DNA from: Roseateles oligotrophus | GTDB lineage: Bacteria > Pseudomonadota > Gammaproteobacteria > Burkholderiales > Burkholderiaceae_C | Direction of reading: 5' to 3' | NCBI RefSeq assembly: GCF_025717515.1 | Contig: NZ_JAJIRN010000004.1 | Span: forward strand, 248,001-312,000 | DNA: 64,000 nucleotides | Part shown: one piece after another, positions 1 through 64,000 of the stretch | Position numbering within the stretch: the stretch's first letter is position 1 | How the letters are laid out: every line of letters starts with the position of its first letter | Notes under the pieces: model-generated | Databases searched by the model: none | The model's input: only the letters and a program-made list of their open reading frames with translations | Told to the model about the DNA's origin: nothing | Program-made: the position numbers and the translations under genes

Positions 1-430
1 AGAAATTGACGATACGCCCGCCATCATTCATGCGTCGGGCGGCTTCGCGCATGCAGTTGAAGCTGCCGCGCAGGTTGATGGCCAGGGTTTGCTCGAACAA
101 CTGATCGCTGGTGTCGGCCAAGGGCGCCACGCCCAGGATGCCGGCATTGTTCACCAGCACATCGAGCTTGCCCAGCGCCCGCTCGGTGGCATCAAACAAG
201 GCCCGCACCTCGGCGGCATCGGCGACATCGGCCCGGATCGCCACGGCGACATAACCCTCGGCCCGCAGCGCCACCACCAGCGCCTCGGCGTCGGCCGCCT
301 TGTTGGCGTAGTTGACGGCGACGGCGTAGCCCGCTGCGGCCAGGCGTCTTGTGATCGCGGCGCCGATGCCGCGCGAGGCGCCGGTGACGAGGGCGACCTT
401 ATTGACTTGCTTGGCTGCGTTGGCGCTCAT
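1..430 (-). CDS. SDR family oxidoreductase, 3' end outside window
   Basis: The first 143 residues of a short-chain dehydrogenase/reductase read leftward. The Rossmann glycine motif TGASRGIG lies at about residues 16-23, and the structural NNAG motif at 94-97. The catalytic Ser-Tyr-Lys part lies beyond the window edge, so the enzyme is truncated here by the window and not visibly broken. The start is the ATG at 428-430, preceded by an AAGGA Shine-Dalgarno sequence about eight bases upstream. An NAD(P)H-dependent oxidoreductase is certain at family level. The substrate cannot be read from this part; glucose/ribitol-type or 3-oxoacyl reductases are both possible. The gene is divergent from a LysR regulator, which probably controls it. 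Confidence 0.9.
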   Translation of the reverse strand, partial: MSANAAKQVNKVALVTGASRGIGAAITRRLAAAGYAVAVNYANKAADAEALVVALRAEGYVAVAIRADVADAAEVRALFDATERALGKLDVLVNNAGILGVAPLADTSDQLFEQTLAINLRGSFNCMREAARRMNDGGRIVNF

Positions 431-451
431 GAAATGTCCTTGTTGTTTCGA

Positions 452-464
452 ATGATCGAATCAT
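452..464. promoter_or_regulatory. candidate LysR-type operator between divergent genes
   Basis: A perfect inverted repeat ATGAT-CGA-ATCAT sits in the 100-bp spacer between the SDR gene and the divergent LysR gene. Short interrupted palindromes in this position are usual for LysR-type regulators, which often repress themselves and activate the divergent target. The assignment rests only on position and symmetry. Confidence 0.35.
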
Positions 465-530
465 GACTGCACGAACAATAAAGATAATCATGGAAAATTC
501 ACTAACACTATTCGACAAATCCAAACAATC

Positions 531-1430
531 ATGGACCGATTCGATGAAATGCGGGTGTTTGTGCGCATCGTCGAGCGGCGCAGCTTCACCCAGGCCGCCG
601 ACGACCTGCAAATCCCTCGCGCCACCGTCAGCAATGCGATTCAAAGTCTGGAAGCCCGGCTTGGTGTGCGTCTGCTGGAGCGCACCACCCGTCAAGTCAG
701 CCCGACGCTGGACGGCGAGGCCTATTACCAGCGCTGCTTGCGCCTGCTGGCCGATATGGAGGAGGCCGAGGACTCGTTTCGCAACAAGGCGCCCAAGGGT
801 CTGCTGCGGGTGAACCTGCAGGGCACGCTGGCACGCAGCTTTGTGATCCCGGCGCTGCCCGCGTTTCTGGCCCTTTACCCGGACATTGAGCTGCATATTG
901 GCGAGGGCGATCGCTTGGTCGACCTGCTGCGCGAGGGGGTGGACTGCGTGCTGCGGGCGGGTCTGCTGCAAGACTCGTCCATGGTCGGCCGCCGGGTGGC
1001 AACGCTAGAGCAGATCACCTGCGCCAGCCCGGCCTATCTCGCCGAGTTCGGCATGCCGACCAAGCTCGACGGACTGACGACCGGCCACCGTGCTGTGAAC
1101 TTCGTGTCGAGTGCCACCGGGCGGGCGCTGCCGCTGGAATTCATGCTTGACGGTGAGATGCGGACGCTCACGCTCGCGAGCCGCGTGTCGGTCAGCGGCG
1201 CCGATGCCTATGCCGCAGCGGCGCTGGCGGGTTTGGGCCTGGTGCAATTGCCGCGCTACCGGGTAGCGGCGGACTTGGCGGCTGGCCGTTTGCTGCAGGT
1301 CTTGCCCCAGTCGCCACCGCCGGTCTTGCCCGTTAGCGTGCTCTACCCGCAGAGCCGGCAACTGTCGGCCAGGGTGCGGCTGTTTGCCGACTGGCTGCAG
1401 GCACTGTTTGCGCAGGCGCTGCCCGCTTGA
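531..1430 (+). CDS. LysR-family transcriptional regulator
   Basis: A 299-residue protein of normal LysR length. The N-terminal winged helix-turn-helix covers about residues 1-60, with the typical SFTQAADDLQI and VSNAIQSLEARLG segments, followed by the linker helix and an effector-binding domain from about 90 onward. It resembles the DsdA/CrgA-like subgroup that opens with MDRFDEMRVFVRIVE and is often beside an SDR or quinone reductase gene it controls. It is divergent from the SDR gene at 1-430, and ends three bases from the convergent ABC ATPase gene. No strong Shine-Dalgarno precedes the ATG. The effector is unknown. Confidence 0.9.
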   Translation: MDRFDEMRVFVRIVERRSFTQAADDLQIPRATVSNAIQSLEARLGVRLLERTTRQVSPTLDGEAYYQRCLRLLADMEEAEDSFRNKAPKGLLRVNLQGTLARSFVIPALPAFLALYPDIELHIGEGDRLVDLLREGVDCVLRAGLLQDSSMVGRRVATLEQITCASPAYLAEFGMPTKLDGLTTGHRAVNFVSSATGRALPLEFMLDGEMRTLTLASRVSVSGADAYAAAALAGLGLVQLPRYRVAADLAAGRLLQVLPQSPPPVLPVSVLYPQSRQLSARVRLFADWLQALFAQALPA

Positions 1431-1433
1431 TCC

Positions 1434-2168
1434 TCAGTGCTGCAGGATCTTGTCCAGGAACTCCCTGGCCCGCGCCGAGCGCTGTTCGGGTTTGCCGAAA
1501 AACTCTTCGCGCTTGCAGTCCTCGACGATCTTGCCGGCGTCCATGAAGATGACCCGGTGGCTGACCTTTTTGGCGAAACCCATTTCGTGGGTCACGCACA
1601 TCATCGTCATGCCCTCTTCGGCCAGCTTAACCATCACGTCCAGCACCTCGCCGACCATCTCGGGGTCGAGCGCGGAGGTCGGCTCGTCGAACAACATCAC
1701 GATCGGGTCCATCGACAGCGCGCGCGCGATCGCGACCCGCTGCTGCTGCCCGCCGGACAGCTGACCGGGGAATTTGTCCTTGTGTGCCGACAAGCCGACC
1801 CGATCCAGCATCTTCAGGCCGCGCACCTTGGCCTCGTCGGGCGTGCGGCCCAAGACCTTGATCTGCGCAATCGTCAGGTTCTCGGTCACGCTCAGGTGCG
1901 GGAACAACTCGAAATGCTGAAACACCATGCCGACGCGTGAGCGCAGCTTGGGCAGATTGGTCTTGGGATCGGCCAGCGAGATGCCGTCAACAATGATGTC
2001 GCCCTTCTGGAAGGGCTCCAGCGCATTGACCGTTTTGATCAGCGTGGACTTGCCCGAACCGGACGGCCCGCACACCACCACCACCTCACCTTTTTGGATA
2101 TTGGTCGTGCAGTCGGTCAACACCTGGAAAGTGCCGTACCACTTGGAAACGTTTTTGATGTCGATCAT
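1434..2168 (-). CDS. gltL: glutamate/aspartate ABC transporter ATP-binding protein
   Basis: A 244-residue polar amino-acid ABC ATPase that powers import through the GltJK permease. Walker A is GPSGSGKS at residues 34-41. The signature [15 protein letters not shown] and Walker B with [11 protein letters not shown] follow, and a switch histidine is seen in VTHEMGF. The reading frame is open further upstream, but the ATG at 2166-2168 has a clear GGAGA ribosome site and matches the family N-terminus, so I chose it. It is the last gene of the gltIJKL cluster, 25 bases after gltK. The substrate is inferred from the whole cluster. Confidence 0.93.
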
Positions 2169-2193
2169 TTGTGATTCTCCTGGGCCAGCATGA

Positions 2194-2859
2194 CTAGCGG
2201 ATGATGGCAATCTTCTTTTGCAAGCGGCGCACCAGCATCGACAGACTGAAGCAGATGACGAAATACACCGCAGCGGCGACCAGATAGGTTTCCACCGGCC
2301 GATTGAAATTGCGCCCGGCGGTCTCAAAGCCCTTCAGCAAGTCATAGGCACCAATCGCGTAAACCAGCGAGGTGTCTTGGAACAAGATGATGGTCTGCGT
2401 GAACAGCACCGGCAACATATTGCGAAAGGCCTGCGGCAAGACCACCAACTGCATCGTCTGCCCATAACTCATGCCGACCGCGTAGCCAGCATAGGTCTGG
2501 CCCTTGGGCACGCTCTGGATGCCGGCCCGCATGATCTCCGCGTAGTAGGCGGCCTCGAACAGCGTGAAGGTCACGATGGCCGAGATTTCGGCACCGAGAG
2601 GCCGACCGATGAGGAAAGGGATTAGCAGGAAGAACCACAGGATCACCATCACCAGCGGAATGCTGCGCATGGTGTTGATGTAGGCCGCAGCCGGCAGCGC
2701 CAGCATCGGCTTGCCGGACAAGCGCATCAGCGCCAAAGCGGTGCCCAGAGCGATGCCGCCCACCATGGCGACCAGGGTCAGTTGCACCGAGAAGTAGAAG
2801 CCCTGCAGCACATAGCTGCCGACCACACCCCAGTTGAGAAAGCCAAAATCGAGATTCAT
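2194..2859 (-). CDS. gltK: glutamate/aspartate ABC transporter permease GltK
   Basis: A 221-residue inner-membrane permease of the HisM/GltK family with about five hydrophobic segments. The cytoplasmic EAA loop that docks the ATPase is visible as [20 protein letters not shown] near the middle. It pairs with GltJ to form the translocation channel. The start ATG (2857-2859) overlaps the gltJ stop codon by one base (TAATG), which implies translational coupling. A longer open frame upstream only reads through gltJ in another frame. Confidence 0.93.
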
Positions 2860-3602
2860 TATTGACTGCTCCCCACCATGCCCGGCACGCGGGCGCGCAA
2901 TTCGATGAAGCGGGCGACCGCATAGATGGCGATCGACGAGATGAAGTACAGCCCCGTCACCGCCAGATAGATTTCGATGCCCTTGGAGGTTTCCTCCTGC
3001 GCCTGGCGGGCAAACATGATCAGCTCGGGCACCGACACCGCAAAGGCGACGGCCGAATTCTTGACAATGCCCATCGCCTCGCTGGTCAGCGGCGGGATCA
3101 CGATACGCAGCGCCACCGGCAGCAAGATGTGGCGGTAGGTTTGCGGCAGCGTCATGCCGACCGCCAAGCCCGCATAGGTCTGACCCTTGGGCAGGCTCTG
3201 GATACCGGCCTTGACCTGCTCGGAAATACGCGAGGAGGTGAAGAAGCCCAGGCCCAGCACGACCAGCAAGAAGCTCGGTATCTGCTTCATCACCGGCAGC
3301 AACTCGGGCACGACGAAGTACCAGAGAAAGACCTGCACCAGCACCGGAATATTGCGAAACAACTCGGTCCAGGCGTCGCCCAGCAAGACCAGCTTCTTGT
3401 TCGGCGTGGTGCGCAAAATACCCATCAGCACGCCGAAGAATAAGGCCAGCAGCAGCGCCAAGCCCGACACCGACATGGTCCAGCCCCAGGCCGAAAGCAT
3501 CCAATCCAGATAGGTGATTTCGCCGCCGCTGCCAAAGCAGCGAGGAACGTCCTGCTGGTCGATGGTGTCCTTGCAGAACACCTGCCAATCCCAATTAGAC
3601 AA
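2859..3602 (-). CDS. gltJ: glutamate/aspartate ABC transporter permease GltJ
   Basis: A 247-residue permease of the HisM/GltJ family. Residues 35-60 form the first clear membrane segment, and further segments run to the C-terminus. The EAA loop is represented by SRISEQVKAGIQSLPKG. The N-terminal 25 residues before the first membrane helix, containing a Cys pair, are typical of GltJ. It is co-transcribed with gltK and gltL and separated from gltI by a spacer with a strong hairpin, which may lower permease expression relative to the binding protein. Confidence 0.93.
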   Translation of the reverse strand: MSNWDWQVFCKDTIDQQDVPRCFGSGGEITYLDWMLSAWGWTMSVSGLALLLALFFGVLMGILRTTPNKKLVLLGDAWTELFRNIPVLVQVFLWYFVVPELLPVMKQIPSFLLVVLGLGFFTSSRISEQVKAGIQSLPKGQTYAGLAVGMTLPQTYRHILLPVALRIVIPPLTSEAMGIVKNSAVAFAVSVPELIMFARQAQEETSKGIEIYLAVTGLYFISSIAIYAVARFIELRARVPGMVGSSQ

Positions 3603-3627
3603 GGCATTTCTCCTATCTCAAAAACAC

Positions 3628-3657
3628 CAGGCCGCCCTTGCAAAGCCGGGCGGCCTG
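3628..3657 (-). terminator. hairpin between gltI and gltJ, likely partial terminator
   Basis: The two arms CAGGCCGCCC and GGGCGGCCTG form a perfect 10-bp GC-rich stem with a 10-base loop. Read on the minus strand it is followed by GTGTTTTTG, giving a short U-run. It lies in the 101-bp gap after gltI and before gltJKL. A leaky terminator here would explain higher production of the periplasmic binding protein than of the membrane parts. Confidence 0.65.
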
Positions 3658-3703
3658 TTCATTGCTTGTTGCCAGAGGGCTAGCTAGCGAAGGACGTAAC
3701 TAC

Positions 3704-4612
3704 TTATTTCTTGGCGTAGTCTTCGGCCGGCTTGTCGTTCGGGTTCGCCCAAGCCTGCTTGGTGTTGTCGTTAGGTGCCATGCCGACCTTGGTATTGGTC
3801 GGGGGGATCGGCTGCTCGAACCATTTGCTCCAAGTCTTGGCGATGTCACCGGACTTCATCTGCGCCTTGATGCTGTCGTCGACGGCCTTCTTGAAGGCCG
3901 GGTCGTCCTTGCGGATCATGATGGCGATAGGCTCGACCGACAGCACCTCACCAACCACCTTGAAGTCGGCCGGTGCCTTGGACTTGGCGACCAAGCCAGC
4001 CAGAATGGCGCCGTCCATCACGAAGGCATCGGCACGGCCGGACTCCAGCAACAAAAAGCTGTCGGCATGGTCCTTGCCGAAGACTTCCTTGAAATCCACT
4101 CCGGTGGCGCGCTCGTTCTTGCGCAGCGTCTGCACCGAGGTTGTGCCGGTTGTGGTGGCGACGTTCTTGCCATTCAGTTGTGCAATTGCGCTGATACCGG
4201 AGTTGGCCTTGACCAAGATGCGCACTTCTTCGACAAAAGTGGTGACCGCAAAAGCCACATCTTTTTGGCGCGTGGCGTTATTGGTGGTGGAGCCGCACTC
4301 GATGTCGACCGTGCCGTTCTGAACCAAGGGGATGCGGTTTTGCGAAGTCACCGGTTGGTACTTGACGGCCATCGCGCTCATACCCAATTGCTTGCGGACA
4401 TCACGCAAGACGTTCTCGCAAATTTCGACGTGATAACCAACAAACTTGCCGTCACCCAAGGTGTAGGACAAGGCGCCGGAGGACTCACGTACACCCATGG
4501 TGACGCTGCCGCTGTCCTTGATTTTCTTCAAGGTATCTTCGGCCTGAGCCAAGCCGCTGGCCAAGCCGGTAGTAGCCGCCAGGGCAAGGACGAACAAAGT
4601 CTTCTTGGTCAT
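3704..4612 (-). CDS. gltI: glutamate/aspartate periplasmic binding protein
   Basis: A 302-residue solute-binding protein of family 3. A Sec signal peptide covers about residues 1-23 (basic MTKK, hydrophobic core, cleavage after LAQA). The mature part has the family pattern DTLKKIKDSGSVTMGVRESSG-like start and the GltI-type segment MDGAILAGLVAKSKAP. The ATG at 4610-4612 was chosen because it begins the signal peptide; the frame is open 20 codons further. It delivers acidic amino acids to GltJKL. The promoter should lie in 4613-4727, between this gene and the upstream LysR gene. Confidence 0.93.
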   Translation of the reverse strand: MTKKTLFVLALAATTGLASGLAQAEDTLKKIKDSGSVTMGVRESSGALSYTLGDGKFVGYHVEICENVLRDVRKQLGMSAMAVKYQPVTSQNRIPLVQNGTVDIECGSTTNNATRQKDVAFAVTTFVEEVRILVKANSGISAIAQLNGKNVATTTGTTSVQTLRKNERATGVDFKEVFGKDHADSFLLLESGRADAFVMDGAILAGLVAKSKAPADFKVVGEVLSVEPIAIMIRKDDPAFKKAVDDSIKAQMKSGDIAKTWSKWFEQPIPPTNTKVGMAPNDNTKQAWANPNDKPAEDYAKK

Positions 4613-4727
4613 AAACACTCCTGATTCAATTTTCGGATTTTGCGTAGCAATCAGCCGCCATCTTAGGGGCACAGCGGCCCAGTCATAGGCCGAGACGAAT
4701 ACGTGTTTTCACGCATGTACGAATCGT

Positions 4728-5639
4728 CTATTCGGTCAAAAATTTCCACAAGGCTTGTGCCGCCGGCTTGTTGCGCCTCGAAATTTCGGTGCGTTCGCGA
4801 TAGATTCGCAACTCCATATTCAATTCAAATTCTCCGCTCGGAGCCGCCCGCACCAGATTCTTGGCCGCCACTTCCTTTTTGACCGAGCTGGCCGGCAAGA
4901 AGGTCAGGCCATGGCCCTCAAGCGCCATCGCTTTCAAGCCCTCGGCCATGTCTGTCTCGTAAATGGCATCCAAATTCAACGGCACGGCCGAAGCCTTGGC
5001 GATCAGTTCGACCAGCCGGCCCAGATAGGCACCGGAGGCGTAACTGAGGAAAGGGATTTTCTGTCCCGGCCGCCCGGGCAGTCGAAACATCGGCTCACCG
5101 TTGGCATCGGCCTTGGCGTAGGCGGCCAGGGTTTCTTGGCCCAGCGAGGCCATCTGATAGCGCTCGGGGTCCAGTTGCAAGGGCTGGCTGGCATGGTGAT
5201 AGACGATCAACAAATCGCAATTGCCTTCGCTCAACTGCAGCATCGCGTCGTGCACATTGAGCGCATTGAGTCGGCACTTGAGCGCACCAAAGCGCTGGCG
5301 CAGATCCATCAGCCAATGCGGGAAAAAGCTGAAGGCCAGCGAGTGCGGCACCGCGAACTCGATCATGTCTTGACCGGCCGACTGATGGCTGCGCAGCATA
5401 TTGCGCGTCGCCTGCAGATTGCTCAGGATTTCGACCGCCTGACCCAACAGGGTCTCGCCGGCACCGGTCAAGCGCGTCGGATAGGAGGAGCGGTCCACCA
5501 GGTCCACCCCCGCCCAAGCCTCCAGCGCCTGGATACGGCGCGAGAACGCCGGTTGGGTGACATGCCTCACTTGGGCGGAGCGCGAAAAGCTGCGCGTCTC
5601 GGCCAAGCTCACAAAATCTTCAAGCCATTTGGTTTCCAC
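4728..5639 (-). CDS. LysR-family regulator, HypT/YjiE-like
   Basis: A 303-residue LysR regulator. The N-terminus ETKWLEDFVSLAETRSFSRS and the following QPAFSRRIQALE match the HypT/YjiE/QseD branch, known in Escherichia coli for the hypochlorite response. The effector domain keeps branch features such as the YLGRL segment and the late LTFLPASSV. In many Burkholderiales a member of this branch sits directly upstream of the glt genes, on the same strand, as here, and may control them. Whether it senses oxidants or amino-acid availability cannot be told from sequence. Confidence 0.85.
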   Translation of the reverse strand: METKWLEDFVSLAETRSFSRSAQVRHVTQPAFSRRIQALEAWAGVDLVDRSSYPTRLTGAGETLLGQAVEILSNLQATRNMLRSHQSAGQDMIEFAVPHSLAFSFFPHWLMDLRQRFGALKCRLNALNVHDAMLQLSEGNCDLLIVYHHASQPLQLDPERYQMASLGQETLAAYAKADANGEPMFRLPGRPGQKIPFLSYASGAYLGRLVELIAKASAVPLNLDAIYETDMAEGLKAMALEGHGLTFLPASSVKKEVAAKNLVRAAPSGEFELNMELRIYRERTEISRRNKPAAQALWKFLTE

Positions 5640-5665
5640 GCGATCAGTGTAGCCGGCCCAAATGG

Positions 5666-7510
5666 CTAGGCCTGCAAGGCGGGCACCGGCTGGTCACCGC
5701 CGCTCTGCTGCAAACGCCACATCCTGGCATAAGTACCCTGCTGCGCCAGCAGCGCCTCATGCGAGCCGCGCTCGACGATGCGGCCGGCCTCGAGCACCAG
5801 GATTTCATGCGCATCGACCACCGTGGACAGGCGGTGCGCGATCACCAGCACCGTCTTGTTCTGCGCCGCCGATTCCAGCTCGGCCTGAATCGCGCGCTCG
5901 TTGGTCGAGTCCAGCGCCGAGGTGGCCTCGTCAAAAATCAGCAAGGGCGGGTTCTTCAACAAGGTGCGGGCAATCGCCACGCGCTGCTTCTCGCCGCCGC
6001 TGAGCTTGAGTCCGCGTTCGCCGACCATGGTGGCGTAGCCCTTGGGACTGGCGTTGATGAAGGCGTGGATATGCGCCGCGCGCGCCGCCGCCTCGACCTC
6101 GTCCTGACTAGCACCGGGGCGCCCATAAGCAATGTTGTAGGCCACCGTGTCATTGAACAGCACGGTGTCCTGCGGCACGATGCCGATCGAGCGGCGCAGA
6201 CTGCTCTGCGTGACGCCGCGCAGATCTTGGCCATCGATGGTGATGCGGCCGGCGTCGATGTCGTAGAAGCGGTAAAGCAGGCGCGCCAGCGTGCTTTTGC
6301 CGGAGCCACTCGGCCCCACCACGGCGACCTTCTTGCCCGCCGGGATCTCGAAGCTGACATCGCGCAGAATCGGCCGCGTCTTGTCATAAGCGAAATTGAC
6401 CGACTCGAAGCGCACCGCCGCGCCCTGCACCGCTAACTCCACGGCCCCAGGTACATCGGCGACCTCACGCTCGCGCTCCAAAAGGCCGAACATCTTGTCC
6501 AGATCGGTCAGGCTTTGCTTGATTTCGCGGTAGATCACGCCCAGGAAGTTGAGCGGGATATAGAGCTGGATCATGAAGGCATTGACCATCACCAGATCGC
6601 CCAAGCTCATGGTGCCGGACACGACACCCACGGTAGCCCGCCACAGCATCAGCACCAGCGCGGTGGCGATGATCAATTGCTGGCCGGTGTTCAGCAGCGA
6701 CAGCGTCGACTGCGCCTTCAGCTGCGCGCGGCGCAGCTTCTCCAGGCTTTCGTCGTAGCGCCGCGCTTCGAAGTCTTCGTTATTGAAGTACTTGACCGTC
6801 TCGTAGTTCAAGAGCGAGTCAATCGCCCGACTATGGGCGACCGAATCCAGCTCATTGAGCTGCTTGCGAAACTTGGTGCGCCACTCGGTCACGACGATGG
6901 TGAAGCTGATGTAAAGCACCAGCGCGGCCAGCGTGATGTAGGCGAACCAGGCGTCGAACTTGATCGCCAACAGGCTCAAGACCAGCGTCACCTCGATCAG
7001 CGTCGGCACGATGCTGTAGAGCGAATAGGAAATCAGCGAATGCACGGCGCGGGTGCCGCGCTCGATGTCGCGCGTCATGCCGCCGGTCTGACGCTCCAGA
7101 TGGAAGCGCAGACTCAAGGCATGCAGGTGACGGAATACCTGCAGGGAGATGCTGCGCGCCGTGCCCTCGGTGGCCTTGGCGAAGATCAGCTCGCGCAACT
7201 CGGTGAACAAGGAGGTCATCAAGCGCAGCGCGCCATAAGCGACCAGCAGACCCAGCGGCACCACGGCCATGCTGGCGGCCGAGCCCGGCTTGATGACCAG
7301 GCTGTCGACCAGCGACTTCAAGAGCAGCGGCACCGCCACATTGCTCAGCTTGGCAAACAGCATGAAGCTCAGCGCAAAACCGACGCGCCAGCGGTAGCGC
7401 CACAAATAGGGCAAGAGCTTGGCTATGGTGGCCCAATCGCTGCGCGGAGCGGCCGGCGTTGATGGGGCCTTGCCGTCTGATTCAGGAGTAAGCGCTAGGC
7501 TGCGTCGCAT
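5666..7510 (-). CDS. ABC exporter of the Atm1/heavy-metal type (fused TMD-NBD)
   Basis: A 614-residue half-transporter. The N-terminal membrane domain (about 35-330) has the Atm1-like SNVAVPLLLKSLVDSL segment and the NYETVKYFNNEDFE loop. The C-terminal nucleotide-binding domain has Walker [10 protein letters not shown] near residue 397, signature LSGGEKQRVAIARTLL, and Walker B LLIFDEATSALD. The family (ABCB7/Atm1/HMT1) exports glutathione-linked or metal-related compounds, and homodimers are expected. The frame is open 26 codons upstream, but the ATG at 7508-7510 leaves a normal 61-bp divergent spacer to the thioesterase gene. Substrate unknown. Confidence 0.9.
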   Translation of the reverse strand: MRRSLALTPESDGKAPSTPAAPRSDWATIAKLLPYLWRYRWRVGFALSFMLFAKLSNVAVPLLLKSLVDSLVIKPGSAASMAVVPLGLLVAYGALRLMTSLFTELRELIFAKATEGTARSISLQVFRHLHALSLRFHLERQTGGMTRDIERGTRAVHSLISYSLYSIVPTLIEVTLVLSLLAIKFDAWFAYITLAALVLYISFTIVVTEWRTKFRKQLNELDSVAHSRAIDSLLNYETVKYFNNEDFEARRYDESLEKLRRAQLKAQSTLSLLNTGQQLIIATALVLMLWRATVGVVSGTMSLGDLVMVNAFMIQLYIPLNFLGVIYREIKQSLTDLDKMFGLLEREREVADVPGAVELAVQGAAVRFESVNFAYDKTRPILRDVSFEIPAGKKVAVVGPSGSGKSTLARLLYRFYDIDAGRITIDGQDLRGVTQSSLRRSIGIVPQDTVLFNDTVAYNIAYGRPGASQDEVEAAARAAHIHAFINASPKGYATMVGERGLKLSGGEKQRVAIARTLLKNPPLLIFDEATSALDSTNERAIQAELESAAQNKTVLVIAHRLSTVVDAHEILVLEAGRIVERGSHEALLAQQGTYARMWRLQQSGGDQPVPALQA

Positions 7511-7571
7511 GTGTTGTTTTAATTGTTGGGCTGTGGCCGAGAATGGCAGGGCAATTCTCTCAGGAAGCACC

Positions 7572-7991
7572 ATGACCGATACAAGCAATCCAACAAACCC
7601 CGCAACTGCGAACCCCTATCCGCGTGAGTTGGTACTGCGCGTGATGCCGATGCCGGCCGACGCCAATCACAACGGCGATGTGTTCGGCGGCTGGATCATG
7701 GCGCAGGTCGACATCGCCGGCTCGGTCTTGCCGGCGCGGCTGTCCAAAGGGCGGGTGGCGACGGTGGCGGTGAAGGAGTTCCTGTTCAAGCAGCCTGTAT
7801 CGATCGGCGACTTGCTGTCCTTCTACTCACAGATCGTGCGCGTCGGGCGCACCTCGATCACCGTGCAGGTCGAGGTGATGGCCGAGCGCAACCCGGTCAA
7901 CCCGGAGGTGGTCAAGGTGACCGAGGCGCAGCTGACCTTTGTCGCGATTGACGACACGGGCAAGCCGCGCGCCTTCACTCAAACTTCGTGA
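7572..7991 (+). CDS. acyl-CoA thioesterase, YciA-like hotdog protein
   Basis: A 139-residue hotdog-fold hydrolase. The characteristic motif NHNGDVFGGWIMAQVDIAG contains the catalytic Asn/Asp positions of the YciA/acyl-CoA hydrolase family. It hydrolyses acyl-CoAs to free acid and CoA, probably of short to medium chain. I chose the ATG at 7572 because the preceding in-frame codons overlap the divergent ABC gene and look non-coding; AGGAAG stands seven bases upstream. The last 17 bases overlap the convergent enoyl-CoA hydratase gene. The position beside a beta-oxidation operon fits acyl-CoA homeostasis. Confidence 0.92.
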   Translation: MTDTSNPTNPATANPYPRELVLRVMPMPADANHNGDVFGGWIMAQVDIAGSVLPARLSKGRVATVAVKEFLFKQPVSIGDLLSFYSQIVRVGRTSITVQVEVMAERNPVNPEVVKVTEAQLTFVAIDDTGKPRAFTQTS

Positions 7992-8739
7992 AATCCGGCT
8001 GCCGCTTCTGGAAGAAGGCCTGAAACGCCTCCATCGCCTCGGGTGAACGCAGGCGGGCGCCAAACAACTCGGCCTCGACCTTGATCGTCTCCAACACCTG
8101 AGCGGCGCTGTGGCGGCGCATCAGCCGCTTGCTCTCGCGCACCGCACTCGGCGCCAAGGCATTGAAGCGCTCGGCCACACGGCGGGCATAACTGACGACT
8201 TCACCTGCCGCCAGCACACCATTGGCGATACCGCATTCCACCGCATCGGCGCCGGTGAAGGGGTCGCCAAGCAATAGCTTTTCGGCCGCCTTGGCGTGGC
8301 CCATCAGGGTCGGCACGATCAGGCTGGAGCCGAATTCGGGCACCAGGCCCAGGCCCACAAAAGGCATGGCCAGGCGTGAATCGTCCGCCACATAGACAAA
8401 GTCGCAATGCAAAAGCATGGTCGTGCCGATGCCGATCGCCGCACCGTTGACGGCGGCGATGACCGGCTTTTCGCAACCGAGCAAGGCGCGCATGAACTGG
8501 AACACCGGCGCGTCTTCATCGCGTGGCGGGCTGCTCATGAAGTCTTCGATGTCATTGCCAGAGGTGAAGACGGTGGGCTGACCCTGGATCAAGACCGCGC
8601 GCACCGTCTTGTCGGTGTTGGCTTCGATCAAGGCATCGGCCATGGCCGAATACATCTCGCGGGTCAGCGCATTTTTCTTCTCGGGGCGGGCAATCTCGAT
8701 CGTGGCCACACCGTTGACGATGGCGGTTTTGATGCTCAT
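7975..8739 (-). CDS. enoyl-CoA hydratase/isomerase family protein
   Basis: A 254-residue crotonase-fold enzyme. The oxyanion-hole segments are visible at TVFTSGNDIEDF (about 60-70) and AAVNGAAIGIGTTMLLHCDF (about 97-116). The usual second catalytic glutamate region reads GLVPEFGSS. It probably hydrates or isomerises enoyl-CoA esters. It is the last gene of the leftward fad-type operon, 40 bases after the DUF1569 gene. Paralogous to the hydratase domain inside the fused protein at 10593-12989, and likely of different chain-length or double-bond specificity. Confidence 0.9.
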   Translation of the reverse strand: MSIKTAIVNGVATIEIARPEKKNALTREMYSAMADALIEANTDKTVRAVLIQGQPTVFTSGNDIEDFMSSPPRDEDAPVFQFMRALLGCEKPVIAAVNGAAIGIGTTMLLHCDFVYVADDSRLAMPFVGLGLVPEFGSSLIVPTLMGHAKAAEKLLLGDPFTGADAVECGIANGVLAAGEVVSYARRVAERFNALAPSAVRESKRLMRRHSAAQVLETIKVEAELFGARLRSPEAMEAFQAFFQKRQPDFTKFE

Positions 8740-8779
8740 GGGGCAGTCTCCAAAAATCGGTGAATTGTGAGGCAGGGAT

Positions 8780-9310
8780 TCAGGATGCGCGGCCGAGTTG
8801 TTGCCAATGATTGGCCAGGTGCATCAGATGCGCCCGCTCGTACTCGTCGCGGCTCAAAGGGCCATAGGCGAAATGCGGTGCCAAAGCACCCTTGTGCGCC
8901 GCGAACGCGTCCATCGCATCGAGCAGGCGTTGCACCGAGGACTTCAGGCTGCGCTCGACGTCCAGCGCCGGCGCGCCGGGAATCGGTTCATCCAGGCTGT
9001 GCGACATCTTGCCGCGAGCATTGAACAAGGCCCAGGCCGCAGCACCCACGCTGGATCGGAACCATGCCGGCTTCGACTCGGGAAAGCCGCTGATGGAGAA
9101 CTCGATGCTTTGCGCCAGATGCTGTAGCAGCTGCGCCAAGGTCCAAGCGTTGTCGCGAACCTTGGGCGGGCTGAACAACAACTCGAACACCGCCTTGCGC
9201 GCCTGTTTCCAGGTCGCGAAGGCGGGGCTCAAGTCGCCCTGACAACCGGCGAGCATTGCCGGCGCGGCCAGCACAACTGCACCGCGCAGAACTGACCGCC
9301 GTTTAAGCAT
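8780..9310 (-). CDS. DUF1569-like (DinB-fold) lipoprotein
   Basis: A 176-residue protein of unknown function. The N-terminus MLKRRSVLRGAVVLAAPAML with the lipobox LAGC suggests export and lipidation, with a twin-arginine-like RRSVLRG. The body has DUF1569 hallmarks: TLAQLLQHLAQSIEFSISGF, GKMSH, a proline-glycine turn, FAYGPLSRDEYERAHLMHLANHW. DUF1569 proteins have a four-helix DinB fold with metal-binding histidines. The start ATG is one base after the thiolase stop, whose end supplies GAAAGG as ribosome site, so it is translationally coupled into the beta-oxidation operon. Its role there is not known. Confidence 0.75.
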   Translation of the reverse strand: MLKRRSVLRGAVVLAAPAMLAGCQGDLSPAFATWKQARKAVFELLFSPPKVRDNAWTLAQLLQHLAQSIEFSISGFPESKPAWFRSSVGAAAWALFNARGKMSHSLDEPIPGAPALDVERSLKSSVQRLLDAMDAFAAHKGALAPHFAYGPLSRDEYERAHLMHLANHWQQLGRAS

Positions 9311-9311
9311 C

Positions 9312-10526
9312 TCAAAGCCTTTCAATGATGCCGGCAGCACCTTGACCGGCGCCGACGCACATCGTCACCATGCCGTACTTCTCACCGGTGCGGCGCAGGC
9401 CGTGGATCACCGAGGCGGCACGGATGGCGCCGGTGGCGCCCAGCGGGTGGCCCAGGGCGATCGCGCCGCCGTTCGGGTTGACCTTGCTACGGTCGAGCAC
9501 GATGCCCTTGCTGTCGAGGTCGTTCAAGACGGCCAGCGACTGCGCCGCGAACGCTTCGTTCAACTCGATCCAGCCCAAATCTTGCGCCTTCAGGCCGGCC
9601 AACTTCAGCGCCGCAGGGATCGCCTCGATCGGGCCAATGCCCATGATCTCGGGCGGCACGCCGCGCACTGCGAAGCTAACAAAGCGGGCCAGCGGTGTCA
9701 GGCCGAAACGCTTGACCGCCGCTTCGGACGCGACGATCAAGGCGCCGGAACCGTCGGAAGTCTGCGAGCTGTTGCCGGCGGTGACGCTACCCTTGGCGGC
9801 GAACACCGCGCGCAGCTTGGCCAGGCCTTCCAGCGTGGTGTCGCGGCGCGGGCCTTCGTCGATCTCGACCATGCGGCGACGCTCGCTGATGGAACCATCC
9901 GCCAGATTCGGCAGGCGCTCGATGATCTCGAACGGTGTCATCTCGTCCTTGAAGGCACCGGACTCGATCGCGGCCAAGGCACGCAGATGCGATTGCAGCG
10001 CGAATTCGTCTTGCGCTTCGCGGCTGATCTTCCACTGCTGCGCGACCTTCTCGGCCGTCAGACCCATGCCGTAGGCCAGGCCCAGGTTTTCGTCACGCTC
10101 GAAGATGGCCGGCGACAAGGAAGGCTTATAGCCGCCCATCGGCACCATGCTCATCGACTCGACGCCGGCGGCGATCATCACCTCGGCCTCGCCGACGCGG
10201 ATGCGATCGGCGGCCATTTGCAAGGCGGTGATGCCGGAGGCGCAGTAGCGATTGACCGTGACGCCGCCGACCGTATTGGGCAGGCCGGCCAGCACCGCGC
10301 CGACGCGGGCGATATTCATGCCCTGCTCGCCTTCGGGGAAGGAGCAGCCGACGATGGCATCCTCGATCGCTGCGGGGTCAAGACCCGGCACTTGGGCCAA
10401 GGCGGCTTGAATCACCCGCGCCAGCATTTCGTCCGGACGGGTGTTTTTGTAATAGCCCCGGCCCGACTTGCCGATGGGCAGACGGGTGGCGGCGCAGATA
10501 TACGCTTCTTGAACTTGCTTGCTCAT
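9312..10526 (-). CDS. fadA: acetyl-CoA C-acyltransferase (thiolase)
   Basis: A 404-residue thiolase carrying out the last step of beta-oxidation, cleavage of 3-ketoacyl-CoA with CoA. The acyl-accepting cysteine is C95 in VNRYCASGI, the catalytic histidine is H360 in ALGHPLGATG, and the second cysteine is C390 in MCVGAGQG. The start ATG at 10524-10526 was preferred over an open extension of 19 codons because it aligns with family members and follows GAAAGAACATC. It follows the fused dehydrogenase/hydratase by 66 bp, the usual FadB-FadA pairing. The symbol is by function and position. Confidence 0.92.
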   Translation of the reverse strand: MSKQVQEAYICAATRLPIGKSGRGYYKNTRPDEMLARVIQAALAQVPGLDPAAIEDAIVGCSFPEGEQGMNIARVGAVLAGLPNTVGGVTVNRYCASGITALQMAADRIRVGEAEVMIAAGVESMSMVPMGGYKPSLSPAIFERDENLGLAYGMGLTAEKVAQQWKISREAQDEFALQSHLRALAAIESGAFKDEMTPFEIIERLPNLADGSISERRRMVEIDEGPRRDTTLEGLAKLRAVFAAKGSVTAGNSSQTSDGSGALIVASEAAVKRFGLTPLARFVSFAVRGVPPEIMGIGPIEAIPAALKLAGLKAQDLGWIELNEAFAAQSLAVLNDLDSKGIVLDRSKVNPNGGAIALGHPLGATGAIRAASVIHGLRRTGEKYGMVTMCVGAGQGAAGIIERL

Positions 10527-10592
10527 GATGTTCTTTCCAATTCTCTTGATCGGTAGGTGACGGGGCCATTCGAGCCCCGTCACATGAAGCCG

Positions 10593-12989
10593 TTAGTTGC
10601 GAACTGGCTTACCGGTTTGCAACATGCCCATGATTCGCTCTTGCGTCTTGGGGTGCTCCAGCAAGCCACAAAAATGCTTGCGCTCCAGCGACATCAAATA
10701 CTCTTCGGACACCAGCGAACCGGCCTCGACCGCGCCGCCGCAGACCACATCGGCGATCAGGCTGGCCAAATAGAAGTCATGTGCGCTGATGAAGCCACCG
10801 TCACGCATATTGGCCAGCTGACCCTTGATGGTGGCGATGCCGGAGCGGCCCGCGACCGGGAACAGCGCCCGCAGCGGTGCGCGGTAGCCGGACTCGGCCA
10901 TCGCCTTGACCTGCGCCGTGGCGACATGCAGCAACTCGTCCTTGTTCGGCACGATCACATCGCTGTCGAGCAAGAAGCCGTTCTTGCGGGCTTCCAAAGC
11001 CGAGGTTGCAACCTTGGCGGTGGCGGCGGTCGTGAAGCCGTCCTTCAGGAAAGCAAAGATGTCGGCATTGGCATTGCCGGCAGCCGCCATTTCGGCCGCA
11101 CGGCGGGCGATATAAGTCAGGCCGCCGGCACCGGGGATGAGCCCAACGCCAACTTCGACCAGACCGACATAACTCTCCATATGCGCGACACGGCGCGCGC
11201 AATGCACGGCCAGCTCGCAGCCGCCGCCCAGCGCCAGGCCACGCATCGCGGCCACGACCGGCACGCTCGCGTAACGGATGCGCAGCATCGCGTCCTGCAG
11301 CTTCTTCTCTTCGGGCGCAATGCCCTTGGCACCCGACTTCATGAAGACGGGCATCAGCGCTTCGAGGTTGGCGCCGGCCGAGAACACATCATCCGGCGAC
11401 CAGATCACCAAGCCCTTGTAGCCGGCTTCGGCGATTTCGACCGCCTTCAGCAGGCCTTCGGTCACGGTCGGGCTGATCAGGTGCAGTTTGGCGGTGATCG
11501 AAGCGATCACGACCTCGTTGTCCAGGGTCCAAACGCGCAGCTCTTCGTTCTTGAACAGCTCGGTACCGGCCTTCAAGGCGTCAACAGAACCTTCGCCGAA
11601 CAAGGCCTCGGGGAAGGCTTGACGCTGATAAACCGTCAGCTCGGTGCGGGGCTTGAATTTGCTTTCTGCCGCGCTCCAGGAACCGGCCGCGCTGTGCACG
11701 CCGCCGTTGTCGGCCACCGGTCCGGTGAAGACCCAGGCCGGCAAAGCGGCGCTGGACAAGGTCTTGCCGGCGGCGATGTCTTCGGCCACCCACTCGGCCA
11801 CTTGCTTCCAGCCGGCTTGTTGCCAGAGCTCGAACGGGCCTTGGCTAGAACCGAAGCCCCAGCGCATTGCGAAGTCGATCTCGCGCGCGGTGTCGGCCAC
11901 CGTGTCCAGATGCACGGCGCAGTAATGGAAACTATCGCGCAGGATGGCCCACAGGAACTGCGCCTGCGGATTGGTGGACTCGCGCAGCAGCTTGATGCGA
12001 TCGGCGGCAGGCTTTTTCAGCATGCGGGCGACGATCTCGTCGGCCTTCTTGCCGCCGGCCACATATTCACCGGTTGCGCCGTCCAGACGCATGATGTCCT
12101 TGCCGACCTTTTTGTAGAAGCCCGCGCCCGTCTTCTGACCCAAAGCACCCTTTTCGATCAAACCGGCCAGCACAGCCGGGGTCGCATAGGTCGAATAGAA
12201 GGGGTCATCCTTCAGATTCTCTTGCATGGTCTTGACGACATGGGCCATCGTGTCCAGGCCCACCACGTCCGCCGTGCGGAAGGTGCCGCTGGAGGCGCGA
12301 CCGAGCTTCTTGCCGGTCAGGTCATCAACCAGGTCAACGCTCAGGCCGAACTTCTCGGCTTCGATCATCGTGGCCATCATGCCGGCGATGCCGACCCGGT
12401 TGGCGACGAAGTTAGGCGTGTCATTGGCGCGCACAACGCCCTTGCCCAGACCCGAGGTCACGAAGGATTCCAGCTGATCGATCACGGCCGGCAATGTCGT
12501 CGGCGTATTGATCAACTCGACCAGATACATATAGCGCGGTGGATTGAAGAAATGGATGCCGCAAAAACGCGGTTTGATTTCTTCCGGCAGCGCTTCGGCC
12601 AGCTTGGTGATGGACAGGCCCGAGGTGTTGGACGCGACGATGGCGTGGCCGGCGACGAAAGGCGCGATCTTCTTGTAGAGATCGAGCTTCCAGTCCATCC
12701 GTTCGGCAATCGCCTCGATGATCAGATCGCATTCACCCAGCAGGGCAAGATGCTCTTCGTAGTTGGCGGCCTGGATCAGCGCCGCGTCTTCGGCCACACC
12801 CAGTGGCGCGGGCTTGAGCTTTTTCAGGCCCTCGATGGCTTTGGTGACGATGCCATTCTTGGCACCTTCTTTGGCCGGCAGATCAAACAGGATCACCGGG
12901 ACCTTGAGGTTGACCAGATGAGCGGCGATTTGCGCGCCCATCACGCCAGCGCCGAGCACGGCGACTTTACGAACTTGAAAACGACTCAC
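10593..12989 (-). CDS. fused 3-hydroxyacyl-CoA dehydrogenase / enoyl-CoA hydratase
   Basis: A 798-residue multifunctional beta-oxidation enzyme. The NAD-binding domain comes first (GAGVMGAQIA, residues 13-22), with the dehydrogenase C-terminal domains at about 190-400. The crotonase domain comes last (about 480-690, with the oxyanion-hole segment MRGLALGGGCELAVHC). This order is the reverse of Escherichia coli FadB and matches the FadN-type enzymes of Gram-positive bacteria and many Burkholderiales. It hydrates enoyl-CoA and oxidises the 3-hydroxyacyl-CoA product. It is followed by the thiolase and preceded by a small exported DUF2147 protein. Confidence 0.93.
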   Translation of the reverse strand: MSRFQVRKVAVLGAGVMGAQIAAHLVNLKVPVILFDLPAKEGAKNGIVTKAIEGLKKLKPAPLGVAEDAALIQAANYEEHLALLGECDLIIEAIAERMDWKLDLYKKIAPFVAGHAIVASNTSGLSITKLAEALPEEIKPRFCGIHFFNPPRYMYLVELINTPTTLPAVIDQLESFVTSGLGKGVVRANDTPNFVANRVGIAGMMATMIEAEKFGLSVDLVDDLTGKKLGRASSGTFRTADVVGLDTMAHVVKTMQENLKDDPFYSTYATPAVLAGLIEKGALGQKTGAGFYKKVGKDIMRLDGATGEYVAGGKKADEIVARMLKKPAADRIKLLRESTNPQAQFLWAILRDSFHYCAVHLDTVADTAREIDFAMRWGFGSSQGPFELWQQAGWKQVAEWVAEDIAAGKTLSSAALPAWVFTGPVADNGGVHSAAGSWSAAESKFKPRTELTVYQRQAFPEALFGEGSVDALKAGTELFKNEELRVWTLDNEVVIASITAKLHLISPTVTEGLLKAVEIAEAGYKGLVIWSPDDVFSAGANLEALMPVFMKSGAKGIAPEEKKLQDAMLRIRYASVPVVAAMRGLALGGGCELAVHCARRVAHMESYVGLVEVGVGLIPGAGGLTYIARRAAEMAAAGNANADIFAFLKDGFTTAATAKVATSALEARKNGFLLDSDVIVPNKDELLHVATAQVKAMAESGYRAPLRALFPVAGRSGIATIKGQLANMRDGGFISAHDFYLASLIADVVCGGAVEAGSLVSEEYLMSLERKHFCGLLEHPKTQERIMGMLQTGKPVRN

Positions 12990-13048
12990 AGAATTCTCCT
13001 GACAAATACGGATAACGAGCCCCTACAGACTCGTCAAAAACCCAAGCC

Positions 13049-13489
13049 TTACTCGACACGAATCCAGGTTTGCGTGCGGCCCAACATCGGCATGCCGATA
13101 TAGCCACGCACTTCCATCTTCTTGCCGCCCTCCACCGGCTTCAGGCGCACCTTGTAGACCTTGCCATTGTTGGGGTCGAGGATGTCACCACCGTCCCACA
13201 ATTCGGCATCATTGCTGCTTTGCTTGACGTTACGCAAGATAGTCATGCCCATCACCGGCTTGTCCTTGCGCTCATCGCTGCACTTGTCGCATTTGGCGTC
13301 GGCCTTGGCCGGGTCCAACAGCTTCTCGATCACGGCGCTGAACACACCCGCGGTGTCACTGACGCGCACCAAGGACTTCTCGACCTTGGTTTCATCGTCG
13401 ATCGTTTTCCACAAACCTGTCGGACTGGCCTGCGCCACGCACAGGTTGGCAACAAGACTCAAAACAGCAGCAGCAATCAATGACTTCAT
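13049..13489 (-). CDS. DUF2147 exported protein
   Basis: A 146-residue secreted protein. The signal peptide covers about residues 1-20 (MKSLIAAAVLSLVANLCVAQ). The mature domain begins SPTGLWKTIDDETKVEKSLV, the typical DUF2147 opening, has a CDKC pair and ends with the family motif VRGYIGMPMLGRTQTW. Members are periplasmic beta-rich proteins, often within fatty-acid degradation operons of Burkholderiales, but no biochemical role is established. The ATG at 13487-13489 starts the signal peptide; upstream codons are not needed. It lies between the acyl-CoA dehydrogenase and the fused dehydrogenase genes. Confidence 0.88.
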   Translation of the reverse strand: MKSLIAAAVLSLVANLCVAQASPTGLWKTIDDETKVEKSLVRVSDTAGVFSAVIEKLLDPAKADAKCDKCSDERKDKPVMGMTILRNVKQSSNDAELWDGGDILDPNNGKVYKVRLKPVEGGKKMEVRGYIGMPMLGRTQTWIRVE

Positions 13490-13545
13490 GGTGTCTCCAA
13501 AAGTTTCAGCGATAAACGGGTGCCGGGCTTCGCCGGCTTTGCACA

Positions 13546-15336
13546 TCAGAACAACTCTTCTTCCATTTCCATCAGCGATGGCAGCCCGGCGCGGGCGGTG
13601 CGGATCAGCATTGCGGTCTCGGGCAGCAGCTTCGCAAAATAGAAGCGCGCTGTCGAGAGCTTGGCGCTATAAAACTTGTCGCCACTGGCTTGCTTTTCCA
13701 AGGCCACCTTGGCCATGCGGGCCCAGAAGTAGGCAAAAGTCAGGTGCCCCACGACGCGCAGATAGTCCACCGCTGCGGCACCGACCTCGTCCGGGTTGGT
13801 GAAGGCCTTCATGCCGATTTCGGTCGTCAGCTTGGTGACCTTGTCGCCCAGGTCGGCCAGCGGGTTGATGAATTCCTGCATCGCCTCGTTGGTGCCTTCT
13901 TGCTCGACAAAGGCGGCAATCTTGGCGCCGAACTTGCGCAGCTTGGCGCCGTTATCGCCCAGCACCTTGCGGCCCAGCAGGTCCAAGGACTGGACCGTGT
14001 TGGTGCCCTCATAGGTCATATTGATGCGCGAGTCACGGACGAACTGCTCCATCCCCCACTCATGGATATAGCCGTGGCCGCCGAACACCTGCATGCAGTG
14101 CGAGGTCGCGATCCAGCCGTTGTCGGTCAAAAAGGCCTTGATGATGGGCGTCAGCAAGGCGACTTCGTCGTTCGCCTCTTTGCGCTCGTCTTCGTCATCC
14201 GAGCTGATCGCGCGGTCCATCGTCACCGCCACATAGGTGGCCAGCGCACGGCCGCCCTCGACATAGGCACGCGCGGTCAACAGCATCTTGCGCACATCGG
14301 GGTGGACGATGATTGAATCGGCCGGCTTTTCGGGCGACTTCGGGCCGCTCAGCGCGCGCATCTGGATGCGGTCCTTGGCATAAGCGGCGGCGTTTTGATA
14401 GGCCACCTCGGTCAGTCCGAGTGATTGATTACCCACACCGAGTCGGGCTGCATTCATCATCACGAACATTGCCGCCAAGCCCTTGTTCGGCGCGCCGACC
14501 ATGGTGCCGACCGCGTCTTCCAAGACCATCTGGCAGGTCGAATTGGCATGGATGCCCATCTTGTGCTCAAGGCCGCCGCAGAACACGCCGTTGCGCGCGC
14601 CCAAGGAACCGTCGGCATTGACATTGAACTTGGGCACGATGAAGAGCGAAATGCCCTTCGAGCCTTCGGGCGCACCGGGCAGGCGGGCCAGCACCAGATG
14701 GACGATATTGGCGGCCAGGTCATGCTCGCCGGCCGAGATGAAAATCTTGGCGCCGGTGATTCTGTAGCTGCCATCGGCCTGGGGCTCGGCCTTGCTGCGC
14801 AGCAGGCCCAAGTCGGTGCCGCAATGCGATTCGGTCAAGCACATGGTGCCGGTCCATTCGCCGCTGGTCAGCTTGGGCAAGTAGATCGCCTTTTGCTCCG
14901 GCGTGCCATGCGCGTGCAGCGCCTCGTAGGCCCCGTGGCTCAGGCCCGGATACATGGTCCAGGCCTGATTGGCCGAATTCAACATCTCATAGAAAGCCTG
15001 GTTGATCACCACCGGCAGGCCCTGGCCGCCGTACTCGGGGTCGCAACCCAGCGCCGGCCAGCCGCCCTCGACATACTTGGCATAGGCCTCCTTGAAGCCC
15101 TTGGGCGGCGTCACCTCATGGGTGGTTTTGTCTAGCTTGCAGCCTTCGGCATCGCCACTCAGATTCAGTGGAGCCAGCACCTCGGAGGCAAACTTGCCGC
15201 CCTCTTCCAGCACCGCGTTGATGGTGTCGGCGTCGATGTCGGCGTGGGCCGGCAACATCTTGAGTTCGTCGACAACGTTCAGCACTTCGTGCATCACAAA
15301 TTGCATGTCGCGCAGTGGGGGGTTGTAGATCGGCAT
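13546..15336 (-). CDS. acyl-CoA dehydrogenase with C-terminal extension
   Basis: A 596-residue FAD enzyme for the first beta-oxidation step. It has the N-terminal ACAD helices, the middle beta domain (MCLTESHCGTDLGLLRSKA), the C-terminal helices with FGGHGYIHEWGMEQFVRD, and the catalytic glutamate in MTYEGTNTVQ near residue 440. About 110 residues after that form the extra domain seen in the long DmdC/FadE2-like group. The start MPIYNPPLRDMQF is standard for this group, and the ATG at 15334-15336 has an upstream GGAG. It is the first enzyme gene after the TetR regulator. Confidence 0.93.
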   Translation of the reverse strand: MPIYNPPLRDMQFVMHEVLNVVDELKMLPAHADIDADTINAVLEEGGKFASEVLAPLNLSGDAEGCKLDKTTHEVTPPKGFKEAYAKYVEGGWPALGCDPEYGGQGLPVVINQAFYEMLNSANQAWTMYPGLSHGAYEALHAHGTPEQKAIYLPKLTSGEWTGTMCLTESHCGTDLGLLRSKAEPQADGSYRITGAKIFISAGEHDLAANIVHLVLARLPGAPEGSKGISLFIVPKFNVNADGSLGARNGVFCGGLEHKMGIHANSTCQMVLEDAVGTMVGAPNKGLAAMFVMMNAARLGVGNQSLGLTEVAYQNAAAYAKDRIQMRALSGPKSPEKPADSIIVHPDVRKMLLTARAYVEGGRALATYVAVTMDRAISSDDEDERKEANDEVALLTPIIKAFLTDNGWIATSHCMQVFGGHGYIHEWGMEQFVRDSRINMTYEGTNTVQSLDLLGRKVLGDNGAKLRKFGAKIAAFVEQEGTNEAMQEFINPLADLGDKVTKLTTEIGMKAFTNPDEVGAAAVDYLRVVGHLTFAYFWARMAKVALEKQASGDKFYSAKLSTARFYFAKLLPETAMLIRTARAGLPSLMEMEEELF

Positions 15337-15364
15337 TGCTTGCTCCAGGTTAAAACTAGTGAGA

Positions 15365-16129
15365 TCAGGCGCGCTTCTTGGCGGCGGCCCGAGGTTTGGC
15401 TGATTTGGCTGACTTGGACTTGGGCTTGGTCTGCTCGTCAATCTGCAGGCCCAGCGGCGTGGCATAAAACTGGATCGTGCGCTCGAAGCCCAGGCCGGCA
15501 CGGCCCACGGCACCGGGGTTGCGCATGAATCGGGCATCGTGATGCAAGGACAGAATCAGCCCGTGCAGCTCGAATAGTATTTGGTGAACATCGGCGTCGG
15601 CGTGCAAATGGCCGGCCTCTTGCGCCAGCACGATGGCCTTGTGCAAGGCGCCATGCCAGTCGCGCACCATCGCGACCAGCGCATCGCGCACCGGGCCGGG
15701 CCGGTCGTCAAACTCGACCGCGCCGCTGATATAGATGCAGCCCGAATCGACCTCCACCGAAACGCGGCCCACCCAGCGCTCGAACAAGGCGCGCAGGCGC
15801 GGCAAGCCGCGCTCCTCGCGGATCGCCGCGAAGAACACCTCCTCCTCGAACTTGGCGTGATATTCCATCACCACCGCGATCTGCAATTCTTCGCGCGAGC
15901 CGAAATGGGCAAACACGCCCGACTTGCTCATCTTGGTCACATCGGCCAGCGCGCCGATCGACAAGCCCTCCAAGCCCATATGCGAGGCCAAACCCAGCGC
16001 CGCCTCCAGAATGATGGCGCGGGTATGCAGGCCTTTTTGCAGCGAACGCACCACCCTCGCAGGCTTGAGCTGCGGCTGCGGGGCCGACTCAGGCTGGGGA
16101 GCAAAGGGTGCAGAAACGGACACAGGCAT
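15365..16129 (-). CDS. TetR-family regulator of the beta-oxidation operon
   Basis: A 254-residue TetR regulator. About 28 proline/alanine-rich residues precede the helix-turn-helix (about 33-80: IILEAALGLASHMG to SKSGVFAHFGSREELQIAV). The ligand domain carries the YsiA/TetR_C segment seen in acyl-CoA-responsive regulators. The C-terminus is a lysine/alanine-rich tail, perhaps DNA-contacting. It stands 28 bp upstream of the acyl-CoA dehydrogenase gene on the same strand, and a 12-bp palindrome precedes it. I infer autorepression and control of the whole operon, relieved by acyl-CoA. Confidence 0.88.
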   Translation of the reverse strand: MPVSVSAPFAPQPESAPQPQLKPARVVRSLQKGLHTRAIILEAALGLASHMGLEGLSIGALADVTKMSKSGVFAHFGSREELQIAVVMEYHAKFEEEVFFAAIREERGLPRLRALFERWVGRVSVEVDSGCIYISGAVEFDDRPGPVRDALVAMVRDWHGALHKAIVLAQEAGHLHADADVHQILFELHGLILSLHHDARFMRNPGAVGRAGLGFERTIQFYATPLGLQIDEQTKPKSKSAKSAKPRAAAKKRA

Positions 16130-16164
16130 TTTCCAAGGCTAGATCAGGTTCGCCATAATAAAAC

Positions 16165-16176
16165 GAACGATCGTTC
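16165..16176. promoter_or_regulatory. palindromic candidate TetR operator
   Basis: The perfect 12-bp palindrome GAACGATCGTTC lies 35 bp upstream of the tetR start, in an AT-richer patch with partial outer symmetry (AAA left, TTT right). Position and symmetry fit binding of the adjacent TetR dimer. Confidence 0.55.
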
Positions 16177-16378
16177 TATTTTGCAGAATCTTGGGTTCGA
16201 ATGCCTAACTTTTTACAAAGAATATTTAGGGGTCCGCGCCTAGAAAATCACGCCGCGGGTCTAGTCCGTGCGGGGCTCATGACACCGCTTTGACGGTGAA
16301 GCTTGCCTGCCAATTCCGTGCATAGCACTTGAGTCCTTGCACGGTAATGAAGTACGCTGTGCCCTGGAGGTGTTCAAC

Positions 16379-16936
16379 TTGGACGTGCTTCAGCTCGATA
16401 TTTCTGGTCGCCCGCAAGCATGGATCACGCCGCGTGAAGCGGCCGTGATCTACGCCAGCGACGGCGTAGCCTGGACGCTGGGTGACCCCTGCCAGATCTT
16501 GCGCGGGGGCTTTCAGCGCCGCACCGGCGTCCAATCCCGCATCGAAGTGCACCCCATCATTGCGGTGCGCGGCAGCGTCCCCAGCCGGGCTTGGCGCCAA
16601 GCGCCGGCGCTATCGAACGCCAAACTATTTGCCCGCGACCGCTATGTATGCGCCTATTGCGGCCACAGCTTTCATGCTGACGGCCTGACCTGCGAGCACA
16701 TCCAGCCCAGTTCTCGCGGAGGCTCCGACAGTTGGATGAACTGCATCACCGCGTGCCGGAGTTGCAACGGCCGCAAAGGCAGCCGCCTGCCCGAGGAGGC
16801 CCATATGAGCCTGCTGTTTTTGCCCTATACACCCAGCTTGCATGAAGACATGATTCTGCGCGGCAGGCGCATCCTGGCCGATCAGATGGAGTTCCTGCTT
16901 GCCAGCGTGCCGCGCTCCAGTCGTCTGCACGGCTAA
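16379..16936 (+). CDS. HNH endonuclease domain protein
   Basis: A 185-residue protein with a McrA-like HNH nuclease domain in its second half. Zinc-binding pairs are seen in CAYCGHSF and CRSCNGRKG, with the catalytic region LTCEHIQPSSRGGSDSWMN between. The N-terminal half (VLQLDISGRPQAWI onward) is the conserved partner domain of this chromosomal HNH family, which is common in proteobacteria and is not tied to restriction genes. There is no ATG in a good position. I chose the TTG at 16379 because GGAGGT stands seven bases before it; GTG codons at 16370 and 16385 are alternatives, and the frame is open back to 16337. Function unknown. Confidence 0.8.
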   Translation: MDVLQLDISGRPQAWITPREAAVIYASDGVAWTLGDPCQILRGGFQRRTGVQSRIEVHPIIAVRGSVPSRAWRQAPALSNAKLFARDRYVCAYCGHSFHADGLTCEHIQPSSRGGSDSWMNCITACRSCNGRKGSRLPEEAHMSLLFLPYTPSLHEDMILRGRRILADQMEFLLASVPRSSRLHG

Positions 16937-17020
16937 ACCAGCAAACCGATAATGAATGGCTGTCAACGACGCTCGAGCGAGCTACGTTGAAGTCATTCAA
17001 GTTTCCTGGAGTCCCGTCAG

Positions 17021-17512
17021 ATGAAGAAGTTCGCAATCCTCACCGCCAGTCTCGTTGCCTTGGCAGCTTTGAGCGCTTGCTCGACCAGCAACCCCGATGT
17101 GATCAAACGCCATGACACCCAAAGCCTTTCGCAGGTTCTTGATGCCACCGTGTTGTCGGTGCGTAATGTGACGGTCGAGGGTTCACAAAGCGGCGGCGGC
17201 GCGATAGCGGGCGGCGTGGTCGGTGGCATTGCCGGCTCCACGGTCGGCGGCCGCAAGGAAGGCCAAATCGCAGGCGTACTCGGCGCGGTAGCCGGCGCCA
17301 TGATTGGCAACGCGATCGAGCGCAGCGGCACTCAAGAGCAGGCGGTCGAGATCTTGCTGCAACTGCGCAATGGTGAGCGCCGCGCCGTCGTTCAGGCCAA
17401 GGCCGCCGACAGCTTCAAACCCGGTGACGCGGTGATCCTGATCACCACAGGCGGCAAGACCCGCGTCACGCGAGCCCCCGAGTCGACAGCAGGTTCTTCT
17501 GCCGCACCGTAA
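17021..17512 (+). CDS. glycine-zipper outer-membrane lipoprotein, SlyB-like
   Basis: A 163-residue lipoprotein. The signal peptide ends in the lipobox LSAC with lipidated C20. A glycine-zipper membrane region follows at about 63-100, with alternating G/A in GGGAIAGGVVGGIAGSTVGG and VLGAVAGAMIGNAIE. This is the 2TM/SlyB-type pattern. The last third is a small beta domain (GERRAVVQAKAADSFKPGDAVILI). Such proteins sit in the outer membrane and contribute to envelope integrity. It has its own transcription unit, with a possible terminator hairpin downstream. Confidence 0.88.
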   Translation: MKKFAILTASLVALAALSACSTSNPDVIKRHDTQSLSQVLDATVLSVRNVTVEGSQSGGGAIAGGVVGGIAGSTVGGRKEGQIAGVLGAVAGAMIGNAIERSGTQEQAVEILLQLRNGERRAVVQAKAADSFKPGDAVILITTGGKTRVTRAPESTAGSSAAP

Positions 17513-18027
17513 AAAATAGTCTGGCCTTGATGACAGGGCTGCGCGCGCCTCGCTCGGCGCTCTGTCACAAGAAAGCAGCGGCCGGCGCGGGATGCGCCGA
17601 GGCGAGTCGCGCTGAACAAACCGCCGAACAAACATTAGGCTGGGCCGCACCCAGCTTGCTGCCCCTCCCCCCCTCGAAACGCCTGGCGCGAAGCGACAAG
17701 TCTGCGCCGCTCTCAGGTATTTCCGCGCCCACCCTCAGGTGTGCGGCCGATTCCCCCCCTCATCCGTCAAGCCTAAAGTCCAGTCACGAGACCGCCCGAC
17801 CAAGACGGTATCGCTTGGCGCTGCACTTTTGACCAGCAAACTGGCTCAGGAAAATCAGTGCAAACCCAAGAAGAAGTCAAAAGTTTTTTGCCGTATTCAC
17901 CGTATTGATTGTTAAAAAGCTCACATATTCAGGCTTCACTTTCGAAGCCAGGCAGTGAAACTAGCGAGCTCTGCGGTGTTCTTCATCGGTAAACGCCAAG
18001 TCATGGTCTGTCCTAGAAAGGCAGTGA
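17513..18027 (+). other. gene-free region upstream of the chemosensory operon
   Basis: About 515 bp with no convincing coding sequence. Just after the lipoprotein gene, TGACAG (17531-17536) and CTGTCA (17562-17567) pair around an inner GCGCC/GGCGC stem, a possible terminator without a clear T-run. Further right the GC content drops. A weak sigma-28-like match has TAAAG at 17774, and another has AAAAGTTT at 17879-17886 with ACCG at 17899. A short inverted repeat GGCTTC/GAAGCC occupies 17932-17949. The operon promoter must lie here, but I cannot fix which element is used. Confidence 0.5.
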
Positions 18028-18528
18028 ATGAGTCAAAGACCGGAAGGGGCTTTAGCTTCGGATCCAGCGGCCCAAGGGGTGGCGCTGATGGCCGAGCACA
18101 TCACGCCAATTTGGGGCCGTCAACTGGAGGCAATCCAAGCGACCCTGCAAAACGGCTCCGTCGAGTTGCTGAGCAACTTCGCCAGCATCTTTGAATTGCA
18201 AGACCAGTTGCATATCCAGTTCGCCCACCTCCCCCCCGACACCGCTCACACCGAAGCGCTACAGCAAATCGACGTCGACCTGCAAATCCAATGCGAGCGA
18301 GCCTTGCATGGCCTGCAATTCGCCGATCGGCTGTCCCAGATGGTCGAAATTCTGCACAAGAACCTCAGCCGCTTTAGCGCTGAATTGCCCAATATGGCAA
18401 ACGCTGGCGAGGCCGAAATGCAGGCTTGGTCGGCGGCGTTCGAGGCCAGCTTCACCACCGAAGAACAACACCTGTTTCACCACGGCAAGTCGCCGCCGCC
18501 GCGCCAAGACAACGTCGAATTTTTCTGA
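18028..18528 (+). CDS. CheZ-like chemotaxis protein (candidate CheY-P phosphatase)
   Basis: A 166-residue, mostly helical protein that opens the chemosensory operon. Residues 97-106 read QFADRLSQMV, which aligns with the CheZ active-site helix (F-x-D-x3-Q): D100 and Q104 have the spacing of the CheZ catalytic Asp and Gln. The protein ends in the acidic/aromatic tail DNVEFF after a proline-rich linker, as CheZ ends in a CheY-docking peptide. The next gene, 38 bases on, encodes a CheY. I infer a reduced CheZ, shorter than the usual 200-plus residues. It is not an orthodox family member, and a structural adaptor role is the alternative. Confidence 0.6.
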   Translation: MSQRPEGALASDPAAQGVALMAEHITPIWGRQLEAIQATLQNGSVELLSNFASIFELQDQLHIQFAHLPPDTAHTEALQQIDVDLQIQCERALHGLQFADRLSQMVEILHKNLSRFSAELPNMANAGEAEMQAWSAAFEASFTTEEQHLFHHGKSPPPRQDNVEFF

Positions 18529-18566
18529 ATTTTCACTGCGATTTCCAAGAACTTGAAGAGGACACC

Positions 18567-18929
18567 ATGAGCAAAACCATATTGGTCGTTGACGATTCCG
18601 GCAGCTTCCGCACCGTCGTCAAGCTAGCCCTGATGAAAGCCGGCTATACAGTGGTCGAGGCGGTTGACGGCAAAGACGCCTGCACCAAGCTCGACGGCAA
18701 GATCAACCTGATCGTCTGCGATGTCAATATGCCGAATATGGACGGCCTGGAGTTCCTGCGCCATGTCAAGACAATCGCCGCCTACAAGTTCACGCCGGTG
18801 ATCATGTTGACGACCGAGTCGCAAGAATCCAAAAAGGCCGAGGGCCGCGCGGCCGGCGCCAAGGCCTGGATCACCAAGCCTTTCCAGCCCTCGCAGTTGG
18901 TCGATGCGGTCAACAAGCTCTGCGTCTGA
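18567..18929 (+). CDS. cheY: single-domain response regulator, CheY
   Basis: A 120-residue receiver domain and nothing else. The acidic pocket is D9/D10, the phosphorylated residue is D52 (CDVNMPNMDG), the switch threonine lies in MLTTES and the conserved lysine is K104 (WITKPF). This is the CheY form commonly paired with CheA in multi-receptor operons. GAAGAGG stands eight bases upstream of the chosen ATG; the frame is open further upstream only through the preceding gene. It would receive phosphate from the CheA at 19313 and be the target of the CheZ-like protein. The output machine is not encoded here. Confidence 0.92.
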   Translation: MSKTILVVDDSGSFRTVVKLALMKAGYTVVEAVDGKDACTKLDGKINLIVCDVNMPNMDGLEFLRHVKTIAAYKFTPVIMLTTESQESKKAEGRAAGAKAWITKPFQPSQLVDAVNKLCV

Positions 18930-18968
18930 GCCTCTCGAACCTAAACCAATATTCAACCGGAGCCTGCC

Positions 18969-19322
18969 ATGCTGGACTCGATTGATGCTGCCGCTGCACC
19001 GCCCTTCAGCCTGACGCTAGGCCCCGAGCTCACGATTGCTCAGGCGGCGGACACCCATGGCTTGCTGCTTGAAACCCTGAGTCGCCTGGACGGTCTGAAC
19101 CTCAGCCTCGACCTCGGCGGTGTCAGTGACTTCGACAGCTCGGGCGTCCAGTTATTGCTGGCGGCCCAGCGCAGCATGCATGAGCGGCACGCGCTTTTGC
19201 TGCTGCCCGCCCCCAGTGCTGTTGTCTTGGCGGCGCTGCGTTGCTACGGCCTCGACGGCGAGCTGAAAGCGATTCGATCCGTGGCCGCAAAAGAAGCCAG
19301 CGAGGAAATCCCATGTCAATGA
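18969..19322 (+). CDS. STAS-domain protein of the chemosensory operon
   Basis: A 117-residue STAS (anti-sigma antagonist-like) domain. The helix-2 motif is DFDSSGVQLLLAAQ, with S57/S58 where SpoIIAA-type proteins are phosphorylated. It lies between cheY and cheA; its 3' end overlaps cheA, so it is translationally coupled to the kinase. STAS proteins bind kinases or transporters as switch partners. Here it might tune CheA or link the system to another regulator, but no cognate anti-sigma kinase is visible nearby. An NTP-free structural scaffold role cannot be excluded. Confidence 0.82.
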   Translation: MLDSIDAAAAPPFSLTLGPELTIAQAADTHGLLLETLSRLDGLNLSLDLGGVSDFDSSGVQLLLAAQRSMHERHALLLLPAPSAVVLAALRCYGLDGELKAIRSVAAKEASEEIPCQ

Positions 19323-21568
19323 CCGACGACGACGCAGAGATACTGGCCGTAGCCAGGGCCGGTTTTCTGGACGAGGCGCAAGAAATGCTGCGTCAGTTTG
19401 AGGAGGGCCTGCTGGTACTGGAGAACAATCCGGAAGACTCGGAAAGCCTGAACTCGGCCTTCCGGGCGGCGCACACGATCAAGGGCACGGCCGGCATGTT
19501 CGGCTGCGACGCCGTCGTGACCTTCACCCATGAGGCCGAGACCTTGCTGGAGGCCTTGCGCTCCAACCAGCGCCAGTTGGATGACGATGTGGTGGCCGCC
19601 TTGCTCGAAAGCCGCGACCAGATCGAGTTGCTGCTGGGCGAAGTGCAAAGTGGCGACAGCGACCCGGCCGTGGCCGCAAGCAGTGCGGCGCTGGCAAGCC
19701 GCTTGCGCGCCTTGTTAGGTGCACCCGAACCGGCCCAAGCGAGCAAGCCCGTCGCCGCCGCTGCGCCGGCCGCCGCCGCGCCGGTTGCGGTCGACAAGAT
19801 TTGGCATCTATCGCTGCGCTTTTTGCACGATGCGCTGCGCAACGGACTGGATCCGCTGTCCTTTCTGCGCTACCTCGCCACCTTGGGTGAAATCAAGGCC
19901 ATCACGGCGCTGTCTGCCGCCGTGCCGCCGCTCGAATCACTCGACGCCGAGGCCTGCTATCTGGGCTTTGAGTTGCGCTTCGAAAGCACGGCCTCGCTGG
20001 CCGACATCACGCGCGTATTCGAGTTCGCGGCCGAAGACAGCAGCATTCAAATTTTGCCGCCGGGCACCGCGCCGGCAGCGTTCGAGACCCTGGCCACCTT
20101 GCGCTGCGGCGACGATGCCGAAGCCCGCGTTGCCCTGTTCGACTGCTGGCGGGCGATGGGCATGCACTTCGATCTGCGCGTGGAGGTGATAGGCGCTCCG
20201 GCCAGCGAAGAGGCCCCGGTGCTGGTGCCCCATATTGAACGCCGCGCGGCCGCTCCGGCGGATGGCGCGCAACGCAAGGTCAGTGATCGCCGCAGCGGCG
20301 AGGGCGAGCGCCGCGAAGGCGGCCGCGACCGCCGCGCCGGCGACGAAACCCGTTTTGTGCGCGTGCGCGCCGACAAGCTCGACAAGCTGATCGACCTGAT
20401 CGGCGAGTTGGTCATCGCAGGCTCCGGCGCGCAGATGATTGCCCACCAGGAAGGCGCCGAGGTCTTGCTGGAGGCCACCCAGCGCGTGATGGATCTGGTG
20501 CAGGAAACCCGTGATGGCACCTTGGCCCTGCGCATGGTGCCGATCGGCGAGACCTTTGCACGCTTCCAGCGCGTCGTCCGCGATGTGTCCAAACAACTCG
20601 GCAAAGAGGTCGATCTGGTTGTCAGCGGTGGCGACACCGAGATGGACAAATCGATGGTCGACTCGATCGGCGACCCGCTGATGCACCTGGTGCGCAACAG
20701 CATGGATCATGGCCTGGAGACCTTCGACGAACGCCTGGCCACCGGCAAACCTGCCGCCGGGCGCTTGGCCCTGAATGCTTATCACGAGGCCGGCTCGGTG
20801 GTGATCGAAGTCAGCGATGACGGCCGTGGCCTAGCGCGTGACCGCATCATCAAGAAGGCGGTCGAGCGCGATCTGATCGCGGCGGGTCAGGTCTTGTCCG
20901 ATCATGAGGTCTGGCAGCTGATCTTCCAGCCCGGTTTCTCCACCGCCGAGCAGGTCACCGACCTGTCGGGCCGTGGCGTCGGCATGGATGTGGTCAAACG
21001 CAGCATCGAGTCGCTGCGCGGCACCATCACGCTGACCAGCACCGTCGGCCATGGCACCTTGACGCAGATTCGTCTGCCGCTGACGCTGGCGATGATCGAC
21101 GGCTTCCTGACCATGGTCGGTGGCGTCAACTATGTGCTGCCGCTGGCGGCGGTGTCGGAGTGCATCGATGTCCCGGCCGAATGCGCGAAGCAGAGCGACC
21201 GCGTCAGCGGCACCTTTGATCTGCGCGGCGAAATTCTGCCTTGGTTGGATCTGGCCCGCTTCTACGGCATCAGTGCGCAAGGCCATGAGACCGAGCACAG
21301 CCGCCGCCGCAGCGTAGTGGTGGTGCGCGACGGCCCGACCCGCATCGGCCTGATCGTCGACCGCTTGCTGGGCGAGCACCAGACCGTCATCAAACCGCTG
21401 TCCGGCATCTTCCAGCACCTGAAGGCGCTGGCCGGCTCAACCATTCTAGGTTCGGGTGAGGTCGCCTTGCTGCTGGATGTGTCGGGGCTGTTTGCCGCTG
21501 CCATCCGGGAAGGTCAGCACAAGAAAACAGCAAGTCAAGCAAGTCGTGCCCCGAGCGGGCAAGCCTGA
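19313..21568 (+). CDS. cheA: chemotaxis histidine kinase CheA
   Basis: A 751-residue kinase. The Hpt domain comes first, with the phospho-accepting H54 in AAHTIKGTAGMFG. An Ala/Pro linker leads to a P2-like domain at about 165-290 (SLRFLHDALRNGLDPLSFLR). A charged R/E/D linker (about 320-345) follows. Next are dimerisation helices (DKLDKLIDLIGELVIAGS), the ATPase domain (N box with H458 in HLVRNSMDHG, G box GRGVGMDVVK near 553) and the C-terminal CheW-like domain from about 600. ATG codons at 19313 and 19319 are both possible; the second gives an ATGA overlap with the STAS stop. It phosphorylates CheY and CheB under receptor control. Confidence 0.94.
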   Translation: MSMTDDDAEILAVARAGFLDEAQEMLRQFEEGLLVLENNPEDSESLNSAFRAAHTIKGTAGMFGCDAVVTFTHEAETLLEALRSNQRQLDDDVVAALLESRDQIELLLGEVQSGDSDPAVAASSAALASRLRALLGAPEPAQASKPVAAAAPAAAAPVAVDKIWHLSLRFLHDALRNGLDPLSFLRYLATLGEIKAITALSAAVPPLESLDAEACYLGFELRFESTASLADITRVFEFAAEDSSIQILPPGTAPAAFETLATLRCGDDAEARVALFDCWRAMGMHFDLRVEVIGAPASEEAPVLVPHIERRAAAPADGAQRKVSDRRSGEGERREGGRDRRAGDETRFVRVRADKLDKLIDLIGELVIAGSGAQMIAHQEGAEVLLEATQRVMDLVQETRDGTLALRMVPIGETFARFQRVVRDVSKQLGKEVDLVVSGGDTEMDKSMVDSIGDPLMHLVRNSMDHGLETFDERLATGKPAAGRLALNAYHEAGSVVIEVSDDGRGLARDRIIKKAVERDLIAAGQVLSDHEVWQLIFQPGFSTAEQVTDLSGRGVGMDVVKRSIESLRGTITLTSTVGHGTLTQIRLPLTLAMIDGFLTMVGGVNYVLPLAAVSECIDVPAECAKQSDRVSGTFDLRGEILPWLDLARFYGISAQGHETEHSRRRSVVVVRDGPTRIGLIVDRLLGEHQTVIKPLSGIFQHLKALAGSTILGSGEVALLLDVSGLFAAAIREGQHKKTASQASRAPSGQA

Positions 21569-21603
21569 CTCACGTTCAATAAAAGTTCTTCGGAGATTGG
21601 CTG

Positions 21604-24600
21604 ATGCTTTCCCTGCTGCGCAAACTCATGCTCTGGCAACGCTTCGTCCTGCTGGCTCTGATCGCCATGCTGGCCTGCGCAGTGCCCTTCACCTTGGTGT
21701 TGAAAAACTTGAATCAGCAGCTTGAGGTCGCCAAGGCGGAAGACTTTGGCCTCGACCCCTTGCGCTCAACGGTGGAGGCGATCCGGCAGCTGCAAATCCA
21801 CCGCGGCCTGGCCGGCTTGGCGCTCAACGGTGACGCAACCGCAAGCGCCAAGTTGCAGGATGTGAGTCGAGCGCTGGCCAAGCCACTGGATGAATTGCGC
21901 AAGCTGCTTCCCGTCGATGATCCACACTACCAGCGGGTTCGCGAGCAGGCCACAGCGCTGCAGGCCGCGTCGCAGCAACTGACCGCCAAGGTCGCCTCGC
22001 GCGCTATCGACGCGCCAAAGAGCTTTGCGGAGCACAGCCGCTTGGTCGACGATGCACTGCTGCTGATTGAAAGCGTCTCAGATACCGCCGGATTGTCCTT
22101 GGACCCCGAGGAGGCCACCTATTTTCTGGTCACGGCTGCGGCTGAATATCTACCCCAGCTGTCCGAGTCAATGGCGCAGGTGCGAGGCAAGGGCGCGAGC
22201 ATGGTGGCGGGTCTGAGCGCCGGCAAGGAGTTCAGCGCGTCGGATCTGTCCGCGCTGCACGATTTGCGCCAAAAAACGGAGTTTTGGCGCCAGCGCGCCA
22301 AGCGCCAAATAGAAAAGTCCTTGAGCAGCGAACCGAAGCTCGCCACTGCGCTGGACAAGCCCGTCACAGTGGCCTTGCGCGCAGCCGACGAGTTCCTCCA
22401 GCAGGTCGACAAGCAGACCGGTGGCGGCAAGCCCACGATAAGCGGCCAGGAGCTGTTCGCTCAGGGCACGGTGGCCGTCGAGGCGCAGTTTGCGCTGGTC
22501 AAGGCAGCGACCGAGGCGCTGGAAAATTTGCTGCATGAGCGCACACGTACGCTGACCTTGCAGCGCAATGTGGGCAGCTCCGCCTTGATCGGTTTCATGC
22601 TGCTGGCCCTTTACGTGGGTGTGCTGATCGTGCGCTCGATCACCCAGCCGATACACCGCGCGATGGCAGCAGCCAATGCGGTGGCCCAAGGCGACTTGGC
22701 CTTCGACACCCACGACGCTCATCACGATGAGATGGGCAGCTTGCTCGGCAGCTTGGGCCTGATGCAGAGCAATCTGCGCCAACGCATGGCGGATGATGCC
22801 CAGCTCAGCGCCGAGACCGGCCGCATCAAACAAGCGCTGGATGTCTGCTCGACCAATGTGATGATTGCCGATGTCGACCTGAACATCATCTATATGAACA
22901 GTTCGGTCGCCAAGATGATGCAGGGCAATCAGGCCGAGCTGCGCAAGAGCCTGCCCAACTTCGATGCTGGCCGACTGATGGGCAGCAATATCGACAGTTT
23001 CCACAAAAACCCCGCGCATCAGCGCGGCATGCTGGCCAATCTGCGCGGCGAGTACAGAACGCAAATCAAGGTCGGCGGCCTGGACTTTGGCCTGGCGGCA
23101 AACCCCATCATCGATAGCAAGGGACAACGCCTGGGCACCGTGGTCGAGTGGAAGGACATGACAGCCGAGTTGGCCGCGCGCGAGCGCGAACTGGCGCTGG
23201 CAGCGGCCAATGAGCGGGTCAAGCAGGCGCTCGACATCTGCTCGACCAATGTGATGATCGCCGACACCGACCTGAACATCATCTATATGAACCGCTCTGT
23301 CACGCAAATGATGCAGGGCAACGAGGCCGAGCTGAAGAAGGTCTTGCCTAACTTCGATGCCAAGCGGCTGATGGGAACCAATATCGACGGCTTCCACAAG
23401 AATCCGGCACATCAGCGCGGCATGCTGGCCAAGCTGCAGTCCGAGTACAAGACGCAGATCAAGGTAGCGGCGCTTGACTTCGCCCTGGCCGCCAACCCCA
23501 TCATCGATGCAACAGGCAAGCGCCTCGGTACGGTGGTCGAGTGGAAGGACATCACGGCCGAGTTGGCCGCGCGTGAACGCGAATTGGCGCTGGCCGCCGA
23601 GACCTCGCGCGTCAAGCAGGCGCTCGACATCTGCTCGACCAATGTGATGATCGCCGACCCGGACGGCAACATCATCTACAACAACAGCTCCGTCGCCCAG
23701 ATGATGGCCCGCAACGAGGCCGAGCTGCGCAAGGTCTTGCCGGCCTTTGATGCGCGCAAAATCGTCGGCAGCAATTTCGACCAGTTCCACCGTAACCCCT
23801 CACATCAACGCAATCTGCTCGGTGGCCTGAAGAGCGAATACAAGACCGAGATCAAGGTCAGCGCGCTGACCTTCGCCCTGATCGCGAACCCGATCAATGA
23901 CAGCAAGGGCAATCGCCTGGGCACCGTGGTCGAGTGGAAGGACCGCACGGCCGAAGTAGCGGCCGAGGTCGAGGTCGGCGCGATGGTGGACGGTGCGACG
24001 CAGGGCAACTTTGCCGAGCGCATTGCGCTGGAAGGCAAGGAACCTTTCTTCAAAATGTTGGGCGAGAAGTTCAACTCCTTGGTCGAGACCGTCAGCGGCA
24101 CCATCCGCGAGGTGCGCACCGCGGCCGACCAGTTGGGCGGTGCCTCGGATCAGGTCTCGCAGACCTCACAGAGCTTGTCGCACTCGGCCTCGCAACAGGC
24201 CGCCAGCGTCGAAGAAACAACCGCTTCCTTGCAAGAGATGGCGGCCTCGGTGAAGCAGAATTCCGACAGCGCCAACGTCACCGACGGCATGGCAACCAAG
24301 GCCGCCAAGGAAGCGATGGAAGGCGGCCAAGCGGTCGGCCAGACGGTGGACGCGATGAAGCAGATCGCCACCAAGATTTCCATCATCGACGACATTGCCT
24401 ATCAGACCAATTTGTTGGCCTTGAACGCAGCGATCGAGGCGGCCCGCGCCGGCGAGCATGGCAAGGGCTTTGCGGTGGTGGCGGCCGAGGTGCGCAAGCT
24501 GGCCGAACGCAGCCAGGTCGCCGCGCAGGAGATCGGCACCTTGGCGGCCAACAGCGTCAAGCTGGCCGAGCAGGCCGGCACCTTGCTGACGAATATGGTG

Positions 24601-24900
24601 CCCTCGATCCAGAAGACCTCGGAGCTGGTGCAGGAGATTGCGGCGGCCTCGGGCGAACAGTCGCAAGGGGTGTCGCAGATCAACGGCGCGATGAATCATC
24701 TGTCCACCGCGACGCAGCAAACCGCATCGGCCTCCGAAGAGTTGTCGGCCACCGCCGAGGAGTTGTCGGCGCAGGCCGCGCAGTTGCAGGAGCAGATGGC
24801 CTTCTTCAGACTCGCCGACGACGGTGATGGCGGCGGATCGGGCGGTAGCAGTAGCAGTCGGCGCAGCGGCAGTGTCCAGCGCAAGCCGGGCCAACGCTAG
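21604..24900 (+). CDS. methyl-accepting chemotaxis protein 1, NIT-like sensor and three PAS modules
   Basis: A 1098-residue receptor, first of four in tandem. Membrane segment 1 spans about 12-32. A large helical periplasmic domain (33-320, NIT-like, with [14 protein letters not shown]) follows, membrane segment 2 is at about 325-347, and then HAMP. Three PAS copies start at residues 407, 538 and 669, exactly 131 apart. The signalling domain covers about 800-1065, with tip [20 protein letters not shown] and EE methylation-type pairs ([22 protein letters not shown]). The C-terminus is a Gly/Ser/Arg tail without a CheR-docking motif. The ligand is unknown. Confidence 0.93.
22822..23970 (+). repeat. 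three tandem 393-bp PAS-coding units in receptor 1
   Basis: Units begin at 22822, 23215 and 23608, a period of exactly 393 bp (131 codons). Each starts R[16 protein letters not shown] and runs through [12 protein letters not shown] or its variant to GTVVEWKD. The third unit is the distinct terminal type ([30 protein letters not shown]). Confidence 0.95.
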
Positions 24901-24938
24901 GTTGGCCAAATCAAATCCACAGACCAGGAGAAATACAA

Positions 24939-27821
24939 ATGTCTCTCTCGAATATGCATGTTGGTCAACGGCTGGGCCTGGCGTTTGCCATCGTGCTCGC
25001 GCTCTTGCTGGCCTGTGTCGGCTTGGGCCTCTACGAGTTGCGTGCCAGCAACCAGGCCATGGATCATCTGATTCACGATGTGAATCAGAAGACGGCGCTG
25101 ATCAACAAGATGTCGGAGAGCGTGCACATCGCGCAGCGCGTCGGTCGCAGCATGATTCTGCTGCAGGACAAGGCGGCCATCGAGGCCGAGCGACCCAAGG
25201 TTGCCGCGGCACGCAAGGTCTATGGCGAAGCGCTGACCGCGCTGGAAAAGCTGCCCAGCGACGATGAGGCGCAGCGCCTGCTGGCCAGCATCAAGGAAAA
25301 GGCCGCAGTGACCCGGCCTTTGCTGGATCAGGTGATGGACCTGGCCACAAGAGACAAGGCCGAGGCGACCAAGATCGTGCTGGAGAAGGTCAACCCGGCA
25401 TCGAAGGCCTGGCAGGACGAAACCGCGAGCTTTATCGACCTGCAGGCTAAACGCGCCGCGACCGATTCGGAGCAGGGCAAACAGGCCTACCAAACCGCAC
25501 AGAACACCTTGATGGCACTCGCTGCGCTGGCGGTGGCGCTGGGCGCCGGGGCCGCTTGGACGGTCACGCGCGGCATCACAAGGCCGTTGGCGCTGGCGAT
25601 CAAGACCGCCCACTCGATTGGCGAAGGCAAGCTCGATAACGAGATTGCCGAAGACGGCCAGGACGAACCCGGCCAGATGCTGGTCGCGCTGGCCGCGATG
25701 CAGAGAGACCTGCGCGAACGCAATGAACGCGAGGCCGTCACGGCGATGGAAACCAGCCGCCTCAAGCAGGCGCTGGATACTTGCTCGACCAATGTGATGA
25801 TCGCCGACGCCGAGCTCAACATCATCTATATGAACCGTTCGGTCACGCAGATGATGAATGGCAACGAGGCCGAGCTGCGCAAGGGTCTGCCCAACTTCGA
25901 CGCCAAGCGTCTGGTGGGCAGCAATATCGACAGCTTCCACAAGAACCCCGCCCATCAGCGCGGCATGCTGGCCAATCTGCGCGGCGAATACAAGACCCAG
26001 ATCAGGGTTGCCGGCCTGGACTTCGGTCTCTTCGCCAACCCCATCATCGACGCCAATGGCAAGCGCCTAGGCACGGTGGTCGAGTGGAAGGACATCACCG
26101 CCGAACTGGCCGCGCGCGAACGCGAGTTGGCCCTTGCATCGGCCAACGAACGCGTCAAGCAGGCGCTGGACAGCTGCTCGACCAATGTGATGATCGCCGA
26201 CGTTGACCTCAACATCATCTATATGAACCGCTCGGTGGGGCAGATGCTGCAGGGCAATGAGGCCGAGTTGAAGAAGGTCTTGCCGAACTTCGATGCCAAG
26301 CGCCTGATGGGTGCCAATATCGACAGCTTTCACAAGAATCCGGCGCACCAGCGTGGCTTGCTGGGCAAGCTGCAGAACGAGTACAAGACGCAAATCAAGG
26401 TCGCCGGCCTGGACTTTGGCCTGGTTGCCAACCCCATCATCGACAGCACCGGCAAACGCCTGGGCACGGTGGTCGAATGGAAGGACATGACCGCCGAATT
26501 GGCCGCCCGTGAGCGCGAATTGGCGCTGGCGGCCGAAAACTCGCGCGTCAAACAGGCGCTCGACATCTGCTCGACCAATGTGATGATCGCCGACCCGGAC
26601 GGCAACATCATCTACAACAACAGCTCCGTCGCCCAGATGATGGCCCGCAACGAGGCCGAACTGCGCAAGGTCTTGCCGGCCTTTGATGCGCGCAAGATCG
26701 TCGGCAGCAATTTCGACCAATTCCACCGTAACCCCTCACATCAACGCAATCTGCTCGGTGGCCTGAAGAGCGAATACAAAACCGAGATCAAGGTCAGCGC
26801 CCTGACCTTCTCGCTGACCGCCAACCCGATCAACGACAGCAAAGGCCAGCGCCTGGGCACCGTGGTCGAGTGGAAGGACCGCACGGCCGAAGTGGCGGCC
26901 GAGGTCGAGGTCAGCGCGATGGTGGACGGCGCGACGCAGGGCAACTTTGCCGAGCGCATTGCGCTGGAAGGCAAGGAGCCTTTCTTCAGAATGTTGGGCG
27001 AGAAGTTCAACTCCTTGGTCGAGACCGTCAGCGGCACCATCCGCGAGGTGCGCACCGCCGCCGACCAGTTGGGCGGTGCCTCGGACCAGGTCTCGCAGAC
27101 CTCGCAGAGCTTGTCACACTCGGCCTCGCAGCAGGCCGCCAGCGTCGAAGAGACAACCGCGTCCTTGCAAGAGATGGCGGCCTCGGTGAAGCAGAACGCC
27201 GACAGCGCCAACATCACCGATGGCATGGCCACCAAGGCCGCGCGCGAAGCGATGGAAGGCGGCAAGGCGGTTGGCCAGACGGTCGACGCGATGAAGCAGA
27301 TCGCCACCAAGATTTCCATCATCGACGACATTGCCTATCAGACCAATTTGCTGGCCTTGAACGCAGCGATCGAAGCGGCCCGCGCCGGCGAGCATGGCAA
27401 GGGCTTTGCAGTGGTGGCGGCCGAGGTGCGCAAGCTGGCCGAACGCAGCCAGGTCGCCGCGCAGGAGATCGGCACCTTGGCGGCCAACAGCGTCAAGCTG
27501 GCCGAGCAGGCCGGCACCTTGCTGACGAATATGGTGCCCTCGATCCAGAAGACCTCGGAGCTGGTGCAGGAGATTGCGGCGGCCTCGGGCGAACAGTCGC
27601 AAGGGGTGTCGCAGATCAACGGCGCGATGAATCATCTGTCCACCGCGACGCAGCAAACCGCATCGGCCTCCGAGCAGCTCTCGGCCACCGCCGAAGAGTT
27701 GTCGGCGCAGGCCGCGCAGTTGCAGGAGCAGATGGCCTTCTTCCGGCTCGCGGATGACGGCTCCGGCAACAGCGGCAGTGGTGCTGGCAGCCATAACAAA
27801 CGTCGTACCACAAGGCGCTGA
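24939..27821 (+). CDS. methyl-accepting chemotaxis protein 2, four-helix-bundle sensor and three PAS modules
   Basis: A 960-residue receptor. Membrane segment 1 covers about 11-31. A four-helix-bundle periplasmic domain of the 4HB_MCP type (32-187), with [14 protein letters not shown] and paired helices, follows; membrane segment 2 is at about 188-210, then HAMP (ITRPLALAI to about 265). PAS copies begin at residues 274, 405 and 536. The signalling domain is nearly the same as in receptor 1: 263 bp (27411-27673) are identical to 24475-24737. The tail is short and basic (NKRRTTRR). The leader has CAGGAGAAATA before the ATG, shared with receptor 3. Confidence 0.93.
25758..26906 (+). repeat. three tandem 393-bp PAS-coding units in receptor 2
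   Basis: Units begin at 25758, 26151 and 26544, again exactly 393 bp apart. The first two are of the IIYMNRSV type and the third of the [15 protein letters not shown] type. They are homologous to the units in the other three receptors. Confidence 0.95.
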
Positions 27822-27878
27822 GTCAAGCGGCAACCGCCGCCCTATCGGCATTGAGTTTTCGGTCCAGGAGAAATATCT

Positions 27879-30761
27879 ATGACACTTGCCAATCTTAAAG
27901 TTGGTCAAAGACTGGGTCTGGCTTTTGCCATGGTCCTGGCTCTGTTTGCAGCGACTGCGGGGTTGGCTTTACGCGACTTGGCCAACTCCAACCATGCGCT
28001 GTCCCATGTGGTGTCGGAGAACTTCAGCCGCATGGTGGGGCTCAACAGCCTGTCGGAGCAGGCCCATGTCGAGCAGAGGGTGGTGCGCAGCATGATCCTG
28101 TATTCGGCCAAGGAGGCGATCGAAGGCGAACGCGCCAAGGCCATGCAGGCGCGCAAGGCCTTTGACGAGGCCTTCGCAGCCTTGCTGAAGAACACCGAAC
28201 GCGACGAAGACAAGCAAGTGCTGGGGCAGGCCCGCGAGCAGGCCAACAAAACCCGCGCGCTGACCGACCAGGTGATGGAGCTGGCCGCGCTGAACAAGGA
28301 CGAGGAGGCCACCAAAATTCTGCTGGAACAGGCCAGCCCGGCCGGCAAGGTTCTGCAAGGCCAATTGGACAAGGCAGTTCAACTGCAAATTGACGACGCC
28401 AGGGGAGATGCCGAGGACTCCGCCAAGGAATACAGCCAGGTGCGCGCCTGGCTGATCGGTTTGACCCTGCTGTCGTTTGCGATCGGCAGCGCCGCCGCCT
28501 GGTTCGCCACCGTCAGCATCACCCGGCCGCTGACGCGAGCCATCAAGACCGCCAGCGCCATCGGCAGCGGTGAGCTGAACAACGACATCCCCACCGACGG
28601 CCAAGATGAACCCGGCCAGGTGCTGGCGTCCTTGGCGGCTATGCAAGACGAGCTGCGCAGCCGCAATGACCGGGAAACCACCGCGCTGGCCGAGACGGCC
28701 CGTGTCAAACAAGCACTCGACATCTGCTCGACCAATGTGATGATCGCCGACGCCGACCTCAACATCGTCTACATGAACCGCTCGGTCACCCAGATGATGC
28801 AGGGCAACCAGGCCGAGTTGCGCAAGAGCTTGCCCAACTTCGATGCGAATCGTTTGATGGGCGCCAATATCGATGGTTTCCACAAGAACCCCGGCCATCA
28901 GCGCGGCATGCTGGCCAATCTGCACGGTGAATACAAGACCCAAATCAAGGTCTCCAATCTGGACTTCGGTCTGATCGCCAACCCCATCGTCGATTCGGCA
29001 GGCAAGCGCCTGGGCACCGTGGTCGAGTGGAAGGACATGACGCAGGAGTTGGCCGCGCGCGAGCGCGAACTTGCTTTGGCCGCCGTCAACGAGCGGGTCA
29101 AGCAAGCGCTCGACATCTGCTCGACCAATGTGATGATTGCCGACATAGACCTCAACATCATCTATATGAACCGCTCGGTCACGCAGATGCTGCAAGGCAA
29201 TGAGGCGGAGCTGAAGAAGGCGCTGCCCAACTTCAATTCTCGTCAGTTGATCGGCGCCAATATCGACAGCTTTCACAAGAACCCGGCCCATCAACGCGGC
29301 ATGCTGACCAAGCTGCAGAGCGAATACAAGACGCAGATCAAGGTCTCGAGCCTGGACTTCGGCCTGATCGCCAACCCCATCATCGACGGAGCCGGCAAGC
29401 GCCTGGGCACGGTGGTCGAATGGAAGGACATGACGCTGGAGCTGGCCGCGCGTGAACGCGAACTGACGCTGGCCGCCGAGACGGCGCGCGTCAAGCAGGC
29501 GCTCGATATCTGCTCGACCAATGTGATGATCGCCGACCCCGATGGCAACATCATCTACAACAATACCTCGGTGGCCCAGATGATGGCCCGCAACGAGGCC
29601 GAGCTGCGCAAGGTCTTGCCGGCCTTTGATGCGCGCAAGATCGTCGGCAGCAACTTTGACCAATTCCACCGTAACCCCTCACATCAGCGCAATCTTCTCG
29701 GTGGGCTGAAGAGCGAATACAAGGCCGAGATCAAGGTCAGCGCGCTGACCTTCGCCCTGATCGCGAACCCGATCAATGACAGCAAGGGCAATCGCCTGGG
29801 CACCGTGGTCGAGTGGAAGGACCGCACGGCCGAAGTGGCGGCCGAGGTCGAGGTCAGCGCAATGGTGGACGGCGCCACGCAGGGCAACTTTGCCGAGCGC
29901 ATCGCGCTAGAAGGCAAGGAGCCTTTCTTCAAAATGCTGGGCGAGAAGTTCAACTCGCTGGTTGAAACCGTCAGCGGCACCATCCGCGAGGTGCGCACCG
30001 CCGCCGACCAGTTGGGCGGCGCCTCGGATCAGGTCTCGCAGACCTCACAGAGCTTGTCGCACTCGGCCTCGCAGCAGGCCGCCAGCGTCGAAGAAACCAC
30101 CGCTTCCTTGCAAGAGATGGCGGCCTCGGTGAAGCAGAACGCCGACAGCGCCAACGTCACCGACGGCATGGCCACCAAGGCCGCGCGCGAGGCGATGGAA
30201 GGCGGCAAAGCGGTCGGTCAGACGGTCGACGCGATGAAGCAGATCGCCACCAAGATTTCCATCATCGACGACATTGCCTATCAGACCAATTTGCTGGCCT
30301 TGAATGCGGCGATCGAAGCGGCCAGAGCGGGTGAGCATGGCAAGGGCTTTGCGGTGGTGGCGGCCGAGGTGCGCAAGCTGGCCGAGCGCAGCCAGGTGGC
30401 GGCGCAGGAGATCGGCACGCTGGCGGCAAACAGCGTCAAGCTGGCAGAGCAGGCCGGCACCTTGCTGACGAATATGGTGCCCTCGATCCAGAAGACCTCG
30501 GAACTGGTGCAGGAGATTGCGGCGGCCTCGGGCGAGCAATCGCAAGGGGTGGCGCAGATCAACGGCGCAATGAATCATTTGTCCACCGCGACGCAGCAAA
30601 CGGCATCCGCATCCGAGCAGCTGTCAGCCACCGCCGAAGAGTTGTCGGCGCAGGCCGCGCAGTTGCAGGAGCAAATGGGCTTCTTCCGCCTCGCCGACGA
30701 TGGCGGCAGCGGCGGCAGCGGTCATTCAAGCGGCAACAAACGCAGGCCCGGCAAGCGCTGA
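27879..30761 (+). CDS. methyl-accepting chemotaxis protein 3, four-helix-bundle sensor and three PAS modules
   Basis: A 960-residue receptor with the same length and plan as receptor 2. Membrane segment 1 covers about 11-31, a 4HB_MCP-type periplasmic bundle 32-188, membrane segment 2 about 190-212, then HAMP. PAS copies start at residues 275, 406 and 537. The periplasmic part clearly differs from receptor 2 (acidic patches such as [13 protein letters not shown]), so ligand or partner should differ. The signalling domain tip is unchanged. The tail is basic (NKRRPGKR). A 112-bp tract at 29725-29836 is identical to 23846-23957 of receptor 1. Confidence 0.93.
28701..29849 (+). repeat. three tandem 393-bp PAS-coding units in receptor 3
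   Basis: Units begin at 28701, 29094 and 29487, exactly 393 bp apart. The last is the terminal type ([15 protein letters not shown]). The second unit has drifted more ([13 protein letters not shown]). Confidence 0.95.
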
Positions 30762-30808
30762 TATTCAGGCGTCAGCGTCCATAAAACCAACAACCCCGAA
30801 AGACCTTC

Positions 30809-33800
30809 ATGCGTAGCAATCTACCCATCACGCAGCAGGAATATCTGCTGAAAGAAGGCATGACCATCGTGTCACGCACCGACCTCAAGGGCCGCATCAC
30901 CTATATCAACGACGACTTCATCGAGGCCAGCGGTTTCACCGAGGCCGAATTGATCGGTGAGCCGCACAATCTGGTGCGCCACCCCGACATGCCGGAGGAG
31001 GCATTCGACGATATGTGGAAGGTGCTGAAGGACGGCCGGCCCTGGACCGGCCTGGTCAAAAACCGCTGCAAGAACGGCAACTTCTACTGGGTGCTGGCGA
31101 ATGCGACGCCGGTCAAGGAAGGCAATGCGGTGGTCGGCTATATGTCGGTGCGCACCCGGCCCGGCCGCGATCAGGTCGCCGCTGCGGAAGCGCTCTACCG
31201 CAAGTTCAAGGAAGGCAAGGCGCAGGGCTGGGTGATACGCGACGGCCAGGGCGTTCGCCCTGGCATGGTCGACAGCCTGCAGCGCTGGTTGGGCGCCTTG
31301 AGTCTGGGCAGCAAGACGCTTTTGTGCACGCTGCTATTGGTGACCGGTGGCCTGGGCCTGGGAATGGCCTGGCCGAACATGAACATGCTGCTTGGCGGGC
31401 CGGCTTTGGCCTCACTGCTGCTCGGCCTATGGGGACTGAAGGCCACCGCGTCTCGGCTCGCCGACACCTTGAACCGCGCCGCCGCGCAGTTCGAGCAATT
31501 CGGCCAGGGCCGCTTTGACGGCATCGTCGAGGTCAGCGGTCAAGACGAGTTGGCCGCCATGATGCTGGCGCTCAAGCGGGTGCAGACCCGGCTGGGCTTC
31601 GAGTTCGCCGATACCAAGAAACGCGCCGACGAGGCCGAACGGATTCGCCAGGCGCTCGACGTCGCCGCCACCAACATCATGGTGGCCGACAGTGGCTACA
31701 ACATCATCTACGGCAATGCCTCGTTGAAGGCGATGCTGGGTGAGGCCGAAGCCGACATCCGCAAAGACCTGCCGCGCTTTTCGGCCGGGGCGGCGGTGGG
31801 CAGCAATATCGATGTCTTCCACAAGAATCCCAGCCATCAGCGCGGCCTGCTGGATCGTTTGAACAGCACCCACAAGACCCGTTTGACCATAGGCGGACGG
31901 CGCTTCGACTTGATCGTCAACCCCATCATCACGGCCGGCAAACGCCTGGGCACCGTGGTCGAATGGAAGGACATGACGGCCGAACTGGCGGCACAGGAAA
32001 AGGCTCAAATAACCGCGTCGAACAACGAGCGCGTCAAGCAGGCGCTGGACATCTGCTCGACCAATGTGATGATCGCCGACAGCGAGCTCAACATCATTTA
32101 TATGAACCGCTCGGTCACACAGATGATGCAGGGCAACGAAGCCGAACTGAAGAAGGTCTTGCCTAACTTCGATGCCAAGCGGCTGATGGGCACCAATATC
32201 GACGGCTTCCACAAGAACCCGTCGCATCAGCGCGGCATGTTGGCGCAGCTGCAAAACGAATACAAAACGCAGATCAAGGTCTCGTCGCTGGACTTCGCCC
32301 TGACCGCCAATCCCATCATCGACGCCGCCGGCACGCGCCTGGGCACCGTCGTCGAGTGGAAGGACATCACCCAGGAATTGGCCGCCCGCCAACGCGAACT
32401 GGCGCTGGCCGCCGAGACCTCGCGCGTCAAGCAGGCACTCGACATCTGCTCGACCAATGTGATGATCGCCGACCCCGAAGGCAACATCATCTACAACAAC
32501 GTCTCGGTCGCGCAGATGATGGCCCGCAACGAGGCCGAATTGCGCAAGGTCTTGCCGGCCTTCGATGCACGCAGAATAGTCGGCAGCAATTTCGATCAAT
32601 TCCACCGTAACCCCTCACACCAGCGCAATCTGCTCGGTGGGCTGAAGAGCGAGTACAAGACCGAAATCAAAGTCAGCGCCCTGACCTTCTCCTTGATCGC
32701 CAACCCGATCAATGACAGCAAGGGCGTTCGCCTCGGCACCGTGGTGGAGTGGAAGGACCGCACGGCAGAAGTGGCGGCCGAGGTCGAGGTCGGCGCGATG
32801 GTGGACGGCGCCAATGGCGGCGACTTTGCCAACCGCATCGAGCTCGAAGGCAAGGAGCCTTTCTTCAAGATGCTGGGCGAGAAGTTCAACTCGCTGGTCG
32901 AGACCGTCAGCGGCACGATACGCGAGGTGCGCACCGCCGCCGATCAGCTGTCGGGCGCCTCGGATCAGGTCTCGCAGACCTCGCAAAGCCTGTCGCACTC
33001 GGCCTCGCAGCAAGCCGCCAGCGTCGAACAGACGACCGCGCAATTGCAGGAAATGGCCGCCTCCGTGAAGCAGAACTCGGACAGCGCCAATGTCACCGAC
33101 GGCATGGCCACCAAGGCGGCCAAGGAAGCGATGGAGGGCGGGCAGGCGGTCAACCAGACGGTCGAAGCGATGAAGCAGATCGCCACCAAGATTTCCATCA
33201 TCGATGACATCGCCTATCAGACCAATTTGCTGGCGCTCAACGCCGCCATCGAAGCGGCCCGTGCCGGCGAGCATGGCAAGGGCTTTGCCGTGGTGGCGGC
33301 CGAGGTGCGCAAGCTGGCCGAGCGCAGCCAGGTGGCCGCGCAAGAGATCGGCACCCTGGCCGGCAACAGTGTGAAGTTGGCGGAAAAAGCCGGCACCTTG
33401 CTGACCAATATGGTGCCCTCGATCCAGAAGACCTCGGAATTGGTGCAGGAGATTTCGGCCGCCTCGGGCGAACAGTCGGAAGGCGTGTCGCAGATCAATA
33501 GCGCGATGAACCATTTGTCCACCGCCACCCAGCAAACCGCCTCGGCCTCGGAGCAGCTGTCGGCCACGGCCGAGGAGTTGTCGGCTCAGGCGGCGCAGTT
33601 GCAGGAGCAGATGGCCTTCTTCAGGTTGGCCGATGACGACGGCGGCGGCAAACCAGCGCCCCGGAGCAGTGGCGGTAGTGGTGGTAGTGGTGGCGCGGCC
33701 TCGGGTAGCGGTGGAGGATCCTCGCGAGGGCGCAGCCAGACGGTGGCCCAAAAACTGCAGCAGTACAAAGCCCCGGCTGGCGCAGCGCGCGCGCCGGCAC

Positions 33801-33898
33801 CCGCACAGGCTGCGGCCCCAAGCAGCCCGTCCAGACCGAGCAAAGGGATCAAACCCGTCTCGGGCGAAGTCGATGAATCGCATTTCAAACGCTTTTGA
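30809..33898 (+). CDS. methyl-accepting chemotaxis protein 4, Aer-type PAS sensor plus three PAS modules
   Basis: A 1029-residue receptor with a cytoplasmic N-terminus. The first PAS domain (about 20-120) is Aer-like, with [33 protein letters not shown] and [17 protein letters not shown]. Such domains usually bind FAD or heme and sense redox or oxygen. A membrane hairpin covers about 166-215, then a HAMP-like part. Three shared PAS modules start at residues 278, 408 and 538; the first is the most divergent ([17 protein letters not shown]). The signalling domain is followed by a flexible Gly/Ser/Ala/Pro linker and the terminal peptide HFKRF, which fits the CheR-docking pattern x-aromatic-x-x-aromatic. 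Confidence 0.93.
31640..32785 (+). repeat. three tandem PAS-coding units in receptor 4
   Basis: Units begin at 31640, 32030 and 32423: the first interval is 390 bp (130 codons), the second 393 bp. The first unit is the most diverged of the twelve. The second closely resembles the second unit of receptor 1, and the third is the terminal type ([15 protein letters not shown]). Confidence 0.93.
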
Positions 33899-33911
33899 TT
33901 GAGGAGCCATC

Positions 33912-34460
33912 ATGAGCAGATCCACACGCGATGCGCCGGCCGACCTCTTGCGCGGCGCCATCGCCGAACAAGCGGCCGCCGGGCCGATGTGCCAGATGCT
34001 TCGCTTGGCCGTGGGCCAAGAAACGCTGGTGGTACCGATCGAAGCGGTGCGCGAGATTTTGGAGGTCGGGCGCATGACCCCGCTGCCGCAGACCCCCGAC
34101 TTTGTGCGCGGGGTGATGAACCTGCGCGGCGCGGTGGTGCCGGTGATCGACCTGGGCGCGCGTTTCGGTTTTGGCGCCACCGAGATCGCCCGGCGCTCCG
34201 CCATCATCGTGGTCGAAGCCAAGGGTGACGATGACTTTGACCGTTTGGTCGCCGGCTTGCTGGTGGACGCGGTGTTTGAGGTGCTGGATGTCGACTCCAA
34301 GCGCATCGAGGCGGTGCCAAACCTCGGCGTGGGTGTGGCGGGAGAATTTTTGGCCGGCATGGTCAATGTGGCCAGCGGTTATGCGGCCCTGCTCAACCTC
34401 GATCAAGTTTTATCACCGGTAGCGCTGTCGGCCCTGATCGCCGAAGCGCAGATTGCCTAA
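33912..34460 (+). CDS. cheW: chemotaxis coupling protein CheW
   Basis: A 182-residue CheW, somewhat longer than the usual 150-165 because of about 25 extra N-terminal residues. The core starts MCQMLRLAVGQETLVVPIEAV. The conserved receptor/CheA-binding segment is TPDFVRGVMNLRGAVVPVIDL. It couples the four receptors to CheA in the array. GAGGAG stands seven bases before the ATG, and the gene begins 13 bp after receptor 4. It is the only separate CheW in this operon. Confidence 0.93.
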   Translation: MSRSTRDAPADLLRGAIAEQAAAGPMCQMLRLAVGQETLVVPIEAVREILEVGRMTPLPQTPDFVRGVMNLRGAVVPVIDLGARFGFGATEIARRSAIIVVEAKGDDDFDRLVAGLLVDAVFEVLDVDSKRIEAVPNLGVGVAGEFLAGMVNVASGYAALLNLDQVLSPVALSALIAEAQIA

Positions 34461-34478
34461 GCCAGAACCGTTCACGCC

Positions 34479-35291
34479 ATGAGCCAACTCTCAGCCGAAT
34501 CTTTTACCGCCATCACCGAGCTCTTTCACCGCATCTCGGGCATCAAATTGGTCGAGAGCAAGCACGCGCTGGTGCAGAGTCGTTTGCAAAAACTCAGTAC
34601 CGATTCCGGCGAAGATGACATCAATGTGTTCGTGCAGAAGATGGTGCGCGGCCAGATGCCGGAGTCGCTGCTGGTCAGCGTGGTGGACAAGCTGACCACC
34701 AATGAAACCTACTTCTTCCGCGAACCTCAGCACTTCGAGGATCTAGCCAGACGCGCCGAGGCGCATCGTGACGGCTCCGAGTTTCTGGTCTGGAGCGGTG
34801 CATCATCATCGGGCGAAGAGGCCTACAGCATCGCCATGACCTTGGCCGACAAATTGGGCCTCGGCAAAGGCGGGCGCCCTTGGTCTATACGCGGCACCGA
34901 TCTATCCACCAGCGTGGTGGACAGTGCGCGCCAAGGCCTCTACCCGATGGAGCGGGCCCGCAATGTGCCGATGGACTTCTTGAAGCGCTTTTGCCTGCAG
35001 GGCTTCGGGCCTTATGAGGGTCAGCTCTTGATCAACCGAGAATTGCGAGCCAAGGTGCAGTTTCAATGCGCCAACCTGATGCAGCCGCTGCCCACCTTAC
35101 CCATGTTCGATGTGATTTTTTTACGCAATGTGTTGATCTATTTTGATGGTCCGGCAAAAACCGCCATCGTGAACCGCGTGATCGAGCGACTCAAGCCCGG
35201 TGGCGTGCTATACCCTGGCCATGCGGAGTCACTTGCGGCGCTTAGCCTTCCACTCAAGGCGATAGCGCCGGCAATCTATCAACATGCATAA
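34479..35291 (+). CDS. cheR: chemotaxis protein methyltransferase CheR
   Basis: A 270-residue S-adenosylmethionine-dependent enzyme that methylates receptor glutamates. The N-terminal helical domain (about 1-70) precedes the Rossmann domain with VWSGASSSGEEAYSIAMTLA. TNETYFFREPQHFE and the later DVIFLRNVLIYFD and GGVLYPGHAESL are family signatures. The beta-subdomain that holds receptor pentapeptides is present in the normal place. Its 3' end overlaps cheD by eight bases. Receptor 4 carries a candidate docking peptide for it. Confidence 0.94.
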   Translation: MSQLSAESFTAITELFHRISGIKLVESKHALVQSRLQKLSTDSGEDDINVFVQKMVRGQMPESLLVSVVDKLTTNETYFFREPQHFEDLARRAEAHRDGSEFLVWSGASSSGEEAYSIAMTLADKLGLGKGGRPWSIRGTDLSTSVVDSARQGLYPMERARNVPMDFLKRFCLQGFGPYEGQLLINRELRAKVQFQCANLMQPLPTLPMFDVIFLRNVLIYFDGPAKTAIVNRVIERLKPGGVLYPGHAESLAALSLPLKAIAPAIYQHA

Positions 35292-35847
35292 GCCCCATAG
35301 CCCCCATTCAGCGCATTCAACATCCTTGCCGGCCCGCCCCACAGCTGGGGCGGTCGGTGGCGGCCCGCAGATCATCAATCTGATGCCGGGGCAATGGCAC
35401 TTCGGTCAGGCCGCCACGCTCAAGACCTTGCTCGGCTCTTGTGTGGCGATCACCTTGTGGCATCCGCTCAAGCGCTATGGCGGCATGTGCCATTTCCTGC
35501 TACCGAGCCGGGCGACTCGTGGCCAAGGCGCCTTGGACGGTCGCTATGGCGATGAGGCCATTGAATTGCTCTTGCAAGGCATTGCCCGCACCGGCACCAA
35601 ACCGAGTGATTACATCGCCCATCTCTATGGCGGCGCCGACACCATGCCCGACGGCATGAATGTGAAGTTCAATGTCGGCGAGCGAAATATCGAAAAAGGC
35701 TGGGCCTTGATCGATAACAACGGCTTTCAGTTGCAGGACGTTGATGTCGGCGACAACGTACCGCGCACCGTCGTGATCGACCTCGCCACCGGCAAGGTCG
35801 ACGTCAAGCGCAGCGCAGCACCCGGCTCGATCGGAGGCCGCAAGTGA
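35284..35847 (+). CDS. cheD: chemoreceptor glutamine deamidase CheD
   Basis: A 187-residue deamidase that converts receptor glutamines to glutamates and often interacts with other Che proteins. The catalytic cysteine is in LLGSCVAITLW (about 50-60) and the histidine in GGMCHFLLPS. The family motif GGADTMPD-x-MNVKFNVGERN is complete. About 25 His/Ser/Pro-rich residues extend the N-terminus. It overlaps cheR by eight bases and cheB by four (GTGA), showing tight coupling. Confidence 0.93.
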   Translation: MHKPHSPHSAHSTSLPARPTAGAVGGGPQIINLMPGQWHFGQAATLKTLLGSCVAITLWHPLKRYGGMCHFLLPSRATRGQGALDGRYGDEAIELLLQGIARTGTKPSDYIAHLYGGADTMPDGMNVKFNVGERNIEKGWALIDNNGFQLQDVDVGDNVPRTVVIDLATGKVDVKRSAAPGSIGGRK

Positions 35848-36983
35848 GCGCGCCGCTGCGGGTTGCCATCATTGACGACTCGGCGGTGGTGCGCAAGCAC
35901 CTCGGCGCCGTCCTGGAAGCCGCCGGCATCCAGGTCAGCATCACCGCCAGCGATCCACTCTTTGCCTTGCCCAAGCTGGAGGCCGATTGGCCCGATGTGA
36001 TTGTGCTCGACGTCGAGATGCCGCGCATGGACGGCATTACGTTTTTGAAGCGTTTGATGAGCGAGCACCCGATGCCGGTGGTGATGTGCTCGACCTTGAC
36101 CGAGGCCGGCTGCGAAACCACCATGCAGGCCTTGGCGGCCGGCGCGGTCGGTTTTGTCACCAAACCCAAGCTGGGGCTGCGCGACTTTCTGGAAGATCCG
36201 GGCAACGGTTTGGTCGGCGCGGTGCGAGCTGCGGCGCGGGCCAATGTACGTGCCCTGCCCAGCCAACTCGCCATTCAGCAGGGGCCTCAATCCGCCAACG
36301 CCACACAGAGCGCCACCACCGGCGCCGCACGTGCAAGGCGGCCCTCCCCCATCATGAATATCAACGCGATGGCGATGGCCGAGACCACCGATCGCGTGAT
36401 CGCTTTCGGTAGTTCTACCGGCGGTGTGCAGACGATAGAGGCCGTGCTCAAGCAATTGCCGCGCACCTGCCCGGGCATCGTGCTGGTGCAGCATATGCCG
36501 GAGAAATTCACCCAGTCCTTTGCCGCCCGACTCAACACCGTCACCGATTTGGAAGTCATCGAAGCCAAAGACGGTGACCGCGTCATCAACGGTCGTGTCT
36601 TAGTGGCGCCGGGTGGGCGGCATATGCAACTCAAGCGCAGCGGCGCGCAGTATGTGGTGGAGGTGCGCGACGGGCCGCTGGTCAACCATCACAAGCCCTC
36701 GGTCGATATCCTGTTCAAGTCGGTCGCCCATTGCGCCGGCCGCAATGCCATCGGTGCGATCTTTACCGGCATGGGCGACGACGGTGCGCGCGGCTTGCTG
36801 GAAATGCGCAAGTCAGGCGCCATGACCTTGGCTCAGGATGAAGCCAGCTGCGTGGTCTACGGCATGCCCAAGGCGGCCGCCGAATTGGGCGCGGCCCAGC
36901 ATGTCGTGGCCTTGTCGGATATGGCCGCGGTACTGCTCAAATTGAGCGGCATGGCGACCGGCCCGCTCGGCAACAACGGATAG
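35844..36983 (+). CDS. cheB: protein-glutamate methylesterase CheB
   Basis: A 379-residue response regulator with a methylesterase output domain. The receiver has phospho-acceptor D56 in VIVLDVEMPRMDG. A linker of about 40 residues follows. The esterase carries the serine in AFGSSTGGVQTIE near residue 190, the histidine in VLVQHMPEKFTQSFA, and the aspartate in IFTGMGDDGARGL. It starts at a GTG whose last bases overlap the cheD stop. It removes methyl groups from the receptors when phosphorylated by CheA. It ends the operon, converging on the response regulator at 36987. Confidence 0.94.
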   Translation: MSAPLRVAIIDDSAVVRKHLGAVLEAAGIQVSITASDPLFALPKLEADWPDVIVLDVEMPRMDGITFLKRLMSEHPMPVVMCSTLTEAGCETTMQALAAGAVGFVTKPKLGLRDFLEDPGNGLVGAVRAAARANVRALPSQLAIQQGPQSANATQSATTGAARARRPSPIMNINAMAMAETTDRVIAFGSSTGGVQTIEAVLKQLPRTCPGIVLVQHMPEKFTQSFAARLNTVTDLEVIEAKDGDRVINGRVLVAPGGRHMQLKRSGAQYVVEVRDGPLVNHHKPSVDILFKSVAHCAGRNAIGAIFTGMGDDGARGLLEMRKSGAMTLAQDEASCVVYGMPKAAAELGAAQHVVALSDMAAVLLKLSGMATGPLGNNG

Positions 36984-36986
36984 GAC

Positions 36987-37352
36987 TCAGGCGAGCACCT
37001 TGTCGATCACCTTCATCAACTCCATCGGGCTGAAGGGTTTGATCAGGTATTCGTCGGCGCCGGCACTCAGCCCGGCTTGCCGGTCGCTCTCTTGACCGCG
37101 CGCGGTCAGCAAGATCACCTTGCTCTGCCGCATGACAGGATCGGCCTTGACCTTTTGGCAGACCTGCAAACCATTCAGACCACCGGGCATCATCACGTCA
37201 AGCAAAATCAGATCGGGCAGGAAGCTGCCCGCCTTGGCCAAGCCAATATCACCGTTCGGTGCTTCGTCGATTTCGTAGTCGTCAAACTCCAGCGTTACCC
37301 GAATCAATTCGCGGATTTCATCTTGGTCTTCAACGATCAAAATCTTCTTCAT
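36987..37352 (-). CDS. single-domain response regulator
   Basis: A 121-residue receiver domain without output domain. The acidic pair is E8/D9, the phospho-acceptor D52 is in ILLDVMMPGGLNG, the switch Thr in LLTARGQ and the conserved Lys in YLIKPFSP. The three-base gap to cheB is convergent, so it is not part of the Che operon. It is divergent from the binding-protein/histidine-kinase operon at 37583-43548, with a 230-bp spacer. I infer it takes phosphate from one of those kinases. The frame extends 23 codons upstream, but the ATG at 37350-37352 starts the standard MKKILIVEDQ. Confidence 0.9.
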   Translation of the reverse strand: MKKILIVEDQDEIRELIRVTLEFDDYEIDEAPNGDIGLAKAGSFLPDLILLDVMMPGGLNGLQVCQKVKADPVMRQSKVILLTARGQESDRQAGLSAGADEYLIKPFSPMELMKVIDKVLA

Positions 37353-37582
37353 GGTCACGCCCTTGGCCGAATAGACATTGCCTCCAATAATGCCTGAAAT
37401 TTGTCTCGCTGGGGCCTCCACATAGCGTCTGCATCAATCAAACTGCAGCGAAAAGACAGGGCCTTTTCATGCGCCTCAAGTTTCCGCAGAATAGGGCCGA
37501 AGAGGAAAGACAAACATGGGCGTGCCGCATTGTGCTGGGCGGATCACGCACCGAATCCATAACCCGACCGGAGCCATGCCGA

Positions 37583-38470
37583 ATGAAAGCAAATCACGTC
37601 TCAATTGCCAAGCGCCTGCTGCTCAAACTCATGCTGCGCTGTGCCTTGCCCCTGGCTTCTGTGCTGAGCTTGATGCCCACAGTGCAAGCAGCTGACGAAC
37701 CGACCTACCGCTTCTCGCCAGTCAACCAGGCCAGCATCGCGCTGTCGGCCGATTACTGGAACCCCATCGTGGCCTATGTATCGGAGAAAAGCGGCGTCAA
37801 GTTGGTGCTCAAAATCGGCCGCACCTCGGCCGACACCACCGCCTATGTGCTGGCTCAAGAGGTCGAGTTTGTGTTCAGCAACCACCTCTTCAGCCCCGAA
37901 CGAGACAAGCTCGGCTGGAAGGTGTTCGGCCGCCGCTTGACGCCACCGATTCATGGCCAGTTGATCGTGCCGGCCGATTCGGCCATCACCGACATCGCCC
38001 AGCTCGGCGGCAAGGATGTGGTCTATCCAGGCCCCGAGGCGTTCGTGTCCTACAAGGTGCCCTACGCTCAGCTGCTGAACCAAAAAATCGACACCAAGGT
38101 GGTGTTCGCGGGCAATACCGACGGGGCGCTGGCACAACTGTTCAGCGGCAAGGTGGCGGCGGCCGGCGTCAATTCGCAACTGGCCGAGAACTACGGTCGC
38201 CGCGAGAACAAGAAGTTCCGCGTCTTGTGGAGTTCGGAGCCCATGCATGACCTGGCCCTGATGGCAGCGGCCAAGGTGCCCGAGAAAGATGTGCAGGCGG
38301 TCGCCAAAGCCTTTGCCGGCATGCACAAAGACCCCAGGGGCCAGGCGATTCTGCAAGAAGTATCCAAGCATGTCGGCCTGACCCAGGAGGCCCATTTCAT
38401 CAGCTCCGATGGCAGTGAATACGCGCCCTACCGCAAGTTCTACCAGACCGCGCCGGCGCAGTTGCGCTAA
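37583..38470 (+). CDS. PhnD-like periplasmic phosphate/phosphonate-type binding protein
   Basis: A 295-residue solute-binding protein. A long signal peptide (about 1-36) ends VQAADEPTYRF. The mature part follows the PhnD/SsuA-like fold: FSPVNQASIALSADYWNPIV, the VEFVFSNHLFSPE loop and a late FISSDGSEYAPYRKFY. No ABC permease or ATPase lies nearby; two histidine kinases follow 22 bases downstream, so it probably acts as a sensor subunit presenting a ligand to a kinase and not as a transporter part. The ligand is unknown. The upstream in-frame codons look non-coding; the ATG at 37583 begins the signal peptide. Confidence 0.85.
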   Translation: MKANHVSIAKRLLLKLMLRCALPLASVLSLMPTVQAADEPTYRFSPVNQASIALSADYWNPIVAYVSEKSGVKLVLKIGRTSADTTAYVLAQEVEFVFSNHLFSPERDKLGWKVFGRRLTPPIHGQLIVPADSAITDIAQLGGKDVVYPGPEAFVSYKVPYAQLLNQKIDTKVVFAGNTDGALAQLFSGKVAAAGVNSQLAENYGRRENKKFRVLWSSEPMHDLALMAAAKVPEKDVQAVAKAFAGMHKDPRGQAILQEVSKHVGLTQEAHFISSDGSEYAPYRKFYQTAPAQLR

Positions 38471-38491
38471 GCCATCGAGCGTTCGCGATCC

Positions 38492-40771
38492 ATGCTGCTC
38501 AGCCGCCTGCTGCCCTCCAGCCTGATCGGGAGGGTGTTTCTGCTCTATCTCGTTTCTATGCTGCTCTTTATGGGCGGGGCCTTGGGCTGGTACGCCTCAC
38601 GCAGCTACACAAGCAGCATCGCCAACGCGCAGGACTCGGCCCTCACCTTGATCAGTCTGTTGGGCCCGGTGGTGACCGATTCGGCGGTCATCGGCGATTA
38701 CGAAACCATCGAGCGTGCTTTGGAGCGCAGTGCCAAACATGCCGACATCGGCGCCGCGCTCTTCATTGACCTGAAGGGTGGGCGGATCGAGCGGCGGGGA
38801 CATGAGGCGCCGAAATCACATGCACCGGCTTGGCTGGAGCGCGCAATTGCCGAGCAGCTCGATGACCTCAACCTCAATATCGGGGCCGGCGGCAAGGACT
38901 ACGGCGTACTGCGCATGCACTTCAGCACCGAGCAGATCGCGGCCGATTTCTGGGAGCAAACAGTTTTCGCCCTGAGCCTGGCCGGATTGTGTTTGCTGGC
39001 CAGCCTAGCCTTGGTGTGGTGGCCACTGAAGCATTGGTTAGGCAAGCTCGGCCAGATCCAGGCCTTTGGTGAGCAGATGCAGGTGGCAGGCGGGGTCTTG
39101 AGCCCGATGCAGGCAGAAGACGCCCCGCTGGAGTTTCGCAAGACTTTTGAGGTATTGAACCAGGCGGCGTATTCGCTCCAACTGGAGCGTGAACGCGCCA
39201 CAGTGACACTCGCGGCGATCGGCGACGGCATCGCTACCACCGATGCGGCCGGCCAGATCATGTTGGCCAATCCGGTCTTGGCCGATATGCTGAACTGCGC
39301 GCAGGCGGGCCTGCTGGGCCAGCGAATTCAGACTCTATTGCCCGAGCTGCCGGCCAGCCTGCCGCTTGATTTAAGCGGAGCAAAGAGCTGGTCGATGCGC
39401 TTGCGTCCAAACCACGCGCAAGCCGGCAGCCGGTCCAAGGTCTTGGACCTGAGCGCCTCTTTGATCGCCGGCCCCGACGGCGTGGTGGCGGGCTATGTGT
39501 TGGCGTTCCGTGATATCACGGAGCAGCAGGCGCTTGAGGATAAATTGCAAAGCGAATTGAGCGAACGCGCAACCGCCTTGCAGACGCTGCGCGGCATGTT
39601 GCAGGCGCCCGCCAACTCAACGACCACCGGCGCCGCCGATGGCAGGGCCAACGATGACATCACCGCAGTCTTGCAACTGGTGCAAAACCTGCTGGCCAGT
39701 TTGCGCGAACGGGGCGAACAGCTGGCGACGATTTTTGCACTCAGCCCGGACGGCTTTGTATCATTTGATGCCGCACGGGTAACGCGTTATATCAGCCCGG
39801 CGTTCGCGCGCTTGGCTGGCTTGGAGGCCGGTGCCGGGCTCGGCCTTCACGAGGCCGAATTGATGCAGCAATTGACCGCGAACTGTCAGCCAAGCGCTTT
39901 GCGGCCCGATTTTTCGGTCCTGCGCCAGGGCAAGCTGCGCATCGAGCTTGAGCGGCCGACCCGCCGTGTGTTGGAGCTGACCTTGCATGAAGGTGGGCGT
40001 GGCCAGGGCCAGAGCGTCTCGCAACTGCTGCACCTCAGCGATGTCACGCATCAGGTCGAGGTCGAGCAGATGAAGAGCGAGTTCCTGTCCACTGCGGCGC
40101 ATGAATTGCGCACGCCTATGGCCAGTATTTACGGGTTCACCGAGTTGCTGATGACTCGAGAAGTGGCGCCCGAAAAGCAAAAGCTGATGTTGACGCGAAT
40201 CTATCGGCAATGCGAAGCGATGATCGCCATCCTCAACGAACTGCTGGACCTGGCCCGCATCGAAGCGCGGCGCGGCAAAGACTTCGAGCTTGAGCGCTGC
40301 GAACTGAACAATCTGGTGGATGAGGTGGTGCAGGACTACCCACCACCAACCGATCGCAGCGCACCTGTGGTGAACTTTGGGCTGCCGCAGGTGCAGGTCC
40401 ACGTGGACCGCAAGAAGCTGCAACAGGTGCTGCGCAACCTGCTGTCAAACGCCTACAAATACTCGCCCAGCGGCGGAGATGTCGCAATCCGTGTTTTTGC
40501 CGAGGCTGCGTCGGACCGCAAAGAGGTCTGCATCGAGGTGCAGGACCATGGCATTGGCATGACGGCCGAGGAGCTGTCTCATGTCAGTGAACGCTTCTAC
40601 CGCGCCGACAAATCCGGCACCGTGCTGGGCACGGGCTTGGGCATGAGCATCGTCAAGGAAATCGTCGAGTTGTTGGGCGGTCAGATGCGTTTGAGCAGCG
40701 AGCCCGGCCTGGGCACCACCGTACGGCTGAGCCTGCCCCGACTGGAAGACTTTCCGGCAAGGATCGCATGA
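38492..40771 (+). CDS. membrane histidine kinase with two PAS-like domains
   Basis: A 759-residue sensor kinase. Membrane segments lie at about 13-34 and 155-178, enclosing a periplasmic domain of about 120 residues (ALTLISLLGPVVTDSAVIGD). A first PAS-like domain (about 232-345, TVTLAAIGDGIATTDAAGQI) is followed by a linker and a second (about 410-525, IFALSPDGFVSFDA). The dimerisation domain has the phosphorylated H537 in AAHELRTPM, then the ATPase domain with LRNLLSNAYKYSP, DHGIGM and GTGLGMSIVK. No receiver is attached. It overlaps the next kinase gene by four bases (ATGA). It likely signals to the divergent response regulator. Confidence 0.92.
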   Translation: MLLSRLLPSSLIGRVFLLYLVSMLLFMGGALGWYASRSYTSSIANAQDSALTLISLLGPVVTDSAVIGDYETIERALERSAKHADIGAALFIDLKGGRIERRGHEAPKSHAPAWLERAIAEQLDDLNLNIGAGGKDYGVLRMHFSTEQIAADFWEQTVFALSLAGLCLLASLALVWWPLKHWLGKLGQIQAFGEQMQVAGGVLSPMQAEDAPLEFRKTFEVLNQAAYSLQLERERATVTLAAIGDGIATTDAAGQIMLANPVLADMLNCAQAGLLGQRIQTLLPELPASLPLDLSGAKSWSMRLRPNHAQAGSRSKVLDLSASLIAGPDGVVAGYVLAFRDITEQQALEDKLQSELSERATALQTLRGMLQAPANSTTTGAADGRANDDITAVLQLVQNLLASLRERGEQLATIFALSPDGFVSFDAARVTRYISPAFARLAGLEAGAGLGLHEAELMQQLTANCQPSALRPDFSVLRQGKLRIELERPTRRVLELTLHEGGRGQGQSVSQLLHLSDVTHQVEVEQMKSEFLSTAAHELRTPMASIYGFTELLMTREVAPEKQKLMLTRIYRQCEAMIAILNELLDLARIEARRGKDFELERCELNNLVDEVVQDYPPPTDRSAPVVNFGLPQVQVHVDRKKLQQVLRNLLSNAYKYSPSGGDVAIRVFAEAASDRKEVCIEVQDHGIGMTAEELSHVSERFYRADKSGTVLGTGLGMSIVKEIVELLGGQMRLSSEPGLGTTVRLSLPRLEDFPARIA

Positions 40772-43548
40772 CGTGGCGGCCTAACACCAAGGCCTTCGCA
40801 ACTAGGGTTTTGCTGGAGGTTCTTGGGCTGCTGCTGCTCGCCTATCTGCTGCACCGATTCTGGCTGCAGCAGCTCTTGGCCGAGCAGCCGTGGGAATTCG
40901 AGGTTTGGACCGAGCTATTGATCTACACCTTGCCGGTCAGCGCGCTGATGGTGTGGCGCGGCATCCGCTTGGCGAGACAGACCATGACACAGAAAGTAGG
41001 TCGCCCGCTGCAGTCTCTGATCCTGAATTGCTCGGCGGTGTTCGCGCTCGGCCTGGCCCTCAGTGCCGGACTGGTGCTTTACCAGATTGAAAGCGTCAAG
41101 GCCACCGCCCAAGCGCGCTTCGACCATCTGGTTGAGTTGCTGGCCAGCGATGTCAAGTCCCAATTCGAATTGCCGGCCAAGGGCTTGCGTGGACTGGCGG
41201 CCTTATACGAAGCACGACTGCAGTTTCATGGCGATGAATTTCGTCGTTATGTCGTGGCTCGCAATATGTTGCAGGACTTCCCCGGCATTCGCGGCTTTGG
41301 TTTCATCGAGCGGGTCGAGCGGGTAGAACTTGAGAATTTCATGCAACGCGAAATTTCCAGGGAGCATGACTTCAGGGTCAAGACCACAGGCGACGCCGCC
41401 GATCTCTACATCATCAAATACATCGAGCCCTTGGCAAATAATCTGCCGGCACTGGGCTTCGATATTGGCTCCGAGCCGGTGCGGCGCGCTGCCGCCGAGC
41501 GAGCAATACGCAGCGGGCAGCCGACGTTGACCCCGTTTCTCAAGCCCATGGGCGATCCGCAGAGCAAGATCGGTTCCTCTGACTTCCTCTTCATGCTGCC
41601 CGTGCACCACATCGGCGCGAGTCTGAATCAGGAAGAACAGCGCCTGTCGGCCACCGCGGGCCTGCTCTATGCGCCCATCGTGTTGACCGAGTTGCTCGCC
41701 GACATTGGTCACACGACCCAGGGACTGCTCGACTTTGAACTGTTTGAGGGCAACGACAAGGCAAAGGCAGCAGCACTGCTGTTTGATCTGGACGGCGACC
41801 ACAAGCCAAGGACCGGCAAGCCTCTGGCCGAGGTCAGGCGGGGACGGATGTTCCAGGTTTCACAAACCATCTTCGTCGGCGCGCAGCCCCTCACGCTGCT
41901 ATTCAGCAGCACCAAACAATTTGACAACTTGGTGATAGAAGGCAAGCCTTTTTGGGTCGGCGTGGGCGGTGTCGCCTTGAGCATGATGAGTGTGTTTGTG
42001 CTGTGGTTGTTTGGCATCGGCCGCGCCCGCGCCCTCTTCATCGCCGACGAGATGACGGCCGGATTTCGCCAGGCAAGCATCGAGGCGCAGGCTGCCCTGC
42101 GCGAGCATCAGTTCTTGCTAGACACCCTCAAGCATCACTCGCTGGTTTCCAGCGCCGATGCAAAAGGCCTGTTCACCTATGCCAACGACGAGTTTTGCCT
42201 GGTCAGCGGCTATCGGCGCGATGAACTGCTGGGCGAACGCTTTGACATGGTGCGCATCTTGCCGGAGTCGGAAGCGAGCTTGAAGGATGCCCGCACACAG
42301 ATCTTCAAGGGCCGACTCTGGTCGGGAGAGTTGGCTCATCTGAGCAAGCAAGGGCAAGCCTATTGGGTCAAAACGACCATCGCACCCTTTCTGGACGCCA
42401 GCGGGCAGATTGAACGCTTTGTTGCCATCCACACCGACATCAGCCTGCAGAAGCGGGCGCAGGCCGAGATGCGCGTGCGCAGCGAGCAACTGGCCGCCAT
42501 CTTTGCGCTCAGCCCGGACGGCTTTGTCTCCTTCGACGCCCAGCATTTGGTGCGCTATATCAGCCCGGCGTTCTGCACGCTGAGTGGCATCGCGAACGAG
42601 ACCGCGCTCGGCTTGGACGAAGACGCATTGCTGGCTCTGCTGAGGGAGCAAGGGCATCAGCAGGCGGCCAAAGTGAGCATGGCGCAACTGCGTGAAGCCA
42701 GCCGCTTGATCGAACTCGAACGGCCGACCCACAAGGTGCTGGAGCTGACCTTGCGCCAGAGCAGCAGCACCGAAATCGCGCAGGTCCTGCAACTGCGAGA
42801 CGTCAGCCACCAGGCCGAGGTTGATCGCATGAAGAGCGAGTTTTTGCATACCGCAGCGCATGAGTTGCGCACGCCGATGGCGAGCATTTACGGCTTCAGC
42901 GAGCTGCTGATTTCACGCGAAATGGCGCCCGAGCGGCAAAAGCAATTCCTGCAGAAAATCTATCGCCAGAGCCAGGTGATGGTGTCCATCATCAACGATC
43001 TGCTGGACCTGGCGCGGATGGAAGCCAGGCGAGACAAAGACCTCGACCTGCAAGCGGTCGATCTGGGCAGCTTGCTGACCCAGGCCGTCGAGCAGTTTGA
43101 AGTACCGACGGACCGCACTCCGGTCGAACTCGACTTGGGCAACACCCCCTGCCTCGTCAAGGTTGACCCCAAGAGCATGCTGCATGTGCTGCGCAACCTG
43201 CTCTCCAATGCCTACAAGTACTCGCCGCAAGGAGGCGCTGTAAGTTTGCGCATGCGGCTACCGCAAGCCGCCGAGCCAGGCCAGGTTTGCATCGAAATAC
43301 AAGACCAAGGCATAGGCATGACGGCCGAGCAACTGGCCCAGGTGACCGAGCGCTTCTATCGCGCCGACAAGTCGGGCAATGTGCTCGGCGCCGGTCTGGG
43401 CATGAGCATCGTCAAAGATATTCTCGACCTGCTGGGCGGCGAGTTGCAACTGTCCAGCGTGCCGGGGCAAGGAACTCTGGTACGGGTGCTGCTGCCCTTG
43501 GTCCCAGAGCAAGGCGCAAATATTCAATCGCAAGCCAAGGCGGGGTAA
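40768..43548 (+). CDS. CHASE-domain histidine kinase
   Basis: A 926-residue sensor kinase. Three or so hydrophobic segments near the N-terminus lead into a CHASE periplasmic domain (about 115-330, with KGLRGLAALYEAR and the GFGFIERVERVE region). A membrane segment follows at about 395-418. One PAS-like domain (about 445-560) carries TYANDEFCLVSGYRRDELLG, and a second IFALSPDGFVSFDA. Then comes HisKA with H698 in AAHELRTPM and an ATPase domain with LRNLLSNAYKYSP and GAGLGMSIVK. The last 330 residues closely resemble those of the preceding kinase. CHASE domains bind small extracellular molecules; the ligand is unknown. Confidence 0.92.
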   Translation: MTWRPNTKAFATRVLLEVLGLLLLAYLLHRFWLQQLLAEQPWEFEVWTELLIYTLPVSALMVWRGIRLARQTMTQKVGRPLQSLILNCSAVFALGLALSAGLVLYQIESVKATAQARFDHLVELLASDVKSQFELPAKGLRGLAALYEARLQFHGDEFRRYVVARNMLQDFPGIRGFGFIERVERVELENFMQREISREHDFRVKTTGDAADLYIIKYIEPLANNLPALGFDIGSEPVRRAAAERAIRSGQPTLTPFLKPMGDPQSKIGSSDFLFMLPVHHIGASLNQEEQRLSATAGLLYAPIVLTELLADIGHTTQGLLDFELFEGNDKAKAAALLFDLDGDHKPRTGKPLAEVRRGRMFQVSQTIFVGAQPLTLLFSSTKQFDNLVIEGKPFWVGVGGVALSMMSVFVLWLFGIGRARALFIADEMTAGFRQASIEAQAALREHQFLLDTLKHHSLVSSADAKGLFTYANDEFCLVSGYRRDELLGERFDMVRILPESEASLKDARTQIFKGRLWSGELAHLSKQGQAYWVKTTIAPFLDASGQIERFVAIHTDISLQKRAQAEMRVRSEQLAAIFALSPDGFVSFDAQHLVRYISPAFCTLSGIANETALGLDEDALLALLREQGHQQAAKVSMAQLREASRLIELERPTHKVLELTLRQSSSTEIAQVLQLRDVSHQAEVDRMKSEFLHTAAHELRTPMASIYGFSELLISREMAPERQKQFLQKIYRQSQVMVSIINDLLDLARMEARRDKDLDLQAVDLGSLLTQAVEQFEVPTDRTPVELDLGNTPCLVKVDPKSMLHVLRNLLSNAYKYSPQGGAVSLRMRLPQAAEPGQVCIEIQDQGIGMTAEQLAQVTERFYRADKSGNVLGAGLGMSIVKDILDLLGGELQLSSVPGQGTLVRVLLPLVPEQGANIQSQAKAG

Positions 43549-43688
43549 ACCATTGTTGTTTGAGCGTCTGCGAGGGCTTTTGTGCTGGCCTAATCGTGAG
43601 CTAAGACACAACTGCCATGCTGCGCGCTCCTGGCAGGCGGTTTACAGTGTGAATTGATAACAATTTCTGACCCAACCCCACAGCTTCC
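43549..43688 (+). promoter_or_regulatory. pilB upstream region with weak sigma-54-like element
   Basis: At 43631-43646 the bases TGGCAGGCGGTTTACA match the sigma-54 pattern TGGCAC-N5-TTGCA at the -24 GG and partly at -12 (TTTAC in place of TTTGC). An imperfect stem AATTG/CAATT (43652-43665) follows. The spacer is the only place for a pilBCD promoter after the kinase operon. The match is weak. Confidence 0.25.
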
Positions 43689-45410
43689 ATGGATGCCACC
43701 TTGGCCGAACCACCCCTGTCCGCCCTATCGGGTGTGGCGCGCATGCTGGTGCACGCCGGCAAGCTGAGCCCAAAGGTGGCCGAGGACCTTGTGCGTCAGG
43801 CCCGTGAAAAGAAACTCAGTTTCGTCAACTCGGTGATCGCTGCCGGCGTGGTTTCCTCGGTCGACCTGGCGCACACGCTGTCGACGGCGCTGGCCTTGCC
43901 GCTGCTGGATCTGAATGCGATGGATCCCCAGCGCATGCCGCAAAACATCATCGACGGCAAGCTGGCCTTGCAGTATCAGGTGGTGGTGCTGGGACGGCGC
44001 GGCAGCCGACTCTTCATTGGCGGGGCGGACCCGACCGACCAGGAAGTGGTGGAGCGGATCAAGTTCGCCACCCAATTGGCACCCGAATGGATCATTGTCG
44101 AACACGACAAGTTGGCCAAACTCTTGACCGGTGCGGGCAGCAGCGCCAGCGAAACACTGGAGTCGATGGCCGGCGAGGACTTCGACTTCGACATCGACGA
44201 GGGCGAGGCCGCGCCTGCGCCGGAAGCCGCCGAGCTGGGTGATGTGGAGGATGCACCGGTGGTGCGTTTTCTGCAGAAAATGTTGGTCGACGCGATCAAT
44301 ATGCGAGCCTCGGACCTGCACTTCGAGCCCTACGAATATCACTACCGAGTGCGCTTCCGGGTTGACGGCGAACTGCGCGAAATTACCCAGCCGCCGATCG
44401 CCATCAAGGACAAACTGGCCTCGCGTATCAAGGTACTCTCAAGGCTGGACATCGCCGAACGCCGGGTGCCGCAAGACGGCCGCATGAAGCTGAAGTTCGG
44501 CGCCAAGTCGATCGACTTCCGCATCAGCACCTTGCCGACGCTGTTCGGCGAGAAGATCGTGATCCGGATTCTTGACCCCTCATCGGCCAAGTTAGGCATT
44601 GAGGCACTGGGCTACGAGAAGATCGAGAAGGAACGCCTGCTCGCCTGCATCTCGCGCCCTTACGGCATGGTGTTGGTGACGGGCCCTACCGGCTCGGGTA
44701 AAACGGTGTCGCTCTACACCTGTCTGAATATCCTCAACCAGCCGGGCGTCAACATATCGACGGTCGAAGACCCGGCCGAAATCAACTTGCCCGGCATCAA
44801 CCAGGTGAATGTGAACGACAAGGCGGGCTTGAGCTTTTCGGCCGCGCTGAAGTCATTTCTGCGCCAGGACCCGGACATCATCATGGTCGGCGAGATTCGT
44901 GATCTGGAGACTGCCGACATCGCCATCAAGGCCGCTCAGACCGGCCATATGGTGATGTCCACGCTACACACCAACGACGCGCCAAAGACGCTGACTCGGC
45001 TGTTGAACATGGGCGTGGCACCGTTCAATATTGCCTCCAGCGTTTTGCTGATTACCGCCCAACGCCTGGTGCGCCGCCTGTGCGAAAACTGCAAGGCGAG
45101 CGCCGAATACCCTCACGATGCGCTGCTGCGGGCAGGCTTTCTGGAAGAAGAGTTGGACGGCAGTTGGAAGCAATATCGGGCGGTCGGCTGCTCAAGTTGT
45201 AACAACGGTTACCGTGGACGGGTCGGGCTTTACCAAGTGATGCCAATTTCCGAGTCGATTCAGCGCATCATCCTGGCCGAGGGCTCGGCGATGGACATCG
45301 CGGTGCAGGCCAAGCTCGAGGGCGTGCGGGACCTCCGCCAGTTTGGTTTGGTCAAGGTCAAACTTGGCGTCACAACGCTGGAAGAAGTGCTGGCCGCCAC
45401 CAATGAATAA
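43689..45410 (+). CDS. pilB: type IV pilus assembly ATPase PilB
   Basis: A 573-residue secretion ATPase that drives pilus extension. An N-terminal MshEN-type domain (about 1-150) leads to the ATPase core: Walker A GPTGSGKT near 331-338, the Asp box TVEDPAEINLPGINQV, Walker B DIIMVGEIRDLETADIA and the His box STLHTND. The zinc-binding cysteines CENC and CSSC are present near the C-terminus. An acidic stretch (EDFDFDIDEGEA) links the two halves. It is first of pilBCD and 17 bp from pilC. Confidence 0.95.
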   Translation: MDATLAEPPLSALSGVARMLVHAGKLSPKVAEDLVRQAREKKLSFVNSVIAAGVVSSVDLAHTLSTALALPLLDLNAMDPQRMPQNIIDGKLALQYQVVVLGRRGSRLFIGGADPTDQEVVERIKFATQLAPEWIIVEHDKLAKLLTGAGSSASETLESMAGEDFDFDIDEGEAAPAPEAAELGDVEDAPVVRFLQKMLVDAINMRASDLHFEPYEYHYRVRFRVDGELREITQPPIAIKDKLASRIKVLSRLDIAERRVPQDGRMKLKFGAKSIDFRISTLPTLFGEKIVIRILDPSSAKLGIEALGYEKIEKERLLACISRPYGMVLVTGPTGSGKTVSLYTCLNILNQPGVNISTVEDPAEINLPGINQVNVNDKAGLSFSAALKSFLRQDPDIIMVGEIRDLETADIAIKAAQTGHMVMSTLHTNDAPKTLTRLLNMGVAPFNIASSVLLITAQRLVRRLCENCKASAEYPHDALLRAGFLEEELDGSWKQYRAVGCSSCNNGYRGRVGLYQVMPISESIQRIILAEGSAMDIAVQAKLEGVRDLRQFGLVKVKLGVTTLEEVLAATNE

Positions 45411-45427
45411 TTTGAGCCCGGGAGTGG

Positions 45428-46648
45428 ATGAATATGGCAACAAAACCCAAGCCGGTTAACGAGACCACTTTCGAGTGGGAAGGCAAGGACCGCAACGGAA
45501 AACTTGTACGGGGCGAAATTCGCGCGGGCGGCGAGGCCATGGTCAGCGCCACGCTGCGGCGCCAGGGCATTCTCGTCAGCAAGGTCAAAAAACGCCGCGT
45601 CAGCGGCGGCAAACCGATCAAGCAAAAAGACATCGCGGTCTTCACCCGCCAACTCGCGACGATGATGCGGGCCGGCGTGCCGCTGCTGCAGTCCTTCGAA
45701 ATCGTTGGGCGCGGCAGCGTCAACCCGCAGATGACACGCTTGCTCAACGACATTCGCCAAGACGTGGAGACAGGCACCAGTTTGTCGACCGCGCTGCGCA
45801 AGCATCCGCTCTATTTTGATGCGCTGTACTGCAATCTGGTCGAGGCCGGCGAAGCGGCCGGTATCTTGGAATCGCTGCTGGACCGCCTGGCCATTTATCA
45901 AGAAAAAACCATGGCGCTGAGGAACAAGATCAAGTCGGCGCTGACCTACCCAATCGCCGTCTTGTCGGTGGCTTTTGTGGTGGTGGCGGTGATCATGATT
46001 TTCGTGGTGCCGGCCTTCAAGGACGTCTTCAAATCCTTCGGCGCCACCTTGCCGACACCGACCTTGATCGTGATCGCGATGTCGGAGTTTTTCGTCTCCT
46101 ACTGGTGGGCGATCTTTGGCGGCATCGGCGGCGGCCTCTATTTCTTCTTCCAGTCATGGAAGCGCTCGGTCAAGATGCAGGCCACGATGGACAGGCTCTT
46201 GTTGAAAATCCCGGTGTTTGGCGATCTGCTCTACAAATCGGCGGTGGCACGCTGGACCCGCACCCTGTCCACTATGTTCGCCGCCGGCGTGCCGCTGGTG
46301 GAAGCACTGGACTCGGTCGGCGGCGCTTCGGGTAATGCGGTCTTTTCCGAGGCCACCGAAAAGATTCAGCGCGACGTCTCGACCGGCACCGCCCTGACCA
46401 CTTCGATGCAGGCCACCGGCATCTTCCCGAGCATGGTTTTGCAGATGGCGGCCATCGGCGAAGAATCCGGCTCGCTCGACCATATGCTGTCAAAGTCGGC
46501 CGAGTTCTATGAGGACGAGGTCGATGAGGCGGTGAACGCGCTGGCCAGTCTGATGGAGCCCTTCATCATCGTCGTGCTGGGCACCATCATCGGCGGCATC
46601 GTGGTGGCCATGTATCTACCAATTTTCAAACTCGGACAAGTGGTCTGA
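45428..46648 (+). CDS. pilC: type IV pilus inner-membrane platform protein PilC
   Basis: A 406-residue polytopic protein of the GspF/PilC family. Two homologous cytoplasmic domains (about 70-190 and 275-400) each carry the T2SSF pattern (FTRQLATMMRAGVPLLQSFE and WTRTLSTMFAAGVPLVEALD), separated by membrane segments at about 175-200 and 215-240. A C-terminal membrane segment ends the protein (IIVVLGTIIGGIVVAMYLPI). It forms the platform on which PilB acts. GGAG is four bases before the ATG; a second ATG two codons later is possible. Confidence 0.95.
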   Translation: MNMATKPKPVNETTFEWEGKDRNGKLVRGEIRAGGEAMVSATLRRQGILVSKVKKRRVSGGKPIKQKDIAVFTRQLATMMRAGVPLLQSFEIVGRGSVNPQMTRLLNDIRQDVETGTSLSTALRKHPLYFDALYCNLVEAGEAAGILESLLDRLAIYQEKTMALRNKIKSALTYPIAVLSVAFVVVAVIMIFVVPAFKDVFKSFGATLPTPTLIVIAMSEFFVSYWWAIFGGIGGGLYFFFQSWKRSVKMQATMDRLLLKIPVFGDLLYKSAVARWTRTLSTMFAAGVPLVEALDSVGGASGNAVFSEATEKIQRDVSTGTALTTSMQATGIFPSMVLQMAAIGEESGSLDHMLSKSAEFYEDEVDEAVNALASLMEPFIIVVLGTIIGGIVVAMYLPIFKLGQVV

Positions 46649-46657
46649 TCAGCACAA

Positions 46658-47587
46658 ATGATGACTGACTTCGAATTCCTTCTTTCGCCCTGGGTATTGG
46701 GCCTGTTCGGTCTGTGCATCGGCAGTTTTCTCAATGTGGTGATCCACCGCACACCGCTGATGCTTGAGCGGCAATGGCTCGGAGATGCGGCCGCCCAGCT
46801 TGGCGATGCGGCCGAGCTGGGCCGCGCCAGCGCGATCTCCAAAGGTGAAGCCGACAAACTGGCCGCCGCCGCCAACGCCTTGAGCGTGCATATATCCAAG
46901 CTGCCCCAGCTTGGCATCGCCCTGCCCCGTTCGCGCTGCCCCAAGTGCGGCCACCAACTGGCCTGGCATGAGAATTTGCCGCTACTTGGCTATTTGCTGC
47001 TGCGGGGCAAATGCTCGGCCTGCAAGACCCCGATCTCGATGCGTTACCCCTTGATCGAACTGACCTGCGGCCTGCTGTTCGCTGCATTGTCCTGGCGCTT
47101 CGGCGCACAGCCGAGCACGCTGCTGTGGTGCGGTTTTGGTGCCGCGCTATTGGCCCTGGCCGCGATCGACTGGGACACCACCCTCTTGCCCGACTCGCTC
47201 AACCAACCCTTGCTATGGGCCGGATTGGCCGCATCGCTGTTCGGCCTCACCGTACCTTTGGCCGACGCGCTAACGGGCGCCCTGGTCGGCTACCTGTCGC
47301 TGTGGTCGGTCTATTGGCTGTTCAAGCTTGCCACCGGCAAAGAGGGCATGGGCTACGGCGACTTCAAGTTGCTGGCTGCGCTGGGCGCTTGGTTGGGCTG
47401 GCAGATGGTGCTACCGATTGTGCTGGGAGCCTCGGTGATAGGCGCTATCGTCGGCATTGGCATGAAGATGATGGCGAATCTTCGCGAGGGCCGCTATGTG
47501 CCCTTTGGCCCCTTTCTGGCCGGCGGCGGGTTTGTCGTCTTGTTCGCAGGCGCGCCGCGCGTGCTGGGCTGGCTCGGTTGGGCGTGA
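46658..47587 (+). CDS. pilD: prepilin peptidase/N-methyltransferase PilD
   Basis: A 309-residue membrane protease that cleaves and N-methylates type IV prepilins. The N-terminal GSFLNVVIHRTP motif and the zinc tetracysteine CPKCGH ... CSACK of the methylase part are present. The aspartate proteases are D-AIDWDTTLLPD and the GxGD motif MGYGDFK. A segment of about 55 residues rich in Ala between the first motif and the cysteines is longer than in Pseudomonas PilD. Membrane helices fill the C-terminal half. Its stop overlaps the coaE start (GTGA). Confidence 0.95.
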   Translation: MMTDFEFLLSPWVLGLFGLCIGSFLNVVIHRTPLMLERQWLGDAAAQLGDAAELGRASAISKGEADKLAAAANALSVHISKLPQLGIALPRSRCPKCGHQLAWHENLPLLGYLLLRGKCSACKTPISMRYPLIELTCGLLFAALSWRFGAQPSTLLWCGFGAALLALAAIDWDTTLLPDSLNQPLLWAGLAASLFGLTVPLADALTGALVGYLSLWSVYWLFKLATGKEGMGYGDFKLLAALGAWLGWQMVLPIVLGASVIGAIVGIGMKMMANLREGRYVPFGPFLAGGGFVVLFAGAPRVLGWLGWA

Positions 47588-48186
47588 AAATTGGCCTGAC
47601 CGGCGGCATCGGCAGCGGCAAAAGCACCGTCGCCGGTTTTTGGCAGGAAGCCGGTGCAGCCTTGATCGACACCGATGCGATAGCCCGTCAGCTCAGCGGG
47701 CCTGACGGTGCGGCGATGGCGGCCATCGCGGCCGAATTTGGCTCAACCATGCTGACGCCGGACGGCGCCTTGAATCGATCGGCCATGCGTGAACTGGCTT
47801 TTTCTGACGCGACAGCCAAACAGCGGCTGGAGGCGATCCTGCATCCGATGATTGGCGCTCGGGCGCGCTGCCAAGCCGAGGCAGCGCAGGCGGCCGGCAT
47901 GCAGTGGATCGTGTTCGACGTCCCCTTGCTGGTGGAATCGGGTCATTGGCGCGAGCGGGTCGACCGCGTGCTGGTGCTCGACTGCAGCGAGCAAACACAG
48001 ATGGCCCGGGTCAGCGCAAGGCCGGGCTGGACAAGCAGTTCCGCCGCATCGGTATTGGCGGCGCAGGCCAGCCGCGCTCAGCGCCGCGCCTGCGCTGACG
48101 CGGTCATTTACAACGATGGCCTTGATCTGGCGGCGCTCAGGGAGCATGTCCTGACCCTCTGTGCGCAGTGGCGCCGGTGCAAATAA
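47584..48186 (+). CDS. coaE: dephospho-CoA kinase
   Basis: A 200-residue kinase that performs the last step of coenzyme A synthesis, phosphorylating the 3'-hydroxyl of dephospho-CoA. The P-loop GGIGSGKST is at residues 7-15, with LIDTDAIARQL, then HP-x-I-GARARCQ and VFDVPLLVESG as family motifs. The start is a GTG overlapping the pilD stop by four bases; a longer open frame upstream only runs through pilD in another frame. The pilD-coaE order is conserved in proteobacteria. Confidence 0.95.
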   Translation: MKIGLTGGIGSGKSTVAGFWQEAGAALIDTDAIARQLSGPDGAAMAAIAAEFGSTMLTPDGALNRSAMRELAFSDATAKQRLEAILHPMIGARARCQAEAAQAAGMQWIVFDVPLLVESGHWRERVDRVLVLDCSEQTQMARVSARPGWTSSSAASVLAAQASRAQRRACADAVIYNDGLDLAALREHVLTLCAQWRRCK

Positions 48187-48296
48187 GGCTCAGGCCTTTC
48201 GACATTGTTGACGAAGGCCGCTCTGGCTGTGGAACAATTGGCGAGTTTGCTGCACGGCACTGTGCGGCACTGTGACCTTCAAGCTGATTGATAGGG

Positions 48297-49061
48297 ATGA
48301 CCGCCTTGGTCCTATACGAGTACCCATTCAACGAGAGCATCCGCACGATGCTGCGTCTGGAGCATCTGTTTGACCGCCTCGGTCAACTGATGGAGCGCGA
48401 GACTCCGCTCGATCACCATTTCGCCTTGGTCACGATGTTCGAGATCATCGATGTGGCGTCGCGGGCCGATCTGAAGTCGGATCTGCTGAAGGAGCTGGAG
48501 CGGCACAAGGCCCAACTCAACGCCTATCGCGGCAACCCTGGCGTCGCCGAAGGGCTGTTGGACGAGGTGATTGCTCGCATCGACAAGGCCTATGCGGGGC
48601 TCAATCAACTGGTCGGCAAGGCCGGCGCATGCCTGGGCTCGAATGAATGGCTGATGAGTATTCGCAGCCGCATCAGCATCCCCGGCGGCACCTGCGAATT
48701 CGATCTGCCGGCCTATTACACCTGGCAGCAGTTCTTGCCGGCCCGCCGACGTAACGACCTGATGCAGTGGACGCAAAGTCTGATGCCTCTGGCCGAAGCC
48801 TTGCAAGTGCTCTTGGGCCTGCTGCGCGACTCCGGCTCCGCCCACAAGGTGGCGGCGGTGGGCGGGCAGTTCCAGCAAAGCCTGGGGGCCGGCCGCGTGT
48901 TCCAGTTGCTGCGCATGCGCATTGACCCGAGCCTGGGGCTGGTGCCCGAGATCAGTGGCCATCGCCTGATGATCTCGATCCGCATGATGCGCCAGGACGA
49001 AGACGGTCGGCTCAAGTCGACGCAACAGGACGCCAGCTTTGAGCTGACGCTGTGCGCATGA
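48297..49061 (+). CDS. zapD: cell division protein ZapD
   Basis: A 254-residue FtsZ-associated protein that bundles FtsZ filaments. It begins [20 protein letters not shown], the diagnostic ZapD N-terminus, with a helical first half and a beta-rich second half ([20 protein letters not shown]). The ATG at 48297 was chosen; a TTG three codons upstream is the only other candidate. Between coaE and this gene a bulged stem GGCCTTTCG/CGAAGGCC lies near 48196-48222. The position pilD-coaE-zapD-yacG is the conserved one. Confidence 0.94.
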
Positions 49062-49170
49062 TGTGGCCCACCCCCGTAGGCGCTTCGCGCCAGCCCTTCA
49101 AGGGGGCGCGCCCGATGGCCCGGCAGAACCGGGTCCATGGGCGCTGCTCGGCAAGACAGACAGTACCGCA

Positions 49171-49362
49171 ATGACTCCTTCCTCCTCACCCAAAATCGTT
49201 CGCTGCCCGACCTGCGGCGGTGACTCTATCTTTGCGCCCAGCAATCTATGGCGGCCTTTTTGCAGCGAGCGCTGCCGCCAGATCGACCTCGGCGCCTGGG
49301 CCAGCGAGAGTTTCGCCGTGCCGGCCAGCCCGCCGGTCGAAGACGATTCCTTACCGCATTAA
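49171..49362 (+). CDS. yacG: DNA gyrase inhibitor YacG
   Basis: A 63-residue zinc protein. Four cysteines C12, C15, C31 and C35 (RCPTCGG and [12 protein letters not shown]) form the zinc site, and the acidic tail region WASESFAVP is typical. It binds GyrB and inhibits gyrase in Escherichia coli. The ATG at 49171 is chosen by family length; the 108 bases before are open in frame but look non-coding and hold a GC-rich inverted patch. It overlaps the convergent HAD gene by 12 bp. Confidence 0.93.
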
Positions 49363-49962
49363 TTGGACCAAATCGAGCCGAGCCTGGCCGGCCGTTGTGA
49401 ACAACAAGGCCTGCCAACCCAAGGTCTTGGCCGCCTCGATATTGGCCGGGTGATCATCCAGAAACACGCAGGTTTCGGGCGCGAGGCCGAATCGTTCGCT
49501 GGCGATCTGGAAGATCTCCGCGCGCGGCTTTGAATGCTTGACCCGCCCCGAGAACACCCCGGACTCAAACCATTGCTGCAGCGGGTGAGCCCGCTCCAGA
49601 TGATCGGCATAAGGCTCGGGCATATTTGACAGATAGAAGAGCCGGTGCCCGGCCTGCTTCAACTCGGCAATCAGAGCGGCCGTATCGACCTGCAATTGCA
49701 ACTCGTCCGGCACCGCAGCCACCACCTGCGCGACCTCGGCCGCCGGCCAACCGGTGCGCAGGGCAATTCGCTGGATGACGGTGTCGGCGTCGATCAAACC
49801 CTGATCAAACGCGCCCCAATCGCCACCATAGTTCTCGAAGAACTGCGCGGCCACCAAAGCGCCCTGCGCCGCGTCGGCCACCCGATGCGGCCACAGTCGC
49901 GCCAAGAAGCTCGGCGGGTGCCAGCGGAACACCACGCCGCCGAAATCAAAGACGATATTCAT
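49351..49962 (-). CDS. HAD hydrolase, YihX-like sugar phosphatase
   Basis: A 203-residue haloacid-dehalogenase-type phosphatase. Motif I is FDFGGVVF (D6, with glycine at the usual second Asp position, as in YihX-type DLGNV), motif II YLSNMPE, motif III KPRAEIF and motif [14 protein letters not shown]. The helical cap is inserted after motif I. YihX of Escherichia coli acts on alpha-glucose-1-phosphate, and the coupling with pgi (ATGA overlap at 49959-49962) suits a sugar-phosphate substrate. The exact substrate is not determined by sequence. Confidence 0.88.
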
Positions 49963-51599
49963 GCGAGCAGGTGCTTCAAGAGTCCGGCGGTGGAGCCGTC
50001 AAGCCCGGTCGTGTCGCCACTGCTCAAACGCGGCAGCAATTGCCCGCACAAGGCCTTGCCCAACTCCACGCCCCATTGGTCAAAACTGTTGATGCCCCAT
50101 AGCGCGCCGCTGACGAACACGCGTTGCTCGTACAAAGCGATCAAGGCGCCCAGCGAGCTTGGAGTGAGCCGGTCAAGCACCAACGTGGTACTCGGCCGAT
50201 TGCCAGGGAAGCTACGGTGGCGCGCCACGGTCGCGGCATCGAGTTCTTTGGAGGCCGTGGGCGCCGACTCTTGCAAGGCTTCTTCGAACGATTTGCCCTG
50301 CATCAACGCCTGCGACTGGGCCAGGCAATTGGCCAGCAACTTGCGATGCTGATCCAGCAACAAGGCCTTCATCTCGCCCTGCACATGCTCACCATGATTG
50401 GGCGTCTTGACGGCGATGAACTCGACCGGAATCACATCCGTCCCCTGATGCAACATCTGGAAATAGGCATGTTGGCCATTGGTGCCGGCCTCGCCCCAGA
50501 CCACCGGGCTGGTCGCATAAGGCAAGGTCTGACCCTCCAGGTCGACGCCCTTGCCATTGCTCTCCATCTCCAACTGCTGCAGATAGGCCGGCAAGCGGCC
50601 CAAGCCCTGGTGGTAAGGCGCCACGCTGCGGCTGCTGAAACCATGGAAATTGCGGTACCAGATGTCCAGCAGGCCGAGCTGAACCGGCAGGTTCCGCTCC
50701 AGCGGCGTGCGGGCGAAATGCTGATCCATCGCATGGGCGCCGGCCAGCAAGGCGCGGAAGTTCTCGGCGCCGATGGCGATGGCGATCGGCAGGCCTATCA
50801 CCGACCAGAGCGAATAGCGCCCGCCGACCCAGTCCCAAAAACCAAAGGTCGTGGTGATGCCGAAGGCGCCGGCCGCCGCCGTGTTGCTGCTGGTGGCGAC
50901 GAAGTGACGCGCTATGTCGCTGCCACCCGCGGCCACAAACCAGGCTTTGGCAGCCAAGGCATTGGCCAGCGTTTCTTGCGTGGTGAAGGTCTTGGAGGCG
51001 ATCACGAACAGCGTCGTGGCAGGCTTCAAGTCGCGCAGCACCGGTGCCAGATCATGGCCATCGACATTGGAGACAAAGTGCAGCTTCAGCCCATGCTGGG
51101 TGTAGGCCTGCAAGGCGCGCACCACCATCGCCGGGCCCAGATCGGAGCCGCCGATGCCGATGTGCACGACGTCGGTGATGCCGCTCTTGCTTGTGTCACG
51201 CACGCTTTCGGCAAAGGCCAGCATGCTGCTCAGCGAGGCCTGCACCTCATCGCTGAACAAAAAACCCTTGCCGGCGGGGGCCCGCAGCGCGCTGTGCAAC
51301 ACCGCCCGACCCTCGGTCAGATTGATCGGCTCGCCCGCCAACATCGCATCACGCTTGCCCTCCAGCCCGCAGTCCCTGGCCAATTGCAGCAACAAGGCCA
51401 TGGTGTCGGCGTCGATGCGGTTCTTGGACAAGTCAGCGAATACCTCGGGCGCCGTCAGCGTCCAGGCGGCATAACGCCCGGCGTCGGCGGCAAAGGCCTG
51501 GCGCAGATCAAAACGCCGGCCGGCGCTTTGGAAATGCGCTTGCAGCAAGCCCCAGGCGGGGCTTTGGTCACAACGCGATGCGACGGGTGAAGAAGACAT
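49959..51599 (-). CDS. pgi: glucose-6-phosphate isomerase
   Basis: A 546-residue isomerase interconverting glucose-6-phosphate and fructose-6-phosphate. Recognisable parts are VVHIGIGGSDLGPAMV (phosphate site), the signature FVIASKTFTTQET, the catalytic Glu region PYVVWGEAGTNGQHAYF-like (TSPVVWGEAGTNGQHAYFQM), and SFDQWGVELGK near the end. Its start is one base after the tal stop, and it overlaps the HAD gene at its end. It acts with zwf and tal in a combined Entner-Doudoroff/pentose-phosphate set. Confidence 0.95.
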   Translation of the reverse strand: MSSSPVASRCDQSPAWGLLQAHFQSAGRRFDLRQAFAADAGRYAAWTLTAPEVFADLSKNRIDADTMALLLQLARDCGLEGKRDAMLAGEPINLTEGRAVLHSALRAPAGKGFLFSDEVQASLSSMLAFAESVRDTSKSGITDVVHIGIGGSDLGPAMVVRALQAYTQHGLKLHFVSNVDGHDLAPVLRDLKPATTLFVIASKTFTTQETLANALAAKAWFVAAGGSDIARHFVATSSNTAAAGAFGITTTFGFWDWVGGRYSLWSVIGLPIAIAIGAENFRALLAGAHAMDQHFARTPLERNLPVQLGLLDIWYRNFHGFSSRSVAPYHQGLGRLPAYLQQLEMESNGKGVDLEGQTLPYATSPVVWGEAGTNGQHAYFQMLHQGTDVIPVEFIAVKTPNHGEHVQGEMKALLLDQHRKLLANCLAQSQALMQGKSFEEALQESAPTASKELDAATVARHRSFPGNRPSTTLVLDRLTPSSLGALIALYEQRVFVSGALWGINSFDQWGVELGKALCGQLLPRLSSGDTTGLDGSTAGLLKHLLA

Positions 51600-51600
51600 A

Positions 51601-52545
51601 TCAGCTCACAATCATCTGATCCAGTTTGGCCGAGTCGACAGCAAACAGGCGGATACCTTCGGCCAGCTTTTCAGTCGCCATGGCATCCTGGTTGAGGGCG
51701 AAGCGGAACGCCGCTTCATCGAAAGAAACTTCTGCCAAGTCCAGCCGCTTGGCGGCGTCGGCGTCCAGCGCCAGCGGCAAGGCGGCGTCGAGCTGTTGCA
51801 GCTGCGCCAGCAGATCCGGGCTGATGGTCAGCAAGTCGCAACCGGCCAAGGCCTGGATCTGGCCGACATTGCGGAAGCTCGCGCCCATCACCTCGGTGCG
51901 GATGTCATGCTTTTTGTAATAACTGAAGATCTGCGCGACCGACTTGACGCCCGGGTCATTGGCGCCCGCCATCGCGGCCTCGTCCCAAGCCGGGCCGGCG
52001 CTCTTCTTGTACCAGTCGTAGATGCGGCCGACAAAGGGCGAAATCAGCTGAATACCGGCCTCGCCGCAGGCGACGGCCTGGCAGAAGGAGAACAGCAGGG
52101 TCAGATTGCAATGGATGCCTTCGAGCTCCAACTCACGGGCGGCCTGAATGCCCTCCCAAGTCGAGGCGATCTTGATCAGCACGCGCTCGCGCGCAATGCC
52201 GGCGGCCTCATACAGGCCGATGATGCGGCGCGCACGCGCCAGCGTGGCCGCCTTGTCGAAGCTCAGGCGTGCATCCACCTCGGTCGAGACCCGGCCAGGT
52301 ACCACCTTCAAAATTTCCAGACCGAAGCGCACCAAGACCCGATCAACGATCTCGTCCAGCGCCAGGCCCTGGTGGGCGGCGACGGTGTCGGTCAACAGCG
52401 GCGCGTAGTCGGGCGACTGCACCGCCTTCAGGATCAAGGACGGGTTGGTGGTGGCGTCGCGCGGCGCGAACTGCGCCAGTTGCAAGAAGTTGCCGGTGTC
52501 GGCCACCACGGTGGTCAGGGATTTGAGTTGGTCCAGTTGATTCAT
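51601..52545 (-). CDS. tal: transaldolase
   Basis: A 314-residue transaldolase of the TalB type. Family features are [12 protein letters not shown] (about 30-41), the Schiff-base lysine K125 in [12 protein letters not shown], and [19 protein letters not shown]. It transfers a dihydroxyacetone unit between sugar phosphates in the non-oxidative pentose phosphate pathway. It is the first gene of the leftward tal-pgi-HAD operon and is divergent from zwf, with a 255-bp spacer that has two similar palindromes. Confidence 0.95.
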
Positions 52546-52632
52546 GATTGTTTGTCTTTCTGCAAAAAGCTAGCCAGGCCGTATTAGAACCGCTGCCACA
52601 AGCTCCCAGCCGACCGTCTTCACAGCAGAACC

Positions 52633-52647
52633 AAGAACTCAGTTACA
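52633..52647. promoter_or_regulatory. candidate HexR operator, tal-proximal
   Basis: On the minus strand the site reads TGTAACTGAGTTCTT. Its core AACTCAGTT is a palindrome AACT-n-AGTT. It has the length and TGTAA half of the published HexR consensus (TGTAR-T-n3-AYTACA), with several mismatches. It recurs 101 bp away. Confidence 0.45.
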
Positions 52648-52733
52648 ACGCCAAGCCAAGAAAAACTCCCATGAACGCCTGCCCTAGGGACTTCGGTATT
52701 GACCTTTGCAAGAAACTCCGGCATCATAAAACT

Positions 52734-52748
52734 AGAAACTTAGTTACA
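52734..52748. promoter_or_regulatory. candidate HexR operator, zwf-proximal
   Basis: The minus strand reads TGTAACTAAGTTTCT, again with the core AACT-n-AGTT, 53 bp before the zwf ATG. This is a near copy of the site at 52633-52647. With hexR directly after zwf, autoregulation through these sites is likely. Confidence 0.5.
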
Positions 52749-52800
52749 TCAAGTGCCGCCTGAAAATTCTTGGCGCGCTGCATCAGATAAGGCCTGCCTC

Positions 52801-54246
52801 ATGTCATTCGATCTCGTTTTCTTCGGCGGTACCGGCGATCTCACTTGGAGAAAGCTGATGCCGGCGCTGTTCCAGGCCTTCCGCCATGGCAAGCTGCCGG
52901 CTGGCGGGCGGATTTTGGCGGTCGCCCGTGACGAGATGAGCGATGAGCGTTACCGCGAATGGCTGAAAGAGCGCTTCCGGGAGGTTGATGGCTCCAAGCG
53001 CCCCAACGACGAAGAGTTCGAGAAGTTCGCCGCGCTGCTGCATTACCGCCGCATGGATTTGTCGCAGCCCGAGCATTACCAGCGCCTGAAGGAATGGCTG
53101 GGCGAGCGCGCCGCCGACACAGTGGTGCTCTACCTGGCCACCAGCCCGCATCTGTTCACGCAAATCTGCGAGCAACTCGGCGCCGCCGGCCTGAACGAAA
53201 AGCGCGTGCGTGTGGTGCTCGAAAAGCCGCTCGGCCATGACCTCGCCAGCGCACAGGAAATCAACCGCGTGGTGCGCTCGGTGTTCGCCGAGGAGCAGGC
53301 CTTCCGCATCGACCATTACCTCGGCAAGCCCTCGGTGCAGAACCTGATGGCGCTGCGTTTCGGTAACGCATTATTCGAGCCGCTGTGGCGGCGCGAAAGC
53401 ATCGCCAATATCCAGATCACGCTGGCCGAAGGTTTGGGTGTCGGCACACGCGGCGCCTTCTATGACGGCACCGGCGCCTTGCGCGACATGATTCAAAACC
53501 ATGCGCTGCAACTGCTGACTATGATCGCGATGGAGCCGCCGTCAACCCATGACGCCGACGCGATCCGCGACGAAAAGCTCAAGGTGCTGCGCTCGCTGAA
53601 GCCCTTCACGCCCGAGAGCGTGGCCCGCGATGTGATCCGGGGCCAGTACCGCGCCGGCAGCAACGACGGGCAGGCGGTGCCGGGCTATCTGGACGAGGGC
53701 AAGGTGCCGGCCGACAGCCATTGCGAAACCTTTGTCGCATTGCGCACCGAGGTGCAAAACTGGCGCTGGGCCGGCGTGCCCTTCTACCTGCGCACCGGCA
53801 AGCGCCTGGCCGCGCGTGACGCGCAGATCGTCATCAATTTCCGTCAGGTGCCGCATCCGATTTTCCCGGGGGCCAATCAGGCCAACCGCCTGGTGATCAA
53901 GTTGCAGCCTGAAGATGGGCTGGAGCTGCAATTGCTGGCTCACAAGGGCGGCGCCGACAACGAGGCGCTGACGCCGGTGTCCCTGGACCTGGACTTCGAC
54001 AAGGCCTTTGCGGCCAACCGTGTAGGCGCCTACGAGCGTTTGCTGCTGGACGCGATCGCCGGCCGCCTGAACCTATTCGTGCGCAGCGATGAGCAAGAAC
54101 AGGCTTGGCGCTGGGTCGAGCCGATCTTGGACGCCTGGAAGCAGGACAGCACCGGCCCACGCCCCTACTCGGCAGGCTCCTGGGGCCCGGCGGCGGCCAG
54201 CGCCTTGGTGGCGCGTGACGGCTTCGCCTGGGCGGAAGAGCAGTGA
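52801..54246 (+). CDS. zwf: glucose-6-phosphate 1-dehydrogenase
   Basis: A 481-residue dehydrogenase producing 6-phosphogluconolactone and NADPH. The coenzyme site GGTGDLTWRKLMPAL lies at residues 9-23 and the active site RIDHYLGKPSVQNL begins at R169, with the catalytic His region after it. The ATG at 52801 was chosen because it starts the standard MSFDLVFFGG; the frame is open 16 codons before. Its stop overlaps hexR (GTGA). The gluconolactonase, edd and eda genes are not in the window. Confidence 0.95.
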   Translation: MSFDLVFFGGTGDLTWRKLMPALFQAFRHGKLPAGGRILAVARDEMSDERYREWLKERFREVDGSKRPNDEEFEKFAALLHYRRMDLSQPEHYQRLKEWLGERAADTVVLYLATSPHLFTQICEQLGAAGLNEKRVRVVLEKPLGHDLASAQEINRVVRSVFAEEQAFRIDHYLGKPSVQNLMALRFGNALFEPLWRRESIANIQITLAEGLGVGTRGAFYDGTGALRDMIQNHALQLLTMIAMEPPSTHDADAIRDEKLKVLRSLKPFTPESVARDVIRGQYRAGSNDGQAVPGYLDEGKVPADSHCETFVALRTEVQNWRWAGVPFYLRTGKRLAARDAQIVINFRQVPHPIFPGANQANRLVIKLQPEDGLELQLLAHKGGADNEALTPVSLDLDFDKAFAANRVGAYERLLLDAIAGRLNLFVRSDEQEQAWRWVEPILDAWKQDSTGPRPYSAGSWGPAAASALVARDGFAWAEEQ

Positions 54247-55106
54247 GCATCCTAGAGCGGGTCAAGGCGGCCCTGCCGGCCTTGCCGCCCGCAGAGCAAC
54301 GAGTTGCCAAACTGCTGCTGAGTGACGCGCGCTCCTTCGCCAATCTGCCGGTCAGCGAGTTGGCCGACCGTGCTCATGTTTCCAAACCGACGGTGGTGCG
54401 TTTTTGCCGCAGCGTCGGCTATGACGGGCTGACCGATTTCAAACGTAAGCTGGCCGGCAGCGTCAACGAGGGCGTGCCCTTTGTGCACCGGGCGGTGGAC
54501 GAGGATGAAAAACCGGCCGACCTGATCGTCAAGGTGGTCGACAACGCGGTCGCGGCCCTGCTGCATTACCGCAATGATGCCGCCAGCCATGCGTTCGAAA
54601 TCGCCATCAACGCCTTGGCCGAGGCCGGGCGAAACGGGCGGCGGATCGAGTTTTACGGCGTCGGCAACTCCGGCATCGTGGCACAGGACGCACAGCACAA
54701 GTTCTTCCGCCTGGGCGTCAATACCGCCGCCTGCAGCGACGGCCATGTGCAGCTGATGAGCGCCACGATGCTGCAGCCTGGCGACTGCGCCGTCATCATC
54801 AGCAACTCGGGCCGCAGCCGCGACCTGCTGGACGCCGCCGAGATCGCGCGCAAAAAGGGCGCGACCATCATCATCATCACCGCCAGCGGCTCGCCCCTGG
54901 CGGCGCTCGGCCTCGGCCAGGGTCAAGTCTTGCTGGCGGTGGATCACCCCGAGGACTTTGACCGTTACAGTCCGATGGTTTCAAGACTCTTGCATCTGAT
55001 CGCCATCGACATCTTGACCACCGGTGTGGCCCTGCGCCTAGGCTCGACCTTGCGGCCCATACTGCAAGAGATCAAGAAAAATCTGCGTAGCAAACGCTAC
55101 GTTTGA
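54243..55106 (+). CDS. hexR: RpiR-family regulator HexR
   Basis: A 287-residue regulator. The N-terminal RpiR helix-turn-helix (about 35-65) contains SELADRAHVSKPTVVRFCRSVGYDGLTDFK. The C-terminal SIS domain (about 125-260), with FYGVGNSGIVAQDAQHKFFR and ISNSGRSRDLLDAAEIARKKG, binds a sugar phosphate. In other proteobacteria HexR senses 2-keto-3-deoxy-6-phosphogluconate and controls zwf and Entner-Doudoroff genes. It starts at a GTG overlapping the zwf stop. It is convergent with mlaB, four bases apart. Confidence 0.92.
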   Translation: MSILERVKAALPALPPAEQRVAKLLLSDARSFANLPVSELADRAHVSKPTVVRFCRSVGYDGLTDFKRKLAGSVNEGVPFVHRAVDEDEKPADLIVKVVDNAVAALLHYRNDAASHAFEIAINALAEAGRNGRRIEFYGVGNSGIVAQDAQHKFFRLGVNTAACSDGHVQLMSATMLQPGDCAVIISNSGRSRDLLDAAEIARKKGATIIIITASGSPLAALGLGQGQVLLAVDHPEDFDRYSPMVSRLLHLIAIDILTTGVALRLGSTLRPILQEIKKNLRSKRYV

Positions 55107-55110
55107 GCAG

Positions 55111-55437
55111 TTAAGCGGATTGGCCGGAATCCAACAATTCCGGCCAAAGCAGTTCCGCCACGCCGTACACCCGCGCTAGTTCCTGTAACTTGGCCGGCAC
55201 GTTCAGCACCCGCAAACGCAGCCCCAGGTCTGCGCAAAGACGGGCAGCGCTGAGCATCAGCGTCAGCACTACCGAGTCGAATTGCTGCAACTCGGCCGCA
55301 TTGATGCTCAGCTCTGCACCGGCGCCGTTGCTGACCTGAGCGGCCTCGGCTCGCAAACTGGACTGCAGACTCAGCCACAAGGCCGGTGCCGCATCCACCC
55401 GCACCGAAGCCGGCAGCTTAAGCATATGGCTCGGCAT
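55111..55437 (-). CDS. mlaB: STAS-domain protein MlaB
   Basis: A 108-residue STAS-domain protein, the small cytoplasmic subunit of the MlaFEDB phospholipid transporter. The domain shows ELSINAAELQQFDSVVLTLM (about 41-60), the place of the regulatory Ser/Thr, and a hydrophobic C-terminus with YGVAELLWPELL. It follows mlaC without a gap (stop TGA then ATG), as the last gene of the leftward operon. The family stabilises the ATPase MlaF. Confidence 0.88.
   Translation of the reverse strand: MPSHMLKLPASVRVDAAPALWLSLQSSLRAEAAQVSNGAGAELSINAAELQQFDSVVLTLMLSAARLCADLGLRLRVLNVPAKLQELARVYGVAELLWPELLDSGQSA
55120..55147. terminator. perfect hairpin at the hexR/mlaB convergence
   Basis: TTGGCCGGAAT and ATTCCGGCCAA make an 11-bp perfect stem around the six-base loop CCAACA. 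It lies just after hexR, inside the last codons of mlaB on the other strand. It could terminate transcription in both directions, but no T-run follows on either strand. Confidence 0.45.
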
Positions 55438-56100
55438 TCAGGCCTTGACCGCCGCACCGGCGGCCTTCTGATTCTTGTCGGCCAGGGTCTTGATCAGGCC
55501 CTCGATGCCGTTGGCACCAATCTCCTGCGCAAAACTGTTGCGGTACTGGTCTGCCAACCAGATGCCCAGCACATTGACGTCAAAAATCGTCCACGCGCCG
55601 GAGACTTTCTCCAAACGGTAATCCAGTTGGATAGGGTCACCCTTGCCACGAATCTCAGTGCGCACCACCACCTCGGTGTCATCGGCGCTTGCACGCAGAG
55701 GCTTCAAGGCAATGGTCTGATCCTTCACCTGAGTCAAGGCACCGGCATAGGTTCGCACCAAAAGGGTCTTGAACTCGTCCTGCAAACGCCGTTGTTGCTC
55801 GGGCGTGGCCTGCCGCCAAAACCGCCCGACGGCCGACGCCGTCATGCGTTGGAAGTTCACATGGGGCATCACCTTGGTGTCAACCAGCAGAATGATTTTC
55901 TGCAGGTCACCGCCTTGAATCGCCTTGTCGGCCTTGACCGCCTCAATAGTCTCCAAGGACAACTGGCGAATCAACAAATCCGGCGCACTGGCATCTGCGG
56001 CCATGGCCGGCTTGCCCAAACCGACCGCAAAGGTCAGCGCCACAGACAGCAGACCCAAAGTCAAACCACGTTTGGAAAATTCACGTTTCGTCGCACTCAT
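55438..56100 (-). CDS. mlaC: periplasmic phospholipid shuttle MlaC
   Basis: A 220-residue periplasmic protein (Tol-Tol/MlaC family) carrying phospholipids between the outer-membrane MlaA and inner-membrane MlaFEDB. The signal peptide covers about residues 1-35, ending with AMAADASA. The mature fold has PHVNFQRMTASAVGRFWRQA, EFKTLLVRTYAGAL and the late FDVNVLGIWLADQYRNSF, all family marks. The ATG at 56098-56100 was chosen because AGAAAGAAAAG stands before it and the signal peptide starts there. The 75-bp gap to mlaA is the largest in the operon. Confidence 0.93.
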   Translation of the reverse strand: MSATKREFSKRGLTLGLLSVALTFAVGLGKPAMAADASAPDLLIRQLSLETIEAVKADKAIQGGDLQKIILLVDTKVMPHVNFQRMTASAVGRFWRQATPEQQRRLQDEFKTLLVRTYAGALTQVKDQTIALKPLRASADDTEVVVRTEIRGKGDPIQLDYRLEKVSGAWTIFDVNVLGIWLADQYRNSFAQEIGANGIEGLIKTLADKNQKAAGAAVKA

Positions 56101-56175
56101 CAGTTCTTTTCTTTCTAGTTTCAGCGGGCCAAGCCAAGCAACGCGCGGCCCCATGATTCGGTTCACCGAAATAAT

Positions 56176-56976
56176 TCAGGGCCCTGCCTGCGGGTTACTT
56201 TCTTCCTTCACGGTCGGGACCAGCACTTCGAACTCGTCATCGTCCCCGAGATTGCCGCGCCTTTGCAAAAAGGCGTCCCGGTAGAAGGTGTATTTGTCGA
56301 GCGCGATGCCTTCGAGCATCTCACTCGCACGCAAGAAATTGGAACGAGCGTTGATGGTCTGCAGGCTGTAAATCCCCACCTTGCTGGCGCCATCACGGAA
56401 AATAAACGACGGCGACGCTTGCCAATCAAACGGCATCGCCAGGGTATCGCGTACCGACGAAGGGCCGAACAGCGGCCAAACAATATAGGCGCCGGTGCCG
56501 GTACCCCAGCGGCCGAAGGTCTTGCCCATGTCTTCATTCTTGCGCTCCAAGCCGACCTCGGTGCCGATATCGATCAAGCCACCAAAACCCAGCGTCGAGT
56601 TGACGGCAAAGCGCATACCTTGCTCCACACTCGCCTTAAAGCGCCCTTGCAGAACCAAATTGACCGCCGTCCAAGCATCTCCCACATTGTTGAAAAAGTT
56701 ATCAACCGATTGCCGAATGGGGCCGGGCACGATATTGCTATAGACCGTCGCGACAGGTTTCAGGATATTCGCGTCCAAGGATTCATTGAAGGCAAAAACC
56801 TTGCGATTCCAGGGCTCCCAAGGGTCGAGCTTCTGACCGGGGCTGCCCGGCGCGCTGCGCATGCTGGCGCAGGCGCCCAAGGTCAGGGCGAGGCACAGCA
56901 GCAGCAATGCTCGGAAGAACAAGGACATGGGTGCGCGAGGGGGTAAATGGGTGCCCCTGGAGTCGCCAGCATTCAT
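56176..56976 (-). CDS. mlaA: outer-membrane lipoprotein MlaA (VacJ)
   Basis: A 266-residue lipoprotein that removes surface phospholipids from the outer membrane. The lipobox LGAC gives C36 from the first ATG or C20 from the internal ATG at 56926-56928, which starts a more normal signal peptide (MSLFFRALLLLCLAL). The first ATG overlaps the mlaD stop (ATGA). The family core is complete: LDPWEPWNRKVFAFNESLD, NFFNNVGDAWTAVN, STLGFGGLIDIGTEVGL and WGTGTGAYIVWPLFGPSSVRD. Unlike in Escherichia coli, mlaA is inside the mla operon, as usual in Burkholderiales. Confidence 0.93.
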   Translation of the reverse strand: MNAGDSRGTHLPPRAPMSLFFRALLLLCLALTLGACASMRSAPGSPGQKLDPWEPWNRKVFAFNESLDANILKPVATVYSNIVPGPIRQSVDNFFNNVGDAWTAVNLVLQGRFKASVEQGMRFAVNSTLGFGGLIDIGTEVGLERKNEDMGKTFGRWGTGTGAYIVWPLFGPSSVRDTLAMPFDWQASPSFIFRDGASKVGIYSLQTINARSNFLRASEMLEGIALDKYTFYRDAFLQRRGNLGDDDEFEVLVPTVKEESNPQAGP

Positions 56977-57461
56977 GGTTTTGACTCTCCCGAGGCAGTG
57001 CCGGACTCCGCTGCCTTGTTGTACAAGAATTGACCAATCAGATTTTCCAATACGATCGCCGACTGGGTCTGTTTGATTGCGTCACCGGCAGCCAGATTCT
57101 TCTCGTCCGCTCCGGCCTCCAAGCCAATGTACTGCTCGCCGAGCAAGCCAGCGGTCAAAATTTTCGCCGAACTGTCCTTCGGAAATACGACCTTCTTGTT
57201 CAAGCTGATCAAGACCTTGGCTTGAAAAGTCTTGTCGTCAAAGGTGATTGACTCAACCCGCCCGATCACGACACCGGCGCTTTTGACCGAGGCGCGGCTT
57301 TTCAGGCCGCCAATATTGTCGAACTTGGCGCTGACTTGATAAGTTTCGTCGAAATTCAGGCTCAGCAGATTGCCTGCTTTCAGGGCCAGAAACAACAGCG
57401 CAGCCCCGCCCAAAAGCACAAAAAATCCAACTGCCGCGTCATGCCTTGAGGCTTGTTGCAT
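56973..57461 (-). CDS. mlaD: MCE-domain phospholipid transporter subunit MlaD
   Basis: A 162-residue inner-membrane-anchored protein with one MCE domain. A membrane segment at about 12-33 (AAVGFFVLLGGAALLFLAL) precedes the MCE domain at about 38-115, with YQVSAKFDNIGGLKSRASVK, VVIGRVESI and the pore loop GLLGEQYIGLE. It forms a hexameric ring that passes lipid to MlaE. The ATG at 57459-57461 has GGAG six bases before it; a TTG four codons upstream is an alternative. The C-terminus is short, with a Ser/Gly tail. Confidence 0.92.
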   Translation of the reverse strand: MQQASRHDAAVGFFVLLGGAALLFLALKAGNLLSLNFDETYQVSAKFDNIGGLKSRASVKSAGVVIGRVESITFDDKTFQAKVLISLNKKVVFPKDSSAKILTAGLLGEQYIGLEAGADEKNLAAGDAIKQTQSAIVLENLIGQFLYNKAAESGTASGESKP

Positions 57462-57486
57462 GCTCAACTCCAAATTCCAATAGATA

Positions 57487-58275
57487 CTAAATAGCGAACA
57501 TCATGGCGGTCAGCACAAAGTCGAATGCCAGCACCGCCAAAGATGAAACCACCACCGTGCGCGTGGTCGCTTGAGCCACGCCTTCGGGCGTCGGTTTGCA
57601 GCCATAACCTTGCTGCAGCGCGACAAAGGTCACCGTCAAGCCAAACACCAAGCTCTTGATGACGCCGTTACCGACATCGGCCCACACATCAACGCCGCCC
57701 TGCATCTGCGACCAGAATGAGCCGTTATCGATGCCGATCAGCACCACGGCAACCAACCATCCACCAATCACACCGATGGCAGAGAACAGGGCCGCCAACA
57801 AAGGCATCGCGATCAGCCCGCCCCAGAAGCGCGGCGCCAGGACGCGCGTCAGCGGGTCAACAGCCATCATCTCCATCGCCGTCAATTGCTCGCCGGCCTT
57901 CATCAAGCCAATCTCGGCCGTCAATGAAGTGCCGGCACGCCCGGCAAACAACAAAGCCGCTACCACCGGGCCCAATTCCCGCACCAAGCTGAGCGCCACC
58001 AACAAGCCCACCGCCTCCGCCGAACCATATCGCTGCAACGTGTAATAGCCCTGCAACGCCAGCACAAAACCCACAAACAAGCCGGCCACGCCGATCAAGG
58101 ACACCGAATGGTTGCCAAGAAAAAACACCTGGTCCCGCACCAAACCAAAACGCAAAAGGCTTTGTGGCAAACGCGCCAAAATTTGCAGAAACAAGCGGGT
58201 CGCCGCGCCAATATCGGTCAGCTTGAGCCGCAAGGACCGGCCAATGCTGGCTAGTTTGAGTGGAATTATCGTCAT
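57487..58275 (-). CDS. mlaE: phospholipid ABC transporter permease MlaE
   Basis: A 262-residue permease of the MlaE/YrbE family with five or so membrane helices. Conserved parts are GFVLALQGYYTLQRYGS, the coupling region REL-GPVVAALLFAGRAGTSLTAE, and EQLTAMEMMAVDPLTRVLAP. It works with MlaF, MlaD and MlaB in the inner membrane. The start ATG overlaps the mlaF stop (ATGA at 58272-58275). Chain length is normal. Confidence 0.93.
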   Translation of the reverse strand: MTIIPLKLASIGRSLRLKLTDIGAATRLFLQILARLPQSLLRFGLVRDQVFFLGNHSVSLIGVAGLFVGFVLALQGYYTLQRYGSAEAVGLLVALSLVRELGPVVAALLFAGRAGTSLTAEIGLMKAGEQLTAMEMMAVDPLTRVLAPRFWGGLIAMPLLAALFSAIGVIGGWLVAVVLIGIDNGSFWSQMQGGVDVWADVGNGVIKSLVFGLTVTFVALQQGYGCKPTPEGVAQATTRTVVVSSLAVLAFDFVLTAMMFAI

Positions 58276-59108
58276 GCGCGCGCACCCAAACCAAAGTCAT
58301 CCACCACGGAACAGGCCGGCTGATGGAAATGCACCGGCCCCTCGGGTTCGGCGCCTACAAATTGCCGAACCAGCGGATCTTCGCTGCGCCGCAATTCGTC
58401 CGGTGTGCCCTGCGCCACCACGCGGCCATTGGCGATCATGGCAACCTCATCGGCGATTGCAAAAGTTTCGTGCAAATCATGCGAAACGATGATGCTGGTC
58501 AGGCCCAGGGCATCATTCAAATCGCGGATCAATCTGGCGGCCACGCCGAGCGAGATCGGGTCGAGGCCGGCAAAGGGCTCGTCATAAAGCACCAAATCGG
58601 GATCGAGGGCGATCGCTCGCGCCAGCGCCACACGACGCGCCATGCCGCCGGAAATTTCAGACGGCATCAAGTCACGCGCACCGCGCAGACCGACCGCGTT
58701 GAGTTTCATCAGCACCAAGTCGCGAATCATGGTTTCGGGCAATTTGGTGTGCTCACGCAGCGGGAAGGCGACGTTTTCGAACACCGACAAATCGGTGAAC
58801 AAGGCCCCGAATTGAAACAACATACCCATCCGACGCCGCACGGCGTAGAGATCGGTGAGGTTCAATGGGGCAATATCCTGGCCATCAAACAAAACCTCCC
58901 CCTTGAGCGGGCGAATCTGCCGGCCCAACAGACGCAGAACAGTGGTCTTGCCACCGCCCGAAGTGCCAATCAACGCCAGCACCTTGCCGCGCGGCACCTT
59001 TAGATTGACCCGCTCCAGGATCACCCGATCGCCGTAGCCGCAGGTGACGTCGCGCAATTCAACCAAGGGTTCGGCTTGAGCAATAAACGAAGTGGGATTT
59101 ACGGCCAT
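58272..59108 (-). CDS. mlaF: phospholipid ABC transporter ATPase MlaF
   Basis: A 278-residue ABC ATPase. Walker A is GTSGGGKTT, the signature EISGGMARRVALARA and Walker B DLVLYDEPFAGLDP, with the switch His in VSHDLHE. The MlaF mark is the FQFGALFTDLSVFENVAFPL region. A C-terminal extension of about 25 residues (PVHFHQPACSVVDDFGLGARA) is longer than in Escherichia coli, where this tail inserts into the partner subunit. The ATG at 59106-59108 was chosen by alignment. It opens the operon; the promoter should lie in 59109-59194. Confidence 0.93.
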   Translation of the reverse strand: MAVNPTSFIAQAEPLVELRDVTCGYGDRVILERVNLKVPRGKVLALIGTSGGGKTTVLRLLGRQIRPLKGEVLFDGQDIAPLNLTDLYAVRRRMGMLFQFGALFTDLSVFENVAFPLREHTKLPETMIRDLVLMKLNAVGLRGARDLMPSEISGGMARRVALARAIALDPDLVLYDEPFAGLDPISLGVAARLIRDLNDALGLTSIIVSHDLHETFAIADEVAMIANGRVVAQGTPDELRRSEDPLVRQFVGAEPEGPVHFHQPACSVVDDFGLGARA

Positions 59109-59194
59109 GAGCCTTTTGGGGCGGGCCGAGAGCCCGAACGTCAAAAAGGGCACATCATAGGGGAAACACCGAGCGGGCGCCGAGACCGTTCACA

Positions 59195-59854
59195 CTACCT
59201 CGGGCCGCCTTTGGCTTTCGCCGACGGATCGGCATCGAAATTCACCTCGATGCGAATTTTCGATTTCACTTGCTCGCCGTTCAATTGGCCCGGCGCAAAG
59301 CTGGCGCCAAGAAAGGCCTGGCGTGCCAGATCGCGCAAACCCTCGGGAAGCCCGCGCCCTTCTGGCTCGACCCGCTGCACGAGTCCCTGCTCGTCGATAT
59401 AGAGCGTCAAAACTTCGTTGAAGTGGCCGGTCCACAGGCCGTCATCTGGCCAAACCAAAGCGACAGGCGCCCGCAAAATCGGCGGCACCGTGAGGCGTGG
59501 CCTTGGGATGTAGCCGCTCTCATCACCCTCCGGCAAAGACGGCATTGGCGAACGGTCGAACATAGCCAAGTCAGACTCATCCCAGGGCAACATCTGCGGC
59601 GCCAGACTCGGCGCGACCGGAATAGGGCCCATCAAGAGCAAGGGAGGCACCTCTGCCCGCCCCCCCGCAGCGGATGTACCAGAACCTACGGGTTGCGGCG
59701 GCGCAAGCATGCGCATTGCCAGCGCAGGTCTAGCGGCACGGTCCCGCGACGGCGACCAATTGTGCGGCGGCGCCCAAGCGCTCAGCACCAGCAAGCCATG
59801 CGCCGAAATTGAGCCCACCAAGCAGACCAGCAAGCCGGCAACTTGGTGTTTCAT
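59195..59854 (-). CDS. TonB-like C-terminal-domain protein coupled to pilY1
   Basis: A 219-residue protein with one N-terminal hydrophobic segment (about 5-27) and a proline-rich middle (about 40-130). The C-terminal domain resembles a TonB fold: NEVLTLYIDEQGLVQRVE, LRDLARQAFLGASFAPGQLNGEQVKSKIRIEVNF. No ExbBD genes are near. It starts a few bases after the pilY1 stop (TAATGATG), so it is translated with pilY1. GGAG suits the second ATG (59854) better than the first (59857). A role in pilus assembly or surface energy transfer is a guess; a TonB-like anchor is the best family call. Confidence 0.7.
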   Translation of the reverse strand: MKHQVAGLLVCLVGSISAHGLLVLSAWAPPHNWSPSRDRAARPALAMRMLAPPQPVGSGTSAAGGRAEVPPLLLMGPIPVAPSLAPQMLPWDESDLAMFDRSPMPSLPEGDESGYIPRPRLTVPPILRAPVALVWPDDGLWTGHFNEVLTLYIDEQGLVQRVEPEGRGLPEGLRDLARQAFLGASFAPGQLNGEQVKSKIRIEVNFDADPSAKAKGGPR

Positions 59855-59856
59855 CA

Positions 59857-62800
59857 TTACTCCAGCAATTCGCGCCATGAACTGCGGCGGGCAACGCCCG
59901 CAGCTGTCGCCGAGGGATCAACCGTCTTCGCTTCGGGCTGAGAAGCATCGGTCTTGGTCACGATGGTGACGCCGGTGCCCTTGCCCAGTTGCACCGTACT
60001 CAGGCCGGCGACCATGGAACTAAGTGCCCCCGCCTTGCCCTTGCCGGTGACTACATTCAGCTGGTAGACCCAGGATGTGCCGCCGCCTGCATCGGTGCAA
60101 TCGGTGGCGCTAGAGCCAGGCACATTGCCGGCCGCTGTCAAGGTATTGAAGGCCAGCTGCATATCGATATTGATGCGCTCGTGGTCCGACATCAGATCGA
60201 CGTACCAGCCATTCTTGACACTCCAGTCGACCGGATTGGCGGCGTCAACGGTGCGCACACTGCCGCTGGTCACAATGGTCTGCGCCACCAAGGTGCCGCC
60301 GCCACGTGCATCGCCTAGCCCGGTTTCGGCCAAGGCGTCCTTGAGCGCATAAATACTCTGCCGCCCGCTGCTGCTTACGTCGCTGGTCCCCAGATACTGA
60401 CCGGTGCCCACATAGACCACCACCTGTTTGCTGCCGTTGGCGATGATTTCGGCCAGCATCGGTTGGGTCGTGATCGGCTGAGGAGTCCCGCCCACCAAGA
60501 GTTGAGCGAGCTTGAGTGCGCCACTCTTGGGCTCGAGCAAATCATCGATATCGAAGCGCCAGACATTGCCGAGCAAATCGCCGCCGTAAAAGCGCGTCGC
60601 CAGATTCTCGCCCTCGGCATCGATCCAGGCATTGATCTTGCCCAAGCCACTGGGGCTTCCGGGCGAGCCGACGCCGGTGCTGACCGTTTTCAGCAAGGCG
60701 CCGCTATAGGCGTCGAGCACAAACAAATGGCCCTCGCCGTCGGCATTGTTATAACCGGACGAAAACGCCACTACCCAGGTGCCATCCTTGCGCTTGGTGA
60801 TCACCGGGTTGCCGTAGCTCAAACCCAGCTTGGAATCCGTGAACTCCCACAGCGCCACCGGTGCCTCGGGGTCGGTCACGTCCAAAGCGTAATAGCCCTT
60901 GCCGCCGGCATTCAGCCCGCCGATCAGGATCGTCTTCCAGGCGCCACCGACAAAGACATCGGCCGCCGTCGGCGTGGCATCGACAAAGAATAGATGCTTT
61001 GACTCGTAATATTGATCGCCCAGCCTATAGAGGTTGGCCATCACCGACTTGGGAAAATAGGCCCAACGTTCTTGCCCCCCGCCGTCGTCCTTCTTGCTGG
61101 CATTGAAAGCATGGAGCATGCCGTCATTGGCGCCCACATACAGAGTCGGTGCGCGGCTCGCCTGCGCCGTCTTGTAGCTCGCGTAGCCATTCTCGGTGTA
61201 AGGGAAACCTGGTTTGCCAACGAAGACCGGCGAGGAGTTGACGATATCCCCCAGCACCGAAGTCCGGGTGCGATATTGGCTTTGCGCCTGGCCCCGCAAG
61301 AAGCTGACCATATTCGCGCCCGAATTGATTGCTGCCGCAGCGTCCGTCGTCAGGCCGGTGCATTGAGTCAGGGCAGGCGACTTGCTGCAGGCATTGTCAA
61401 AATAGCCGGTCATGCTGTCGGCAGTCAGATTCGCATAGGTGAATTCGCGCAGGCTGCCACCGTTGCCCGATCCGGGCTTGAAATAATAGATCTTGCGGAC
61501 CGTCGAAGGCGACAGTTGCGCTTTGGCCGACCAGTCCGCCAAGTCAACCGGTTTTCCGTCGGCGCCTGTCGCCGAGGTTTGCACCGCGCCCGTATTGACA
61601 TCGATCTTGTAGGCTAATAGGTCGCCGGTCCATTCGGACGATTTGAATTGGGCGATAAAGACCCCGTTGTCGCCCTCGACCGGCTGCAAGGTGCTGGTCG
61701 CTGCCGCTGAAGAAGCACCCAACACCGCCTTAATTGAACTCAAGGCCGCGGCCAGACTTGAAGCCAAGGTCGCGGGATTGGTGGCGCTGAAATAGTGGCC
61801 GCGCCCATTCACCGCAGCATGCCAGAGGTCGTCGATATTGACCGCCCCAGCGTTGTTTCCGGGCGCGGGCCAGTTCTTACTGATTCCGCTTAAATCTTTA
61901 TAGTCACCGGAAGTTTGGGACTCGTAATTGGGGTCGTACTTGAGCGTGCCATTCATGCCCAGACTCAAGGTATAGGTGGTCATGTGCTGCCAGGTGGCGT
62001 CGTCCTTGCCCAAGGCCGAGACATCGTTTTCACACACCGATTTATCCAAGGCACCGGTGCAATTGTTGAGCGCCGAGTCGCGCAGATCGGTTTTGTAGTA
62101 ATACATCGCCACATCGGCCAAGGTGTCGGCGGTCCCGCCGGAATTGGTGGTGGTCACGGTGGTGGTCTTGGCACCGACCACGACCACGGCGGCGGCGCTG
62201 CTGACGTCGGGCGGTGCATCGTTAGAGATGGTTTTGCTGACGACCGGGTCGGTCACAACATTGGTCTTGCTTGCGCCGCTGACAGAGGTTGATGCAGTTG
62301 TTGCAGTTGTTCCAAGGACGCAGCCGCTGAGTTGGACGGCCGCACCGCTATTGATCCAGGGTGTGAAGTCATTGGCACCAGCCACGGGAAGGGAGTTGCT
62401 GACCGAAGGCGTCGGCGAAGTCGTGTTGTCACTGACCGTTTGAGTACTGTTGGTTACGGTACCCGACGTTGTGTTGTCCGAGCTTTGCACCCCATCGAGC
62501 ACGATGACCGTGTGTGTCCACGGAGTTGACGTGATCAAGTTCTGAACCAAGGTACGAACCGGCAACGTCACCGTCGTTTGGGTGGAAGTCGAGGTCGTCC
62601 GTTCATCCCGGGTTTGCGACTGTTCCTGTTGCTTTCCATACCCCGAAGGGCATCCGCTGGATGACTGACCAGAGACACCATAGGACCCGAACGAAGGTGC
62701 CGTCGGGTTGCCACTTACCGGCTTGGGAAATGTATAGCTGAAGGAATTTCTGTCTATCTTGGTGATCTGGAACGCCCCGTTAAAGACCGTCGGCGTGATG

Positions 62801-64000
62801 CCACTGAGCGTAATCCAGTCTCCTGTGCTGAAGCCGTGGTTTGACGAGGTATCGACCGTTGCTGTGCAACTGGCCGAACCGCAACTGACTGTAATTTTCG
62901 AATTATTCTTGGTGTTATAGCTATCCACCGTTGAGGGAATCACGGATTTGACGATTTGCGTCCAACCTGTGACCGGCGTATGCGTGGTGGTCGCGTCGGT
63001 GACCGTCTTGGTCGTCGTCGTTATCGTCGTGCGCCGCACCGTCGACGTCACCGTCCACTTTTCAGTCGTCGTCGTGGTCGAAGTGCCGCCGTCATACATC
63101 GGCCGTGCAGTGCCGCCGCCATCCTGCTGGCCGACCGAGGTCAGGCCATCCAATTTCAAAGGCCCAAAACCGCTGCCTTCCGCATTGGTGTTCCAGTAGC
63201 CATCGGTCGAGAGAATAGTGAAATTCTTCTGGCAGGAGTACTGCACCGGGTCATAGGTCTGATCGGCCGCGGCCTTGGCGTAATAGCGCCCCGCCTTGGA
63301 GAGCGCGGCCCGCAAGGGTGTGTAGCCACCTGGAACAGCTCCGTTGATCTTGCTGTAGAAGGTTTCCTTCTGTTTGGCACTGAAATCTTTGATATCCAGG
63401 AAGTCCGTCGAACTGGTGACCGAGTCCTGCAAGATGGTGCTGAAACCGACCCGGTATTTGTCATCCAGATCCTTGAACGCAAGCGTCAGGCTGGTCTTCA
63501 TCATCAGCATGCGGGTGCTGTAACTGGCGGCCCAATCCGCATAACGCGCCGCCTCAGCAGATCCCGGCGTAACGATATTGGCGGTGAATACGCCTTTGCC
63601 GATGCTGTCGGTGATCTTGCTGCTGCACTCTTGGTAGAACACGGATTTTGTATCGAGAACGTTGCCTGGATATAGGTAATCCAAGGCCGTTTGACTGCCC
63701 GTATAGGTGTAGTAAACATTGCTCAACTTGTTGTTGCCGCTGGCGCCTACGGCCAGGGTCACGGCCGAGCCGCTGCCCACATAGAGCGTAGTGCCCAATG
63801 TACCGCTGCCCACAGCCATCGCCACGTCGACCTCCAGCACGCCGCTGGTGGAGTTCCAGGTTTTGACCTTGCCCACCATGAACTTGCTGGTGGAGCTGCT
63901 GCCATACAGCGTCACCACCATGCCGGGGAAATACCAACTGGCCGTCTTGCTGCTGGAGCTGACGGTCACCTTCACCGTACCCGTACCCACCATGCCCAAA
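59857..64000 (-). CDS. pilY1: PilY1-type pilus-tip adhesin, 5' part outside window
   Basis: The C-terminal 1380 residues of a very large protein; the start lies beyond 64000. The C-terminal half has the PilC/PilY1 beta-propeller: SVLGDIVNSSPVFVGKPGFP, TLYVGANDGMLHAFNA, YYALDVTDPEAPVALWEFTD, GNPVITKRKDGTWVVAFSSGYNN with the acidic loop NNADGEG, and GGDLLGNVWRFDID. The N-terminal part holds a VWA-like region (SRMLMMKTSLTLAFKDLDDK and ILSTDGYWN). Between them is a Thr/Ser-rich insert of about 300 residues. PilY1 caps the type IV pilus, aiding adhesion and assembly. The chain is unusually long but open throughout. Confidence 0.9.
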   Translation of the reverse strand, partial: LGMVGTGTVKVTVSSSSKTASWYFPGMVVTLYGSSSTSKFMVGKVKTWNSTSGVLEVDVAMAVGSGTLGTTLYVGSGSAVTLAVGASGNNKLSNVYYTYTGSQTALDYLYPGNVLDTKSVFYQECSSKITDSIGKGVFTANIVTPGSAEAARYADWAASYSTRMLMMKTSLTLAFKDLDDKYRVGFSTILQDSVTSSTDFLDIKDFSAKQKETFYSKINGAVPGGYTPLRAALSKAGRYYAKAAADQTYDPVQYSCQKNFTILSTDGYWNTNAEGSGFGPLKLDGLTSVGQQDGGGTARPMYDGGTSTTTTTEKWTVTSTVRRTTITTTTKTVTDATTTHTPVTGWTQIVKSVIPSTVDSYNTKNNSKITVSCGSASCTATVDTSSNHGFSTGDWITLSGITPTVFNGAFQITKIDRNSFSYTFPKPVSGNPTAPSFGSYGVSGQSSSGCPSGYGKQQEQSQTRDERTTSTSTQTTVTLPVRTLVQNLITSTPWTHTVIVLDGVQSSDNTTSGTVTNSTQTVSDNTTSPTPSVSNSLPVAGANDFTPWINSGAAVQLSGCVLGTTATTASTSVSGASKTNVVTDPVVSKTISNDAPPDVSSAAAVVVVGAKTTTVTTTNSGGTADTLADVAMYYYKTDLRDSALNNCTGALDKSVCENDVSALGKDDATWQHMTTYTLSLGMNGTLKYDPNYESQTSGDYKDLSGISKNWPAPGNNAGAVNIDDLWHAAVNGRGHYFSATNPATLASSLAAALSSIKAVLGASSAAATSTLQPVEGDNGVFIAQFKSSEWTGDLLAYKIDVNTGAVQTSATGADGKPVDLADWSAKAQLSPSTVRKIYYFKPGSGNGGSLREFTYANLTADSMTGYFDNACSKSPALTQCTGLTTDAAAAINSGANMVSFLRGQAQSQYRTRTSVLGDIVNSSPVFVGKPGFPYTENGYASYKTAQASRAPTLYVGANDGMLHAFNASKKDDGGGQERWAYFPKSVMANLYRLGDQYYESKHLFFVDATPTAADVFVGGAWKTILIGGLNAGGKGYYALDVTDPEAPVALWEFTDSKLGLSYGNPVITKRKDGTWVVAFSSGYNNADGEGHLFVLDAYSGALLKTVSTGVGSPGSPSGLGKINAWIDAEGENLATRFYGGDLLGNVWRFDIDDLLEPKSGALKLAQLLVGGTPQPITTQPMLAEIIANGSKQVVVYVGTGQYLGTSDVSSSGRQSIYALKDALAETGLGDARGGGTLVAQTIVTSGSVRTVDAANPVDWSVKNGWYVDLMSDHERINIDMQLAFNTLTAAGNVPGSSATDCTDAGGGTSWVYQLNVVTGKGKAGALSSMVAGLSTVQLGKGTGVTIVTKTDASQPEAKTVDPSATAAGVARRSSWRELLE
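62120..63090 (-). repeat. Thr/Ser-rich low-complexity insert in pilY1
   Basis: This part of pilY1 codes for long runs of Thr, Ser and Val (for example STTTTTEKWTVTSTV and TTTTKTVTD). The coding strand is correspondingly rich in AC-type codons. It flanks a compact module at about 62690-62905. It looks like a flexible stalk or spacer. Confidence 0.7.

Follow-up and report, generated by a model that had tools for sequence, protein, structure and literature searches.

Four tandem chemoreceptors with three Aer2-type heme PAS modules each in a putative oxygen/redox chemosensory operon of Roseateles oligotrophus

Gene content of the receptor locus

The window, the whole 64,000-nt stretch of Roseateles oligotrophus DNA analysed here, contains what appears to be a dedicated chemosensory operon in the order cheY, STAS-domain gene, cheA, four receptor genes, cheW, cheR, cheD and cheB (Table 1). 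The receptor open reading frames, R1 to R4 (1098, 960, 960 and 1029 aa), are adjacent on the forward strand within 21604-33898. The CheA of the window accounts for one of the two H-kinase_dim matches found genome-wide, and a C-terminal tether pentapeptide, HFKRF, is present in R4 only, R1-R3 being without it. Another ORF, 18028-18528, showed 30% identity to E. coli CheZ in a gappy alignment; Pfam and NCBIfam searches gave no family match for it.

We saw twelve copies of one PAS module over R1-R4, three in each receptor, with a period of 131 residues (130 once). Module starts are 393 bp apart in R1, R2 and R3 and 390/393 bp apart in R4, and an independent repeat search returned a 300-nt unit twelve times at the identical period; the copy number and spacing given in the initial annotation (~131 residues, three per receptor) were thus reproduced in both ways. 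Pairwise identity among the twelve modules is 54-98% for protein and 63-96% for DNA. As PAS_8 and MCPsignal scored above the Pfam cut-off in all four receptors, the earlier assignments of the repeats to one PAS family and of the same signalling domain to every receptor hold as well.

Table 1. Features of the chemosensory locus (window coordinates)
Feature	Coordinates	Strand	Description and evidence
CheY-like single-domain response regulator	18567..18929	+	Response_reg (Pfam); NCBIfam receiver matches including CheY
STAS-domain protein, anti-sigma-factor-antagonist type	18969..19322	+	STAS_2 E=6.5e-11
CheA kinase (Hpt, dimerisation, HATPase, CheW-like)	19313..21568	+	Pfam
Receptor R1	21604..24900	+	TM, all-helical NIT-like periplasmic part, TM, HAMP, three heme-type PAS, HAMP-like segment, 34H-type MCP domain
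R1 PAS1	22822..23166	+	
R1 PAS2	23215..23559	+	
R1 PAS3	23608..23952	+	
R1 MCP signalling domain	24289..24768	+	PF00015; arms 65/83 vs 72/90 in Tsr
Receptor R2	24939..27821	+	Four-helix-bundle periplasmic domain, HAMP, three heme-type PAS, HAMP-like segment, 34H-type MCP domain; 4HB_MCP_1 E=1.2e-18, HAMP, MCPsignal (Pfam)
R2 PAS1	25758..26102	+	
R2 PAS2	26151..26495	+	
R2 PAS3	26544..26888	+	
R2 MCP signalling domain	27225..27704	+	Pfam
Receptor R3	27879..30761	+	Four-helix-bundle periplasmic domain, HAMP, three heme-type PAS, HAMP-like segment, 34H-type MCP domain; 4HB_MCP_1 E=1.1e-16
R3 PAS1	28701..29045	+	
R3 PAS2	29094..29438	+	
R3 PAS3	29487..29831	+	
R3 MCP signalling domain	30168..30647	+	Pfam
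Receptor R4	30809..33898	+	Aer-type FAD PAS (predicted), membrane hairpin, HAMP, three heme-type PAS, HAMP-like segment, 34H-type MCP domain, C-terminal tail
R4 N-terminal PAS, Aer (FAD) type, predicted	30860..31138	+	PAS_9 E=8.4e-19; PDB 31cj, 8dik 'Aerotaxis receptor'
R4 PAS1, distinct type common to last receptors of relatives	31640..31981	+	Module alignment, tree
R4 PAS2	32030..32374	+	
R4 PAS3	32423..32767	+	
R4 MCP signalling domain	33104..33583	+	Pfam
R4 C-terminal pentapeptide HFKRF	33881..33895	+	Sequence; fits CheR tether pattern x-[HFYW]-x2-[HFYW] (PMC7184735)
CheW	33912..34460	+	PF01584 E=8.9e-33
CheR	34479..35291	+	PF01739; gapless alignment to E. coli CheR stretch RGTGPHEG and neighbours
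CheD	35284..35847	+	PF03975 E=1.1e-22
CheB	35844..36983	+	PF01339 E=5.3e-64

Sensor modules, input ends and signalling class

A profile of the twelve modules matched three PDB sequences, 3vol (E=5.1e-45), 4hi4 (9.3e-45) and 6ceq (2.2e-23), all of them Aer2, and nothing else in the PDB up to E=0.01. The top two Foldseek matches of a tri-PAS model (pTM only 0.38) were the P. aeruginosa Aer2 PAS chains 4hi4 and 3vol; R2 PAS3 with the segment next to it aligned to the PAS-HAMP chain 3vol. Aligned to the P. aeruginosa chains, all twelve modules have a histidine at the heme position (column 61) and a tryptophan in column 110, at whose equivalent 6ceq has a leucine. The two residues lie 49 positions apart, as do H234 and the heme-pocket tryptophan W283 of P. 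aeruginosa Aer2. H234 is the heme-ligating histidine of that protein (PMC13401364). By sequence and fold kinship the module is an Aer2-type heme PAS, and it would be expected to bind heme and oxygen; the suggestion of the initial annotation that each module holds an identical cofactor agrees with the conservation of both Aer2 positions, heme being the predicted cofactor. R4 PAS1, 54-58% identical to the other eleven modules, is a separate, older type; in the tree it falls with modules from the last receptor of related arrays (98/87). This type, the heme-pocket positions and the che operon around the genes are additions to the initial annotation.

The predicted input ends of the four receptors are unlike: NIT-like in R1, four-helix bundles in R2 and R3 and an Aer-type FAD PAS in R4. 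For R1 (AF2 model, mean pLDDT 84.7) the best PDB match was NasR 4akk (E=2.1e-5; Foldseek TM-score 0.52-0.57), a likeness of fold only, as the NIT family model of Pfam gave no match in R1 with E up to 10. Two widely separated TM helices were predicted in R1-R3 and only a hairpin in R4, whose HAMP scored 18.8 bits against a Pfam cut-off of 25. The N-terminus of R4 holds a fourth, different PAS, absent from the initial annotation; it matched the Aer entries 31cj (domain i-Evalue 1e-42, residues 3-159) and 8dik (E=1.5e-40, residues 8-132), keeps PHN-VRHPDMP, and would probably bind FAD. R4 differs from Aer in having three extra heme-type PAS and another signalling class.

The signalling domain is of the 34H type. 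Both arms in R1-R4 are one heptad shorter than in Tsr (lengths in Table 1); 16 of 22 other MCPs were readable, with arm lengths of neither kind. Among the best 20 Vibrio-type Aer2 loci the near arm was 72 in 19 and 78 in one, and the distance from the last PAS to the tip was 203-204 residues in all 20, in comparison with 151 here; in sequence, a single HAMP or HAMP-like segment follows the last PAS, not two as in canonical Aer2. 34H receptors are tied to F8 systems (PMC7184735; PMC11253619), and here a 34H receptor lies inside its own che cluster; by analogy, the window operon may be linked to F8. Class-specific chemosensory models are those of MiST (PMC6943060). The Vibrio Aer2 model NF041847 scored R1-R4 at 498.1, 554.6, 486.1 and 462.6 bits; these values, below its curated cut-off of 1200, say little, since none of the 274 genomes of the class sample reached the cut-off either.

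One could take the locus for a canonical F7 Aer2 receptor cluster, as in Pseudomonas, Vibrio and Shewanella, with which it shares the heme PAS, one pentapeptide-bearing receptor and a che cluster that includes cheR, cheD and cheB. However, the shorter arms, the one HAMP in place of two with its shorter way to the tip, and the periplasmic domains of R1-R3 (4HB_MCP in R2 and R3) all speak against an F7/36H receptor; we dropped this candidate and consider the reading improbable.

The PAS triplet by itself is not new: Aer2 receptors with triple PAS are known from V. vulnificus and L. interrogans (review PMC13401364), and 19 of the best 20 Vibrio-type Aer2 matches have three PAS. The V. vulnificus tri-PAS-heme oxygen sensor (Stuffle et al. 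2022, as given in PMC13401364) and the dual PAS-heme Aer2 of V. cholerae, a che-cluster gene product (PMC7184735), likewise place serial heme PAS before HAMP and MCP; the latter is, however, presumably cytosolic, 36H and equipped with two HAMPs (PMC7184735). The window differs from Vibrio Aer2 in its 34H-type tip, one HAMP-like segment, predicted membrane-spanning inputs, four tandem paralogues and PAS period (131, compared with 125-127 in the best 20 loci). P. aeruginosa Aer2 (McpB, Che2/F7), whose PAS chains are the nearest to our module in PDB, also has a pentapeptide tether serving CheR from the same cluster (PMC7184735), but there a single PAS is accompanied by five HAMPs in one receptor (PMC13401364), where the window has three PAS in each of four. 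The Aer2-like receptor of Methylomicrobium alcaliphilum (PMC7184735) resembles R4 in its N-terminal PAS, possible membrane segments, HAMP, PAS, HAMPs and MCP; it has one inner PAS followed by two HAMPs, whereas R4 has three followed by one HAMP-like segment. P. syringae PSPTO_0912, an F8 34H receptor with its own che cluster and, according to PMC11253619, the sole pentapeptide receptor of its genome, is short (20 nm in model and tomograms), and the passages covered mention no PAS stalk, in contrast to the three PAS here. In the literature covered, the one F8 array imaged is this short one, unlike the tall array supposed for the window.

Module number and receptor length among relatives

We searched relatives with the twelve-module profile in place of NF041847, a poor probe once thresholds are relaxed, its MCP half recognising chemoreceptors generally. 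The same module occurs in arrays of Roseateles, Paucibacter, Inhella and other relatives, and in Roseateles-type arrays the last receptor is Aer-type with a tether. Eleven of the 17 other genomes of the genus have the module and none has four receptors with three modules each; in the eight same-genus genomes with at least two complete receptors on one contig, every receptor has two modules, in contrast to three in each of four here. Thus, of the initial claim that such an array is unusual, the fourfold set stands within the genus; the triplet is usual in Aer2, and several Aer2-like receptors per cluster occur in some Xanthomonadales (PMC7184735).

From membrane to tip the window receptors measure 591, 592, 592 and 594 residues; where all members of an array have two modules (14 arrays, 33 receptors), 29 receptors measure 457-464. 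As all four receptors have three modules instead of two, their length exceeds the usual 460 by one module, and the 'long cytoplasmic sensor' of the initial annotation is borne out as to length. Across 69 receptors in 29 arrays, lengths departed from the median of their array by 4.81 residues on average, against 23.63 when shuffled (none of 10,000 as low), a comparison that ignores shared ancestry; the range exceeded 10 residues in 10 of the 29. Nine of 38 arrays were left out, having too few measurable receptors.

The first membrane-helix rule (mean hydropathy 1.6 over 19 residues) overlooked the second hairpin helix in R4-type receptors, giving e.g. 625 for R4. In the loosened rule a weaker second helix was allowed (mean 1.0, start 2-17 residues on), else the best helix of at least 1.2; as this change followed an initial inspection of lengths, the length result is not blind. 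Excluded were 33 of 168 receptors, with no helix or an open 5′ end. Among receptors of another build, a group taken without a distance cut, 19 of 30 measured 460-468 residues. A count of 15/15 such receptors at 460-464 was set aside as partly circular, the group having been cut by distances summing to that same length. The heme histidine is lost in 9 of 80 modules of relatives; these are second PAS modules and keep full length.

Origin and possible role of the matched set

PAS3 of R1-R4 formed one group in the tree (98/90). HAMP plus MCP of R1-R3 grouped at 100/100, with that of R4 joining weakly (78/77), and a grouping of the 14 pentapeptide-bearing receptors together was rejected (p-AU 2.4e-9). 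DNA identity among R1-R3 per 40-codon block is 85-100% from the PAS3 region onward and <70% before PAS1. On these sequence comparisons output halves are homogenised within genomes. We dropped the idea that a single receptor had simply been copied four times: R4, with its own diverged PAS1 that groups with last receptors of relatives, is not a plain copy.

It is very improbable that repeat misassembly multiplied receptors or modules. Arrays of two relatives (G005 and G006) are split over contig ends, and R1 and R2 share an exact repeat; this repeat, the longest between receptors, is only 263 bp, no two copies are identical, and the array, internal to a single contig, has four open reading frames, unlike input ends and a regular period, so wholesale artefactual duplication is unlikely. 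Recent tandem duplication with gene conversion only, the equal module number being functionless, is a serious possibility, though short of an even chance. The output halves are far more alike than the input halves, and homogenisation was seen in two other genomes, G204 and R. subflavus; on the other hand, R4 with its diverged PAS1 still has three modules, and relatives keep histidine-less second modules at full length. Gene conversion alone could yield equal lengths without selection.

The triplet could also serve sensing and not geometry, three hemes broadening the oxygen range or sharpening the response. Heme-pocket residues are kept in all twelve modules, and the PAS domains of V. vulnificus Aer2, which binds three hemes, differ in role (PMC13401364); however, those domains are similar in oxygen affinity (PMC13401364), which argues against a wider range, and the modules without heme histidine retained in relatives are unchanged in position and length. 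We regard this reading as doubtful on balance.

As a whole we favour, with a probability of roughly 0.68, an operon for oxygen/redox sensing whose receptors share a common height, maintained in part by gene conversion. Each receptor would combine its own input with a common cassette of HAMP, three Aer2-type heme PAS in line, HAMP-like segment and 34H-type tip that signals to the CheA of the operon itself. The stalk would take its state from oxygen bound at the hemes, with the membrane-side input as a bias, and R4, the sole tether carrier, would bring CheR to neighbouring receptors. The four receptors may form mixed arrays on one CheA/CheW layer; cytoplasmic lengths would then be held equal because all must reach this layer from one membrane, height being a selected trait. 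In this lineage each receptor has three modules, most relatives having two, and recombination between the genes would keep the output halves alike.

One could speculate, although we think it unlikely, that PAS copy number is a height ruler for the mixed array: every receptor of an operon would need the same membrane-to-tip length, a module gained by one would be spread to the rest, modules without heme ligand would act as spacers, and the window would hold a tall 34H (F8-type) heme-sensor array caught after a one-module step in all four. The count of 19 of 30 makes this slightly less likely. Layer heights of 24.5 and 30.1 nm are given in PMC7184735; on the ruler reading, the distance from membrane to baseplate would differ by one PAS layer, about 5.6 nm, between the window organism and a two-module relative. 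In the titles and abstracts searched, with subscription papers mostly outside that scope, we found no description of such an array, of PAS-number matching or of gene conversion among Aer2-like receptors; the parts are of known kinds, and the matched fourfold set and apparent length equality look new.

MCPs are held to share CheA and CheW only when their signalling domains are equal in length (PMC9855816). In these natural paralogues of one operon, the part above that domain appears to be matched in length as well, one whole module at a time. The array therefore offers a direct handle on two questions: whether receptors of one array need sensor stalks of equal height, and whether extra heme-PAS modules sense or only hold distance. 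It would also bring predicted heme-PAS sensing to the 34H class, which has been little studied; F8 arrays of this class were imaged for the first time in PMC11253619, where they measured 20 nm.

Receptor array and operon setting

We saw that the window's array of four tandem chemoreceptors, R1 to R4, is real and composed of known parts. One PAS domain occurs in 12 copies over R1-R4 (PAS1-PAS3 in each receptor), 115 residues long except for the first R4 copy (114); the step from one copy to the next is 393 bp in R1-R3, and 390, then 393 bp in R4. An independent repeat search of the window recovered the identical set; ORFs, module positions and this search bear out the initial annotation's four receptors, 12 PAS modules and 393 and 390/393 bp spacing.

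Features of the receptor array and its surroundings
Feature	Position	Strand	Remark
ORF, 166 aa	18028-18528		ahead of cheY
STAS-domain protein	18969-19322		in che operon
cheA	19313-21568	+	35 bp upstream of R1
R1	21604-24900	+	ORF, head to tail with R2-R4
R1, periplasmic all-helical part	21604-22620
R2	24939-27821	+	ORF
R3	27879-30761	+	ORF
R4	30809-33898	+	ORF
cheW, cheR, cheD, cheB	33912-36983	+	downstream of R4
Phosphonate-type periplasmic binding protein, two large PAS histidine kinases	37469-43548		adjoining operon; one kinase with CHASE

cheA is preceded by genes for a CheY-type receiver and for a STAS protein; between cheA and cheB no intergenic gap exceeds 57 bp and some are negative, so these genes likely form one operon. 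At its 3' end the STAS gene runs 10 bp past the assumed start of cheA. The 166-aa ORF, with a D-x-x-x-Q stretch and C-terminal EFF, had no Pfam or NCBIfam match; as a guess only, it could be a CheZ-like phosphatase. In the genome (55 contigs), MCP domains number 26 and matches to the CheA dimerisation domain two; all 12 matches to the profile of the array's PAS modules at E≤1e-12 fall inside R1-R4.

PAS modules, inputs and tether

Searched against the PDB at E≤0.01, the profile of the 12 modules gave exactly three matches, all to Aer2, a heme-PAS receptor: 3vol (5.1e-45), 4hi4 (9.3e-45) and 6ceq (2.2e-23). Histidine at column 61 (in F-H-[KR]-N-P) and tryptophan at column 110 (in VVEWKD) are invariant in 12/12 modules and align with the same residues in the Aer2 chains from P. 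aeruginosa. The distance of 49 between the two columns equals that between H234 and W283. PMC13401364 gives H234 as the heme histidine. In the profile alignment 6ceq carries leucine at the tryptophan position, thus this tryptophan is not universal in Aer2. R2 was modelled with AlphaFold over a stretch starting ahead of PAS1 and reaching the HAMP-like segment (eight sequences, mean pLDDT 77.7; at the model's pTM of 0.38 domain stacking is unreliable); Foldseek's best matches to this model were 4hi4 and 3vol. Since all PDB matches are to Aer2, both residues are kept and the model agrees, the modules are strongly predicted to bind heme. The segment behind PAS3 is termed HAMP-like because the alignment extends along the PAS-HAMP chain 3vol; the only Pfam HAMP in R1-R4 is the one before PAS1, below the Pfam cut-off in R4.

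In R2 and R3 Pfam recognises a periplasmic four-helix bundle. R4 begins with a fourth PAS, missing from the initial annotation, of the type of the FAD-PAS receptor Aer (31cj, domain i-Evalue 1e-42, and 8dik, E=1.5e-40, both 'Aerotaxis receptor'), followed by a predicted membrane hairpin. Against Pfam, the N-terminal 405 residues of R1 gave HAMP and otherwise only a chance-level DUF1611 match (E=0.027, under cut-off). Their model is all-helical (pLDDT 84.7) with NasR 4akk as best PDB match (E=2.1e-5, TM-scores 0.52 and 0.57), and on this fold match we guess, with moderate strength, that the periplasmic part is NIT-like. Arginine R67 of this part is invariant in 11/11 aligned sequences; a nitrate-type sensor alongside oxygen sensors is possible.

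Among R1-R4, R4 alone ends in a pentapeptide fitting the CheR-tether pattern given in PMC7184735. In 11 Roseateles-type multi-receptor arrays (window included) the last receptor bears this peptide and earlier ones lack it; in R. subflavus one additional residue follows it, and in Ideonella paludis all three receptors have a fitting C-terminal peptide. The operon's CheR aligns without gaps to E. coli CheR around RGTGPHEG, a loop that marks tether-dependent CheRs. PMC11253619 makes a related remark.

Signalling-domain class and arrays of relatives

From the receptor tip to the methylation-site glutamate R1-R4 have 65 residues, and to the far anchor 83, against 72 and 90 in Tsr; each arm being short by one heptad, they are 34H-type by count, not 36H. 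Among the genome's other 22 MCPs, 16 were readable on at least one arm (6/22 being unreadable with the motifs used), and none had 65 or 83: near arms (n=14) were 72 or 78-79, far arms (n=11) 90 or 91. For comparison we took the best 20 matches to the Vibrio Aer2 model from other orders of the class sample, none above the model's own cut-off. Near arms in these Vibrio-type loci were 72 in 19/20 and 78 in one; from last PAS to tip 20/20 had 203-204 residues, compared with 151 in R1-R4, as would follow if the latter lacked one heptad and one HAMP. PMC7184735 and PMC11253619 tie 34H receptors to F8 chemosensory systems, the latter describing 34H as a minor class; by its receptor class the operon would therefore belong to F8.

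The PAS triplet alone is not new. Three copies, spaced 125-127 residues, are present in 19/20 Vibrio-type receptors, a sample biased toward the tri-PAS type as best matches; PMC13401364 describes V. vulnificus Aer2 as carrying three heme PAS and L. interrogans Aer2 as a receptor with three PAS, and PMC7184735 mentions several Aer2-like receptors in one cluster in some Xanthomonadales. The profile matched 12/18 same-genus genomes (1e-12), 24/299 of the family sample (1e-20) and 93/369 of the class sample (1e-15), window genome included each time. A fourfold series of one triplet had been called unusual; the window genome is alone in having 12 modules among the 12 matching same-genus genomes, the runner-up having 8. 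What looks new is that all four receptors, on 34H-type tips and with unlike inputs, carry three modules each, and that their lengths match; no title or abstract found in the open-licence literature searched described such an array.

Nine of the 12 matching same-genus genomes carry at least two complete receptors on one contig. Modules per receptor, those without heme histidine included, are 3,3,3,3 in the window and 2,2,2; 2,2; 2,2; 2,2,2,2; 2,2; 2,2; 2,2,2; 2,2 in the other eight arrays. One same-genus genome has two receptors (2 and 2 modules), both at contig ends; another has one 3-module receptor that is complete and a further one that breaks off after two; R. koreensis has a single 3-module receptor. 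Outside the genus, counts are 2,2,2 in genome G204, 2,2 in R. subflavus and 1,1,1 in I. paludis; genome G338 has unequal receptors, one with two modules and one with one. Arrays are split across contig ends in loci L150/L151 (genome G005) and L152/L153 (G006); PAS-array repeats may break some assemblies.

Equal lengths and homogenised output halves

Between the last membrane helix predicted and the tip, the window's receptors span 591, 592, 592 and 594 residues. In 14 arrays whose receptors all have two modules, 29/33 receptors are at 457-464 (commonest length 460) and the others at 452, 467, 467 and 476; the difference from the window is one 131-residue module. A convenience sample of loci contained 38 unique multi-receptor arrays; in 29 of them two or more receptors of this PAS family could be measured (69 in all). 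Their mean deviation from the array median was 4.81 residues versus 23.63 with randomly dealt lengths, and the range was ≤10 in 19/29 versus 10.91 expected; 0/10,000 shuffles were as extreme on either count, in a test that ignores shared ancestry of arrays. All measurable MCPs in arrays (32 arrays, 77 receptors) gave 15.14 versus 32.33 shuffled and 19 close arrays versus 10.17 expected; 33/168 receptors were unmeasurable, and the membrane-helix rule was changed after a first look at the lengths. Against length matching counts a range >10 in 10/29 arrays; seven of these, from Rhodoferax and betaproteobacterial bins (L081, L084, L087, L092, L097, L100, L121), combine lengths of ~454-468 (501 in one) with 426-440.

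One could suppose that PAS copy number is selected to equalize receptor height within an operon. Over 80 modules of 18 loci the tryptophan is kept in 80/80 and the heme histidine lost in nine, one clade at 100/100 (e.g. FYRDS versus FHKNP); these nine are retained in position at full length, which counts for geometry. Weaker support comes from 34H-type receptors of another build, 19/30 at 460-468 residues and the rest at 377-438 or 491, an agreement that may be coincidence; one has HAMP, McpB_HAMP_2 and HAMP_N3 ahead of PAS and HAMP_2 behind.

Alternatively, gene conversion alone could have made the heights equal. R1-R3 share 85-100% DNA identity per 40-codon block over the part that starts in the PAS3 region and closes with the MCP domain, with fourfold-degenerate sites identical up to 25/25 per block; ahead of PAS1 blocks are <70% identical. 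In a tree of 80 modules (115 columns only, 24/77 inner branches open) the window's four PAS3 cluster (98/90), its PAS2 copies cluster with two modules from relatives (95/87), and PAS1 of R4 joins first modules of relatives' last receptors (98/87). In the HAMP+MCP DNA tree (32 receptors; G338 and I. paludis excluded beforehand) R1-R3 cluster at 100/100, R4 joining at 78/77, not firm; the three receptors of G204 cluster at 100/100, likewise the two of R. subflavus. Input ends sort by the type of receptor; among output ends there is a tendency to sort by genome. This amounts to concerted evolution of the output halves, most simply explained by gene conversion. In some genomes two receptors stay separate, e.g. 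in G007 and its near relative G015; homogenisation is thus not constant. We give selection for equal height a probability of about 0.3.

In the HAMP+MCP tree a single clade of the 14 pentapeptide-bearing receptors, which orthology by receptor type would require, was rejected (p-AU 2.4e-9). Nine loci (L148, L149, L150, L155, L156, L158, L159, L161, L162) have one receptor each with a histidine-less second PAS, either a natural spacer or a sensor for something else. At L076, L080, L092 and other loci, 34H-type receptors combine a single module of this family with a longer part that bears HAMPs; many of them match the two-module receptors of Roseateles relatives in membrane-to-tip length.

As we picture its working, oxygen (or redox) state would be read at three hemes of each stalk, with a flavin-type sensor added in R4 and periplasmic inputs in R1-R3; every input would feed 34H-type tips driving the operon's own CheA, the R4 tail would hold CheR, and CheD and CheB would tune methylation. 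According to PMC7184735, two PAS layers in F7 arrays stand at 24.5 and 30.1 nm over the baseplate, so each further module should contribute about 5-6 nm. F8 arrays, when first imaged, were 20 nm high (PMC11253619), and a 34H receptor of 20 nm with three modules added would give a tall array.
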